A stretch of DNA of 64,000 bases, taken from assembly GCF_026151205.1 (NCBI RefSeq), contig NC_087084.1:12923453-12987452 (forward strand), read 5' to 3'. Source of the stretch: Bolinopsis microptera (Eukaryota > Ctenophora > Tentaculata > Lobata > Bolinopsidae). The number at the start of each line of letters is the position of its first letter. Position 1 is the stretch's first letter. The notes below the pieces were generated by a model. The model made no database searches. It was not told where the DNA came from and saw nothing but the letters and a program-made list of their open reading frames with translations. This document shows, one piece after another, positions 1-64,000 of the stretch. Position numbers and translations under genes: made by a program.

Positions 1-3000
1 GGCCCCCCCCCCCCCCCATTTCATCTGAATGACCGGCAAAAGTTGAGAAGAGGTCGGAACAGTGTCAAGAGCACTGTGATGTAGTGTGTGCAGCATCGAG
101 CTGCATCTCCAACACGTCCAATTACATCCCTTTTTTTGAGAGGGTGACCCTTTTTTGGGCAACATGACCCCTAAAATGGCCCCCCCCCCCCCCCATTTCA
201 TCTGAATGACCGGCAAAAGTTGAGAAGAGGTCGGAACAGTGTCAAGAGCACTGTGATGTAGTGTGTGCAGCATCGAGCTGCATCTCCAACACGTCCAATT
301 ACATCCCTTTTTTTGAGAGGGTGACCCTTTTTTGGGCAACATGACCCCTAAAATGGCCCCCCCCCCCCCCCATTTCATCTGAATGACCGGCAAAAGTTGA
401 GAAGAGGTCGGAACAGTGTCAAGAGCACTGTGATGTAGTGTGTGCAGCATCGAGCTGCATCTCCAACACGTCCAATTACATCCCTTTTTTGAGAGGGTGA
501 CCCTTTTTTGGGCAACATGACCCCTAAAATGGCCCCCCCCCCCCCCCATTTCATCTGAATGACCGGCAAAAGTTGAGAAGAGGTCGGAACAGTGTCAAGA
601 GCACTGTGATGTAGTGTGTGCAGCATCGAGCTGCATCTCCAACACGTCCAATTACATCCCTTTTTTTGAGAGGGGTGACCCTTTTTTGGGCAACATGACC
701 CCTAAAATGGCCCCCCCCCCCCCCATTTCATCTGAATGACCGGCAAAAGTTGAGAAGAGGTCGGAACAGTGTCAAGAGCACTGTGATGTAGTGTGTGCAG
801 CATCGAGCTGCATCTCCAACACGTCCAATTACATCCCTTTTTTTGAGAGGGTGACCCTTTTTTGGGGCAACATGACCCCTAAAATGGCGCCCCCCCCCCC
901 CATTTCATCTGAATGACCGGCAAAAGTTGAGAAGAGGTCGGAACAGTGTCAAGAGCACTGTGATGTAGTGTGTGCAGCATCGAGCTGCATCTCCAACACG
1001 TCCAATTACATCCCTTTTTTTGAGAGGGTGACCCTTTTTTGGGCAACATGACCCCTAAAATGGCCCCCCCCCCCCCCATTTCATCTGAATGACCGGCAAA
1101 AGTTGAGAAGAGGTCGGAACAGTGTCAAGAGCACTGTGATGTAGTGTGTGCAGCATCGAGCTGCATCTCCAACACGTCCAATTACATCCCTTTTTTTGAG
1201 AGGGTGACCCTTTTTTGGGCAACATGACCCCTAAAATGGCCCCCCCCCCCCCCATTTCATCTGAATGACCGGCAAAAGTTGAGAAGAGGTCGGAACAGTG
1301 TCAAGAGCACTGTGATGTAGTGTGTGCAGCATCGAGCTGCATCTCCAACACGTCCAATTACATCCCTTTTTTTGAGAGGGTGACCCTTTTTTGGGCAACA
1401 TGACCCCTAAAATGGCCCCCCCCCCCCCATTTCATCTGAATGACCGGCAAAAGTTGAGAAGAGGTCGGAACAGTGTCAAGAGCACTGTGATGTAGTGTGT
1501 GCAGCATCGAGCTGCATCTCCAACACGTCCAATTACATCCCTTTTTTTGAGAGGTGACCCTTTTTTGGGCAACATGACCCCTAAAATGGCCCCCCCCCCC
1601 CCCCATTTCATCTGAATGACCGGCAAAAGTTGAGAAGAGGTCGGAACAGTGTCAAGAGCACTGTGATGTAGTGTGTGCAGCATCGAGCTGCATCTCCAAC
1701 ACGTCCAATTACATCCCTTTTTTGAGAGGGTGACCCTTTTTTTGGGCAACATGACCCCTAAAATGGCCCCCCCCCCCCCCATTTCATCTGAATGACCGGC
1801 AAAAGTTGAGAAGAGGTCGGAACAGTGTCAAGAGCACTGTGATGTAGTGTGTGCAGCATCGAGCTGCATCTCCAACACGTCCAATTACATCCCTTTTTTT
1901 TGAGAGGGTGACCCTTTTTTGGGCAACATGACCCCTAAAATGGCCCCCCCCCCCCCCCATTTCATCTGAATGACCGGCAAAAGTTGAGAAGAGGTCGGAA
2001 CAGTGTCAAGAGCACTGTGATGTAGTGTGTGCAGCATCGAGCTGCATCTCCAACACGTCCAATTACATCCCTTTTTTTGAGAGGGTGACCCTTTTTTGGG
2101 CAACATGACCCCTAAAATGGCCCCCCCCCCCCCCATTTCATCTGAATGACCGGCAAAAGTTGAGAAGAGGTCGGAACAGTGTCAAGAGCACTGTGATGTA
2201 GTGTGTGCAGCATCGAGCTGCATCTCCAACACGTCCAATTACATCCCTTTTTTGAGAGGGTGACCCTTTTTTGGGCAACATGACCCCTAAAATGGCCCCC
2301 CCCCCCCCCATTTCATCTGAATGACCGGCAAAAGTTGAGAAGAGGTCGGAACAGTGTCAAGAGCACTGTGATGTAGTGTGTGCAGCATCGAGCTGCATCT
2401 CCAACACGTCCAATTACATCCCTTTTTTTGAGAGGGTGACCCTTTTTTGGGCAACATGACCCCTAAAATGGCCCCCCCCCCCCCCATTTCATCTGAATGA
2501 CCGGCAAAAGTTGAGAAGAGGTCGGAACAGTGTCAAGAGCACTGTGATGTAGTGTGTGCAGCATCGAGCTGCATCTCCAACACGTCCAATTACATCCCTT
2601 TTTTTGAGAGGGTGACCCTTTTTTGGGCAACATGACCCCTAAAATGGCCCCCCCCCCCCCCATTTCATCTGAATGACCGGCAAAAGTTGAGAAGAGGTCG
2701 GAACAGTGTCAAGAGCACTGTGATGTAGTGTGTGCAGCATCGAGCTGCATCTCCAACACGTCCAATTACATCCCTTTTTTTGAGAGGGTGACCCTTTTTT
2801 GGGCAACATGACCCCTAAAATGGCCCCCCCCCCCCCCCATTTCATCTGAATGACCGGCAAAAGTTGAGAAGAGGTCGGAACAGTGTCAAGAGCACTGTGA
2901 TGTAGTGTGTGCAGCATCGAGCTGCATCTCCAACACGTCCAATTACATCCCTTTTTTTGAGAGGGTGACCCTTTTTTGGGCAACATGACCCCTAAAATGG

Positions 3001-6000
3001 CCCCCCCCCCCCCCCATTTCATCTGAATGACCGGCAAAAGTTGAGAAGAGGTCGGAACAGTGTCAAGAGCACTGTGATGTAGTGTGTGCAGCATCGAGCT
3101 GCATCTCCAACACGTCCAATTACATCCCTTTTTTTGAGAGGGTGACCCTTTTTTGGGCAACATGACCCCTAAAATGGCCCCCCCCCCCCCCATTTCATCT
3201 GAATGACCGGCAAAAGTTGAGAAGAGGTCGGAACAGTGTCAAGAGCACTGTGATGTAGTGTGTGCAGCATCGAGCTGCATCTCCAACACGTCCAATTACA
3301 TCCCTTTTTTTGAGAGGGTGACCCTTTTTTGGGCAACATGACCCCTAAAATGGCCCCCCCCCCCCCCATTTCATCTGAATGACCGGCAAAAGTTGAGAAG
3401 AGGTCGGAACAGTGTCAAGAGCACTGTGATGTAGTGTGTGCAGCATCGAGCTGCATCTCCAACACGTCCAATTACATCCCTTTTTTTGAGAGGGTGACCC
3501 TTTTTTGGGCAACATGACCCCTAAAATGGCCCCCCCCCCCCCCCATTTCATCTGAATGACCGGCAAAAGTTGAGAAGAGGTCGGAACAGTGTCAAGAGCA
3601 CTGTGATGTAGTGTGTGCAGCATCGAGCTGCATCTCCAACACGTCCAATTACATCCCTTTTTTTGAGAGGGTGACCCTTTTTTGGGCAACATGACCCCTA
3701 AAATGGCCCCCCCCCCCCCCCATTTCATCTGAATGACCGGCAAAAGTTGAGAAGAGGTCGGAACAGTGTCAAGAGCACTGTGATGTAGTGTGTGCAGCAT
3801 CGAGCTGCATCTCCAACACGTCCAATTACATCCCTTTTTTTGAGAGGGTGACCCTTTTTTGGGCAACATGACCCCTAAAATGGCCCCCCCCCCCCCATTT
3901 CATCTGAATGACCGGCAAAAGTTGAGAAGAGGTCGGAACAGTGTCAAGAGCACTGTGATGTAGTGTGTGCAGCATCGAGCTGCATCTCCAACACGTCCAA
4001 TTACATCCCTTTTTTTGAGAGGGTGACCCTTTTTTGGGCAACATGACCCCTAAAATGGCCCCCCCCCCCCCCATTTCATCTGAATGACCGGCAAAAGTTG
4101 AGAAGAGGTCGGAACAGTGTCAAGAGCACTGTGATGTAGTGTGTGCAGCATCGAGCTGCATCTCCAACACGTCCAATTACATCCCTTTTTTTGAGAGGGT
4201 GACCCTTTTTTGGGCAACATGACCCCTAAAATGGCCCCCCCCCCCCCCATTTCATCTGAATGACCGGCAAAAGTTGAGAAGAGGTCGGAACAGTGTCAAG
4301 AGCACTGTGATGTAGTGTGTGCAGCATCGAGCTGCATCTCCAACACGTCCAATTACATCCCTTTTTTTGAGAGGGTGACCCTTTTTTGGGCAACATGACC
4401 CCTAAAATGGCCCCCCCCCCCCCCATTTCATCTGAATGACCGGCAAAAGTTGAGAAGAGGTCGGAACAGTGTCAAGAGCACTGTGATGTAGTGTGTGCAG
4501 CATCGAGCTGCATCTCCAACACGTCCAATTACATCCCTTTTTTTGAGAGGGTGACCCTTTTTTGGGCAACATGACCCCTAAAATGGCCCCCCCCCCCCCA
4601 TTTCATCTGAATGACCGGCAAAAGTTGAGAAGAGGTCGGAACAGTGTCAAGAGCACTGTGATGTAGTGTGTGCAGCATCGAGCTGCATCTCCAACACGTC
4701 CAATTACATCCCTTTTTTTGAGAGGGTGACCCTTTTTTGGGCAACATGACCCCTAAAATGGCCCCCCCCCCCCCCATTTCATCTGAATGACCGGCAAAAG
4801 TTGAGAAGAGGTCGGAACAGTGTCAAGAGCACTGTGATGTAGTGTGTGCAGCATCGAGCTGCATCTCCAACACGTCCAATTACATCCCTTTTTTTGAGAG
4901 GGTGACCCTTTTTTGGGCAACATGACCCCTAAAATGGCCCCCCCCCCCCCCCATTTCATCTGAATGACCGGCAAAAGTTGAGAAGAGGTCGGAACAGTGT
5001 CAAGAGCACTGTGATGTAGTGTGTGCAGCATCGAGCTGCATCTCCAACACGTCCAATTACATCCCTTTTTTTGAGAGGGTGACCCTTTTTTGGGCAACAT
5101 GACCCCTAAAATGGCCCCCCCCCCCCCCCATTTCATCTGAATGACCGGCAAAAGTTGAGAAGAGGTCGGAACAGTGTCAAGAGCACTGTGATGTAGTGTG
5201 TGCAGCATCGAGCTGCATCTCCAACACGTCCAATTACATCCCTTTTTTTGAGAGGGTGACCCTTTTTTGGGCAACATGACCCCTAAAATGGCCCCCCCCC
5301 CCCCCATTTCATCTGAATGACCGGCAAAAGTTGAGAAGAGGTCGGAACAGTGTCAAGAGCACTGTGATGTAGTGTGTGCAGCATCGAGCTGCATCTCCAA
5401 CACGTCCAATTACATCCCTTTTTTTGAGAGGGTGACCCTTTTTTGGGCAACATGACCCCTAAAATGGCCCCCCCCCCCCCATTTCATCTGAATGACCGGC
5501 AAAAGTTGAGAAGAGGTCGGAACAGTGTCAAGAGCACTGTGATGTAGTGTGTGCAGCATCGAGCTGCATCTCCAACACGTCCAATTACATCCCTTTTTTT
5601 GAGAGGGTGACCCTTTTTTGGGCAACATGACCCCTAAAATGGCCCCCCCCCCCCCCCATTTCATCTGAATGACCGGCAAAAGTTGAGAAGAGGTCGGAAC
5701 AGTGTCAAGAGCACTGTGATGTAGTGTGTGCAGCATCGAGCTGCATCTCCAACACGTCCAATTACATCCCTTTTTTTGAGAGGGTGACCCTTTTTTGGGC
5801 AACATGACCCCTAAAATGGCCCCCCCCCCCCCCATTTCATCTGAATGACCGGCAAAAGTTGAGAAGAGGTCGGAACAGTGTCAAGAGCACTGTGATGTAG
5901 TGTGTGCAGCATCGAGCTGCATCTCCAACACGTCCAATTACATCCCTTTTTTGAGAGGGTGACCCTTTTTTGGGCAACATGACCCCTAAAATGGCCCCCC

Positions 6001-9000
6001 CCCCCCCCATTTCATCTGAATGACCGGCAAAAGTTGAGAAGAGGTCGGAACAGTGTCAAGAGCACTGTGATGTAGTGTGTGCAGCATCGAGCTGCATCTC
6101 CAACACGTCCAATTACATCCCTTTTTTTGAGAGGGTGACCCTTTTTTTGGGCAACATGACCCCTAAAATGGCCCCCCCCCCCCCATTTCATCTGAATGAC
6201 CGGCAAAAGTTGAGAAGAGGTCGGAACAGTGTCAAGAGCACTGTGATGTAGTGTGTGCAGCATCGAGCTGCATCTCCAACACGTCCAATTACATCCCTTT
6301 TTTTGAGAGGGTGACCCTTTTTTGGGCAACATGACCCCTAAAATGGCCCCCCCCCCCCCCATTTCATCTGAATGACCGGCAAAAGTTGAGAAGAGGTCGG
6401 AACAGTGTCAAGAGCACTGTGATGTAGTGTGTGCAGCATCGAGCTGCATCTCCAACACGTCCAATTACATCCCTTTTTTTGAGAGGGTGACCCTTTTTTG
6501 GGCAACATGACCCCTAAAATGGCCCCCCCCCCCCCCATTTCATCTGAATGACCGGCAAAAGTTGAGAAGAGGTCGGAACAGTGTCAAGAGCACTGTGATG
6601 TAGTGTGTGCAGCATCGAGCTGCATCTCCAACACGTCCAATTACATCCCTTTTTTTGAGAGGGTGACCCTTTTTTGGGCAACATGACCCCTAAAATGGCC
6701 CCCCCCCCCCCATTTCATCTGAATGACCGGCAAAAGTTGAGAAGAGGTCGGAACAGTGTCAAGAGCACTGTGATGTAGTGTGTGCAGCATCGAGCTGCAT
6801 CTCCAACACGTCCAATTACATCCCTTTTTTTGAGAGGGTGACCCTTTTTTGGGCAACATGACCCCTAAAATGGCCCCCCCCCCCCCCCCATTTCATCTGA
6901 ATGACCGGCAAAAGTTGAGAAGAGGTCGGAACAGTGTCAAGAGCACTGTGATGTAGTGTGTGCAGCATCGAGCTGCATCTCCAACACGTCCAATTACATC
7001 CCTTTTTTTGAGAGGGTGACCCTTTTTTGGGCAACATGACCCCTAAAATGGCCCCCCCCCCCCCATTTCATCTGAATGACCGCAAAAGTTGAGAAGAGGT
7101 CGGAACAGTGTCAAGAGCACTGTGATGTAGTGTGTGCAGCATCGAGCTGCATCTCCAACACGTCCAATTACATCCCTTTTTTTGAGAGGGTGACCCTTTT
7201 TTGGGCAACATGACCCCTAAAATGGCCCCCCCCCCCCCATTTCATCTGAATGACCGGCAAAAGTTGAGAAGAGGTCGGAACAGTGTCAAGAGCACTGTGA
7301 TGTAGTGTGTGCAGCATCGAGCTGCATCTCCAACACGTCCAATTACATCCCTTTTTTTGAGAGGGTGACCCTTTTTTGGGCAACATGACCCCTAAAATGG
7401 CCCCCCCCCCCCCCCATTTCATCTGAATGACCGGCAAAAGTTGAGAAGAGGTCGGAACAGTGTCAAGAGCACTGTGATGTAGTGTGTGCAGCATCGAGCT
7501 GCATCTCCAACACGTCCAATTACATCCCTTTTTTTGAGAGGGTGACCCTTTTTTGGGCAACATGACCCCTAAAATGGCCCCCCCCCCCCCCCATTTCATC
7601 TGAATGACCGGCAAAAGTTGAGAAGAGGTCGGAACAGTGTCAAGAGCACTGTGATGTAGTGTGTGCAGCATCGAGCTGCATCTCCAACACGTCCAATTAC
7701 ATCCCTTTTTTTGAGAGGGTGACCCTTTTTTGGGCAACATGACCCCTAAAATGGCCCCCCCCCCCCCATTTCATCTGAATGACCGGCAAAAGTTGAGAAG
7801 AGGTCGGAACAGTGTCAAGAGCACTGTGATGTAGTGTGTGCAGCATCGAGCTGCATCTCCAACACGTCCAATTACATCCCTTTTTTTGAGAGGGTGACCC
7901 TTTTTTGGGCAACATGACCCCTAAAATGGCCCCCCCCCCCCCCCATTTCATCTGAATGACCGGCAAAAGTTGAGAAGAGGTCGGAACAGTGTCAAGAGCA
8001 CTGTGATGTAGTGTGTGCAGCATCGAGCTGCATCTCCAACACGTCCAATTACATCCCTTTTTTTGAGAGGGTGACCCTTTTTTGGGCAACATGACCCCTA
8101 AAATGGCCCCCCCCCCCCCCATTTCATCTGAATGACCGGCAAAAGTTGAGAAGAGGTCGGAACAGTGTCAAGAGCACTGTGATGTAGTGTGTGCAGCATC
8201 GAGCTGCATCTCCAACACGTCCAATTACATCCCTTTTTTTGAGAGGGTGACCCTTTTTTGGGCAACATGACCCCTAAAATGGCCCCCCCCCCCCCCATTT
8301 CATCTGAATGACCGGCAAAAGTTGAGAAGAGGTCGGAACAGTGTCAAGAGCACTGTGATGTAGTGTGTGCAGCATCGAGCTGCATCTCCAACACGTCCAA
8401 TTACATCCCTTTTTTGAGAGGGTGACCCTTTTTTGGGCAACATGACCCCTAAAATGGCCCCCCCCCCCCCATTTCATCTGAATGACCGGCAAAAGTTGAG
8501 AAGAGGTCGGAACAGTGTCAAGAGCACTGTGATGTAGTGTGTGCAGCATCGAGCTGCATCTCCAACACGTCCAATTACATCCCTTTTTTTGAGAGGGTGA
8601 CCCTTTTTTGGGCAACATGACCCCTAAAATGGCCCCCCCCCCCCCCCCCATTTCATCTGAATGACCGGCAAAAGTTGAGAAGAGGTCGGAACAGTGTCAA
8701 GAGCACTGTGATGTAGTGTGTGCAGCATCGAGCTGCATCTCCAACACGTCCAATTACATCCCTTTTTTTGAGAGGGTGACCCTTTTTTGGGCAACATGAC
8801 CCCTAAAATGGCCCCCCCCCCCCCCATTTCATCTGAATGACCGGCAAAAGTTGAGAAGAGGTCGGAACAGTGTCAAGAGCACTGTGATGTAGTGTGTGCA
8901 GCATCGAGCTGCATCTCCAACACGTCCAATTACATCCCTTTTTTGAGAGGGTGACCCTTTTTTGGGCAACATGACCCCTAAAATGGCCCCCCCCCCCCAT

Positions 9001-12000
9001 TTCATCTGAATGACCGGCAAAAGTTGAGAAGAGGTCGGAACAGTGTCAAGAGCACTGTGATGTAGTGTGTGCAGCATCGAGCTGCATCTCCAACACGTCC
9101 AATTACATCCCTTTTTTTGAGAGGGTGACCCTTTTTTGGGCAACATGACCCCTAAAATGGCCCCCCCCCCCCCCATTTCATCTGAATGACCGGCAAAAGT
9201 TGAGAAGAGGTCGGAACAGTGTCAAGAGCACTGTGATGTAGTGTGTGCAGCATCGAGCTGCATCTCCAACACGTCCAATTACATCCCTTTTTTTGAGAGG
9301 GTGACCCTTTTTTGGGCAACATGACCCCTAAAATGGCCCCCCCCCCCCCCCATTTCATCTGAATGACCGGCAAAAGTTGAGAAGAGGTCGGAACAGTGTC
9401 AAGAGCACTGTGATGTAGTGTGTGCAGCATCGAGCTGCATCTCCAACACGTCCAATTACATCCCTTTTTTGAGAGGGTGACCCTTTTTTGGGCAACATGA
9501 CCCCTAAAATGGCCCCCCCCCCCCCCCCATTTCATCTGAATGACCGGCAAAAGTTGAGAAGAGGTCGGAACAGTGTCAAGAGCACTGTGATGTAGTGTGT
9601 GCAGCATCGAGCTGCATCTCCAACACGTCCAATTACATCCCTTTTTTTGAGAGGGTGACCCTTTTTTGGGCAACATGACCCCTAAAATGGCCCCCCCCCC
9701 CCCCCCATTTCATCTGAATGACCGGCAAAAGTTGAGAAGAGGTCGGAACAGTGTCAAGAGCACTGTGATGTAGTGTGTGCAGCATCGAGCTGCATCTCCA
9801 ACACGTCCAATTACATCCCTTTTTTTGAGAGGGTGACCCTTTTTTGGGCAACATGACCCCTAAAATGGCCCCCCCCCCCCCCCCATTTCATCTGAATGAC
9901 CGGCAAAAGTTGAGAAGAGGTCGGAACAGTGTCAAGAGCACTGTGATGTAGTGTGTGCAGCATCGAGCTGCATCTCCAACACGTCCAATTACATCCCTTT
10001 TTTTGAGAGGGTGACCCTTTTTTGGGCAACATGACCCCTAAAATGGCCCCCCCCCCCCCCATTTCATCTGAATGACCGGCAAAAGTTGAGAAGAGGTCGG
10101 AACAGTGTCAAGAGCACTGTGATGTAGTGTGTGCAGCATCGAGCTGCATCTCCAACACGTCCAATTACATCCCTTTTTTTGAGAGGGTGACCCTTTTTTT
10201 GGGCAACATGACCCCTAAAATGGCCCCCCCCCCCCCCATTTCATCTGAATGACCGGCAAAAGTTGAGAAGAGGTCGGAACAGTGTCAAGAGCACTGTGAT
10301 GTAGTGTGTGCAGCATCGAGCTGCATCTCCAACACGTCCAATTACATCCCTTTTTTTGAGAGGGTGACCCTTTTTTGGGCAACATGACCCCTAAAATGGC
10401 CCCCCCCCCCCCCCATTTCATCTGAATGACCGGCAAAAGTTGAGAAGAGGTCGGAACAGTGTCAAGAGCACTGTGATGTAGTGTGTGCAGCATCGAGCTG
10501 CATCTCCAACACGTCCAATTACATCCCTTTTTTTGAGAGGGTGACCCTTTTTTGGGCAACATGACCCCTAAAATGGCCCCCCCCCCCCCATTTCATCTGA
10601 ATGACCGGCAAAAGTTGAGAAGAGGTCGGAACAGTGTCAAGAGCACTGTGATGTAGTGTGTGCAGCATCGAGCTGCATCTCCAACACGTCCAATTACATC
10701 CCTTTTTTTGAGAGGGTGACCCTTTTTTGGGCAACATGACCCCTAAAATGGCCCCCCCCCCCCCCATTTCATCTGAATGACCGGCAAAAGTTGAGAAGAG
10801 GTCGGAACAGTGTCAAGAGCACTGTGATGTAGTGTGTGCAGCATCGAGCTGCATCTCCAACACGTCCAATTACATCCCTTTTTTTGAGAGGGGTGACCCT
10901 TTTTTGGGCAACATGACCCCTAAAATGGCCCCCCCCCCCCCATTTCATCTGAATGACCGGCAAAAGTTGAGAAGAGGTCGGAACAGTGTCAAGAGCACTG
11001 TGATGTAGTGTGTGCAGCATCGAGCTGCATCTCCAACACGTCCAATTACATCCCTTTTTTTGAGAGGGTGACCCTTTTTTGGGCAACATGACCCCTAAAA
11101 TGGCCCCCCCCCCCCCCATTTCATCTGAATGACCGGCAAAAGTTGAGAAGAGGTCGGAACAGTGTCAAGAGCACTGTGATGTAGTGTGTGCAGCATCGAG
11201 CTGCATCTCCAACACGTCCAATTACATCCCTTTTTTTGAGAGGGTGACCCTTTTTTGGGCAACATGACCCCTAAAATGGCCCCCCCCCCCCCATTTCATC
11301 TGAATGACCGGCAAAAGTTGAGAAGAGGTCGGAACAGTGTCAAGAGCACTGTGATGTAGTGTGTGCAGCATCGAGCTGCATCTCCAACACGTCCAATTAC
11401 ATCCCTTTTTTTGAGAGGGTGACCCTTTTTTGGGCAACATGACCCCTAAAATGGCCCCCCCCCCCCCCATTTCATCTGAATGACCGGCAAAAGTTGAGAA
11501 GAGGTCGGAACAGTGTCAAGAGCACTGTGATGTAGTGTGTGCAGCATCGAGCTGCATCTCCAACACGTCCAATTACATCCCTTTTTTTGAGAGGGTGACC
11601 CTTTTTTGGGCAACATGACCCCTAAAATGGCCCCCCCCCCCCCATTTCATCTGAATGACCGGCAAAAGTTGAGAAGAGGTCGGAACAGTGTCAAGAGCAC
11701 TGTGATGTAGTGTGTGCAGCATCGAGCTGCATCTCCAACACGTCCAATTACATCCCTTTTTTTGAGAGGGTGACCCTTTTTTGGGCAACATGACCCCTAA
11801 AATGGCCCCCCCCCCCCCCATTTCATCTGAATGACCGGCAAAAGTTGAGAAGAGGTCGGAACAGTGTCAAGAGCACTGTGATGTAGTGTGTGCAGCATCG
11901 AGCTGCATCTCCAACACGTCCAATTACATCCCTTTTTTTGAGAGGGTGACCCTTTTTTGGGCAACATGACCCCTAAAATGGCCCCCCCCCCCCCCATTTC

Positions 12001-13538
12001 ATCTGAATGACCGGCAAAAGTTGAGAAGAGGTCGGAACAGTGTCAAGAGCACTGTGATGTAGTGTGTGCAGCATCGAGCTGCATCTCCAACACGTCCAAT
12101 TACATCCCTTTTTTTGAGAGGGTGACCCTTTTTTGGGCAACATGACCCCTAAAATGGCCCCCCCCCCCCCCATTTCATCTGAATGACCGGCAAAAGTTGA
12201 GAAGAGGTCGGAACAGTGTCAAGAGCACTGTGATGTAGTGTGTGCAGCATCGAGCTGCATCTCCAACACGTCCAATTACATCCCTTTTTTTGAGAGGGTG
12301 ACCCTTTTTTGGGCAACATGACCCCTAAAATGGCCCCCCCCCCCCCCATTTCATCTGAATGACCGGCAAAAGTTGAGAAGAGGTCGGAACAGTGTCAAGA
12401 GCACTGTGATGTAGTGTGTGCAGCATCGAGCTGCATCTCCAACACGTCCAATTACATCCCTTTTTTTGAGAGGGTGACCCTTTTTTGGGCAACATGACCC
12501 CTAAAATGGCCCCCCCCCCCCCCCCCATTTCATCTGAATGACCGGCAAAAGTTGAGAAGAGGTCGGAACAGTGTCAAGAGCACTGTGATGTAGTGTGTGC
12601 AGCATCGAGCTGCATCTCCAACACGTCCAATTACATCCCTTTTTTTGAGAGGGTGACCCTTTTTTGGGCAACATGACCCCTAAAATGGCCCCCCCCCCCC
12701 CCCATTTCATCTGAATGACCGGCAAAAGTTGAGAAGAGGTCGGAACAGTGTCAAGAGCACTGTGATGTAGTGTGTGCAGCATCGAGCTGCAATCTCCAAC
12801 ACGTCCAATTACATCCCTTTTTTTGAGAGGGTGACCCTTTTTTGGGCAACATGACCCCTAAAATGGCCCCCCCCCCCCCCATTTCATCTGAATGACCGGC
12901 AAAAGTTGAGAAGAGGTCGGAACAGTGTCAAGAGCACTGTGATGTAGTGTGTGCAGCATCGAGCTGCATCTCCAACACGTCCAATTACATCCCTTTTTTT
13001 GAGAGGGTGACCCTTTTTTGGGCAACATGACCCCTAAAATGGCCCCCCCCCCCCCCCCCCATTTCATCTGAATGACCGGCAAAAGTTGAGAAGAGGTCGG
13101 AACAGTGTCAAGAGCACTGTGATGTAGTGTGTGCAGCATCGAGCTGCATCTCCAACACGTCCAATTACATCCCTTTTTTTGAGAGGGTGACCCTTTTTTG
13201 GGCAACATGACCCCTAAAATGGCCCCCCCCCCCCCCCCATTTCATCTGAATGACCGGCAAAAGTTGAGAAGAGGTCGGAACAGTGTCAAGAGCACTGTGA
13301 TGTAGTGTGTGCAGCATCGAGCTGCATCTCCAACACGTCCAATTACATCCCTTTTTTTGAGAGGGTGACCCTTTTTTGGGCAACATGACCCCTAAAATGG
13401 CCCCCCCCCCCCCCCCCCCCCATTTCATCTGAATGACCGGCAAAAGTTGAGAAGAGGTCGGAACAGTGTCAAGAGCACTGTGATGTAGTGTGTGCAGCAT
13501 CGAGCTGCATCTCCAACACGTCCAATTACATCCCTTTA
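1..13538. repeat. ~176-bp tandem satellite, about 77 copies, each with a poly-C tract
   Basis: Near-identical units of about 176 bp repeat from the first base to 13538. Each has a C-tract of roughly 12-20 bases, then ATTTCATCTGAATGACCGG, an AGCACTGTGATGTAGTG segment, a short GCAGC/GCTGC dyad, TTACATCCC, a T-tract, GAGAGGGTGACCC, a second T-tract and GACCCCTAAAATGG. Copies differ almost only in homopolymer length, with rare changes such as the missing G near 7082 and an extra A near 12791. The same segment occurs once in each ~880-bp 5S/SL unit to the right, so the satellite is a gene-less derivative of that unit. The unit length is not a multiple of three and the short open frames follow homopolymer length, so it is not coding. 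The array may continue past the left window edge. Confidence 0.97.
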
Positions 13539-13737
13539 AGGTGGCTAATGGGAAAGCCATTATGGGCAACATGAGATGGTCAGGTGACCACTTTGGCGTT
13601 AAATCGTGCTATCTTGTGACCTCACGTGTCTCATTACTTGCCGCTCTGGAGGGTAGCAAGGAAATATTCTACAGATCCGAGCAAGGAAAGAGCTAGGTTG
13701 ACATATAAGTAGGCCTGGGACCACTCAATGGGCAGTT

Positions 13738-13859
13738 TTAATACTTTCAACACTACTATATAACAAATAATTTGAGGTAAGATTAAGTTCCAATGTGTAA
13801 CTGGTTCTCTCCGGAGACCAGACCTCACATCTTTTGGTAAGCCTTCCACAAGGAGGGCT
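13738..13859 (+). ncRNA. Spliced-leader RNA gene, copy 1
   Basis: Likely Pol II small RNA that donates a 5' leader exon to mRNAs by trans-splicing. The exon is at most 39 nt (13738-13776), starts TTAATACTTTCAACAC and ends AATAATTTGAG, followed by the donor GTAAG at 13777. The intron-like part has a hairpin at 13801-13821 (CTGGTTCTC/GAGACCAG around TCCG, one bulged T), an Sm-type site ATCTTTTGG at 13829-13837, and a 3' hairpin with stem AGCCTTCC/GGAGGGCT at 13840-13859 and loop ACAA. This order is that of known SL RNAs. The same exon, cut exactly at the donor, heads a LINE copy at 32950. The 5' end is uncertain by a few bases. I see no proven promoter; the ~45 bp upstream are conserved between units, like the rest of the unit. 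Confidence 0.85.
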
Positions 13860-14089
13860 CTTATAAACGATGCAACAATAAAGATAAACAGAGCTCCCGA
13901 TATTGTATCCCGACAGCCGTCTGCCAGCTCCGAATCATGTCGTCCTCTTAGTATGGTTTTGTGATCACAACCAAAAAGTAGCCAGCAATGTTGTTACAAT
14001 CAAAGTGCTAATCGCCAGCCATAAACCTAATATTTGCAGGAACTGAGGAATTAATTATCAAATGTAGTGGCCGTAATTTCATAACTTTC

Positions 14090-14207
14090 GGATACGGCCA
14101 TACTCGGTTGAATACACCCCATCTCGTTCGATCTGGGAAGTTAAGCAACTGCAGGCCGGGTTAGTACTTGGATGGGTGACCGCCTGGGAATTCCCGGTGC
14201 CGTATCC
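14090..14207 (+). rRNA. 5S ribosomal RNA, copy 1
   Basis: The 118-nt gene starts GGATACGGCCATAC and ends GTGCCGTATCC, which pair as helix I. The internal control region is recognisable: GAAGTTAAGCAACTGC (box A), GGGTTAGTACTTGGATGG and GTGACCGCCTGGGAA (box C). A TTTT Pol III terminator follows at 14208-14211. Length and core sequence match animal 5S rRNA. Confidence 0.96.
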
Positions 14208-14616
14208 TTTTGCAAATGATTTGTTAATTTCCTCATTTTTTGAGAGGGTGACCCTTTTTTGGGCAACATGACCCCTAAAATGGCCCCCCCCCCCCCCCCA
14301 TTTCATCTGAATGACCGGCAAAAGTTGAGAAGAGGTCGGAACAGTGTCAAGAGCACTGTGATGTAGTGTGTGCAGCATCGAGCTGCATCTCCAACACGTC
14401 CAATTACATCCCTTTTAAGGTGGCTAATGGGAAAGCCATTATGGGCAACATGAGATGGTCAGGTGACCACTTTGGCGTTAAATCGTGCTATCTTGTGACC
14501 TCACGTGTCTCATTACTTGCCGCTCTGGAGGGTAGCAAGGAAATATTCTACAGATCCGAGCAAGGAAAGAGCTAGGTTGACATATAAGTAGGCCTGGGAC
14601 CACTCAATGGGCAGTT

Positions 14617-14738
14617 TTAATACTTTCAACACTACTATATAACAAATAATTTGAGGTAAGATTAAGTTCCAATGTGTAACTGGTTCTCTCCGGAGACCAG
14701 ACCTCACATCTTTTGGTAAGCCTTCCACAAGGAGGGCT
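14617..14738 (+). ncRNA. Spliced-leader RNA gene, copy 2
   Basis: Same sequence as copy 1. Leader exon 14617-14655, donor GTAAG from 14656, Sm-type ATCTTTTGG and both hairpins intact. It lies 879 bp after copy 1, on the same strand as the linked 5S gene. Confidence 0.85.
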
Positions 14739-14969
14739 CTTATAAACGATGCAACAATAAAGATAAACAGAGCTCCCGATATTGTATCCCGACAGCCGTC
14801 TGCCAGCTCCGAATCATGTCGTCCTCTTAGTATGGGTTTTGTGATCACAACCAAAAAGTAGCCAGCAATGTTGTTACAATCAAAGTGCTAATCGCCAGCC
14901 ATAAACCTAATATTTGCAGGAACTGAGGAATTAATTATCAAATGTAGTGGCCGTAATTTCATAACTTTC

Positions 14970-15087
14970 GGATACGGCCATACTCGGTTGAATACACCCC
15001 ATCTCGTTCGATCTGGGAAGTTAAGCAACTGCAGGCCGGGTTAGTACTTGGATGGGTGACCGCCTGGGAATTCCCGGTGCCGTATCC
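14970..15087 (+). rRNA. 5S ribosomal RNA, copy 2
   Basis: Same 118-nt sequence as copy 1, with TTTT directly downstream. Confidence 0.96.
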
Positions 15088-15495
15088 TTTTGCAAATGAT
15101 TTGTTAATTTCCTCATTTTTTGAGAGGGTGACCCTTTTTTGGGCAACATGACCCCTAAAATGGCCCCCCCCCCCCCCCATTTCATCTGAATGACCGGCAA
15201 AAGTTGAGAAGAGGTCGGAACAGTGTCAAGAGCACTGTGATGTAGTGTGTGCAGCATCGAGCTGCATCTCCAACACGTCCAATTACATCCCTTTTAAGGT
15301 GGCTAATGGGAAAGCCATTATGGGCAACATGAGATGGTCAGGTGACCACTTTGGCGTTAAATCGTGCTATCTTGTGACCTCACGTGTCTCATTACTTGCC
15401 GCTCTGGAGGGTAGCAAGGAAATATTCTACAGATCCGAGCAAGGAAAGAGCTAGGTTGACATATAAGTAGGCCTGGGACCACTCAATGGGCAGTT

Positions 15496-15616
15496 TTAAT
15501 ACTTTCAACACTACTATATAACAAATAATTTGAGGTAAGATTAAGTTCCAATGTGTAACTGGTTCTCTCCGGAGACCAGACCTCACATCTTTGGTAAGCC
15601 TTCCACAAGGAGGGCT
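15496..15616 (+). ncRNA. Spliced-leader RNA gene, copy 3 (Sm site short by one U)
   Basis: Leader exon 15496-15534 and both hairpins match copy 1. The Sm-type site reads ATCTTTGG, one T fewer than the other copies. Sm sites need a U-rich core, so this copy may assemble its snRNP poorly and could be a non-functional member. Confidence 0.75.
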
Positions 15617-15845
15617 CTTATAAACGATGCAACAATAAAGATAAACAGAGCTCCCGATATTGTATCCCGACAGCCGTCTGCCAGCTCCGAATCACGTCGT
15701 CCTCTTAGTATGGTTTTGTGATCACAACCAAAAGTAGCCAGCAATGTTGTTACAATCAAAGTGCTAATCGCCAGCCATAAACCTAATATTTGCAGGAACT
15801 GAGGAATTAATTATCAAATGTAGTGGCCGTAATTTCATAACTTTC

Positions 15846-15963
15846 GGATACGGCCATACTCGGTTGAATACACCCCATCTCGTTCGATCTGGGAAGTTAA
15901 GCAACTGCAGGCCGGGTTAGTACTTGGATGGGTGACCGCCTGGGAATTCCCGGTGCCGTATCC
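15846..15963 (+). rRNA. 5S ribosomal RNA, copy 3
   Basis: Same 118-nt sequence as copy 1, with TTTT downstream. A LINE inserted about 100 bp beyond it. Confidence 0.96.
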
Positions 15964-16067
15964 TTTTGCAAATGATTTGTTAATTTCCTCATTTTTTGAG
16001 AGGGTGACCCTTTTTTGGGCAACATGACCCCTAAAATGGCCCCCCCCCCCCCCCCATTTCATCTGAA

Positions 16068-18548
16068 GGATACAAGGATACAACAAGGATACAAAAGTGA
16101 TAATTACTTTATTGAGTACACAATAGTTGTAATTCTGAAATAATTTAAGTTACACAATTCTAATTATTTACAAGTGTGTAGGGATAATTTAGAAATGTTA
16201 TATAATGCTAGTTTTAGAAAAATAGATAAATCGAGTTTGTATGGTTCAATCTTATTTTAAGGTCCTATAGCATTATGCACTTGCCAGTATTTGAGTGGAA
16301 ATCTGGGCTCTTATAATAGGCTGTATAATTTTCGTTCACAGAGAGAATTGAATGGATTGCTCTTGCTGTGGCAGTGAGTGTGGTAGGATCTAGAGTTTTG
16401 TTGGAGAGCAAACCGACTAGGTCAGTAATGTTTAGGGGATGGAAATTGAATTTTTCCCTAACTGAGGAGTAGAGCAAACAGTCAATCAATACGTGACTTT
16501 CGTCCTCAATAGGCTTTAGCCCTTTGCTGAAAAAGCAGTAGGTGCACCAACGTTCTTCTCTTGGTACAAGGGGGGTTTCATATCTGCCCCTTTCGATGTA
16601 GAGGTTGTGGCAGCTGATACGAAACCTTGTCAGACTTTTTCGAACATCCGGTATTTTGATAATTCGTAGGTATGCCTCTGGTTCGAAATCATGTTTAATT
16701 AAGTTATAGAATTCTAGTTTTGGCGAGGAGGCCTTGGCAGCTTTCCAGGTATTCACGAATTCTTCCCTCATGTTATGACTGATTTGGGTGGAGAGCTTAG
16801 ATTTTGAGGAAGATGAGGGGGTGAAGTTGTATTTGGTGAGAAGCTTTGAGATGTTGGTATACCAAGGAAGTCCCAACATGATTTGTTCGTAAAATGCAGC
16901 ACAGAGTAGTTCGTTTTCAGTGTTTTCAAGGCGACTATAGTAATCTATTGCAAGTTTGCAGGCTTCAAAGAATAGAGGGTGGCGCCCGCTTTCGCCCCAG
17001 CAACCTATATTTGATGCTTTTGAATGTACAGACAAAGACCACTTGATAAACTTTAGGTGGAATTTTTCATAGTGGTCTTGTGCAATGTACTTCAAGGTAT
17101 GCTGGGGGTTGGCTTTGTCATCTATTTTTGAAAGGTATCTCATGGTTTTGAGTGGGGCATAAGACTTGACAGCCATAAAGCAGGATTGGTTTTATTAAGG
17201 AGTCAAATAGAATATTAAGGGCACGGTGTGAGAGGGCATCCTTAACTATTTTGCCTTTGAGGCCATAGAGAGCACGGAGAGCCTTGGCCCTCAGCTCAGT
17301 ATTTGCTGCTGTAAACGATCCATTTCTGTGGAATATTATGCCAAGATAGCAGTATTTATCGGTGTGCTGGATGGGCTGACCTCCCAGTGCGAATGTTTCA
17401 TAGGACTGCTTTCGTTTGGGAGGGCTGAATATTACAATCTTAGTTTTCTTAATATTTACTTCAAGGCCCATGGAGTTACAGAAATCAAATAGAATGTTGA
17501 TATTGACTTGCAAGGCCTCGGGACTTAGAGCAAGAAGGACAAGATCGTCAGCCCACAGCAGATGTGATATCAGAACGTCAGCAAGAACTGGATAGTCACC
17601 AACAGATTTCAGGAGAGATGAAAAGTCATTAATGTAGATTTTAAAGAGGTCTGGTGATAGGGGGTGTCCTTGCTCCGTTCCTTTGCCAATTTCAATTTTA
17701 GGCGACAAGAGTTTGGAAATTTTTATATGGGCAATAGAGTTTTGTACATATCACTTAGGCAGTTGAAGAAGTTACCGGTTATTCCAAGGCATGTAATTTT
17801 GTGCAGAAGGAGGTCCATACATACAGTGTCAAAGGCCTTTCTTAGATCAACAAAGCATGCATAAAGACGAGCCTTTTTAGCTTTTGTGTATTTGTCAATT
17901 ACTGTCTTGAGGGTGAAAACGTGATCGTTAGTTTGGGCACCTTTCGAAAATCCAAGCTGTTCTTTTGGGTCAGGACAGTAGAGCTTTTTGAAGTGTAACA
18001 GACGTTCAAGTAAGATGCTAGAGAACAGCTTACCCATACAACTGCCAACTGCTATTGCTCTGTAATTGTCTGGGCTGAAGGGGTTGCCTGATTTATAGAT
18101 AGGAGTGATAATACTGGTATGCCATGGATAGTAGCCTGAGACCAGAGAGTGGTTGAATGTTTTGAGGATGACTTGGAAACAAAGCGGAGTTAGGCTCTGA
18201 AGCATCTCGTTTGAGATCAAGTCATTTGAGCAACTTTTACCCTTTTTGAGCTTTTTGATTGCGGAAGTAAGTTCAGAATCAGATATGGGCTTGTTTAGGA
18301 TGTCCAGATCTGGTGGTTCAGGGTAATGTCTGTGATTGTGGTGAGTGAGATCTGGTTCCTGGTCTGGTTTATTATAGAGGGAAGCAAAGAAATCATGAAA
18401 GCTAGCCAGATCGAATTTGTCTAGTAGGGGACTAGTGTCATGTTCTTGTTTTAGCCTTTTAAATTTTTTCCAGTCAAGAATATGACCCTCTTCAATAGCT
18501 TCATTTAGCTTCCTAAGAAAGGATAATTTCTTACTGTTCTGTTCTTAT
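16068..18548 (-). mobile_element. 5'-truncated non-LTR retrotransposon (LINE) inserted in the satellite segment
   Basis: A 2.48-kb insertion on the minus strand, flanked by a TGAA duplication (16064-16067 and 18549-18552). The unoccupied sequence is present in every neighbouring unit (CATCTGAATGACCGG). Its 3' end on the left is a short repeat made of GGATACAA units read on the + strand, the kind of microsatellite tail seen in CR1, L2 and RTE-type LINEs. The 5' end lacks the endonuclease, so the copy is truncated. Clade not assigned. Confidence 0.9.
16265..18547 (-). pseudogene. LINE ORF2 remnant: reverse transcriptase and C-terminal zinc motif, frameshifted
   Basis: Three overlapping frames on the minus strand read through one former ORF. 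18547-17723 holds the start of the reverse transcriptase (SWYHTS-like thumb region aside, the clear motifs are PDNYRAIAVGS and YACFVDLRKAFDT). 17708-17118 holds GKGTEQGHPLSPDLF and the catalytic LLWADDLVLLA. 17176-16265 holds a C-terminal region with a CTYC...HVLIDC zinc-knuckle-like motif. The frame changes twice, near 17710 and near 17150, so no full protein can be made. The end encoding the endonuclease is missing. Confidence 0.85.
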
Positions 18549-18857
18549 TGAATGACCGGCAAAAGTTGAGAAGAGGTCGGAACAGTGTCAAGAGCACTGT
18601 GATGTAGTGTGTGCAGCATCGAGCTGCATCTCCAACACGTCCAATTACATCCCTTTTAAGGTGGCTAATGGGAAAGCCATTATGGGCAACATGAGATGGT
18701 CAGGTGACCACTTTGGCGTTAAATCGTGCTATCTTGTGACCTCACGTGTCTCATTACTTGCCGCTCTGGAGGGTAGCAAGGAAATATTCTACAGATCCGA
18801 GCAAGGAAAGAGCTAGGTTGACATATAAGTAGGCCTGGGACCACTCAATGGGCAGTT

Positions 18858-18979
18858 TTAATACTTTCAACACTACTATATAACAAATAATTTGAGGTAA
18901 GATTAAGTTCCAATGTGTAACTGGTTCTCTCCGGAGACCAGACCTCACATCTTTTGGTAAGCCTTCCACAAGGAGGGCT
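18858..18979 (+). ncRNA. Spliced-leader RNA gene, copy 4
   Basis: Identical in layout to copy 1: exon 18858-18896, donor, Sm-type site and two hairpins. It is the first SL gene after the LINE insertion. Confidence 0.85.
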
Positions 18980-19209
18980 CTTATAAACGATGCAACAATA
19001 AAGATAAACAGAGCTCCCGATATTGTATCCCGACAGCCGTCTGCCAGCTCCGAATCATGTCGTCCTCTTAGTATGGTTTTGTGATCACAACCAAAAAGTA
19101 GCCAGCAATGTTGTTACAATCAAAGTGCTAATCGCCAGCCATAAACCTAATATTTGCAGGAACTGAGGAATTAATTATCAAATGTAGTGGCCGTAATTTC
19201 ATAACTTTC

Positions 19210-19327
19210 GGATACGGCCATACTCGGTTGAATACACCCCATCTCGTTCGATCTGGGAAGTTAAGCAACTGCAGGCCGGGTTAGTACTTGGATGGGTGAC
19301 CGCCTGGGAATTCCCGGTGCCGTATCC
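19210..19327 (+). rRNA. 5S ribosomal RNA, copy 4
   Basis: Same 118-nt sequence as copy 1, with TTTT downstream. Confidence 0.96.
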
Positions 19328-19741
19328 TTTTGCAAATGATTTGTTAATTTCCTCATTTTTTGAGAGGGTGACCCTTTTTTGGGCAACATGACCCCTAAAA
19401 TGGCCCCCCCCCCCCCCCCCCCCCATTTCATCTGAATGACCGGCAAAAGTTGAGAAGTGGTCGGAACAGTGTCAAGAGCACTGTGATGTAGTGTGTGCAG
19501 CATCGAGCTGCATCTCCAACACGTCCAATTACATCCCTTTTAAGGTGGCTAATGGGAAAGCCATTATGGGCAACATGAGATGGTCAGGTGACCACTTTGG
19601 CGTTAAATCGTGCTATCTTGTGACCTCACGTGTCTCATTACTTGCCGCTCTGGAGGGTAGCAAGGAAATATTCTACAGATCCGAGCAAGGAAAGAGCTAG
19701 GTTGACATATAAGTAGGCCTGGGACCACTCAATGGGCAGTT

Positions 19742-19863
19742 TTAATACTTTCAACACTACTATATAACAAATAATTTGAGGTAAGATTAAGTTCCAATGT
19801 GTAACTGGTTCTCTCCGGAGACCAGACCTCACATCTTTTGGTAAGCCTTCCACAAGGAGGGCT
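19742..19863 (+). ncRNA. Spliced-leader RNA gene, copy 5
   Basis: Exon 19742-19780, donor and all structural elements intact. The unit's downstream spacer is the shorter type, reading CGACAGCCAGCTCCGAGTC where most units have CGACAGCCGTCTGCCAGC. Confidence 0.85.
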
Positions 19864-20086
19864 CTTATAAACGATGCAACAATAAAGATAAACAGAGCTC
19901 CCGATATTGTATCCCGACAGCCAGCTCCGAGTCATGTCGTCCTCTTAGTATGGTTTTGTGATCACAACCAAAAAGTAGCCAGCAATGTTGTTACAATCAA
20001 AGTGCTAATCGCCAGCCATAAACCTAATATTTGCAGGAACTGAGGAATTAATTATCAAATGTAGTGGCCGTAATTTCATAACTTTC

Positions 20087-20204
20087 GGATACGGCCATAC
20101 TCGGTTGAATACACCCCATCTCGTTCGATCTGGGAAGTTAAGCAACTGCAGGCCGGGTTAGTACTTGGATGGGTGACCGCCTGGGAATTCCCGGTGCCGT
20201 ATCC
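20087..20204 (+). rRNA. 5S ribosomal RNA, copy 5
   Basis: Same 118-nt sequence as copy 1, with TTTT downstream. It is followed by the longest poly-C tract, about 24 bases. Confidence 0.96.
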
Positions 20205-20621
20205 TTTTGCAAATGATTTGTTAATTTCCTCATTTTTTGAGAGGGTGACCCTTTTTTGGGCAACATGACCCCTAAAATGGCCCCCCCCCCCCCCCCCCCC
20301 CCCCATTTCATCTGAATGACCGGCAAAAGTTGAGAAGAGGTCGGAACAGTGTCAAGAGCACTGTGATGTAGTGTGTGCAGCATCGAGCTGCATCTCCAAC
20401 ACGTCCAATTACATCCCTTTTAAGGTGGCTAATGGGAAAGCCATTATGGGCAACATGAGATGGTCAGGTGACCACTTTGGCGTTAAATCGTGCTATCTTG
20501 TGACCTCACGTGTCTCATTACTTGCCGCTCTGGAGGGTAGCAAGGAAATATTCTACAGATCCGAGCAAGGAAAGAGCTAGGTTGACATATAAGTAGGCCT
20601 GGGACCACTCAATGGGCAGTT

Positions 20622-20743
20622 TTAATACTTTCAACACTACTATATAACAAATAATTTGAGGTAAGATTAAGTTCCAATGTGTAACTGGTTCTCTCCGGAG
20701 ACCAGACCTCACATCTTTTGGTAAGCCTTCCACAAGGAGGGCT
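20622..20743 (+). ncRNA. Spliced-leader RNA gene, copy 6
   Basis: Exon 20622-20660, donor, Sm-type site and both hairpins intact. The spacer is the longer type. Confidence 0.85.
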
Positions 20744-20973
20744 CTTATAAACGATGCAACAATAAAGATAAACAGAGCTCCCGATATTGTATCCCGACAG
20801 CCGTCTGCCAGCTCCGAATCATGTCGTCCTCTTAGTATGGTTTTGTGATCACAACCAAAAAGTAGCCAGCAATGTTGTTACAATCAAAGTGCTAATCGCC
20901 AGCCATAAACCTAATATTTGCAGGAACTGAGGAATTAATTATCAAATGTAGTGGCCGTAATTTCATAACTTTC

Positions 20974-21091
20974 GGATACGGCCATACTCGGTTGAATACA
21001 CCCCATCTCGTTCGATCTGGGAAGTTAAGCAACTGCAGGCCGGGTTAGTACTTGGATGGGTGACCGCCTGGGAATTCCCGGTGCCGTATCC
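20974..21091 (+). rRNA. 5S ribosomal RNA, copy 6
   Basis: Same 118-nt sequence as copy 1, with TTTT downstream. Confidence 0.96.
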
Positions 21092-21505
21092 TTTTGCAAA
21101 TGATTTGTTAATTTCCTCATTTTTTGAGAGGGTGACCCTTTTTTGGGCAACATGACCCCTAAAATGGCCCCCCCCCCCCCCCCCCCCCATTTCATCTGAA
21201 TGACCGGCAAAAGTTGAGAAGAGGTCGGAACAGTGTCAAGAGCACTGTGATGTAGTGTGTGCAGCATCGAGCTGCATCTCCAACACGTCCAATTACATCC
21301 CTTTTAAGGTGGCTAATGGGAAAGCCATTATGGGCAACATGAGATGGTCAGGTGACCACTTTGGCGTTAAATCGTGCTATCTTGTGACCTCACGTGTCTC
21401 ATTACTTGCCGCTCTGGAGGGTAGCAAGGAAATATTCTACAGATCCGAGCAAGGAAAGAGCTAGGTTGACATATAAGTAGGCCTGGGACCACTCAATGGG
21501 CAGTT

Positions 21506-21627
21506 TTAATACTTTCAACACTACTATATAACAAATAATTTGAGGTAAGATTAAGTTCCAATGTGTAACTGGTTCTCTCCGGAGACCAGACCTCACATCT
21601 TTTGGTAAGCCTTCCACAAGGAGGGCT
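21506..21627 (+). ncRNA. Spliced-leader RNA gene, copy 7
   Basis: Exon 21506-21544, donor, Sm-type site and both hairpins intact, shorter spacer type. The gypsy element inserted about 200 bp downstream, between this gene and its 5S partner. Confidence 0.85.
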
Positions 21628-21824
21628 CTTATAAACGATGCAACAATAAAGATAAACAGAGCTCCCGATATTGTATCCCGACAGCCAGCTCCGAGTCATG
21701 TCGTCCTCTTAGTATGGTTTTGTGATCACAACCAAAAAGTAGCCAGCAATGTTGTTACAATCAAGGTGCTAATCGCCAGCCATAAACCTAATATTTGCAG
21801 GAACTGAGGAATTAATTATCAAGT

Positions 21825-21953
21825 TGTTATATATGGTAATTTATTATGTATTATTATGTAACTTATTTACTAATGTATATATTCCTTAGTCTCCTATGAC
21901 CATAGTTGGTACAAGAATCAGTGGGTTTCATTTGTCAGATACAGTATATAAAA
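21825..21953 (+). repeat. 5' LTR of the gypsy element
   Basis: 129 bp, starting TGTTATATATGG and ending CAGTATATAAAA. It matches 28331-28459 base for base as far as I can read. The 3' boundary is where the two copies diverge. The ending is not the usual CA. Confidence 0.93.
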
Positions 21954-24900
21954 ATGGCGACGAGCTATAAACGGACTTACAACGGCGGATCAGATTTTGA
22001 TGAGTTTAGTGAACAATTCGAGTTATGGGTGAGCCTCAGAGAAGACTATATCGAGGAGTTACCGGTAAGAGAGAATTTTGCAAATGACGAATCGTTCAAT
22101 ACTCAAACAGGGTTGTATAATGCATGTGAACTGAAGAAACGCAAACAGTTTTTGACAGCGTTGGAGCCATCAGTCTATGCCGATATGAAAAACGTTGTGT
22201 ATCCACGTCAGTTAGTGCAAATTCCCTACACAGAACTGAAACAGTTAGTGAGAGATCATTTCTGTCCAAAGCCAACAGTGCCAACCGAACGTTTTACATT
22301 CAGTCGTATGAAGCAAGGAAACAATGAATCAGTGCAAGCTTATGTTTCAAGATTAAAATCTTGTGCGCAACGGAGTAACTTCACTGGTAATGTGTTCAAC
22401 ACAAGATGTCTTGAACAGTTTATTTCTGGATTGTTTTGCGATGATTTTCGGGACATGTTGTTAGCTGAGGACTGGGAAACGCTCACTTTTATTACTGCTG
22501 TAGAGAAAATTGTTACTAAAGAGCGTTCAAAGAGGGAGACTCAGATTGTTGGTAAGGATGCGGTGACGCCGTCTACGTCCGGTGCAGCTGGTGTGAATCG
22601 CGTTAACAAGTGGAGGAAACCAGCAGGGGACTATTCTGGCAAGCAGCAAGGTAAAGGTAAGAAGCCTGGTAAACCTAAGTCAAATATAATTTGCAACAAG
22701 TGCAAATTGCCGGGACACATATTTAAAGATTGCAAAACGAGATGTTTTAAATGCAAAAGCATGGGACACATTAAGAAGAATTGTGTAAATCATGTGCAAC
22801 AAGTTGATCATGTAGATACTGATTTTGATAACGATAGTAATATTGCAAATTGGGAACCTAATTCAATTCATATAGTTGATTCTATTAACCGAGTTGATTC
22901 TAATCCGAAACCTAGAGTTTCTGTTAAGTTAGATTTAGGTGATGTTCGTAAGTCTGTCAATGTATCTATGGAGTTTGACACAGGTTCCAGTGTTGCTTTG
23001 TGTTCGGAACGTTGGTTTGTACAGTCAAGTTTGTCTTGTGTGTTGTCTCCGCATCATCAGCTTCTTAAAGTAGCTAACGGTCAGTCCGAGGAAGCTAAGG
23101 GAAAGGCTACTGTTAATGTGACATTCAAAGGAAAGAGAATCCCTGGTTTAGACTTAGTGATTGTCAAAGGGAACTTTCCGGCTTTGTTTGGATGGAACTG
23201 GATAACAGCATTCCTGGGTAAGAGTTGGTTGAAAGAGATACTGGAAAGATTCAACGCTGAGGGTAAGAGTAGTTTGTGTCAGTATGTTGTGCGAGAGGTT
23301 GAGTCAGTTGGTCTAGACCGTGAGTCCGTGTTGCAGGATCGTGTGTCTGTTGAGTGTGGCAGTGAGGTGTCACATGGTGAGACCATGGACGAGTCAGTCA
23401 GTTTGGACCGTAAGTCTGTGTTGATGTCGCAGGAACGTGTGTCCGTAAAGTGTGACAGTGTTTTGTCGCATGGTGAGACTGAGCAGCCTGATGTGTTGTG
23501 CAGTGTGAGCGAGAAGTCTGTTGTTCGTGTTAAAGACCCTAGCGAGGATGCTAAGGGAGTCAAAGACTTTGGTAGGAATACCAAGGGAGATCAGAGACTC
23601 GATGTAAGACTCATCGAGGATAAAGAAAGAAGAACAAAGACAAAGAATCAACCTGCAGCTACAGTTCTATTCAGAACTCTGGACCAGTTGAAACAGAGTG
23701 AAGTGTTCACTAGTGGTCTGGGACTTGTAGAAGGATTCAAAGCTCAACTGAGGATCAAAGACGACGCTACACCTATATCGTTGAAAGCTCGGATGTTACC
23801 GTTTGCTATAAAAGACAAGGTGAAAGAAGAACTCCAAAGAATGGTAGAAGACGGAATCTTAAAGAGTGTGGAAAGTTCTGAATGGGCAACGCCCATTGTT
23901 GTGGTTACCACAAAGCAAAAGATAAGGATCTGTGGTGATTACAAGTCAACAGTTAACAAGTGTCTCGCAGTGAAGCAGTATCCTATTCCTTCGTTAGAGG
24001 AATGTCTTCATGCAGTCAGAGGAGGTGTTGTGTTTACCGTGGTGGATATAGCCAAAGCGTACAACAATCTCGAGCTGAGGGAAGCAGATAAGACATTGAC
24101 GACGTTAAACACACCTTTTGGACTCTACCGGTGGAATCGTTTACCTTATGGCGTATCAAGCTCGGGTGCTATTTTTCAGGAAGTAGTGGATGAAGCTCTC
24201 AAGGGAATACCGATGACTGCATGTCGGATTGATGACATCATCGTGTCTGGGAGAACAAAGCAGGAACACCTGGAAAACTTGAACCGTGTGATACAAATCT
24301 TGGAGAAGAAAGGGTTTAAATGCAACCGTGAGAAGAGCCAGTTCGAGAAAGAACAAGTTGTTTACTTGGGTCACGTTATATCGAAGGACGGTATTAGAAC
24401 TGTGCAGAGTAAGGTGAAAGACTTACAAGCATCTAAAGTTCCAACGAACACGGAGGAGCTAGTCAGTTTTCTTGGAGCAGTTAACTATTATCGACGATTT
24501 CTACCAGATCTATCAACAGTAGTTGCACCACTAGATAGATTGAGGAGCAAAGATGTGTCTTGGAAGTGGACAAAGACGGAACAGAAGTCTTTTGACAAGT
24601 TGATTGAGATGCTAGGATCAGATCGAGTTTTGACTTATTATCAGCCGGAGTTGGAGCTAAAACTCGACACAGACGCATCTAGTGTTGGATTGGGCGCAGT
24701 GCTGAGCCATGTACTACCTTCAGGGGAGGAACGTCCAATAGAGTATGCTTCTAGGACTCTATCGTCAGCAGAGCGAAATTATGCTCAAATTGATAGAGAA
24801 GCGTTAGCGATTGTATGGGGGATCAAGAAGTTCAACATATACTTGTATGGACGGAAGTTTAAGCTGATCACCGACCACAGACCGCTCACTTATATCTTTG

Positions 24901-26048
24901 GAAAGAACAGACTTCCGCAGATGGCTTCAAGTAGAGTAAACCGATGGTCATTATTCCTATCAGAATATGATTATACAATTGAGTACCGGTCAACAAAGCA
25001 ACATGCAAACTGTGATTTCTTATCCAGATTACCGTGCAGTAAATCTGTGAAAACTTCAGAAGTTCAAGATGATCTAGCTGAGATATTTGCTGTTACTCTG
25101 GAGGATGCTTACATTGACGCAGAGCTGATTGCGAGGGAAACTAGAAAAGACCTTGTTTTGAGTAAGGTATTTGGTTACATTCATGAGGGATGGCCAAGTA
25201 ACTTGAAAGCAGAGGGGGATATGCAAGCATTCTGGAACAGAAGAGATGAGTTAGCATTGGAACTTAACTGTATTACCTGGGGAACGAGAGTGGTGATACC
25301 TGCACAGTTAAGAGGTCATGTCATGAAGATCTTACACAGCACGCACATTGGAATGTGTGGTATGAAATCGATAGCTAGAAGCTATGTGTATTGGCCGAGA
25401 ATAGACGCGGATATTGAAAACACATGTAAAACATGTGATAGTTGTGGAAAGTATGGTAACTCAAAACCTAGAGTCGCTGATCATCCCTGGAATCAACCAA
25501 CCGGACCATGGCAGCGGGTTCATGTGGATTATGCAGGACCGTTCATGAACAGCATGTGGTTAGTATTGCAAGATGCTTACAGCAAATGGCCGGAAGTTAT
25601 CAGGATGAACAGTTCAACAGCTCATGCTACCGTGAAAGCGTTACATACGATATTTTCTAGAACAGGATATCCTTGTGTACTGGTTTCTGACAATGGAACA
25701 CATTTCAAGAACCAGGAAATGAGCGAGTTTACCGAGAAACACAGGATCAAACATCTGTTTATTCCAATCTACAGCCCTAAGACAAACGGGATTGTTGAAA
25801 GGTTTAACGGAACATTCAAGAAAGCGCTGAAAAAGATGCGGGAAACTAATAGGGATTTGGACGAATGTTTAGCAGAGTTTCTAATCTCCTACAGGAACTG
25901 CCCTCATACGGTGACAAATACCCCACCCGCAGTTCTAATGTACGGTAGAACATTACGTTCTAACCTGCACGCATTAAGGCCAGAGGGGGGGGTAAACGCT
26001 CAAAAATTTTTACAAAAATATCATTCTTTAAATAAATTCATTTTTTGA
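21954..26048 (+). CDS. Ty3/gypsy gag-pol polyprotein (C-terminus lost to an insertion)
   Basis: A single long frame starts at ATG 21954, the base after the LTR and overlapping the primer-binding site. An upstream in-frame TTG at 21906 lies inside the LTR and is an unlikely start. Domains in order (residues from 21954): gag-like region 1-240; two CCHC knuckles from about 247 (CNKCKLPGHIFKDC, CFKCKSMGHIKKNC); aspartic protease with FDTGSS near 341; reverse transcriptase about 620-790, with RIDD at the catalytic site rather than the usual YxDD; RNase H with LDTDAS; integrase with an HHCC finger and core motifs VHVDYAGPF, VSDNGTHF and GIVERFNG. From 25978 the frame runs into the nested DNA element and stops at 26048, so the last ~24 residues are not from the element. 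Gag and pol share one frame with no shift. Confidence 0.93.
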   Translation: MATSYKRTYNGGSDFDEFSEQFELWVSLREDYIEELPVRENFANDESFNTQTGLYNACELKKRKQFLTALEPSVYADMKNVVYPRQLVQIPYTELKQLVRDHFCPKPTVPTERFTFSRMKQGNNESVQAYVSRLKSCAQRSNFTGNVFNTRCLEQFISGLFCDDFRDMLLAEDWETLTFITAVEKIVTKERSKRETQIVGKDAVTPSTSGAAGVNRVNKWRKPAGDYSGKQQGKGKKPGKPKSNIICNKCKLPGHIFKDCKTRCFKCKSMGHIKKNCVNHVQQVDHVDTDFDNDSNIANWEPNSIHIVDSINRVDSNPKPRVSVKLDLGDVRKSVNVSMEFDTGSSVALCSERWFVQSSLSCVLSPHHQLLKVANGQSEEAKGKATVNVTFKGKRIPGLDLVIVKGNFPALFGWNWITAFLGKSWLKEILERFNAEGKSSLCQYVVREVESVGLDRESVLQDRVSVECGSEVSHGETMDESVSLDRKSVLMSQERVSVKCDSVLSHGETEQPDVLCSVSEKSVVRVKDPSEDAKGVKDFGRNTKGDQRLDVRLIEDKERRTKTKNQPAATVLFRTLDQLKQSEVFTSGLGLVEGFKAQLRIKDDATPISLKARMLPFAIKDKVKEELQRMVEDGILKSVESSEWATPIVVVTTKQKIRICGDYKSTVNKCLAVKQYPIPSLEECLHAVRGGVVFTVVDIAKAYNNLELREADKTLTTLNTPFGLYRWNRLPYGVSSSGAIFQEVVDEALKGIPMTACRIDDIIVSGRTKQEHLENLNRVIQILEKKGFKCNREKSQFEKEQVVYLGHVISKDGIRTVQSKVKDLQASKVPTNTEELVSFLGAVNYYRRFLPDLSTVVAPLDRLRSKDVSWKWTKTEQKSFDKLIEMLGSDRVLTYYQPELELKLDTDASSVGLGAVLSHVLPSGEERPIEYASRTLSSAERNYAQIDREALAIVWGIKKFNIYLYGRKFKLITDHRPLTYIFGKNRLPQMASSRVNRWSLFLSEYDYTIEYRSTKQHANCDFLSRLPCSKSVKTSEVQDDLAEIFAVTLEDAYIDAELIARETRKDLVLSKVFGYIHEGWPSNLKAEGDMQAFWNRRDELALELNCITWGTRVVIPAQLRGHVMKILHSTHIGMCGMKSIARSYVYWPRIDADIENTCKTCDSCGKYGNSKPRVADHPWNQPTGPWQRVHVDYAGPFMNSMWLVLQDAYSKWPEVIRMNSSTAHATVKALHTIFSRTGYPCVLVSDNGTHFKNQEMSEFTEKHRIKHLFIPIYSPKTNGIVERFNGTFKKALKKMRETNRDLDECLAEFLISYRNCPHTVTNTPPAVLMYGRTLRSNLHALRPEGGVNAQKFLQKYHSLNKFIF

Positions 26049-27486
26049 TGACAAAAGTTTTGCTGCCATTCACATATTTGTAACTGCTTAACTTTTTTTG
26101 ATTAATGAGGTTAACCGATTCTTACAAAATTAGGGTTGCAACGTTGAGGTTACTAAAATTGAGGTTAAGATTTTATTTTACTCCAAGATTTTTTGTTATT
26201 TCGGTCAGCAAATGTTAACTCTGAATTCTAGGTTCATAATTGTCAGTAAAAACGCTATCTAAACGTTTATAAATGAGGTTAACCTCTTAATTTAGGTATA
26301 GCGAAAATAGATAAGACGATAGGGTTGTTATTTTTATCGTAAGATTACGACATACAAATTTCTAAATAGATGTAGTGCTGATTCACTTAATTTTATCTCG
26401 AGAAAGTGTTGAAAATGAGGTTAACCATCACACTTGGTATTTTAAGAATTATTTACATACGATTCTTACTTTTGTTATGTACCACAATATCACAGTGAGG
26501 TATCTATTTGTATTACAATGCCTCAAATATTATCACGTGACAAAGGTGATTTGGAATGACCATGTTTAAGTAGAAGAGTTCACCCGTAAATGGCTCAAAA
26601 ATGAGGTTAACCTCTCATTTGTTGAATATTGGGCCAGTCAATCACATGTTAACCTCAAAAACTTTATCGTTACACTGAGCAAATGTTTTATTACATGTAT
26701 AGCAATGTATTGATAAACCAATCCCAGTGTAATATGGTCTATAGCGAGGTTAACAATCATATTTTTACAACTATTACAAGATATCATGATCTAGTTAACC
26801 TCATTTTTAGACAAATTTTGGTTTATGATGTTGATTTTCCCAATATAAAGTATCTCAATGAAGATCTTTACACCTTAAAGCAAAAATTGTATGGAGACGC
26901 TACTAAATACGGAAAACAATGCACAATTTGAGATTTTGGCAGTGAAATGAAAACACCAAAACTCATTTTACTCGAAACGGTTTTTTTCATACCAAAATCC
27001 TTAACTTGAGAAGACTGGCCACATTCAGAAGCTGAAACTTGGCACAGGTGTTCTTTGGGGTGTTAGGCAAAAACGTTATGTTTTAGAATTTTGATTTTTG
27101 CCTTTGTTCTTGAAATATGAGGTTAACTTTACCCCAAATTCGAAATAAAATCGAATTTGGGTTAAAGTTAACCTCATATTTCAAGAACAAAGGCAAAAAT
27201 CAAAATTCTAAAACATAACGTTTTTGCCTTACACCCCAAAGAACACCTGTGCCAAGTTTCAGCTTCTGGGTGTAGCCAGTCTTCTCAAGTTAAGGTTTTT
27301 AAACTTTTTACAGTTTAAGTTAAAGGTTTACATGTAATTACAGGTAAACCTCAATATTTGGCGCGCGATATCTCAAAAACGCAAGGTCAAATTTCGGTCC
27401 GGTTTTTTTCTTCTTGTTCGTCTCCAGCAGCTCTGATCAAATATGTGAAAACTGGAAAAACGAATTTTACCCCCCCCCCTCTGGCC
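25978..27486. mobile_element. Nested 1.5-kb non-autonomous DNA element, TTAA target, GAGGTTAAC-rich
   Basis: The insert sits between TTAA copies (25974-25977 and 27487-27490) inside the integrase gene. Its ends are inverted: GGCCAGA, then 8-10 G, then TAAA on both sides. TTAA duplication is typical of piggyBac-type elements; the superfamily is an inference because no transposase is encoded. It holds nine exact copies of GAGGTTAAC or its complement (26107, 26275, 26417, 26603, 26648, 26746, 26794, 27119, 27167), two within the 12-bp palindrome GAGGTTAACCTC. A 300-bp hairpin occupies 26997-27301. Confidence 0.85.
26997..27301. repeat. ~300-bp palindrome (arms ~148 bp, 7-bp loop)
   Basis: The left arm starts CCTTAACTTGAGAAGACTGG. 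The right arm ends with its complement near 27301, and the centre is AATAAAA at 27144-27150. Mismatches are few, for example CACATTCAG against CTGGGTGTAG. It would fold into a strong hairpin as RNA or single-stranded DNA. Confidence 0.9.
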
Positions 27487-28086
27487 TTAAAGCCATCGGA
27501 TCAACAGAAATTGAAATCTTTACACCCCGACAAGGAACAGAAACTTCTAAATGAAAAGAGGAGAGAGTTTGTGGATAATCAAGACGTCTGGATTCAAGCT
27601 ACTAACGATAAGACTTGGGAGAAAGCTAAGATATTACAGAGAGTTGGTACGTCGAATGTATACGATGTGGTATACAGAAACCGAGTGATCCAGAAACACG
27701 CTGATTCGATAAAAGAGAGAGTAAAAGATGTGTTAAGAAGATCTACAACTGTACCGGACAATGATCACCAGGTTAGAGTTGTGCCGTTTGTACCTGTTGT
27801 GGAACCTGTGTTATCTGAGATTGCTGGACCAGTAGTAAGTCCATTGGTTGTGAGTACACCTGAATCTGTGATAACAGCTGAACCAGTTTTTAGAGAACCT
27901 GATATTTTAACCGATAGTTTACCTAGTAGAAGTTCTGATATTTCGAATAGAGAGAATGTAAACAGTACACCAGTTAATGTTGATAATCGTAATGTGACAG
28001 ATGATATTATACCGTTACGTGTTAGTCTTCGATCTAAGCCGAAAGTTGATTATAAGTTACTTGCTGGTTTCAAGAAAACAGCATGA
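27487..28086 (+). pseudogene. Displaced C-terminus of the gypsy integrase
   Basis: In-frame coding sequence after the nested element carries the tail of the integrase, including VWIQATNDKTWEKAKIL and VYDVVYRNRVIQKH. Residues like these form the C-terminal DNA-binding region of gypsy integrases. It has no start codon of its own. The open frame runs back into the DNA element to 27358 only through a TTG. It ends at TGA 28086. Confidence 0.85.
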
Positions 28087-28319
28087 TGAACTTAAGAGTT
28101 GTTTTTAAAATATTTAGTCCAGTATGATAATTGTTCACTGGCAGTGAAATAATTGTTTTTGATGATTTGGTATTTACTTTATGTTGAGCGCGGAATTATT
28201 TTCAGAATACAGACTAGCCAGTTAGTAATCTTTTGTACGTGCGCGGCTTATTTTAATATATAATTTAACACGAGGTATATAATTTAATCTTTGTTGTTTA
28301 TGTCAAGTGGTTTGAAAAT

Positions 28320-28330
28320 AGAAGGGGAGG
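28320..28330 (+). other. Polypurine tract of the gypsy element
   Basis: AGAAGGGGAGG directly abuts the 3' LTR, the standard place for plus-strand priming. Confidence 0.85.
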
Positions 28331-28459
28331 TGTTATATATGGTAATTTATTATGTATTATTATGTAACTTATTTACTAATGTATATATTCCTTAGTCTCC
28401 TATGACCATAGTTGGTACAAGAATCAGTGGGTTTCATTTGTCAGATACAGTATATAAAA
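28331..28459 (+). repeat. 3' LTR of the gypsy element
   Basis: 129 bp, same sequence as the 5' LTR. The purine tract GAAGGGGAGG ends at 28330, directly before it. Confidence 0.93.
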
Positions 28460-28490
28460 CAAGTGTAGTGGCCGTAATTTCATAACTTTC

Positions 28491-28608
28491 GGATACGGCC
28501 ATACTCGGTTGAATACACCCCATCTCGTTCGATCTGGGAAGTTAAGCAACTGCAGGCCGGGTTAGTACTTGGATGGGTGACCGCCTGGGAATTCCCGGTG
28601 CCGTATCC
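28491..28608 (+). rRNA. 5S ribosomal RNA, copy 7
   Basis: Intact 118-nt gene. It starts only about 30 bp after the 3' LTR of the gypsy element, so its far upstream sequence has been replaced by the element. Confidence 0.95.
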
Positions 28609-29008
28609 TTTTGCAAATGATTTGTTAATTTCCTCATTTTTTGAGAGGGTGACCCTTTTTTAGGCAACGTGACCCCTAAAATGGCCCCCCCATTTCATCT
28701 GAATGGCCGGCCAAACTTGAGGAGAGGTCGGAACAGTGTCAAGAGCACTGTGATGTAGTGTGGGCAGCATCGAGCTGCATCTCCAACACGTCCAATTACA
28801 TCCCTTTTAAGGTGGCTAATGGGAAAGCCATTATGGGCAACATGAGATGGTCAGGTGACCACTTTGGCGTTAAATCATGCTATCTTGTGACCTCACGTGT
28901 CTCATTACTTGCCGCTCTGGAGGGTAGCAAGGAAATATTCTACAGATCCGAGCAAGGAAAGAGCTAGGTTGACATATAACCAGGCCTGGGACCACTCAAT
29001 GGGCAGTT

Positions 29009-29130
29009 TTAATACTTTCAACACTACTATCTAACAAATAATTTGAGGTAAGATTAAGTTCCAATGTGTAACTGGTTCTCTCCGGAGACCAGACCTAACA
29101 TCTTTTGGTAAGCCTTCCACAAGGAGGGCT
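29009..29130 (+). ncRNA. Spliced-leader RNA gene, copy 8 (variant at array edge)
   Basis: Exon 29009-29047 has one change (ACTATCTAAC in place of ACTATATAAC). Donor, hairpins and Sm-type site are kept. Flanks are diverged. The LINE carrying a leader at 32950 has the majority form, not this variant. Confidence 0.75.
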
Positions 29131-29350
29131 CTAATAAACGATTCAATAATAAAGATAAACAGAGTTCCCGGTGTTGTATCCCGACAGCCAGCTCCGAGTC
29201 ATGTCCTCTTAGCATGGTTTTGTGATCACAACCAAAAAGTAGCCAGCAATGTTGTTACAATCAAAGTGCTAATCGCCAGCCATAAAACTAATATTTGCAG
29301 GAACTGAGGAATTAATTATTAAATGTAGTGGCCGTAATTTCATAACTTTC

Positions 29351-29467
29351 GGATACGGCCATTCTCGGTTGAATACACCCCATCTCGTCCGATCTGAGAA
29401 GTTAAGCAACTGCAGGCCGGGTTAGTACTTGGATGGGTGACCGCCTGGGAATTCCCGGTGCGGATCC
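29351..29467 (+). pseudogene. 5S ribosomal RNA, copy 8 (probably degenerate)
   Basis: 5S-like gene with several substitutions (CATTCTCGG, CTCGTCCGATCTGAG) and an altered 3' end, GTGCGGATCC in place of GTGCCGTATCC. The change breaks helix I pairing with the 5' end. The internal control region is mostly kept. It is the last unit at the array edge. Confidence 0.75.
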
Positions 29468-29503
29468 TTTTGCAAATGATTTGTTAATTTCCTCATTTTT
29501 TGA

Positions 29504-29784
29504 TGCGGCCTCAATGAAGGTGGGCGCCAAAACGTCAGAATATGGTTATTGGTTACCGAATAGTTTGATTAATACTAATAACTAGGGCCTAATATTCGGC
29601 ATTTGATAATAGAATACCGGAATTTCAAGTAAAATGTAAGTTCTTACCGCTATTATTCTTAGAATTGGAAACGTCTGAGGTCTGACAAGCTATACTCCTA
29701 TTCGCCTGGAATTATCAAACATTGCTACTACTACTATTAAAGAGTTAGTAGTAGTAGTAAACAGTTAGGTGAAAATTGAGAATT
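29504..29784. other. Unassigned spacer with a TAG-repeat hairpin
   Basis: No gene is recognisable. An inverted repeat (TTGCTACTACTACTA at 29722-29736 and TAGTAGTAGTAGTAA at 29746-29760) has a 9-base loop. The LINE begins shortly after. Confidence 0.6.
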
Positions 29785-30334
29785 GAGATACTGTGTTATA
29801 TTGTGTGGGGTTAATGACCTGAAACAAACAGATGTAAAAAGCCAAAACGATATTGATATAATCTACAACCATCTAGTTTCAAAAATTGCCCAGATTCAAT
29901 CTATTAATCCGGGTGTGCATGTATATGTTTGTCCAACAATTCCTTCTAAACGTGCTGATTTAAATAGAAAGCTTATATACTTTAACAGTTTGATTCGATG
30001 TAGGCTGCTCCCGTCCAATTTTGGTGTCAGTTATGTGGATGGATTTGATGAGTTCTGTGATAGGGATGGTCTCCTTGACCGCTCTCTCTCTCGCGACCTC
30101 AACAAATACCAAAAACCGGACTTCCTTCACCTCAACTGGAGGGGACTAGCAAAGTTAGGTCAATTTATTCGTAACACTGTTCTTCTCAGGATTAACGGTG
30201 GTATCGACAAAAGGAAGAGGAGGTCCACAAGGGTAGACGATAGATCCTACAGGGATGCGACTGCTGGAAGAGAAACTGGTCCTGTTGTTCCTGCTGCTGC
30301 TAGTCAGGGTCACGTGGATGGTTACCAACCATGA
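29785..30334 (+). pseudogene. LINE copy 1 ORF1, C-terminal fragment (SGNH esterase)
   Basis: In-frame remnant of ORF1 starting in the middle of the SGNH hydrolase domain. It keeps the GVND block and the DFLHLNW block with the catalytic Asp and His, but has lost the GDS nucleophile block. It ends ...GYQP with its TGA overlapping the ORF2 start as ATGA, an arrangement suited to stop-restart translation. Confidence 0.85.
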
Positions 30335-32949
30335 CTCCCCTCATTAAGGAGGTATGTCCTGTCTGTTCTAAGAACATAGTCATCGGCCAAACAATAGTTG
30401 AATGTTTTCACTGTGACTGCATAATGCACCATAAATGCTATCGCAAATCAAATCCAAATAGCCAATCTAATGAGTTTTACTGTACTCGTTGTATCCATTT
30501 AGACAAGGTTAAATACAACCCATTTAAACTACTCACTGACAATGACGACGACGACAACAACCTAGACGAATACACAACCAAAATCTCAAATACTTTAAAT
30601 GATTGTAACTCATACACTGCATCTGACCTTACAAATATTCTCTGCAACCAAGTAAAGAAACAATCATCTATTCTCTTTCAAAATATTGATGGAAATAAAT
30701 CAAATTTTGACAACCTTGCCATTGAAACCTGTAGGTACAAAACAAAATTCTCCGTAATAGCCCTAGCTGAAACCAACACTGGAAAAGAATTAAGCAATCT
30801 ATTTCAGCTCGACGGTTATAATAGTTACTATCAGGACACAGCACCTAACAAACAAAAGGGCACTGGAGTAGCCCTTTATGTTGACGATAAATTAAATGCT
30901 ACTGTAATTGAGAATATATCACAAGTCACAGAACATCTAGAAATACTTGTCTTATCATTAAGTAACGAAGATCAACCTGTTAATGTAGGTGTTTTGTATC
31001 GTCCACCAAGTGGCTGTATTTCCCAAGCTCTAGTTGAACTTTCTAACCTTCTTGATCACATGCCGAAGTTTAGCTATCTAGCTGGAGACTTTAATATCGA
31101 TCTTCATGATAAAGATAACAAAAATGTTCAAAAATATGAAGAAATATTATTCAGTAAAGGATTTTGTCCGTTAATATCGATTGTTACCCACGAAAAACCA
31201 GGCTGTAAAGCATCCTGCATAGACAACATTATTACTAACGATATTGAGAATGTGATTACTTCAGGCACCCTAAAAGAACGAATAACTCATCACTCACCTA
31301 TTTTTAACACATTTAACTGGAATGTTGAAGTCAACTCTGAAAAAACTTCTTTTAAACAATATTACGACTTCTGTCAATCAAATGTTAACGGCTTCCTAGT
31401 GGATCTTGAAGATGAGCTTAAAACTAAAACAATCCATAACTTTACTGAATTCCATGACACTTACAAAAACTGCGTCGAAAAATCGTTTAAACTAGAGACC
31501 CCGAAAACGTATAAGAGAACTGTTCAGGTTAACCCTTGGATAACTCCCGGTCTCATTTGCTCAATTAATAATCAGCATAAACTGTACGAAAATTGGGTTG
31601 AGATAAGAAATAGAAAATGTAAACTCGGGGAAACTGATAACAAGGGCGGCATTTGCCAGTGCCCTGAATGCTCACTAAAACGTAGTCGCTACCTTATCTA
31701 CAAAGAATACAGAAAAGTCCTAAAGAAAACACGTCAAACTGTGAAAACAGAATACTTCTCTGGTAAATTTGCTGAAAATAGCGGTGATAGTAAAAAGACC
31801 TGGGAACTAATAAATCGTATAAGAGGTAAACGGCGGCGTGAAATAAAGCCGCTGTTCACCATAGACAACGTTAAGATAACAAATAGAAGTATCATAGCAA
31901 ACGAATTCAATAAATATTTTGTATCATTAGCCTCTGACCTAAATACCGCTTACAATGATCTTGGACAAATTAACATAAACAGTATACCTAGTTTCTATGA
32001 TTATCTACCGCTTTCAAACACTTCCAGCATTTACATGCATGACTGCACAACAGACGAGGTTAGCAAAATCATATCTGAACTTAAAAATGGCAAGGCAAGT
32101 GACATACCGATTCATGTAATTAAGCAGTCCTCTAAAATAGTTACTCCTTTACTCACTGTACTGTATAACGAATGTATGAAAGATGGCATATTTCCAGATG
32201 ACCTTAAAGTTGGAAGGATTAGTCCCATTTACAAGAAAGATAACCAGGAACTCCTTGAAAACTATAGACCTGTATCAACGCTAGCTGTGTTTGGTAAAAT
32301 ATTTGAAAAGATTATATTCAATAGATTATACAGCTTCTTTCATTCACAGAACTCCTTATATGAAAACCAGTACGGATTCCGTAAAAATCACTCGACCAGT
32401 TATGCCCTAAATTACTCAGTGAACCACGTAGAATCTTGCCTCAAGAAAAAACAACACGTTCTTGGAATATTTATTGATCTTAGTAAAGCCTTTGATACAA
32501 TATCACATGAAAAGTTACTGCATAAGTTAGAAAATTATGGAATCCGTGGAAATGCAAATAACCTTATAGCAAGTTACCTGTCGAACAGATACCAGTATGT
32601 CTCAGTATTAGGTGAAGAATCCGAGAAACTTCCAGTAGTCTATGGAGTGCCGCAGGGGAGCTGTCTTGGTCCCTTACTTTTTATTATTTATATTAATGAC
32701 ATCCGTAACTCATCAATTATAGGAAAGTTTATACTATTTGCCGACGACACTAACATATTTATAGAAGACACATGTGTCAAAAGACTATACGAAAAAGGAA
32801 ATGAAGTTCTATCATTTGTGTACAAGTATATGAAACTAAACTTATTACATATTAACATTAAGAAATGTTGTTTTATTCATTTAAACCCTCACGGGCCAAA
32901 GAGGAAGTAGAAAATGACGAGAACATACTAACTTTAAATAATGTAGTTA
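30331..32949 (+). pseudogene. LINE copy 1 ORF2, N-terminal and RT part (frameshifted, interrupted)
   Basis: Starts at ATG 30331. Residues 1-60 form a PHD-like Cys/His finger (CPVC...FHCDCIMHHKC...CTRC). An AP-type endonuclease follows (FQNIDG, LAETNT, AGDFNIDL, SCIDNIIT), then reverse transcriptase (ENYRPVSTL, FIDLSKAFDT, YGVPQGSCLGP, FADDTN). Compared with copy 2, one base is missing near 32883, which shifts the frame and gives an early stop at 32910. Copy 2 then interrupts the gene at 32949. Confidence 0.9.
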
Positions 32950-32988
32950 TTAATACTTTCAACACTACTATATAACAAATAATTTGAG
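32950..32988 (+). other. Spliced-leader exon relic at the 5' end of the LINE
   Basis: 39 bases are identical to the exon of the SL RNA genes at 13738-13776 and the other copies. The match ends exactly at the ...TTTGAG before the GTAAG donor; here TGTTCAGGAATGG follows instead. The first four bases may belong to the target duplication, so 35-39 bases derive from the leader. The exact splice-site junction indicates trans-splicing of the LINE RNA before reverse transcription. Confidence 0.92.
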
Positions 32989-33184
32989 TGTTCAGGAATG
33001 GTATGTTACAACTCCCCCGAAGGGGCGTACTAAGCTAAGGGTCATCTACACTCTATTAGGGTCATCTACACTTTACTAGGGTCATCAACTCTGAAGTCCT
33101 AATCCCCTCCAAAACAAAACACTTAACGGGAGCCGACCCCAAGTCGGATCTATTTGGTCAGTATTACTTATATTTGATTTGAGA
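32989..33184 (+). other. 5' UTR of LINE copy 2, with ~20-bp direct repeats
   Basis: About 196 bp between leader and ORF1. TAGGGTCATCTACACT-type units recur near 33047, 33057 and 33078, the last one diverged. A dyad CCCCCGAAGGGG lies at about 33015. It has no ATG-initiated frame of note. Confidence 0.6.
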
Positions 33185-35347
33185 ATGGCGACAAATAGGA
33201 AGAATTCAGGTACTCCTAAAACATCTAATAGCTTGTCTCGCAACATTTTAGCTGAATCTACAGTGGACAATGAAGATCAGGAAAACAGGAAACATAGGGA
33301 CAAGAAGAAATGTCCATGTCAACGCTCTTTTAACGGTAAAGTTTACCTCATTGACTGTTCTAAGTGTCATCAAGAGTGGCATGTGGACTGCCTGTCTATG
33401 AAGGGTATAACGAGGTCAGCTATCAACTCCATGGTAGAATGGCTGTGCCCATACTGCTTCGTGGCACCAGTATCAACACTGAAGAAACAGAGAGGTGAAT
33501 TTTGTTACAGCTGCAGGAACACAAGGGCTTTGCAACAGGCCAACTCAGATTTTGAAGCATCTACAGCTGTTAAGAATCTCGAAACTGTCAGTGCACTCGT
33601 GGCATCAGCAAGCTCAGCAGGCTCAGCTCTTGAAAAATTTGACTTCGAACAGTTCTCTAGGAACCTTGACACTCTCTCCCAGTTCGACGTTCACCTTCAA
33701 CACCTGCTTCTTAAAGAGAACTCCCTTAATGGGCTAAATAATGAAATAAAGCTTCAGGACAAATCATTAGAATCAATCAATACTAATATTGCCGAACTTC
33801 AGAAGGACCTGAAACTTCTGTCATCCAGACCATCTACAGAACCATCCTCACCCTCAGCTTCATCTGAGCAGTTTCTGAAGGACATCTCTGAACAGCTCAC
33901 TGTACTCTGTGCCAATGAGCACACTGCAGCTGCAGGCATAAGTGAATTGAAACAATCCTTAGACTCATTACAGCCATTGCATAATCCTGGCCCCTGCATT
34001 CCTCCCACCCCATTGCATCCAGGACCTCCTACTCAGCACCTTCGTTCTCCAGTCCCTACAGTCCCTGTGCAGCTACCCAATCATGAGCAGAAACCTGTGG
34101 AAATGTTCAAAGATGACTACATTGATCAGCAAACAGCAAATGATTTAGGAGAACTTTTTGTTAAGGACAGCAGTCACTTCAAAGTTGAGAACGACCGCTC
34201 CTGCCTAACATATGGGGAAAGGTATGATTACCCAGGTTCCAAGTCATCTGAAAAGCCACAGGCAATACCATCGGTTCTCAAGGAACTCATTGACAAAATC
34301 AATAATGAGTTCTGCCAGGGTGATCTACCTCAGATCAACAGCTGCTTAGTAAATCGGTTTGAAGGAACAGACAGCAAGCTACCTAGACACTCTGATGACG
34401 AGGCTACCATCCATCCAGAGTCTAAAATATTTACTGTCTCGCTTGGTTCTGCATGTCAGGTTTCTTTCTCTGACTCTCACACAGGCACTGATAAGCACAA
34501 GCAGCAATGTGACCCACGGTCCTTGTATGTTATGACACGTCATAGCCAAGCACTGTTCGACCATCGTATTGATGCAGGTGATATAGAAGGGCTACGTTAC
34601 AGCATCACACTTAGATCCGTGAATTCGTTGAACAGAAATGCCACATGCATCATCGGGGATTCAAACACTGGAGGCTTGAAATTTGGTACTGATCCTGCTA
34701 AGTCATTCGGCAAGTGGTTACCTGGCAAACGCATCTTCGCTCCGGTCATTGATAATATAGATCCTTATGTCACGTTGGGGTATAGAAACTGTGTAATATT
34801 GTGCGGGGTCAACGACCTCAAAAACGAAGACGTCAAGAACCAACATGACATTGAAATTATTTATAACGCATTAGCTTCAAAGATTGCACAGATACAATCT
34901 GTCAATCCGTGTATACATGTTTTTGTTTGTCCAGCAATTCCCTCTAAACGTGCTGACTTAAATAGAAAACTTATATATTTTAACAGTTTGATTCGACGTA
35001 GGCTGCTCCCGTCCAATTTTGGTGTCAGTTATGTGGATGGATTTGATGAGTTCTGTGATAGAGATGGTCTACTTGACCGCTCTCTCTCTCGCGACCTCAA
35101 CAAACACCAAAAACCAGACTTCCTTCACCTCAACTGGAGGGGACTAGCAAAGTTAGGTCAATTTATTCGTAACACTGTTCTTCTCAGGATTAACGGTGGT
35201 ATCGACAAAAGGAAGAGGAGGTCCACAAAGGTAGACAGTAGATCCTTCAGGGATGTGACTGCTGGAAGAGAAACTGGTCCTGTTGTTCCTGCTGCTGCTA
35301 GTCAGGGTCACGTGGATGGCTACCAACCACATGACTCCCCTCATTAA
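33185..35347 (+). CDS. LINE ORF1: PHD finger, AlkB-like dioxygenase, SGNH esterase
   Basis: 720 residues from ATG 33185 (GAGAATGG); an in-frame TTG at 33179 is less likely. About 43-93: PHD-like Cys/His finger (CPCQ...CSKCHQEWHVDC...CPYC). About 115-240: helical region rich in Leu, Ser and Gln, probably coiled coil. About 255-300: Pro-rich linker. About 310-480: AlkB-like 2-oxoglutarate/Fe(II) dioxygenase, with H402-x-D404, H460 and R471-x5-R477 (RYSITLR). About 485-690: SGNH hydrolase with GDS (S493), GVND (N543) and DFLH (D645, H648). PHD and esterase domains are established for CR1-type ORF1; the AlkB assignment is my reading of motif order and spacing. It could act on RNA or DNA of the element, but this is not shown. 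The stop at 35347 overlaps the start of ORF2 by 17 bases. Confidence 0.88.
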   Translation: MATNRKNSGTPKTSNSLSRNILAESTVDNEDQENRKHRDKKKCPCQRSFNGKVYLIDCSKCHQEWHVDCLSMKGITRSAINSMVEWLCPYCFVAPVSTLKKQRGEFCYSCRNTRALQQANSDFEASTAVKNLETVSALVASASSAGSALEKFDFEQFSRNLDTLSQFDVHLQHLLLKENSLNGLNNEIKLQDKSLESINTNIAELQKDLKLLSSRPSTEPSSPSASSEQFLKDISEQLTVLCANEHTAAAGISELKQSLDSLQPLHNPGPCIPPTPLHPGPPTQHLRSPVPTVPVQLPNHEQKPVEMFKDDYIDQQTANDLGELFVKDSSHFKVENDRSCLTYGERYDYPGSKSSEKPQAIPSVLKELIDKINNEFCQGDLPQINSCLVNRFEGTDSKLPRHSDDEATIHPESKIFTVSLGSACQVSFSDSHTGTDKHKQQCDPRSLYVMTRHSQALFDHRIDAGDIEGLRYSITLRSVNSLNRNATCIIGDSNTGGLKFGTDPAKSFGKWLPGKRIFAPVIDNIDPYVTLGYRNCVILCGVNDLKNEDVKNQHDIEIIYNALASKIAQIQSVNPCIHVFVCPAIPSKRADLNRKLIYFNSLIRRRLLPSNFGVSYVDGFDEFCDRDGLLDRSLSRDLNKHQKPDFLHLNWRGLAKLGQFIRNTVLLRINGGIDKRKRRSTKVDSRSFRDVTAGRETGPVVPAAASQGHVDGYQPHDSPH

Positions 35348-38300
35348 GGAGGTATGTCTTGTCTGTTCTAAGAACATAGTCATCGGCCAAACAATAGTTG
35401 AATGTTTCCACTGTGACTGCATAATGCACCATAAATGCTATCGCAAATCCAATACAAATAGCCAATCTAATGAGTTTTACTGTACTCGTTGTATCCATTT
35501 AGACAAGGTTAAATACAACCCATTTAAACTACTCACTGACAATGACAACGACGACAACAACCTAGACGAATACACAACCAAAATCTCGAATACTTTAAAT
35601 AATTGTAACTCATACACTGCATCTGACCTTACCAATATTCTCTGCAACCAAGTAAAGAAACAATCATCTATTCTCTTTCAAAATATTGATGGAAATAAAT
35701 CAAATTTTGACAACCTTGCCATTGAAACCTGTAGGTACAAAACAAAATTCTCCGTAATAGGCCTAGCTGAAACCAACACTGGGAAAGAATTAAGCAACCT
35801 ATTTCAGCTCGACGGTTATAATAGTTACTATCAGGACACAGCACCTAACAAACAAAAGGGCACTGGAGTAGCCCTTTATGTTGACGATAGATTAAATGCT
35901 ACAGTAATTGAAAATATATCACAAGTCACAGAAAATCTAGAAATACTTGTCTTATCATTAAGTAACGAAGATCAACCTGTTAATGTAGGTGTTTTGTATC
36001 GTCCACCAAGTGGCTGTATTTCCCAAGCTCTAGTTGAACTTTCTAACCTTCTTGATCACATGCCGAAGTTTAGTTATCTAGCTGGAGACTTTAATATCGA
36101 TCTTCATGATAAAGATAACAAAAATGTACAAAAATATGAAGAAATATTGTTCAGTAAAGGATTTTGTCCGTTAATATCTATTGCTACTCACGAAAAACCA
36201 GGCTGTAAAGCATCTTGCATAGACAACATAATTACCAACGACATTGAGAATGTTATTACTTCAGGCACCCTAAAAGAACGAATAACTCACCACTCGCCTA
36301 TTTTTAACATATTTAACTGGAATGTTGAAGTCAACTCTGGAAAAACTTCTATTAAACAGTATTACGATTTCTGTCAATCAAATGTTAACGGCTTCCTAGT
36401 GGATCTTGAAGATGAGCTTAAAACTAAAATAATCCATAACTTTACTGAATTCCATGACACTTACAAAAACTGCATCGAAAAATCGTTTAAACTAGAAACC
36501 CCGAAAACCTCTAAGAGAACTGTTAAGGTTAACCCTTGGATAACTCCCGGTCTCATTTGCTCAATTAATAATCAGCATAAACTGTACGAAAATTGGGTTG
36601 AGATAAGAAATAGAAAATGTAAACTCGGGGAAACTGATAACAAGGGCGGGATTTGCCAGTGCCCTGAATGCTCACTAAAACGTAGTCGCTACCTTATCTA
36701 CAAAGAATACAGAAAAGTCCTAAAGAAAACACGTCAAACAGTGAAAACAGATTACTTCTCTGGTAAATTTGCAGAAAATAGCGGGAATAGTAAAAAGACC
36801 TGGGAACTAATTAATAGTATAAGAGGAAAACGGCGGCGTGAAATAAAGTCGCTGTTCACCATAGACAACGTTAAGATAACGAACAGGAGGATCATAGCAA
36901 ACGAATTCAATAAGTATTTCGTATCATTGGCCTCTGACCTAAATACTGCTTACAATGAACTTGGTCAAATGAACATAAACAATCTACCTAGTTTCTATGA
37001 CTATTTACCGCTCTCAAACACCTCCAGCATTTACATGCATGACTGCACAACAGACGAGGTTAGCAAAATCATATCTGAACTTAAGAACGGTAAGGCAAGT
37101 GATATTCCTATTCATGTTGTAAAACAGTCCTCAAAAATAGTCACTCCTCTACTTACTGTACTGTACAATGAATGTATGAAAGATGGCATATTCCCTGATG
37201 ACCTTAAGATTGGAAGGATTAGTCCAATTTACAAGAAAGATAACCAGGAACTCCTTGAAAATTATAGACCTGTGTCGACACTTGCAGTATTTGGTAAAAT
37301 ATTTGAAAAAATTATATTCAACAGATTATATAGCTTCTTTCATGCACAGAATTCCTTGTATGAAAACCAGTACGGATTCCGTAAAAATCATTCGACTAGT
37401 TATGCTTTAAATTACTCAGTTAACCACATAGAATCACGTCTCAAGAAAAAACAACACGTACTTGGAATATTTATTGATCTTAGCAAAGCTTTTGATACAA
37501 TCTCACATGAAAAGTTACTGCATAAGTTAGAAAATTATGGGATCCGTGGAAATGCAAACAACCTTATAGCAAGTTACCTGTCGAATAGATACCAGTATGT
37601 CTCAGTATTAGGTGAAGACTCTGAGAAACTGCCCGTTGTCTACGGAGTGCCCCAAGGGTCCTGTTTAGGTCCCCTGCTGTTTATCATCTACATAAATGAC
37701 ATCCGAAACTCATCAATTATAGGAACGTTTATACTATTTGCCGATGACACTAACATATTTATTGAAGAAACATGTGTCAGAAGACTGTACGAAAAGGGAA
37801 ATGAAGTTTTAGCATCTGTTTATAAGTATATGAAACTAAACTTATTACATATTAACATTAAGAAATGCTGTTTTATACACTTTAGACCGTCACGTGCCAA
37901 AGAGGAAGTAGAAAATGACGAGAACATATTAACTTTGAACAATGTTGTCATTAAAAAAGTCCAAGAAGCTAAATTTCTAGGTGTCATTATCGATGATCAA
38001 CTTAATTGGAAAACTCACACACGGTCACTTAACTCAAAACTTAAATGTGAAGTAGGTAAGTTATGCAGAATACGACACATTGTCCCTAAACAGTATTATA
38101 AGGATTTATACCATACTTTATTCGAATCACATTTGGGATTTGGAATATCTGTATGGGGTGGTATTAGCAACAACCGACTCGAACCTCTCTTTAAAACACA
38201 GAAAAAGTGTATAAGAATTCTATTTGGGGATAAAGAAGCTTACTTAGAAAAATTTAGAACTTGTGCCCGGACACGACCATTTGGTGAGCAAAGACTAGGT

Positions 38301-38684
38301 GTGGACTTTTACAAAAAAGAACACTCTAAACCCTTGTTTAAGAATCAGAAATTGTTAACTGTTCACAACCTGTATAAGTACACTTGTCTCTTAGAACTAT
38401 TCAAAATTAATAAGTTAGAGGAACCATTATCACTGTACTCATCATTTAACAGGTCACCACGACGAGAGGATTATTTCATCACATCACAACCATCCTCACA
38501 ATTCATCTACCAATCATCCTACATGTGGAACAGCTGTCGACAAACATCAAGTAAGATAAGTTTTAATACTCCGACAAACGGGTTTAAGAATACATTGAAA
38601 ATTGCTTTACAAGAATTGCAATTCAAGCATGATACACTTGATTGGTGTGAGCTTAATTTTGCCACGAATAAGCTCAAGTTTTGA
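35331..38684 (+). CDS. LINE ORF2: PHD-like finger, AP endonuclease, reverse transcriptase
   Basis: 1117 residues from ATG 35331; the open frame extends upstream but homology to copy 1 supports this start. Residues 1-60: Cys/His finger (CLVCSKN...FHCDCIMHHKC...CTRC). About 100-330: AP-type endonuclease (FQNIDG, LAETNT, VLYRPPSG, AGDFNIDL, SCIDNIIT, HHSPI). About 560-830: reverse transcriptase (ENYRPVSTL, FIDLSKAFDT, YGVPQGSCLGP, FADDTN catalytic). A C-terminal region contains FLGVIIDDQLNW and DLYHTLFESHLGFG. It nicks target DNA and copies element RNA in the nucleus by target-primed reverse transcription. Domain order fits the CR1/L2/Jockey group. No disabling change is seen. Confidence 0.93.
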   Translation: MTPLIKEVCLVCSKNIVIGQTIVECFHCDCIMHHKCYRKSNTNSQSNEFYCTRCIHLDKVKYNPFKLLTDNDNDDNNLDEYTTKISNTLNNCNSYTASDLTNILCNQVKKQSSILFQNIDGNKSNFDNLAIETCRYKTKFSVIGLAETNTGKELSNLFQLDGYNSYYQDTAPNKQKGTGVALYVDDRLNATVIENISQVTENLEILVLSLSNEDQPVNVGVLYRPPSGCISQALVELSNLLDHMPKFSYLAGDFNIDLHDKDNKNVQKYEEILFSKGFCPLISIATHEKPGCKASCIDNIITNDIENVITSGTLKERITHHSPIFNIFNWNVEVNSGKTSIKQYYDFCQSNVNGFLVDLEDELKTKIIHNFTEFHDTYKNCIEKSFKLETPKTSKRTVKVNPWITPGLICSINNQHKLYENWVEIRNRKCKLGETDNKGGICQCPECSLKRSRYLIYKEYRKVLKKTRQTVKTDYFSGKFAENSGNSKKTWELINSIRGKRRREIKSLFTIDNVKITNRRIIANEFNKYFVSLASDLNTAYNELGQMNINNLPSFYDYLPLSNTSSIYMHDCTTDEVSKIISELKNGKASDIPIHVVKQSSKIVTPLLTVLYNECMKDGIFPDDLKIGRISPIYKKDNQELLENYRPVSTLAVFGKIFEKIIFNRLYSFFHAQNSLYENQYGFRKNHSTSYALNYSVNHIESRLKKKQHVLGIFIDLSKAFDTISHEKLLHKLENYGIRGNANNLIASYLSNRYQYVSVLGEDSEKLPVVYGVPQGSCLGPLLFIIYINDIRNSSIIGTFILFADDTNIFIEETCVRRLYEKGNEVLASVYKYMKLNLLHINIKKCCFIHFRPSRAKEEVENDENILTLNNVVIKKVQEAKFLGVIIDDQLNWKTHTRSLNSKLKCEVGKLCRIRHIVPKQYYKDLYHTLFESHLGFGISVWGGISNNRLEPLFKTQKKCIRILFGDKEAYLEKFRTCARTRPFGEQRLGVDFYKKEHSKPLFKNQKLLTVHNLYKYTCLLELFKINKLEEPLSLYSSFNRSPRREDYFITSQPSSQFIYQSSYMWNSCRQTSSKISFNTPTNGFKNTLKIALQELQFKHDTLDWCELNFATNKLKF

Positions 38685-40271
38685 TTAATGTGAGTTACTA
38701 AAATAACCACTTATCTTTCCTCATACATGCAACCACTGCACTCCAACTAAACACATTATTTACCACAGTCCACACACCATACTCCACAGATGATATATTT
38801 ATATATACACACAAACACACTAGTACCGAACAATTGCACTGTAAAACATGCTCACGATACACTCAAAATTAGAAATATTCGGCTCGTATATGAAACTTAG
38901 CGACTTACACTCAGTGTACACCCAGTGTTAACCAGTATTACACACTAGTAAATTCTACGTAACGCGCGAAAACAATAATTCTGTAGCGTTTTCATTGTCA
39001 CATTTCACGTCGACGGGATTAAACGCGCGCGCGCGTAACAACTTATCTTACTGCTAACTCAGCGACTAAACACACAACGACTTTGACATTTGACAGATGA
39101 CTAAACAATTGTGAGTTATGACGGACTTAACTGTATGGGTCAACTACTGAAACTATATTGTTTACTATCTTATTCATTATACTGGACATGAGATGACGAA
39201 GTATCTTAAGCAGCACTTTATACCCCCACTTAGAACTTGATTAGTCACGAACAATAGAATCATCAAAAACCAATACAATAAAACATCTTGATCAATAAAT
39301 GCCTAGCAGCACCAGACAGCAGCCGTGTACCTTTTTCGACTCCGTGGAGTCCCTGATGGACTTTTGTTTACTTTTGTTAATAATCGGACTAACCTTTCTT
39401 TCTCGAAACATGTATCCTATTGTAATTCATTATAGTATTAAGATGTGAAGATATATAATACTAGATATTACAACGAAATAGAGGTATACCAAATTGGCCC
39501 TTGATATGAACTATAACCGTGTTGATGGTTTTAAATTTTGTATGTTGTAAGCACTTTAGTTTGTGAAGCGTTTACTCCTCCCCCTCAGCAAGACAGCTAG
39601 ATTATAGATTAATGATAATAATTGTCAAATGTCGTTATATATTATATAACAGTTATAAATGTTCAATAGTTGTAGAGCGACTTCAAGAGTAGTGGTCCAC
39701 AGGGGTCCGAAAAAGCCGTACAGGCACTTGGGTCCTTATCCTTGTCACTAATCTCAATTCTATTCGGTTTACACAAAGCATGAACATTTAGACGTACACA
39801 TTGACACGATATTTATTAGAAAGCAAAAAGTATAAAATAATACGTGCGTGCGCGGCTTGAGCCGCGCCGCATAAGAACGGATGCGTGCAGGGGCTGGAGT
39901 ACGCTTGTATGTAAATTAATGAAATGTTGCATTGTAAATATTTAGAATTGACGATATATTTTGATCTAAAAGTAAATTTTACAAAGCTGGCTTTGGATTT
40001 AGGTAAGATTATAATTTATTTTAAAAAAAACCACGGATAATTTTAAATGTATTTCTATTTGTCGTATAATCATAAACAATTTAATCATGTTTTTAAGAAT
40101 GCGCGGCTTTGGCGGCCAGTTATTGACTTATACATTAAATTAAATTTTAAATAGAAATGTGAATATATTAAAATTTAAAACTTTCAAAACGGAGGCTTAT
40201 AAATATTATTATATTATGATTGTAAAATAAAGGATAAAATTTTAAATTTGTTTCACTAAAATTTGTTTCAC
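38685..40271 (+). other. 3' UTR of LINE copy 2
   Basis: 1.6 kb non-coding, clearly alignable to 41006-42560 of copy 1. Conserved blocks include a hairpin GACTCC(GT)GGAGTC near 39340 whose loop differs in copy 1 (AC) while the stem is kept, GGCTTGAGCCGCGCCGC near 39855 and an ACGCGCGCGCGCG run near 39024. It ends with tail repeats TTAAATTTGTTTCACT and AAAATTTGTTTCAC. Confidence 0.85.
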
Positions 40272-41005
40272 TTAAAAGAGTTCAAGAAGCTAAATTTCTA
40301 GGCGTTATTATTGACGACCAACTTAACTGGAAATCACATACGCAGTCACTTAACTCAAAACTTAAATGCGAAGTAGGAAAGCTGTGCAGAATACGACACA
40401 TTGTCCCAAAGCAGTATTATAAGGATTTATATCATACTCTATTTGAATCACATTTAGGATTTGGAATATCTGTGTGGGGTGGTATTAGCAATAACCGACT
40501 TGAACCTATCTTTAAAACACAGAAAAAGTGTATAAGAATTCTGTTTGGGGATAGAGAAGCTTACCTAGAGAAGTTTAAAACGTGTGCCCGAACACGACCT
40601 GTTGATAAGCAAAGACTGGGGGTGGACTTTTACCAAAAAGAACACTCCAAGCCCTTGTTTAAAACCCACAGGTTGTTGACGGTCCACAATCTGTACAAGT
40701 ACACTTGTCTCTTAGAACTATTCAAAATTAATAAGTTAGAGGAACCATTATCACTGTACTCATCATTTAACAGGTCACCACGACGAGAGGATTATTTCAT
40801 TACATCACAACCATCCTCACAATTCATCTACCAATCATCCTACATGTGGAACAGCTGTCGACAAACATCAAGTAAGATAAGTCTTAATACTCCGACAAAC
40901 GGGTTTAAGAATATATTGAAAATTGCCTTACGAGAATTGCAATTCAAGCATGATACACTTGATTGGTGTGAGCTTAATTTTGCCACAAATGAGCTCAAGT
41001 TCTGA
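40272..41005 (+). pseudogene. LINE copy 1 ORF2, C-terminal part after the nested copy
   Basis: Homologous codon for codon to the end of copy 2 ORF2, beginning with the AKFLGVIIDDQLNW segment and ending at TGA 41005. An open frame exists from about 40272; the first ATG (40472) is internal and not a real start. It was once contiguous with 30331-32949. Confidence 0.9.
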
Positions 41006-42560
41006 TTTATGTGAGTTACTAAAATGACCATATATCTTTTCTCATACATACAACCACTGCACTCCAACCAAAAACATTACTTACACCATACTCCACAAAT
41101 GATATATATATATATATACACAAACACACTAGTACCGAGCAATCGCACTGTAAAACATGCTCACGATACACTCAAAATTGGAAATATTCAACGGCTTGTA
41201 TATACACTTACACTCAGTGTACACCCAGTGTTAACTAGTATTACACACTGGTAAACTCTACGTAACGCGCGAAAATAATAATTCTATGGCGTTTTCATTG
41301 TCACATCTCACGTCGACGGGATTAAACGCGCGCGCGCGTAACATCTTATCTTACTGCTATCTCAACGAATAAACACACAACGACTTTGACAATTGACCGA
41401 CGACTTAACGATTGTGAGTTATGACGGACTTAACTGTATGGGTCAACTACTAAAACTGCATTGTATACTATCTTAATCATTATACTGGACATGAGATGAC
41501 GAAGTATCTTGAGCAGCACTTTATACCTCCACTTAGAACTTGATTAGTCACGAACAATAGAATCATTATAAATCAATACAATAAAACATCTTGATCAATA
41601 AATGCCTAGCAGCACCAGACAGCAGCCGTGTACCTTTTTCGACTCCACGGAGTCCCTGATGGACTTTTGTTTACTTTTGTTAATAATTTGACCGCAACCT
41701 TTCTTTCTCGAAACACAAATCCTACTGTACTTCATTACAGTATTAAGATAATATAAAGCAAATCATGTGAATATATGACTACGAAATAGATCTATAGATT
41801 TGTCCATAATATTTAATACCGTATTGATGGTTTTGAATTTTGTATATTGAATTTTAATGTGAAGCGTTTACTCTTCCCCCTCGGCAATTAATTAGAAAGT
41901 TAGATTAATGACAATAATTGCCAAATGACGTAGTAGATATAAATGTTCAATGTTGTAGAGTGATTTCAAGAGTATTGGTCCACAGGGGTCCGAAAAAGCC
42001 GTACAGGCACTTGGGTCCTTATCCTTGTCACTAGTCCCAATTGGATTCACTTTACACAAAACATGAACGTTTACAATTTAGACGTACACATTGGCACGAT
42101 ATTTATTAGAAAGCAAACAGTATAACATAATACGTGCGTGCGCGGCTTGAGCCGCGCCGCATAACAATTTATGCGTTTAGGGGCTGGAGTACGCGTGTTT
42201 ACAGATTAATGAATTGTTGCATTGTAAATATTTAAAGTTGACGATATATTATGATTTAATAGTAAATTTTTCAAAGCTGGCTTTGGACTTAGGTAAAATT
42301 ATAACTTATTTATTTAAAAGACCACGGATAGTTTTAAATTTACATAGTCGTATAACTATAATCAAGTTAATCCTGTTTTCAAGAATGCGCGGCTTTGGCG
42401 GCCAATTATTGACTTGTACATATAATTGAATTTTAAATAGAAATGTGAATGTATTAAAATTTAAAACTTTCAAAACGGAGGCTTATAAATATTATTATAT
42501 TATGATTGTAAAATAAAGGATAAAATTTTAAATTTGTTTCACTAAAAAATTTGTTTCACT
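41006..42560 (+). other. 3' UTR of LINE copy 1
   Basis: Homologous to the copy 2 3' UTR block by block, with small indels. It ends AAATTTGTTTCACT, AAA, AAATTTGTTTCACT at 42560. Small open frames here do not persist between copies. Confidence 0.85.
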
Positions 42561-42704
42561 GAATGAAAGCAGAACATTATTTTTGATACATTTATTTTCA
42601 TTAATTCTTTTTCTCAAATCATTTTTTGAATATTCTAAGTCCAATATTCTGAAGCAAGCAAAATTTTATTAAAAATACAATAAATTAAGTTAATTTTAAC
42701 ATAC

Positions 42705-42785
42705 ACTGTTACTATCGACAGATTCCCAACTTATATCGTGCATTTCCGTCACCTCGCCCTCTTTAACCCCGGCTATCATCCTCGC
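42705..42785 (-). other. Possible 81-bp internal exon (minus strand)
   Basis: On the minus strand, TTTATTCAG precedes and GTATGT follows a 27-codon open stretch with EMHDISWESV, resembling HDIIWEV of the candidate at 43010. The similarity suggests a duplicated exon. Statistical support is weak. Confidence 0.28.
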
Positions 42786-43009
42786 CTGAATAAACAATTC
42801 TTAATAATAACAATGAAGGGCACACAATAACTAGAACCTTCTTATTTAAATCCCTTTATATAGAGACTCTAGGATATAGATTCGTTCGAGTATGTCATAC
42901 TAGAACGAATCTATATGCTAGAGGGAGTAACTAGTAGGGTAACTATGGTAACTATGGTAACTATGGTAACCTCGTACAAGAGATCCAGTGTTTCTGTGTA
43001 GCAGCTCAC

Positions 43010-43072
43010 CTCCCAGATTATATCATGTGATTCCCAGTCGGACATTGAGTGGGGACACTTCATGCCTTCCTC
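43010..43072 (-). other. Possible 63-bp internal exon (minus strand)
   Basis: On the minus strand, TTTGTGTTGCAG precedes and GTGAGC follows a 21-codon open stretch containing MSDWESHDIIWE. Both splice sites are plausible and the length is a multiple of three. A similar stretch lies at 42705-42785. Parent gene not recognised. Confidence 0.3.
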
Positions 43073-43619
43073 CTGCAACACAAATATTTCAAATACCTGC
43101 ACATTCCGCAAATTATATAATTTACAGGTTCCAATATTGGAAGATTTTAGATATTTGTCCCATCTGCAGGACTCTGGGATGTTTATTAAACTAGGTAGCG
43201 GTGTGGTGCATTAATAGAGTGACAGCCTACTGATTTAGAGTTGTTTTTAAGTGAGCATAATGGGTATATTTTTGGACCTAAAGGCTGCAGTATGGCAACT
43301 TTAAAATTGGTTCTTTTAATCATTTATTAAATATCAGTTTAAAAATATATGAATCTGGAATCTGTTCACACTGTGAACCAGTCCTATAAAAATTTCAAAA
43401 ACCCTCCTAAATTAAATATTAAAAACGTCTCAATAATGGAAATATTCATACAATTAAGACATTTACCAAATTATTAATATCTACCTAAGAGAAAAATACC
43501 TACCTAAGTCAATGTCTACCTGTAATACACTAAATATTAGGTTATATACATAGGTGGTGGAGTCAGCACACATTTACCAAAATTAAATTTTTTAATTGGA
43601 AGAACCTGTGGGCCGAGAA

Positions 43620-44615
43620 GTGAGAACACTGGATTAAATTTGTTGAAGGGGATTGTTTTCAAATGACAGCTGCATTATGTCATTATTGCTTGAGGTCCAT
43701 GCTGAATCATCATAAGCATGTTGCAGATTTAGAAGTGCTGTTTTCAGGCGACTTTTAGCAAGGCTAATCTTGTAGGAGTAGTCAAAAAGCTTAAGTTTAG
43801 GTGCAACTGTGCTTCAAATTTTGGTGGATCTTGATACAAAGTCATTAGATGGGAGTTGTGAGATGAGATTGGTTTGCTGTTGCAGTGATGTTGGGCCGGG
43901 CACCTAAGTAGTTTGAGTATTTTAAAAACTTCCATAAATGTATGATATGTATATAATAAAACAACAATTCAAGAAAACAGCAATTTTATTTAGTATCAAT
44001 TAAAGCAGATAAAAATATATTTCATATATATATATAACTAGCACGAACTTTAGATCAGATATCTTAGGGGACTTGGAGTAGCAAGAGATTGACTAGAAGG
44101 TATATACCTTTTACAAAGATACGTCGAGAAGAATCCAGGGTGATACAGGATCGGAGAGTGCAGACCATAAAGTTTACGCACCCACCTTTGCCTCCTATAA
44201 ATTTTTGAAAGCCAGGATGTTTTGTTGCTTGAAAAGTGGTTTACAGTGCTCTAGTTGGAAGAATGTATGGTCAAGTGCCTGTTTGTCAAACTCTCTTGTT
44301 CTTGCACATGTTAGGAACTTGTTTAGGTATGCATCTTTATCACCAAAGAGGACCCGTACGCAGTGCTTCTGAGACAGCCAGATACTTGCTGTCCTAAAGA
44401 GTGCTGCATCACCCCAAACTGAGATACAATATGTAAGTTGGGATTCAAATAGTGTGTGGTAGAGGTCTTTATGGAGTTCCTTCGATACAGTGTCCCTAAT
44501 TCTATTTAAGGTGGCAGAGGCATAGTTTAGTTTACGTTTAAGTGCTGTTATATGAGGCCCCCAGGAAAGCTGTTCGTCAATAACAACTCCAAGAAACTTT
44601 GTTGTTTTGCTTTGC
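43620..44615 (-). pseudogene. Decayed LINE ORF2 C-terminus of a related family
   Basis: Minus-strand translation of 44615-44190 gives FLGVVIDEQLSWGPH, DLYHTLFESQLTY and VRVLFGDKDAYLNKFLTCAR, all matching the C-terminal part of the CR1-like LINE ORF2. A second piece, 43940-43620, carries MEVFKILKLLR and SRLKTALLNLQHAYDD, matching the end of the same protein. About 250 bp of unrelated AT-rich sequence lies between the pieces. Frames are broken, so it is an old relic. Confidence 0.7.
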
Positions 44616-45487
44616 TTTTTTTAATTGGAAAGCCATCAATAATCCAACCTTCCAATTGATAAAGTTTAAGTTGCCAAAGGTTTATAAAAATGGGTAAAAG
44701 TCTTCTGGGAGGGATGTGATGAGTGTAGACTGTAGGTGTACTGAGAGGTACCTTTACAAGATAAGATAACCTTAATTGACGATGTCAATTCATCGCAGCT
44801 CGGCGTGGCACAGTAGCGCATCTCGCCGATCTAGCCGATGTCGCTGTGAGAAGCCTCATTGAGTGCGCATCACGCTACAAAGATAACCGAACCTAGAATC
44901 TAGAACCAAACCAAACCTGCGCAAAAGTTTGAAACACGGTACTAATTACTTAATCAGAGACAGCTCAATGAATTGATATTAAATCGATAAGTTACCACTT
45001 TATGCACTGACATCTTTCAAAATTGGCGAGTTTGCCTGGATATGGGCATACTATTATTCAAAACCATTTATCATATGATATGGAGCAATTTAGATTTACC
45101 TAATTGTTTATATTGACATTTTGTTGGGGACTGGCCCGTGGTACCAGCCAATGTTTACTCAAAAAAAATATATATAATATCAATGGTAATAAGAAATTCA
45201 TCCCCGTGGGGCACATGCATAAATATAAAATGTAAAGGAAATCTCAAACTATTCAATTTAGATTCTACCGGTAAAGTATGCAATGAAGGTTTATAATTTA
45301 AAGTTTTATTTTCCAATGGTTAATAGGTAAAGATAAGAAAAGTAAAACAAGACTGAGCACTTCAAAATTTGTAGAATTTGTAACTTGATTTGAAATCGCG
45401 GCGATAAAAAAGAATGTCCTATGTTGGCAGTGTAATTGATGAGATATGCGACTTTTATTGAGTGATGCATAAGTGTGTGCATATAAT
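44616..45487. other. Non-coding interval with a SINE-like dispersed repeat
   Basis: 44770-44890 shares blocks with 58360-58500: CGATGTCAAT, CGCATCTCGCCGATCT, GAGAAGC and CGCTACAA. TGGCACAGTAGCGCA resembles a Pol III A box, but no B box is visible. The right part (about 45290-45487) is probably the 3' UTR of the minus-strand LINE. Confidence 0.4.
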
Positions 45488-48400
45488 CTAAGATGTAGAG
45501 ACAAGGTTATTATCGGCATTTTGGTTTATGTTACGCTTTGATTTTCTTAGTCCTGTTATACAATATAACATGAAATTAGGCCAATCGTCTTCGATGTTTT
45601 CATTTTGCTGATCGATGAGCATAGTTTTTATACAAGTTTTGTAAATGTTCAGGTTAAATAGACTCGGCGGGGAAGTTGCTGCAACATTATATCGGTTTAT
45701 TGCTAATAATGGACCTTTAAAAAATACTGAGTTGTTGTAAGGGTGTTGACCATACTTTTCTGACCATTGTGTAGTGAGAATAGAATCCAGGTTAGTATTA
45801 AATAATGGTGCACTTTTGGGAATTGTTTTCTTGAGAGACAATGGTACTAGATTAGGAAAGTTTTTCAATTTATGCATTAAAATGAGTGCGTTCTTTACAA
45901 TGATACTGTGTACTGTCAATATTTTATGTGAATAAAAGCCAGACTTGGTACTTGCTGGGGGGATACCGTCCTTGTACCAGTAATTGACGAAACCAGGTAA
46001 TACTGCTCGAAGGCCAATTTTCTGTTTTACAAAAAGCGATTCAATATGAGACTTGGCAGCAAAACCCCATACAAGGCTGCAATAATTAAGGTGTGACTGC
46101 ACAAAACTTTGATAAATTTGAAGACGTGCTTCGAGAGGCAGATATTTTTTAAGTTTGTACATGACTCCTATGTATCTGGACATTTTCATTTTCATGGCAG
46201 AAATATGATGGGACCAGTTTAGTTTATCATCTATTATAACTCCTAAAAAACGGGCTTCTGTTTTTCTCTCAATTGTGACACCAGAAATTGCCACATCGCG
46301 ATAATTAAGATTTCTTTGTCGAGAGAAGATCATATAATTCGTTTTTTTAAGATTTAGAGCTAAACCATTATTATCTACCCATTTAACTAAAGCATCGCTA
46401 AGAGTTATTAGTTTATCGTAAACTTCATTAAGATTTTCTCCTATCAGGAAGATGTTGGCATCATCTGCGTACATAATGAAATTTGCTATATCTGATATTT
46501 GAGGTAGGTCGTTTATGTAGATTATAAAAAGTAAAGGTCCTAATATTGACCCTTGAGGCACGCCGTATAAAATTTGGTTGGTTGAAGATTTTGACGAGCC
46601 AATTGATACAAACTGTTTCCTGTTAGTGAGATATGACTTAAACCAGTTTAAGGCTTGACCCCTTATGCCGTAATGGTCCAGCTTGCGCAAGAGTATGGAA
46701 TGATCCACAAGGTCGAAAGCTTTGCTGAAGTCGATTAAAAGAAGTAAAGTTACCTGCTTTTTGGACATTGAATTAAGAATGGTGTCTTTTGCGTTGAGAA
46801 GAGCATGTTCACAAGACCTACCCGGGCGAAAACCGTATTGGTTTTCACATAGTATGCTGTATTTATCTAAAAAACTTATAACTCGGTTATGCATTAGCTT
46901 TTCAAATACTTTAGAGAAAGAAGCAAGAAGAGATATTGGCCTGTAATTTTTTATGTCAGATTTAGATCCACCTTTGTGAATTGGGACCACCTTCGCTTCT
47001 TTCAAAGCCTGTGGAAAGATCCCCTGTTCAAAAGAACTGTTGACAACGTGGGCTAGTACACTAGTAAAACTGGGACAGCTGTTAGCGATTTTTAGAGGTT
47101 CAATTTTAGTGTCTAGTGTGGCTTTATTCTTAAGCAGGTTTATGACGTCCTGAATTTCTGTGGCAGTGACTGGCTTTAAGTAAATACTACTTGGAGTGGC
47201 GTTGCGAAGTGTGCTATGGGTTCCACCAGGATCAAAAGTGGTCCTACTACTAATTTCAGACTTAATTTTAGGAGCGATGTTTGAGAAGTAATCGTTAAAT
47301 TTTTCTGCTACAGCTGCCGGAGTGCTGATTGAGCCGTCTTCGTCAGTCAGTTTAATTGAAGTAGGTTTAGATTTTTTCCTATTAAGAAGACTGTTTATCA
47401 TTTGCCACTGCTTCTTAGAATTTTCTTTGTTTTGCTCAAAAAATTTTTTGAAGTGCTTGTTTTTAGCTTTATCGATGTGTTTATTACAAAACTTCTTCAG
47501 ACGGTCATATTTACTGCGGTTACTATCAGATGGTTCCTTAACAAAATCGTAATATGACTCATTTTTACGTTCTATAGCTTCTTCGAGCCAGGGCAGCATC
47601 CATGGTTTCGGATTAACACGTTCATTTTGTCTTCGTGATTGTCTTTTTGTGGGATAGGCAGACTCGTAAATCTTATTATAAGCCGTATTTAAATTATTGA
47701 ACTGTTCGTTGGCATCATTGGTATTGTTAAAAATTTCTGACCAACTTTCATCTGTAATTAAGTCTCTGAATTTTTGATTGTTGGTGTCGTTAAATCTACG
47801 TGTTTCAGTTTGAGATACATTTTGTGAGTTAGACGCAGAGCGGTAGCTGCTGGTTGGCGTGTTATCAAGATTTATTGTAGTGACTATTGCTAAGTGATCA
47901 GACATATCTGTCGTTAAGACGTTACAGCTTATTGTATCCTCAAGATTGTTTGTGTAGATGTGGTCAATAAGCGTGGCACTATGGTCCGTTAGGCGAGTTG
48001 GGCGTGATACAATTTGAATAAAACCGTAAGAGGACGCAATATCTATAATGTTCTGACATGCTTGGTTGCTGCTGTGCTTCAGTAAATCAAGGTTGAAATC
48101 TCCATGAAGCGTCATATGTTTACGGGTGTGTCTCCCTAGGTTGTGCAGCGTATTTTTGAAAATTTCTAGAAACGCTTCAGGTCTCCTAGCGGGAGAACGG
48201 TAAACATTGCCAATTATTTTCGTTCTGTTGTATCCTTTGCACTGATGGAGCTTGATAAATTGGAATTCGCCACTAGTATTAGTTGGTTCAGGGTTTGGAG
48301 TGAAAATATCAATTTTATCATAATCGACTACACGTTTGTGTACATAAGTGGCTAGCCCCCCACCTTTTCCAGATGGGCGAATTGGATCCTGGATAAATGG

Positions 48401-48679
48401 TTCATGAAATCCATCTAAGGTAACGTCGTTTATTCCGTTCGGTAATTTCCCTAAAGTGCAATTAGTTTCGTTAAAACACAATATATCATACTTATCATAA
48501 GTCTCAATATCATCACGTAGTTGATCTATATTCTTAATAAGGGATCTTATGTTCATAGAAAATGTTTTAAGTTGAGAGCAGGTAGATTTTTTCACGTTAC
48601 GTTGTTGTTTATACTGACAACTAGTTAGGAAAGATGAAATATTGCTCCAAGTTGAATCTTGATGCTCTTCGTTGGTCAT
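45488..48679 (-). CDS. LINE ORF2: AP endonuclease and reverse transcriptase, intact
   Basis: 1063 residues from ATG at 48679. N-terminal AP-type endonuclease (FSMNIRSL, CFNETN, GNVYRSPA, LHGDFNLDL, LIDHIYTN, MSDHLAI) and reverse transcriptase (IKNYRPISLL, LIDFSKAFDL, YGVPQGSILGP, YADDAN), with the C-terminal FLGVIIDDKLNW segment. The group is CR1/L2/Jockey-like but distinct from the LINE at 32950. The frame stays open upstream to 48931 and there encodes a Cys/His finger (CSWC...HVKC...CSSCC) like that of the other LINE's ORF2. The true start may therefore be further upstream or beyond a TTTTCAG at about 48904-48910. No stop or frameshift disrupts the frame. Confidence 0.9.
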   Translation of the reverse strand: MTNEEHQDSTWSNISSFLTSCQYKQQRNVKKSTCSQLKTFSMNIRSLIKNIDQLRDDIETYDKYDILCFNETNCTLGKLPNGINDVTLDGFHEPFIQDPIRPSGKGGGLATYVHKRVVDYDKIDIFTPNPEPTNTSGEFQFIKLHQCKGYNRTKIIGNVYRSPARRPEAFLEIFKNTLHNLGRHTRKHMTLHGDFNLDLLKHSSNQACQNIIDIASSYGFIQIVSRPTRLTDHSATLIDHIYTNNLEDTISCNVLTTDMSDHLAIVTTINLDNTPTSSYRSASNSQNVSQTETRRFNDTNNQKFRDLITDESWSEIFNNTNDANEQFNNLNTAYNKIYESAYPTKRQSRRQNERVNPKPWMLPWLEEAIERKNESYYDFVKEPSDSNRSKYDRLKKFCNKHIDKAKNKHFKKFFEQNKENSKKQWQMINSLLNRKKSKPTSIKLTDEDGSISTPAAVAEKFNDYFSNIAPKIKSEISSRTTFDPGGTHSTLRNATPSSIYLKPVTATEIQDVINLLKNKATLDTKIEPLKIANSCPSFTSVLAHVVNSSFEQGIFPQALKEAKVVPIHKGGSKSDIKNYRPISLLASFSKVFEKLMHNRVISFLDKYSILCENQYGFRPGRSCEHALLNAKDTILNSMSKKQVTLLLLIDFSKAFDLVDHSILLRKLDHYGIRGQALNWFKSYLTNRKQFVSIGSSKSSTNQILYGVPQGSILGPLLFIIYINDLPQISDIANFIMYADDANIFLIGENLNEVYDKLITLSDALVKWVDNNGLALNLKKTNYMIFSRQRNLNYRDVAISGVTIERKTEARFLGVIIDDKLNWSHHISAMKMKMSRYIGVMYKLKKYLPLEARLQIYQSFVQSHLNYCSLVWGFAAKSHIESLFVKQKIGLRAVLPGFVNYWYKDGIPPASTKSGFYSHKILTVHSIIVKNALILMHKLKNFPNLVPLSLKKTIPKSAPLFNTNLDSILTTQWSEKYGQHPYNNSVFFKGPLLAINRYNVAATSPPSLFNLNIYKTCIKTMLIDQQNENIEDDWPNFMLYCITGLRKSKRNINQNADNNLVSTS

Positions 48680-49093
48680 GGCGTCGCCAATAAGATTAAA
48701 TCGACTATTCTGATCGTACGGATTAAATATGTCACTATTAAGTTTACTGTAGTCGTCATAGATTTCATAGTAGGTTGCGTGAAATCCAGGAATGATACTT
48801 TCACAGCAACTCGAACAGCCTAAATTATCCTTAAAACATTTGACATGGACATTACTTTGACACCATGAGCATGTGCGAATATTTCTAATAGAGTAACACC
48901 AGCCGCTGAAAATTGGCCACAGGCCTAAATATTACATATCAATCAATTACAATTCATTACATTAACATTACCAATATTAAAAATTGTTTATATTTGAAAA
49001 TCAAAAATATAATCTAAAATACACAGCATCGCTCCTACTAAATCGCTCGCCCAAATTTTAAGAAAATTTTTGTGAAAAGGCCCTTAGTACTCT

Positions 49094-50665
49094 AGTAGCA
49101 GAGAGGAGTTGAGTGTGCACTTCGATGTACACAATTTCTGACCACACAGGGTCCTTCATTAGGTCATTCTAAACCAAAATCATCTAGGTACAAATTTGTA
49201 AATTGCCCTCAGTCGCGAATGGGGATTTTTGTATTTTGGCCCCTGAAGGTCGTAAAGGCTTCATTTTTAGCTTAAAATGACCGCAATGGGCATGTTTATA
49301 TACAACTTATGAATCAATATGTGGTCTAAATGTCATATTTTTGGAAATAATCTCAAAAAATTGATTTTTTTTAATTAACACAGAAAAAAAAATTTGTAAC
49401 TAAAAATCAACGTTTTCGTAGTTCCAAAACTTCTACCTCGTGTTATTTTGAACAATAGGCATCAAAATAAAGAACAAAATGAAGTCCTAATGTGGAAATA
49501 TCACCCCTGGAACAAATAAAAAGCCTAAAATTTGAACTTGAATTATCTAAGAAAATGTGATAAATTATGGATCATGAAACTAATATATCTTTGATCTCGT
49601 ATTGCAGATGGAATGGTCGTTCGTTTGTGGATGATGGCTGGATGTACCAGGAATTAACAGCTGATGATATCGTAATCACGCAAATGCCGAAAGCTGTTCT
49701 GTCATGAAATATCAGAAACCATTTGAAATTCGACCTGACACGTTAAGTTGAAGATTTATATGAAGACCTTTGATGTCTTTTAACCTAAAGTGGGACGGCA
49801 AACATGCATTGGTCTAAGATTGTCATGGGGGCCATTGGAAAGTGGCTAAACGCCTCAGGGATCGGAGAGGCATTTACTAACTCTGGTGTGTTTACCTTAG
49901 GAGCAGCCAAGTCAAGTGTTCTACAAGGAGGAGATTATGTTAAAGCCAAGGACGGAATGAACATCATTGCAGAAGCGAGGACTACGAACTAAAGAAGCAT
50001 CTTCTTGGCCTTGAAGACATCAAGTATGACATGAACGAAGTTTTCGAGAACTTGTATAAGTCCTCTAATGTAGATGCTTTCCAAGGTGCATGGGAGCTGG
50101 CTAAGTTGACTCTCGAGAAGCTGAAATCTGCTTTTAATGAGTTTCGAAAGTCCCACAATGCAGATTAAAACTACGAGTACATATGTTTTGGACAGTGCAA
50201 GAGCATATTTAGAAATGATTCATGATTTAAACTTTCTGATTTTATTTGTATAGCTTTGATTTATACTGTATGACATGATTTGGAGGGTTTATTTATTCGA
50301 TTTTATCTATTGTTAGAGAAATAATTTAATTTAAAATCGTCTAACAAATATTGACGAGATAATAGTAGTACCAAGTATCGTAAATAAAATTTTTTTAAAT
50401 CAATTTTTTGAGATTATCTCCAAAAATATGACCTTTAGACCACATATTGATTCATAAGTTGTATATAAACATGCCCATTGCGGTCATTTTAAGCTAAAAA
50501 TGAAGCCTTTACGACCTTCAGGGGCCAAAATATGCCCTGTAGCACTAGGACTAGCGACACAAATTGGGTACCTAGATGATTTTGGTTTAGAACGACCTAA
50601 TGAAGGACCCTGTGTGGTCAGAAATTGTGTACATCGAAGTGCACACTCAACTCCTCTCTGCTACT
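49094..50665. mobile_element. DNA element with ~280-bp terminal inverted repeats
   Basis: 49094-49378 (AGTAGCAGAGAGGAGTTGAG...) is repeated inverted at 50393-50665 (...CTCAACTCCTCTCTGCTACT). The arms differ by scattered substitutions and a block near 49180-49215. The interior is about 1 kb and encodes no recognisable transposase. The target duplication is unclear: flanks read TAGTACTCT and CTAGTATAG. It is likely non-autonomous. Confidence 0.8.
49804..50168 (+). pseudogene. Broken coding remnant inside the inverted-repeat element
   Basis: 49804-49992 encodes MHWSKIVMGAIGKW... with a Gly/Ala-rich stretch. A second frame, about 49975-50168, encodes EDYELKKHLLGLEDIK and a Lys/Leu-rich helical end (LTLEKLKSAFNEF). 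The two read as one protein separated by a single frame change near 49970. I do not recognise the family. It may be an eroded element protein or captured host sequence. Confidence 0.4.
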
Positions 50666-50770
50666 CTAGTATAGGGTGTGAAATTGATCTGAATCGGTGT
50701 ATTTTTGGACGCTGATTTCGAATCACCCCCTATGACGTAGGGTAAAAATGCTTCCACGGAGAGTTATGGG

Positions 50771-50850
50771 TTACTGGGCCGCACTCAGCCTGTCATTCCG
50801 CCAAATCTTTATTCGGTTAATGAACATAATAGCCTGGGGTCCTCAGGTAA
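50771..50850 (+). mobile_element. 80-bp miniature element, copy 1 (8-bp duplication GTTATGGG)
   Basis: Starts TTACTGGGCCGC and ends GGTCCTCAGGTAA, flanked by GTTATGGG on both sides (50763-50770, 50851-50858). Eight-base duplications are typical of hAT elements. Two more copies occur at 58205 and 58709 with different 8-bp duplications. Confidence 0.88.
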
Positions 50851-50925
50851 GTTATGGGCAAAAAACCGTTTTGGTCACGTGACAGGCTAGTAAAACATGG
50901 ATTCGATTGTTTAGGGCTCGGGTTA

Positions 50926-50996
50926 GGGTTAGGGTTGTGGTAAGTGTTATGGTTAGCTTCGGGGTTATGGTTAGGGTTACGGTTGGGATTAGGGTT
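50926..50996 (+). repeat. Degenerate telomere-like repeat
   Basis: GGGTTAGGGTTAGGGTT followed by variants such as GTTATGGTTAG and GGTTAGGGTTACGGTTGGG. It is an interstitial tract of TTAGGG-related units. Confidence 0.75.
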
Positions 50997-51234
50997 TTTT
51001 ACGGTTGCAAAATTGTAAAAACCAAAGTCACGTGAAATTTTTGAGCGAGCGAATTAGTAAGAGCCACATAGCATAGATCCCAGTCTCAAAAATTTAGAAT
51101 AAGGCTTTTGACTTGGACTAACTTCCTTTTCAGAAAAAGATAAAACAGATGTTTTTCTCAGAAAAGGAAATAAGAGATGAAAAGGAAATAAGTCACATTC
51201 TTCTCGGAAAAGGAATTATATATCAAGTATATTT

Positions 51235-52893
51235 CTCAGCGATTGTACACCAGAAGAAATAGAGAAAATCATTAGCGAACTCAAGAATAGAAAAGCTAGT
51301 GACATCCCTATTCACGTCATCAAACGAACGTCTAAGATTATAAGCCCACTCCTGTCAGTATTATTTAATGAACACATGAGAAATGGAACTTTTCCAGACC
51401 GACTGAAAATTGGTAAAATTAGCCCTATATACAAAAAAGACGGTACAGAATATCTCGAAAACTATAGGCCAGTATCTACCCTAGCTGTGTTCGGAAAGTT
51501 ATTTGAGAAAGTAATCTACTCCCGTTTGTACAGTTTTCTTGTGTCGCAGAACGTTTTGTTTGAGAACCAGTTTGGTTTTAGGAAGAGTCACTCAACTAAC
51601 CACGCCCTTAATTACTCAGTTGACTATGTAAACTCCCATATAAAGGAAAAGCAACATGTATTAGGTATCTTTATCGACTTATCAAAGGCATTTGACACTA
51701 TCAGTCACGATAAACTTCTCTTAAAACTTGACAAATATGGTATAAGAGGTAACGCAAACGAGCTTATTGGAAGTTACCTATCTAACAGACAGCAGTACGT
51801 TTCAGTTTTAGGTGAGGAATCTGATAAACTCCCTGTTATTTGTGGAGTACCACAAGGTAGTGTTTTAGGACCGCTACTGTTTATAATTTACATAAACGAT
51901 ATCTATAACTCATCAGACCTAGGAAAATTTATACTTTTCGCTGATGACACCAATATATTTGTAGTCGACAAATCTGTCCAGAATCTCTACCAAAAAGCTA
52001 ATACTATAATGAATTCTGTTTACAATTATATGAAATGCAATCTTCTCCACATTAACATCAAGAAATGCTGTTACATTCACTTTACACCAGGAAAGAAGGA
52101 TGTAACTAGTAGTAGTAGTAATAGTAATGATCTTATTTTAACATTGAATAACACAGTCATTAAACGTGTTGATGAAACTAAATTCCTCGGCGTTATTATA
52201 GATAAAAACCTTAACTGGAAACCTCATACTGCATATCTTAGTTCTAAATTAAAGTGTGAAGTCGGTAAACTCTGCCGTATGAGAAGATTTATACCTAAAG
52301 AGCTGTATAATGACCTCTACCACACCCTCTTCGAATCTCATCTAGGATATGGGATCTCAGTGTGGGGAGGCATATCAAACAATAGGCTTGAACCAATATT
52401 TAAAATTCAAAAAAAGTGCACTCGTATTCTATTTGGTGATCAAGAGGCATACAGTAATAAGTTCAAAACATGTGCTAGAACCCGCCCAATTGGATCCCAA
52501 AAACTTGGAGCTGACTTCTATAAACGAGAATCAAGTAAACCCCTTCTCAGCAGAAACAAAATACTCTGCGTGCATAATTTGTATAAGTACCACTGTCTAC
52601 TTGAAATGTTTAAAATAATCAAACTTCACACTCCAATATCGATGTACAATTTATTTTAAAAGTCACCCCGACGTGATAACTACTTTATTAACCCCGCTGC
52701 AACCAATTTGTTTGTATATAAAACCTCGAATATGTGGAATAAATTCCTTAAACCTTCTAGTAAGATTGACTTCTCGTCCCCAATTGCACTTGTTAAAGGT
52801 CGCATTAAAACTATGCTACTCAATGCTCAAAAAGCTGGAAACACTGATGAATGGTCAGAACTCAACTTTGATGGAAATGACATGTGCCTATAA
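51235..52893 (+). pseudogene. CR1-like LINE ORF2, 5'-truncated copy of a second subfamily
   Basis: In-frame homology to the LINE ORF2 at 35331 starts at DCTPEEIEKIISEL. Reverse transcriptase motifs are all present: ENYRPVSTL, FIDLSKAFDT, CGVPQGSVLGP, FADDTN. One in-frame TAA at 52657-52659 sits where the other copies have an Asn codon (YSSFNRSPRR); the frame then continues to TAA 52893. So it is one nonsense change in an otherwise open 553-codon fragment. The N-terminal finger and endonuclease are missing. It is diverged from copies 1 and 2 throughout, so it is a separate subfamily. Confidence 0.9.
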
Positions 52894-54127
52894 TAAGAAC
52901 ACACAAACTAGTCCATATAGATTTCATACTACACACACAAAATAACACACACAATACACACCACAGTCAAACATAGAAACTATATATTCATGCATATAAC
53001 ACAGAACACTGATCAGCTCATCCGCTTTACACTAGTGTCTGGACTTGTCTGGAGTGTACGTCTGGAACGTGGGACGGACTCACAAATATATTGTGTAAAC
53101 GTAGCGCGCGAAACTTAAATACTGTATAACTCTATCATTTCATTACCCGGCGTGATTTACCGCGCCAGAATAATGAAATGATGCCGCGCTATATCCGTGA
53201 ACCTACAGTCGTCACTTATATCTTATATTTTATATTTTGTATCTCTTACTACGTAACGCGAAATTAAGTTGTATCACACTCCCGGTTTTGGACCCCAATG
53301 TTAACCTTGCAGCAACTGTGTCAGCCCAATATACTCTAGAAGTATGATCACACTTATTTTAATGAACAAAAGACCCATAATTAATATAATCAGATACTCG
53401 TCAACAGCAGCAGTTTCCGTCCGTGTGATGTGTTGTCCTTCTCCTTTCTGTGTCCCCGTCGTTTTGTTTTGTGAAATGTATTGTAGTAGTGTTTTAATAT
53501 TTAAATCGAACGCAACTCAATAGTTAATAATAACAAACACAAATACAAATACTATTTTAAATAATTGATTAATATCGATTTATACGAACCAAACATTAAT
53601 TATTCTTTAATAACCTTTTATATACAATATATGTGTTAAACGATCCAGGGCATATCTAAAATTCGATAATGAACTTCATATATTATTAGTGCCGCGTGCT
53701 GATAAATATTCTGGGAATCAATCCACCCAATCGTGGCGATAACATATTTTTGTGCTTGGCCGGTTTTAGGTTTGAGTTTGTGCTCCAAAAGTGGTAAATC
53801 GGGTGCTAGTAAAGCTCTTGCAGGCAACTGGCTCCTTTTGCCAACTGCTTTTGGTTTAAGCGCTGACTCACATTTGGAACTGGCACTGGTATAATTGTAA
53901 TATCCTACGAAGTCAGCATGCTATATTATTTTGCAAAACTCGTTTAATATCTTGACAATATTTAAAGTTTATGGTTTTAGGTTTAGGCGCGGCGCACCGC
54001 TTATATGTTATAGCTCATTTCAGCGAACTGTTGCTACACACTGTATAACATGTGGGTCAAGCGCGGTGCCGCGCCTAAGCAGCAAAAGAGTTATTTATTT
54101 TAAAATTTATTTTTGTATCTCAAAAAA
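52894..54127. other. Probable LINE 3' UTR and unassigned sequence with a GC-rich inverted repeat
   Basis: The first several hundred bases after the stop resemble the other LINE 3' UTRs in composition (ACGTAACGCGAAA, GCGCGAAACTTAAA). The LINE 3' tail was not found. A separate inverted repeat lies at 53983. No gene is seen; short frames here look random. Confidence 0.45.
53983..54079. repeat. 97-bp inverted-repeat element (TTAGGCGCGGC ends)
   Basis: TTAGGCGCGGCGCACCGC at the left faces GCGCGGTGCCGCGCCTAA at the right; the outer 11 bp match perfectly, and ATGTTATA pairs with TATAACAT inside. It may be a tiny MITE-like element. A target duplication is not evident. Confidence 0.6.
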
Positions 54128-57100
54128 GTTTATGGTTGGTGGATGGTGTGTGACTGTAACGGGTCCGCATGACTGTAAAAGTCAGTACGTTTAACGCCTC
54201 GAGGAAGATCGCAGGATTCCTAGTCTACGCTACTCTTTTCATCATGGCTACGACACTCAATTTTGGGACATGGAATGTTTGCGGTCTATCGACCACATAC
54301 AGGCAACACTTCGTTGCAGAGGACATCGACAGATATAACTTAGACATTTTAGCACTTCAGGAGACCAAGACACGTGAATACTTGGAAACAACACTCCCTG
54401 GACATCATCGATTGTTTTTGTTTGATCAGAGACACGATAGACACGGTGGACTTGGGTTTATTGTTAACAAGCGTTTTTTGGAATGTATAGTATCTCATCA
54501 TCAGATCAGTGACAGAGTTGTTTATATGGACTTTAAATTAAGTGCTAAAAGGGTGGATCAACCACCTTGTCATATCAGAATTGTTAATTGTTACAGCCCT
54601 ACGAATCCCAAGTCAGTTCAGAATCCCCGATTAGCAACTCAATTTTACGATGAGCTACTCGAGGCTATCAGTGTACCTGCTAGATTTGAAGTATGGATGT
54701 TAGGCGACTTTAATGCCAAACTTGGCAAAAGAAGCCCTGTTGATGTAGAAAATGGTTTACATGTGAATATTGGTAGACATGGTGTTGGGAGGAGGAATGA
54801 AAACGGTGAAAGGTTGCTACACTTTCTCACTGCTAATGGCCTGTTTGCTGCCAACACTTCATTCTCCCATAGCAGCAGACAGATTACCACACGGACTGGT
54901 TGGATTCGGGATCGAGCAACCAGGAAAAGTAAACCTTATTTCCAACAGATTGACTTCATACTCTGCAAGTCCAGAAGCAAGGCACTGCTAACTGATGCCA
55001 GGTCATATGCAGGTACAAAGCACCGCAGTGACCACAAACTTGTTGTTGCCAAGGCAGATTTTTCGCAGCGCTTCATTTTGTACAGGGAGATCAGAGCATT
55101 TCAGAAGACTTATAACACAACAACCTTGATTGGAAGCAAACAGGCTCAACAACAATATCAGCAAGAACTTCGTCAGAAACTTTAGCAAACTGTATCAGAT
55201 CCTGACTTTACCTCCAACAACACGAAACAGCAATTTGATATACTTTTTGGTGAATTTAAAGAAGCTGCTGTTTCCACTGTGGGTTTTCGCGAGCCACAGC
55301 GAAAGAGGAATCATTCCTCTGACAGTCAAGTTGTTAGCATGTCTGAAGAAAGGAAACAACTTTTACAACAACTGAACAACAACGAATACAGAGACAGGAC
55401 AGCTCTCAGAGCTAAAATCAACAGGCTCTCAAACGACATTACTAAACGGTTGAAAACATTGAGAGTTGAGTTAGCAAACAGCCTAGCTAACTCTATAGCC
55501 ACCATAGACGAAGGACGGAGAATGTTTGAAGCTGCTCGTCAACTATCAGGCAAACAGAAAACGGGTGCAGGCTCTGTGTCTGTTTTCAACAATGACAACC
55601 AACTGGTAGATAATGAACGAGACAAGGCTGAAATCATTCGCCAGTACTTCGAAGAACACTACACTGGACCTGACAGTGAACCACCACTAGAACCGTTCAC
55701 AGGTAACCCTAGGCCCCTTCAAAACCCCATTACAGCGTTTGAAGTTGAGCTTGCGGCCAAGAAACTCAAGAACGGTAAAGCTGTTGGACCAGATGGGATC
55801 CCAAACGAATTTCTCAAACACTCTCCTGAAATCTTTTTTTCCACATTTGCACAACTTACTAATCGATCCTTTGAGCTCCATGAACATGTACCTTCTTTCA
55901 CAGAGGGATACCTTACTCCGCTCCAAAAACCTGGAAAGCCACTAGGCCCCCCTAAGAATTTGCGCCCACTTTGCCTACTAAACGGTACTAGAAAGATATT
56001 GTCCATGATAGTCTTGAAGCGCATCCAAAGGCAAGTATCTCAATACACTGGTCCTTGGCAGAATGCCTATAAACCTGGCCATAGTTGTGCAAATATCGTT
56101 TGGACCCAGCGAATACTAGTGTCAGTTGTCAAAGAAAAACGCTGGTCTCTTCATAAGATGGGCATTGACATGTCCTCTGCTTTTGATACCATAAAGAGGT
56201 CGGTATTACTTGACATTTTAGCTGATGCTGGTTGTAGTGAGGACGACATTCGACTGGTAAGGTATTTGCTCGCAAATACTAAACTGAAGATCAAAGTGAA
56301 CTCAACAATATCGGGAGAGTTAATTGTCACGATTGGAGCTTTTCAAGGCGACAGTTTGTCTGGAAACTTGTTCACTCTATATCTGGCAGCAGCACTTTAC
56401 CACCTGCGTGCTGTTATGTCCTATCTAAGACCTAACCCTCCCATAGCTGAGAATCTGCTACCCCTCGAGTGGGAGTATGCAGATGATGCTGATTTTACTG
56501 ATGAGGATAAAAGCAACTTGGAGTCTTTGTTGCCAATATGTAAAGAGATATTGGAAGAGTGGAATCTTTTTGTCAATGAGTCAAAAACCGAGTTCACCCA
56601 CTTCTATCTGGCCGGCAAGAACGAGGTTGATGACAAAGGAGAGCCACTCAGAGGTAGAGAACCTTGGAGGTCATCTATCTCTCTAGGCTCTAAGTTGTGT
56701 AGCATCGAAGATGTCAAGAGACGATGTATACTTGCTAACATTGCTTTTCAGAACTACAAAAAAGTCTGGGAACAAGGTAGACGTATACCCTTGAAGATTC
56801 GACTCAAGATATATGAAGCACAAGTTGTTTCAATACTGATGTATAATTGCAACAGTTGGGCAACATCTAAACAACTCCTTCAAAAACTTGATGTCTGCCA
56901 CAGGAATCATCTCCGTACGATCATCGGCATGACCTACCCTAATGTCATACGAAATGTGACTCTATACAAACGCTGCGAAGTTGTTCCACTAAGTGAGCGT
57001 GTTGCTCGTGCACGGTGGAGAATGCTCGGTCACATCCTCCGCAGTGATAATAACTCACCTGCCCAGCTTGCCTTACATTTTGCTGTAGAGAGTCAGAGTT

Positions 57101-57358
57101 TGATGAGAGGTAGAGTCGGACGACACCAGTCAAACTTGTTAAAAACTATTTTGAACGATTTAAGTGACAGAAACTTTAGACTTGTAAATACAAACGATTT
57201 ATACCATTTAAGACTTTTTGCAACAGATAGAAAAGCATGGAGAGAGTTAAGCATGATTTAGTTTATTCTGTGTTATTTTTCTCTTGGTGACTTATCAGGT
57301 CATCAAGATGTTCTTTATGTTCTATTTTTGATTTGAATAAAGTTATATAATAATAATA
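54128..57358 (+). mobile_element. RTE-type LINE, apparently full length, 11-bp target duplication
   Basis: Flanked by ATCTCAAAAAA at 54117-54127 and 57359-57369. The 3' end is an ATAATAATAAT tail, typical of RTE elements. One long ORF fills it. The single stop codon and clear duplication suggest a recent insertion. Confidence 0.92.
54244..57261 (+). pseudogene. RTE-type endonuclease/reverse transcriptase with one in-frame TAG
   Basis: A 1006-codon frame from ATG 54244, broken only by TAG at 55183-55185 (codon 314); the frame is unchanged on both sides. Endonuclease residues 1-290: FGTWNVCGL, LALQETK, MLGDFNAKLG, QQIDFILC, HRSDHKLVV. Reverse transcriptase about 500-800: VGPDGIPNEF, LRPLCLLNGTRK, GIDMSSAFDT, AFQGDSLSGNL and catalytic EYADDADF. 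A C-terminal LDVCHRNHLRTIIGM...RWRMLGHILR segment is typical of RTE-like proteins. The context CTT TAG CAA suggests a single C-to-T or similar change. In-frame ATGs after the stop could allow a separate RT protein. Confidence 0.92.
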
Positions 57359-57369
57359 ATCTCAAAAAA

Positions 57370-57842
57370 TGATGTAAAGTTTTTAATATGACGTAGAATT
57401 AAAGCTATTTCGGTACAGCCCAAGTGCTAAGCATGCTCGTTAGAAAAACTATGAACAATGAACATAACATGCTAGCTTTCTTTATTTTTGTAAGTCGCGT
57501 CGGCTGACATCTTGAGTTGTACTGGATGTAACAAGTTTATTATCGGATGTCTACTTATATTTATTATGATATCATTATTCATTGTAATGGCAATAAAATT
57601 TAAATTTTGTTTTACTTAAAAAATTTTGTTTTACTTAAAGTCCATTCAGTATACAAAATTAACTCAATTATTTGGCATAAAATGGTTATTTCTAATCATA
57701 TGGATCGAAGGCAGAACGTTATATTTTTTTTGACTAATTGAAATTTGACTTATTATTGATAAATCAACGTGTTTACTTTTGATCTTACAAAAAAAGCGGA
57801 GAAAAAACAAAAAACGCAAAAGGAGCAACACAGGAGGAGTAA
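57370..57842. other. Non-coding spacer with a short LINE tail
   Basis: 57555-57639 looks like the 3' terminus of another CR1-like LINE: CAATAAAATTTAAATTTTG followed by two TTTTGTTTTACTTAAA units, parallel to the AAATTTGTTTCACT tails of the other copies. The rest is AT-rich with no gene. Confidence 0.5.
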
Positions 57843-58115
57843 ACTGCAAAGAAACTGCCTCAAACTGCCACAAACTGCTACAAACTGCTATTATACTTAC
57901 TGCTACAAACTGCCACTAACTGCCACCAACTGCCACCAACTGCTTATACTAACTGCTGCAATCGCGCCCACGCATTCGCGCGCCGTTTGTAGCAGTTTGT
58001 AGCAGTTGCGCGCGTGTCTTTACTGCGCAACGCACCCCGCGCGCAACTGCTACAGACTGCTACAAACTACTACTAACTGCCATTAACTGCCACTAACTGC
58101 CACTAACTGCCACGA
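57843..58115. repeat. Degenerate ~10-bp tandem repeat (AACTGCCACT-like), both orientations
   Basis: Runs of AACTGCCACT or AACTGCTACA surround a GC-rich core (CGCGCCCACGCATTCGCGCGC) near 57965, where the repeat reverses as GTTTGTAGCAGTTTGTAGC. The direct and inverted runs could pair. Confidence 0.8.
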
Positions 58116-58704
58116 CGTGTTACAATAGAAAAGTATTTTGATTAAAAAGCAGAGCGCGCTACTTCGAAAAATTTTACTTGGGGACCCCAGGCTCTTATAT
58201 TAATTTACTGGGCCGCGCTCAGCCTGTCATTCCGCCTAATCTCTATTCGTTTAACAACATTAAAGCCTGGGGTCCTCAGGTAAATATTAATATATAATGA
58301 ATTATACATGTGTATTATATATTCATATGCTGTACGTTTATGAGATACCGCGCTACTTGATTCACGATGTCAATCCTTCGCATCTCGCCGATCTGCATAC
58401 CACATACGTGGTTGCGAGAACAGAGAAGCATTATTTGATGCGCTAGAAGCATTATTTGATGCGCGCGCGACCCAGTAGTGCATCGCGCTACAACCGCGCT
58501 ACGTATTCATTATCCTTGCAGTTTAACCCTTAACGGCCGGTGATACTCGTAAAATATCTGTTCCATATATTGTTAGGACCGTCGACGAGTCCAACTCGGC
58601 GCGCGTCCTGGTAGGTTGTAAACCTACAATTCAACCCGGGTACCAGACGTTGCTGTCACGTGACTCCCAGCTGCGTTTTGATTGGACGTCAGATGAATTT
58701 AAGT
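58116..58704. other. Repeat mosaic without genes
   Basis: It contains miniature element copy 2, the SINE-like block shared with 44770, a duplicated GCATTATTTGATGCGC unit at 58428-58462, and a ~90-bp segment (GGGTACCAGACGTTGCTG...) repeated at 61037. Confidence 0.6.
58205..58283 (+). mobile_element. 80-bp miniature element, copy 2 (duplication ATATTAAT)
   Basis: Same element with scattered changes, flanked by ATATTAAT at 58197-58204 and 58284-58291. An inverted partial copy of its right end (CTTGGGGACCCCAGGCT) lies at about 58177-58193. Confidence 0.88.
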
Positions 58705-58708
58705 TCCT

Positions 58709-58787
58709 TTACTGGGCCGCGCTCAGCCTGTCATTCCGCCAAATCTTTATATGTTAATGAACATAATAGCCTGGGGTCCTCAGGTAA
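58709..58787 (+). mobile_element. 80-bp miniature element, copy 3 (duplication AAGTTCCT, empty site in window)
   Basis: Flanked by AAGTTCCT at 58701-58708 and 58788-58795. The paralogous sequence at 61081-61115 has a single uninterrupted AAGTTCCT, giving an empty site and proving the exact ends. Confidence 0.93.
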
Positions 58788-58804
58788 AAGTTCCTCTATA
58801 ACTA

Positions 58805-59415
58805 ATCTCTACTATAATTCAGAAAATTCTTTCTGTATGTCTGTATGTACGACCGCACACGTGCAAATCAGACGAGAAATAGGAAGTGGCGTAGTTACCA
58901 TGGTAACGAGGATTGTTACACGCACGTGCACGTGCAATGATTGTTTTAACGTCAATTTGATCGGTTTTGTTGATATAACGTTGTGTTTATAGTGCGAGCA
59001 ACATTTTAATCGGCTGTATTTTCGGTTTGTTTAGGATATTTTTTGACGCGATTTAACATTATTACTAACAAAAAATACTATTAGCTTCCTCCCTGTGACC
59101 ACGGGTTTTCTAGTCTCTACTATAATCCAAAGAATTATTTCTGCTGTCTGTATGCTGTATGTACGACCGCCCACGTGCAAATTAGATGAAAAATAGGAAT
59201 TTGCATAGTAACCGTAGTAACTGGGGTTGTTACACGCACGTGCACGTGCAAAGATTTGTGATTGACATTTTGATCGGTTTTGTCGATATTACGTTGTGTT
59301 TAGTGCGAGCAACATTTTAATCGGCTGTATCTTCGGTTGTGTAGGATATTTTTTGACGCGATTGAAACTTATTACTAACAAAAAATACTATTAGCTTCCT
59401 CCCTGTGAGCTGTAT
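58805..59415 (+). repeat. ~305-bp repeat, cluster 1 (2 units)
   Basis: Units start CTCTACTATAATTC at 58807 and 59114. Each includes GTACGACCGC, CACGTGCAAAT, a CATGGTAAC-type site, CGCACGTGCACGTGCAA, a TTTTGATCGGTTTTG segment and GATATTTTTTGACGCGAT. They end near TAGCTTCCTCCCTGTGA. Confidence 0.85.
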
Positions 59416-59603
59416 ACAGGGCTGTGAAAAATTTGAGGTATTTTAAATTCTAAAACTTTGATGCACATAACCCTGTGTTTTAATAGATGTAAAAGATAAA
59501 TATATCACTTAGAAATAATCCCAGGAAATAGCACAAGTGTCCTTACAGCAGATCAAATTAAATATGATTGTCTGTCTGGAATGTTATGAGATATTATTGT
59601 GCA
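59416..59603. other. Non-coding, nothing recognised
   Basis: AT-rich sequence between the repeat cluster and the GIY-YIG remnant. No structure noted. Confidence 0.4.
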
Positions 59604-59967
59604 TTAGAAGAAGTCGGTGAATCCGTTGTGCTGCTGTCCGGTAATTTCATTCCTACTGTCGAGGGGCGGCCCGAGATCTCTGATCAACATTCCCTCCCGA
59701 AGGTAGGTGTCGAGTGTGTCCCGACCTGTTTGGAGTATCTCAGGTGTCCATTTTTGAGGAGGGTGCTGATATCCACTCGGCCACGTTGAGGATCCGTGGG
59801 ATGGGCTGAGAGCGTGTGTCCCCGGAAGCAGTTCGTTCGTTGACCAGTCTCGCACTTGCTTCGTGGGCTCTCATTTTCTTCGGAACTATCTTCCTAGAGC
59901 AGCCTACGAACGTGGGTTTATCTTGTGCGGGGCACATGTTGCATGTCAATTGATATTTGATATACAT
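59604..59967 (-). pseudogene. Frameshifted GIY-YIG-like nuclease fragment (Penelope-like?)
   Basis: Minus-strand frame 59967-59740 reads YQLTCNMCPAQDKPTFVGCS followed by a basic stretch and RAHEAS, resembling the GIY-YIG pattern of a Tyr/Leu/Cys-Cys start, a FVG turn and an R..EH motif. The overlapping frame 59855-59604 reads REGMLIRDLGPPLDSRNEITG, like the terminal part of that domain. Penelope-like retroelements end in such a nuclease. The frames differ, so it is broken. Identification is tentative. Confidence 0.42.
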
Positions 59968-61114
59968 ACTACATAGTGCGTGGTTCGGCTTGGCATACCA
60001 GCAGCGCAGAAGAGTCAGTCGTATTTGTCACACGATTCGTTGGGTGGAGGGTTGATCATGGATTTGATGGGTCAGCCCGACGTCACTACCAGTCTTGCGT
60101 CAATTCCACTTCTATTCACTATTGAGCGCCGTTCTAATTAGTCTAGTGTGGGCTTCACTTATGTACGGCACCTTCAGGATGTATTTGGGGTTGGTCCTGG
60201 ATTGAGTGGTGATTCAATAACTTCAATAATTGAGAAAGAGAGACACAATGGGAGCGGTCCACTTTACCCATGATTATGGGTTTTGGTCAAATTTAAGAAA
60301 TGCTTTCAAAAATGCTTTCAAATGTGCGTGTTAACCGTCGCAGCTATTCAGAAGTTATTCAGCTTTGTGCTCCTGTCTAATTCCTTCCGAGTCGGTCAAC
60401 ACCCCATCAATTTTGACTAAGTGTCTGGAAACTTTAGAATCGAAAGTTGCTACTTTTGCATTCTCGATGGGACTAAATCAAATAAGTCAGAATTTGTAGG
60501 TTCACGAGGTATGTAATGTGTAATGCCTCATGAGGTTTATCAATAAATTATTCATAGATTCATATCGATCGTGTACACTATAATCTGATCAGTCCTAGCA
60601 GCACAACAGTGGAGTGCTATTCATATAGTACAGCTCGCCTGTATAATTATAAAGGGTAAACACGGAATGCAAATGTCAAGTTTGTGATTAATGAAGTAAC
60701 TACACTGCTACTTATATGATAAATGCTACTAATAAAGATGGACATGTATAACAATGCTTACGGAATATGAATGGTCCACAAAATAGTAATCATACACAAT
60801 ACAGGAACTGGAAGAAGCTTGAAAGCTTCTTGAAAAATATAAATGATGCGATAGTTTGTTAGTAAGAAATGCTATCAAAAATACGTGTTAACCGCGTCGC
60901 AGCTATTCAGGAGTTATTCAGTTTCATTTTAATAAAGCGATGGTAGAAATGACATATTTTAACGAAGTACGCAAAACACTCTTGAGAAATACGTATTCGT
61001 ATGCCGTACGTATTCAACATCCTTGCAGTTCAACCCGGGTACCGGACGTTGCTGTCACGTGACCTCCCAGCTGCGTTTTGATTGGACGTCAGATGAATTT
61101 AAGTTCCTCTACTA
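59968..61114. other. Non-coding repeat-derived interval
   Basis: 60296-60368 and 60866-60926 share GTGTTAACCG, TCGCAGCTATTCAG and AGTTATTCAG. The last ~90 bp repeat the segment at 58628-58708, here without the miniature element. No gene seen. Confidence 0.5.
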
Positions 61115-62045
61115 ATCTCTACTATAATTCAAAGAATTATTTTTGTAGGATGTACGACCGCCCACGTGCAAATTAGACGAGAAATAGGAATTTGCATAGT
61201 AACCATGGTAACGAGGGTTATTACACGCACGTGCACGTGCAATGATTGTTTTAACGCCATTTTGATCGGTTTTGTTGATATTACGCTGTGTTGAGTACGA
61301 ACAATATTTTAATTGGCTGTATCTCCGGTTTTGTAGGATATTTTTTGACGCGATTTGAACTTACTTACAAAAAATCCCTGTGACCACGGGTTTTCTAGTC
61401 TCTACTATAATTCAGAGAATTATTTCTGATGTAGAATGTCTGTACGACCGCCCACGTGCAAATTAGACGAGAAATAGGAATTTAGGTAACAACCAAAACA
61501 TTCCATAGCAACGGTGTTTTAATGCACACATGCACGTGCAAAGATTGTTTAAACGTCATTTTGACGGTTTTGTGGTAATTACGTTGTGTTTAAAGTGTTT
61601 TATATTTAAATCGGCTGTATCTCCGGTTGGGATGGATATTTTTTGATGCGATTAAAACTTTCTTTCAAAGAATACTACTAGCTTCGTCCCTGTTACCACG
61701 GGCTTTCTAGTCTCTACTATAATTCAAAGAATTATTTCTGTATGATGTCTGTACGACCGCCCACGTGCAAATTAGGTGAAAAATAACCATGGTGACGGTA
61801 TTCAAAAGCGCACGTGCAAAGATTTGCGAGCGACATTTTGATCGGTTTTGTGGTAATCACGTTGTGTTCAGTGCGAGCTACATTTTAATCGACTGTATCT
61901 TCGGTTGTGACGGATATTTGTTGATGCTATAAAAACTGACTACCAAAGAATACTGTTAGCTTCCTCACTGTGATCACGGGCTTCCTATATATTATAATTC
62001 AAAGAATTATTTCTGCTGTATGAGGTATTGTATATATACGTTAGA
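61115..62045 (+). repeat. ~300-bp repeat, cluster 2 (3 units and a partial)
   Basis: Units start at about 61117, 61400 and 61711, and a partial one at about 61990. Same motif order as cluster 1. Each start has the small palindrome ATAATTCAAAGAATTAT. Units are 15-25% diverged by eye, so this is an older tandem array. Confidence 0.85.
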
Positions 62046-62105
62046 ATAGCAATAACTTAAGCAGCAATAATAATTAATAAAATGTGCAGGTACGTGAGAG
62101 TGTAC

Positions 62106-62441
62106 TCCACACCACACCACACCACACCACACCACACCACACCACACCACACCACACCACACCACACCACACCACACCACACCACACCACACCACACCAC
62201 ACCACACCACACCACACCACACCACACCACACCACACCACACCACACCACACCACACCACACCACACCACACCACACCACACCACACCACACCACACCAC
62301 ACCACACCACACCACACCACACCACACCACACCACACCACACCACACCACACCACACCACACCACACCACACCACACCACACCACACCACACCACACCAC
62401 ACCACACCACACCACACCACACCACACCACACCACACCACA
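62106..62441 (+). repeat. Pentanucleotide microsatellite (CCACA)n, about 67 copies
   Basis: 336 bp of uninterrupted CCACA units. Open frames on both strands across it are a by-product of the repeat. Confidence 0.98.
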
Positions 62442-63221
62442 GTTGGTGTGATGTGGTGTTTTTATCCATCTAATAGTACATAAATAATATATACAGGGTG
62501 TTTAAAAAATCTTGCAAGGATGTTCTTTTTTGGATAACTTTTAATCCCTTTTATTAATATTTGTCTGAACTTCATTCTGTAAAACTTTATTGGTAGTTCT
62601 AAGGTTTAATGGTGACTTCTCAAGTTTTTACGTTACCATGACCACCATAGCAACCGCAATCAGTCCTCTAGCAACCGAGGTAAATTTAGGTAATTTTTTC
62701 TCTTATCGACCAAATGGTAGACCAATATTATCTACAAATGATATTGTATTATACTAATGATCATACAGCTTTTCTGAAGAGGCATATTCAACTCTGTTCT
62801 AAAGTCCACCCTAAAGTCTACCATAAAATCTAACCTTAAATCTACCATAAAATCTACCATAAAATCTACCCTAAAGTCTAACCTCAGTGGTTCGGCTTCT
62901 TAGCTGAACTGCCCATAATTTGAAATGTAACGTGCTATAAGTAATTCGAATTTTGAATTATACAAAGAATAACAGATTCTACTTGAAATTTATTGAAGCG
63001 AAAAAGCAATATTACATCTTGAAATGAAAAACTATTATTATTAAACGATTGCAATAAAAAGCTCAGTGAACAACAAAAAGCAGAAAAAAATTATAACTAT
63101 GGAACATATAACAAATGTTCAAGTTCGGGGCGCTTAAGTTCGGGGTCGGGGACCGGGGTCGAAGTTGAACATCAGAGTTACGAAAGTTTGGCATCTGTTG
63201 TTCAGTATCCTGGTATTATTG
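62442..63221. other. Non-coding spacer with 14-bp repeats
   Basis: About six units like AAAATCTACCATA lie at 62805-62886. TACAGGGTGTTTAAAAAA at 62493 resembles a mariner-type end, but no partner was found. A G-rich GTTCGGGG run lies at 63123-63165. No gene seen before the membrane protein. Confidence 0.55.
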
Positions 63222-63995
63222 TCATCTCTGTAACCTAACCTTTCTACACGTGTATCGATTCTGAATTGGCAGTGCAACTCTAACAATGGTTTGCAGAAAC
63301 ATCTGTATGGAGAGAATCTTCAGTGCACTGGTAGGAAGTTTATAAATACCTCCCAAGATTAAGGTAGTGCTAATTTCGCAATCAGACGTCGCTCCATTAA
63401 GTAAGGAACCGAACATTAGTGCACCCTTATCCTGGATTCTATTCCAGAAAAGGTAGCAAATTATTCCCAAGTCAAAGCTTATCTCCACCAAACTCGTTAG
63501 AAGACACTGCTTGAGATTTCTTTTCTGGTTGCTGCCCACGTCTTGTGTAGAGTTGTGGTAGTAGCCCACTATGTAGATGATGCAGAGTATTGCTGACCCA
63601 GCATAGCCCAGAAGGAGCAGTGTTGTTTCTATCACGGACATAATGTTGATGTGCCATCCGAAGTCATCACAGCGCCCACCCCAAACTGCTTCAAACTGCC
63701 AAATTGTTAAGGGTACATAAATCATAACCAGCTGAACGAAAACAGCAAAACCTAAGATTTTTTCCATCCTTTTTTTGTGTTCCCTGAAAACGAATGGCTT
63801 GTATAGTATGAAGCATTGAAATGAGTAAACTGTTTCTTGATAAAACTTCAGGAAAGTGATCGTTGTCTGGTGCAAACGACCTGAAAAGCTGTAAAAAGCA
63901 AGAAAAAGATCATAAAAACTAGACACAACACCTCTTACTATTAGATTTGCAGCGATTTCCTCGCTCAGAATAAACATTCCCATTATCATGTTCAT
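63222..63995 (-). CDS. Multi-pass membrane protein, GPCR-like, partial
   Basis: 257 codons from the window edge to TGA at 63222. Hydrophobic segments: around VVSSFYDLFLAFYSF, FAVFVQLVMIYVPLTIW, TTLLLLGYAGSAILCIIYIV, SLVEISFDLGIICYLFW and ALKILSIQMFLQTIV, with short charged loops such as FREHKKRMEK and NQKRNLKQ between them. This suggests a seven-helix receptor or related transporter; no family motif (DRY, NPxxY) is clear. The ATG at 63995 is only five bases from the window end, so the protein may begin further upstream. It is the only apparent host gene in the window and is uninterrupted. Confidence 0.55.
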   Translation of the reverse strand: MNMIMGMFILSEEIAANLIVRGVVSSFYDLFLAFYSFSGRLHQTTITFLKFYQETVYSFQCFILYKPFVFREHKKRMEKILGFAVFVQLVMIYVPLTIWQFEAVWGGRCDDFGWHINIMSVIETTLLLLGYAGSAILCIIYIVGYYHNSTQDVGSNQKRNLKQCLLTSLVEISFDLGIICYLFWNRIQDKGALMFGSLLNGATSDCEISTTLILGGIYKLPTSALKILSIQMFLQTIVRVALPIQNRYTCRKVRLQR

Positions 63996-64000
63996 GACAG

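What the first reader, a model, noticed from the sequence alone, without database searches (positions are those of the whole stretch)
32950..32988. A full-length LINE starts with the spliced leader, joined exactly at the SL splice donor
Seen: 39 bases identical to the exon part of the neighbouring SL RNA genes stand at the 5' end of LINE copy 2, and the match stops at TTTGAG, exactly before the GTAAG donor. Inference: the parent LINE RNA was trans-spliced and then reverse transcribed to its very 5' end. Known parallel: relic leaders in dinoflagellate genomes from recycled mRNAs. Template switching onto SL RNA would be expected to include intron sequence, which is absent. It also suggests that a retroelement may use the host leader as its mRNA 5' end.
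Basis: partly seen in the sequence, partly recalled or inferred. Interest (0 to 1): 0.95.

Follow-up and report, generated by a model that had tools for sequence, protein, structure and literature searches.

The report
Retrotransposons wearing the host's spliced leader
In what looks like a comb jelly genome, jumping genes begin with the short RNA tag that the cell splices onto its own messages, and close relatives carry different tags, so the tag appears to be replaced as the elements copy themselves.

Summary
In detail: bases 32950-32988 of LINE copy 2 equal the SL RNA exon and stop exactly at its splice donor. Copy 2 sits inside LINE copy 1, so the leader is part of the retrotransposed unit.

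It is not an isolated relic. In three repeat groups, 59 of 63 copies found begin with a leader (one partial), the other four are 5'-truncated, and none shows an outron instead. Closely related copies carry different leaders: SL1 (41), SL2 (17), SL3 (1); SL2 and SL3 have their own gene arrays. In the window's family, leaders also join at three inner sites, exactly the three YAGs in its first 132 nt. So leaders were added repeatedly, most likely by trans-splicing, and then reverse transcribed.

Best reading: the relic leader, which ends in AG, is itself the acceptor for the next trans-splicing, so the leader is swapped each cycle. An unseen leaderless master is not excluded, and transcript data are missing. 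Related facts are known (Hydra TE transcripts, dinoflagellate retrogenes); this self-renewal I did not see in my paper searches.

The parts
32950..32988 (+). SL1 spliced leader (39 of about 43 nt) at the 5' end of LINE copy 2, joined exactly at the SL RNA splice donor; ends in GAG, the proposed acceptor for the next trans-splicing
32989..33184 (+). LINE 5' UTR; its first 132 nt hold exactly three YAG triplets, ending 7, 71 and 91 nt in, which are the three alternative leader junctions of relatives
33185..35347 (+). ORF1 (720 aa): PHD finger (below Pfam cut-off), AlkB-like 2OG-Fe(II) oxygenase, GDSL esterase (below cut-off)
35283..38684 (+). ORF2 frame, uninterrupted: reverse transcriptase; endonuclease match below Pfam cut-off
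38685..40263 (+). LINE 3' part ending in a repeat of AAATTTGTTTCACTA
29786..32953 (+). LINE copy 1 (same family, 5'-truncated), left part, into which copy 2 is inserted
40264..41749 (+). LINE copy 1, right part (extent of the alignment), resuming after copy 2
13734..13890 (+). one SL1 RNA gene (exon 13734-13776, donor GTAAG, then stem-loops around AUCUUUUGG; its 3' end is estimated); further exons begin at 14613, 15492, 18854, 19738, 20618, 21502 and, as a variant, 29005, in one region with 5S rRNA genes

Best explanation
LINE transcripts in this genome receive the host's spliced leader by SL trans-splicing; the element's reverse transcriptase copies the RNA up to the start of the leader, so each full-length new copy starts with a leader. 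Because these SL exons end in AG (TTTGAG, TATTGAG), the relic leader in the new copy is itself a 3' splice site: when that copy is transcribed from somewhere upstream, the spliceosome removes everything up to and including the old leader and joins a fresh SL1, SL2 or SL3. The leader is thus a self-renewing 5' end. Occasional use of the next YAG downstream costs some 5' nucleotides. Shown from DNA: leader identity, exact junctions, copying to about the leader's 5' end, repeated leader changes among relatives, YAG at the alternative junctions of two groups, no copy with an outron among those found. Inferred: that splicing is the joining step, that the relic's own AG is the acceptor, and that transcription starts upstream of the relic.
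For: Exact junction. SL2 and SL3 are real SL RNA exons: one unit of each array reads ...TATTGAG|GTAAGATTAAG. Window family F1: 20 of 23 copies with a leader (17 SL1 of which one partial, 2 SL2, 1 SL3), 3 truncated. F2: 13 of 14 (7 SL1, 6 SL2), 1 truncated. F4, a set of related subfamilies: 26 of 26 (17 SL1, 9 SL2). The best trees need at least 3 leader changes in F1 (23 copies) and 5 in F4 (17 of 26 copies); L045 (SL2, site A) is sister to L046 (SL1, site B) at 100/99. Alternative junctions: in F1 at 7, 71 and 91 nt, precisely the three YAGs in 132 nt; in F4 behind TTCAG (4 copies). L193 (SL1) and L197 (SL2) are both joined at the shifted F4 site and group together in the tree (83/79); over 2 kb, 8 sites (9 less the junction base) pair them against L186 and L189, and 0 favour either other pairing. 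If they inherited the shifted junction, the only AG directly before the body was the relic's. Exact SL1-SL1 tandems with 0-8 nt between: 0. Literature: Hydra TE Iso-Seq reads carry SL in about 30% (PMC12220107, passage); the Hormiphora leader, homologous by eye, is on 56% of Iso-Seq reads (PMC8527503, section read).
Against: No RNA data for this genome. GAG is the weakest AG class at animal 3' splice sites (recalled), and a CAG lies only 5-7 nt downstream in F1 and F4, yet site A is the commonest. An unassembled or polymorphic leaderless master would give nearly the same data. L193 and L197 could be two separate uses of the CAG from one A-type parent (B is 4 of 26 in F4); the pair's own private changes in 840 nt are two adjacent bases. 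In F1 no two B copies share private changes. Identity of SL1 across diverged subfamilies is not evidence, as the adjoining 5' UTR is equally identical. F4 copies agree mostly over 64 nt only and its tree drew a long-branch warning. Neighbouring leaders do exist in places: 9 nt apart in a rearranged unit (L022), 100-140 nt apart (L147), and L200 has TTTGAG directly before a full leader. SL2 and SL3 as old leaders in tandems were not tested. The 4 truncated copies and the incompleteness of loose first-look searches mean that counts are lower bounds.
Confidence: 0.7

Rival explanations
1. Master model: each family is fed by one or a few leaderless master loci with an outron and an ordinary acceptor; leader-bearing copies are trans-spliced products that do not themselves transpose.
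For: Explains different leaders, alternative YAG junctions and lack of stacked leaders equally well.
Against: No such master among the 63 copies found in three groups, in an assembly whose largest contigs are of chromosome size. The pair L193/L197 shares the shifted junction with different leaders.
Confidence: 0.22
2. The leader is a fixed part of the LINE, captured once (for example as a promoter) and copied with the element. A softer form, proposed for retroposed DinoSL in dinoflagellates (PMC6050394, passage), is that the relic acts as a promoter while a fresh leader is still trans-spliced; that form is compatible with my reading.
For: All 59 non-truncated copies found in three groups have a leader.
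Against: Against the fixed form: closely related copies carry different leaders, and leaders are joined at four sites in one family.
Confidence: 0.03
3. Template switching or RNA ligation: the reverse transcriptase jumps from LINE RNA to a free SL exon or to another mRNA's leader.
For: Both are proposed for LINE-1 chimeras (PMC13174262, passages); a free SL exon would end exactly at the junction.
Against: The element side of the alternative junctions falls behind a YAG in all 11 such copies of F1 and F4, which splicing predicts and jumping does not.
Confidence: 0.04
4. Target-site preference: the LINE inserts into SL genes, as CRE/SLACS and NeSL elements do.
For: Copies lie directly behind SL exons.
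Against: Sequence upstream of the leader differs between the 20 F1 copies by eye, identity to the SL gene ends near the exon's 5' end, and copy 2 lies inside another LINE.
Confidence: 0.01

Closest known systems
Trans-spliced transposable-element transcripts of Hydra (PMC12220107)
   Same: Host SL found on TE transcripts: 30.9% and 29.7% of TE Iso-Seq reads in two strains (passage).
   Different: A statement about RNA; in the passages I saw nothing on leaders at genomic 5' ends, leader change between copies or the relic as acceptor.
Dinoflagellate retrogenes with relict DinoSL (Slamovits and Keeling 2008, as told in PMC6050394)
   Same: SL copied into the genome from trans-spliced mRNA.
   Different: Host genes there, LINEs here. 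Multiple DinoSLs were found in about 20-25% of the transcripts analysed, though the same paper says few retrogenes hold several; here no exact SL1-SL1 stack.
LINE-1 chimeras formed by trans-splicing with mRNA first exons (PMC13174262)
   Same: Exon joined at splice sites to a LINE, often near full length, then retrotransposed.
   Different: 17 mRNAs in that study, each a sporadic event; here a dedicated SL on all 59 non-truncated copies of three groups.
CRE/SLACS and NeSL elements (PMC3636483)
   Same: Non-LTR elements tied to spliced leaders.
   Different: Those insert into SL exons; these carry the leader to scattered sites.
Trypanosoma cruzi L1Tc / Pr77 (PMC4748587)
   Same: Non-LTR element in a host that trans-splices its mRNAs.
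   Different: Reporter transcripts from Pr77 start at +1 and lack the SL; these LINEs appear to use it.

Membership tests
SL trans-splicing product | leader identical to the exon of an SL RNA gene and ending at its GT donor | tested here: met
   three SL species
SL trans-splicing product | joined behind an AG of the acceptor pre-mRNA | tested here: met
   all 11 copies with alternative sites in F1 and F4 are joined behind a YAG of the longer form; for site A only the relic's own GAG is visible
SL trans-splicing product | leader present on the RNA | not testable with these tools
   no transcript data held for this genome; for Hormiphora see PMC8527503
non-LTR retrotransposon (LINE) with APE endonuclease | endonuclease plus reverse transcriptase in ORF2 | tested here: met
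   RVT_1 5.1e-37; Exo_endo_phos 3.7e-4, below Pfam cut-off in copy 2; another LINE of the window has it above cut-off. For F2 and F4 the reverse transcriptase was not looked at
CR1-type LINE (feature list recalled) | ORF1 with PHD finger and esterase | tested here: inconclusive
   both found below Pfam cut-off, with an AlkB-like domain between them; no reverse-transcriptase phylogeny made
relict-SL retrocopies of the dinoflagellate kind | SL relic directly upstream of a retrocopied body | tested here: met
relict-SL retrocopies of the dinoflagellate kind | stacked multiple leaders | tested here: inconclusive
   0 exact SL1-SL1 tandems with 0-8 nt between; of 69 places from a looser search 7 were fetched, none a clear tandem, L200 ambiguous; SL2/SL3 as old leader not tested; neighbouring leaders in L022 and L147
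CRE/NeSL site-specific elements | insertion inside SL exons | tested here: not met

The most novel reading that the evidence does not exclude
The spliced leader works as a portable, self-renewing 5' end for a whole class of animal LINEs: because these SL exons end in AG, each retrotransposed leader is the 3' splice site that recruits its own replacement. The elements then need no promoter that starts at +1, since any upstream transcription gives RNA with a uniform, freshly capped 5' end. The many scattered leaders of ctenophore genomes would be mostly retrotransposon 5' ends, not SL genes.
Probability: 0.55. Interest if true: 0.92.

Novelty: new variant of a known kind. Interest (0 to 1): 0.84.

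Why it matters
How a LINE keeps a complete 5' end, with the means to be transcribed and translated again, is a standing problem of LINE biology. Here the host's trans-splicing would solve it, with the acceptor carried inside the leader. It would also explain why SL-like sequences are so numerous in ctenophores (718 in Hormiphora and 491 in Mnemiopsis, PMC8527503): in this genome at most 80 of 1705 SL1 hits continue into an SL gene intron, so counts of 'leader loci' and gene models built on them may need another look. And it gives a tag in the DNA that marks full-length retrocopies and records which leader each parent RNA received.

Tried and rejected
Leader divergence against body divergence as a test of renewal: rejected, because by eye the first 56 nt of the 5' UTR are as identical between the two F1 subfamilies as the leader is, though the subfamilies are about 0.16 changes per site apart.

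Leader tandems: the exact SL1-SL1 pattern gave 0. A looser pattern gave 69 hits against 47 for the reversed control; I fetched 7 of the 69. In three no leader was recognised at the mismatches allowed; L199 is a head-to-head arrangement, L202 and L205 are single leaders behind unrelated sequence, and L200 has TTTGAG directly before a full leader and stays ambiguous. That pattern was wrongly written for SL2/SL3 as old leader, which remain untested.

Does the leader always run to the splice site? Of the first 100 exact 24-mers, 82 continue exactly to TTTGAG; of the other 18 I saw two, one with a substitution (L202) and one diverging in a rearranged unit (L022).

Inherited B-type junctions in F1: no two B copies share private changes, so F1 does not tell self-acceptor from master.

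Hammerhead ribozymes behind SL1, suspected by eye: 0 of 13 sources reached any Rfam gathering score.

CRE/NeSL-like targeting and a fixed inherited leader: rejected.

Paper searches for the idea; of these I saw listings (capped at 20 or so where more papers matched) with abstract starts. Passages were seen in PMC8527503 (one section whole), PMC6050394, PMC12220107, PMC12460157, PMC3636483, PMC4748587, PMC2566580, PMC4233971, PMC4558846, PMC13174262, PMC10232365, PMC11797021. Derelle et al. 2010 is not held.

Full report
What is there. Bases 32950-32988 equal the exon of the neighbouring SL RNA genes and end where those genes have GTAAG. The SL genes share a region with 5S rRNA genes, and their RNA folds better than shuffles (z -3.3; 2 of 200 shuffles as good). 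The leader heads LINE copy 2, which has two open frames (ORF1 720 aa; ORF2 with reverse transcriptase, 1,120 aa as scanned). Copy 2 interrupts copy 1 of the same family, whose sequence stops at about 32953 and resumes at about 40264. The leader is therefore inside the retrotransposed unit and not part of the target.

Which genome. It has 264.65 Mb in 232 contigs. Its SL is homologous by eye to the Hormiphora leader GAGTTTCAAACTTTTCAACACTACTTTAAACAAATTAATTTGAG, found on 56% of Iso-Seq reads (PMC8527503, section read). The size fits Bolinopsis microptera, listed at 265 Mb but with 346 scaffolds (PMC11797021, passage). I take it as a ctenophore; the species is a guess.

How general. A 32-nt SL1 pattern (up to 3 mismatches) has 1705 hits and 0 in the reversed control. 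At most 80 hits continue into the SL gene intron (one of the weakest is an F2 copy, not a gene). Of the first 100 exact places listed, nearly all on C1, I examined 97: 1 is an SL gene, and the 97 have 46 different 10-nt continuations. A 24-nt pattern that stops short of the splice site (up to 2 mismatches) has 1730 hits; of its first 100 exact hits 82 continue exactly to TTTGAG. Two more leaders, SL2 and SL3, have 757 and 155 hits, including tandem arrays; one unit of each was read and is an SL RNA gene with the same GTAAGATTAAG donor.

Copied to about the first nucleotide. Identity to the SL gene falls to background around the AG of cAGTTTT. Across 93 distinct SL1 copies the four T's are 80-92% identical, G 51% and A 46% (A is 30-41% further upstream); for SL2 (11 copies) A and G are 73% and 82%, for SL3 (9 copies) 89% and 78%. 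So many copies reach the presumed start of the SL RNA.

Leaders change between relatives. In the window's family (F1) all 23 candidate copies were scored; 20 begin with a leader and 3 are 5'-truncated. Seventeen have SL1 (one only its last dozen bases), two SL2, one SL3. The tree of 23 copies has two well-supported subfamilies, each with more than one leader kind and junction; only 3 of 20 inner branches are fully supported, among them L045 (SL2) with L046 (SL1) at 100/99; the best tree needs 3 leader changes. F2 (ORF with PHD fingers): 13 of 14 with a leader (7 SL1, 6 SL2) at one junction, the bodies mostly 98-100% identical over 228 nt; 1 truncated. F4 is a set of related subfamilies: of 26 copies, 7 match the query over 202-228 nt at 99-100% and 19 over the first 64-65 nt at 83-91%; all 26 have a leader (17 SL1, 9 SL2), and the 7 alone have 4 SL1 and 3 SL2. 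A tree of 17 of the 26 needs at least 5 leader changes but drew a long-branch warning. The F4 ORF resembles ORF1 of F1 (E 2e-7, one comparison). That F2 and F4 are LINEs rests on these ORFs.

Junctions behave as splice acceptors. In F1, 13 leaders join at site A (before TGTTCAGG), 4 at B, 2 at C, 1 at D. In the window copy B, C and D lie 7, 71 and 91 nt inside the element, and its first 132 nt contain exactly three YAGs, ending at 7, 71 and 91; the two C copies belong to the other subfamily, which has a 7-nt insertion before that YAG. If three junctions fell at random among 132 positions the chance would be about 3 in a million. In F4, 4 of 26 are joined behind the internal TTCAG. One further pair outside these groups, L104 and L088, differs by a junction behind AAAG. 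Splicing predicts this; template jumping and inheritance do not.

Where is the acceptor of site A? Among the 63 copies found in three groups, none has a non-leader outron at the junction. Either leaderless masters were missed or are absent from the assembly, or leader-bearing copies are the parents, and then the only AG at site A is the leader's own GAG. One observation favours the second: L193 (SL1) and L197 (SL2) are both joined at the shifted F4 site and have lost TTCAG. They group together (83/79); in 840 nt of 8 copies they share two adjacent private changes; over 2 kb, four copies compared, 9 sites (8 without the junction base) pair them against L186 and L189 and 0 favour another pairing. 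If they inherited the shifted junction, their leader was exchanged at the relic's GAG. Two separate uses of the CAG are not excluded.

Stacking. Exact SL1-SL1 tandems with 0-8 nt between number 0. Exceptions near that limit: two SL1 9 nt apart in a rearranged head-to-head unit (L022), three SL1 100-140 nt apart (L147), and L200, where TTTGAG directly precedes a full leader. In dinoflagellates about 20-25% of analysed transcripts held several leaders, though the same paper says few retrogenes do and suggests that the relic may act as a promoter (PMC6050394, passages). Replacement at the relic's 3' end predicts lack of stacking; so does a leaderless master.

Mechanism. Shown from DNA: leader identity, exact junctions, copying to about the leader's start, repeated changes of leader, YAG at alternative junctions. 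Inferred: splicing as the joining step (no RNA data), relic GAG as acceptor, transcription from upstream. The model would free the element from needing a start site at +1.

Against it. GAG is usually a poor 3' splice site (recalled), and the nearby CAG is used in only 4 of the 17 F1 copies at sites A and B and 4 of 26 in F4. SL1 identity across subfamilies is not evidence, since the neighbouring 5' UTR is equally conserved by eye.

Known and new. TE transcripts with SL are reported in Hydra (PMC12220107, passage), trans-spliced LINE-1 chimeras in mammals (PMC13174262, passages), SL-targeted LINEs (PMC3636483, passages) and a trypanosome LINE promoter whose reporter transcripts lack the SL (PMC4748587, passages). 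In the listings I saw no report of LINEs whose genomic 5' ends are renewable leaders; most subscription papers are not held, and the listings were capped.

Noticed in passing
window 33185-35347: ORF1 of the LINE holds an AlkB-like 2OG-Fe(II) oxygenase domain (PF13532, E 1.1e-14) between PHD and GDSL parts. One may ask whether it removes cap-proximal methyl groups that block reverse transcription; this is speculation.
   Followed up: partly
L036, L123, L124, L127, L146: Head-to-head pairs of SL1 leaders a few tens of bases apart, each followed outward by the same repeat (for example CCTGAAGATGGCGTTGACGCCGAAA or ATGATTCATCGATCC). The inverted arrangement is unexplained; no Rfam family matched.
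   Followed up: partly
L147 (C1:24530322-24530734) and L028: Three SL1 leaders 100-140 nt apart, each followed by TCAGGGRAGCGGCACTGAGAG; L028's upstream flank resembles the sequence between them.
   Followed up: no
L012, minus strand: SL1 stands directly before an ORF for a small secreted-looking protein (MKLFILLALFGMLTFVNC...), perhaps a retrocopy of a host mRNA; no clear poly(A) seen.
   Followed up: partly
L088 and L104: A further repeat shows SL2 and SL1 joined at two junctions, the inner one behind AAAG.
   Followed up: no
window 4-13537 and 14234 onward: A 176-bp satellite array abuts the SL/5S array, and the satellite's unit (TTTTTTGAGAGGGTGACCC...) recurs in the spacer behind the 5S gene at 14090.
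   Followed up: no
window 21906-26048: A Gypsy-like gag-pol frame of 1380 aa (recognised by eye in the translation) lies between SL/5S gene copies.
   Followed up: no
G000 C1:14.49-14.55 Mb; C5:1.040-1.051 Mb; C3:13.51-13.55 Mb; C5:21.34-21.35 Mb: Separate arrays of SL2 (434-bp period), SL3 (about 428 bp) and SL1 (about 591 bp on C3, about 857 bp on C5).
   Followed up: partly
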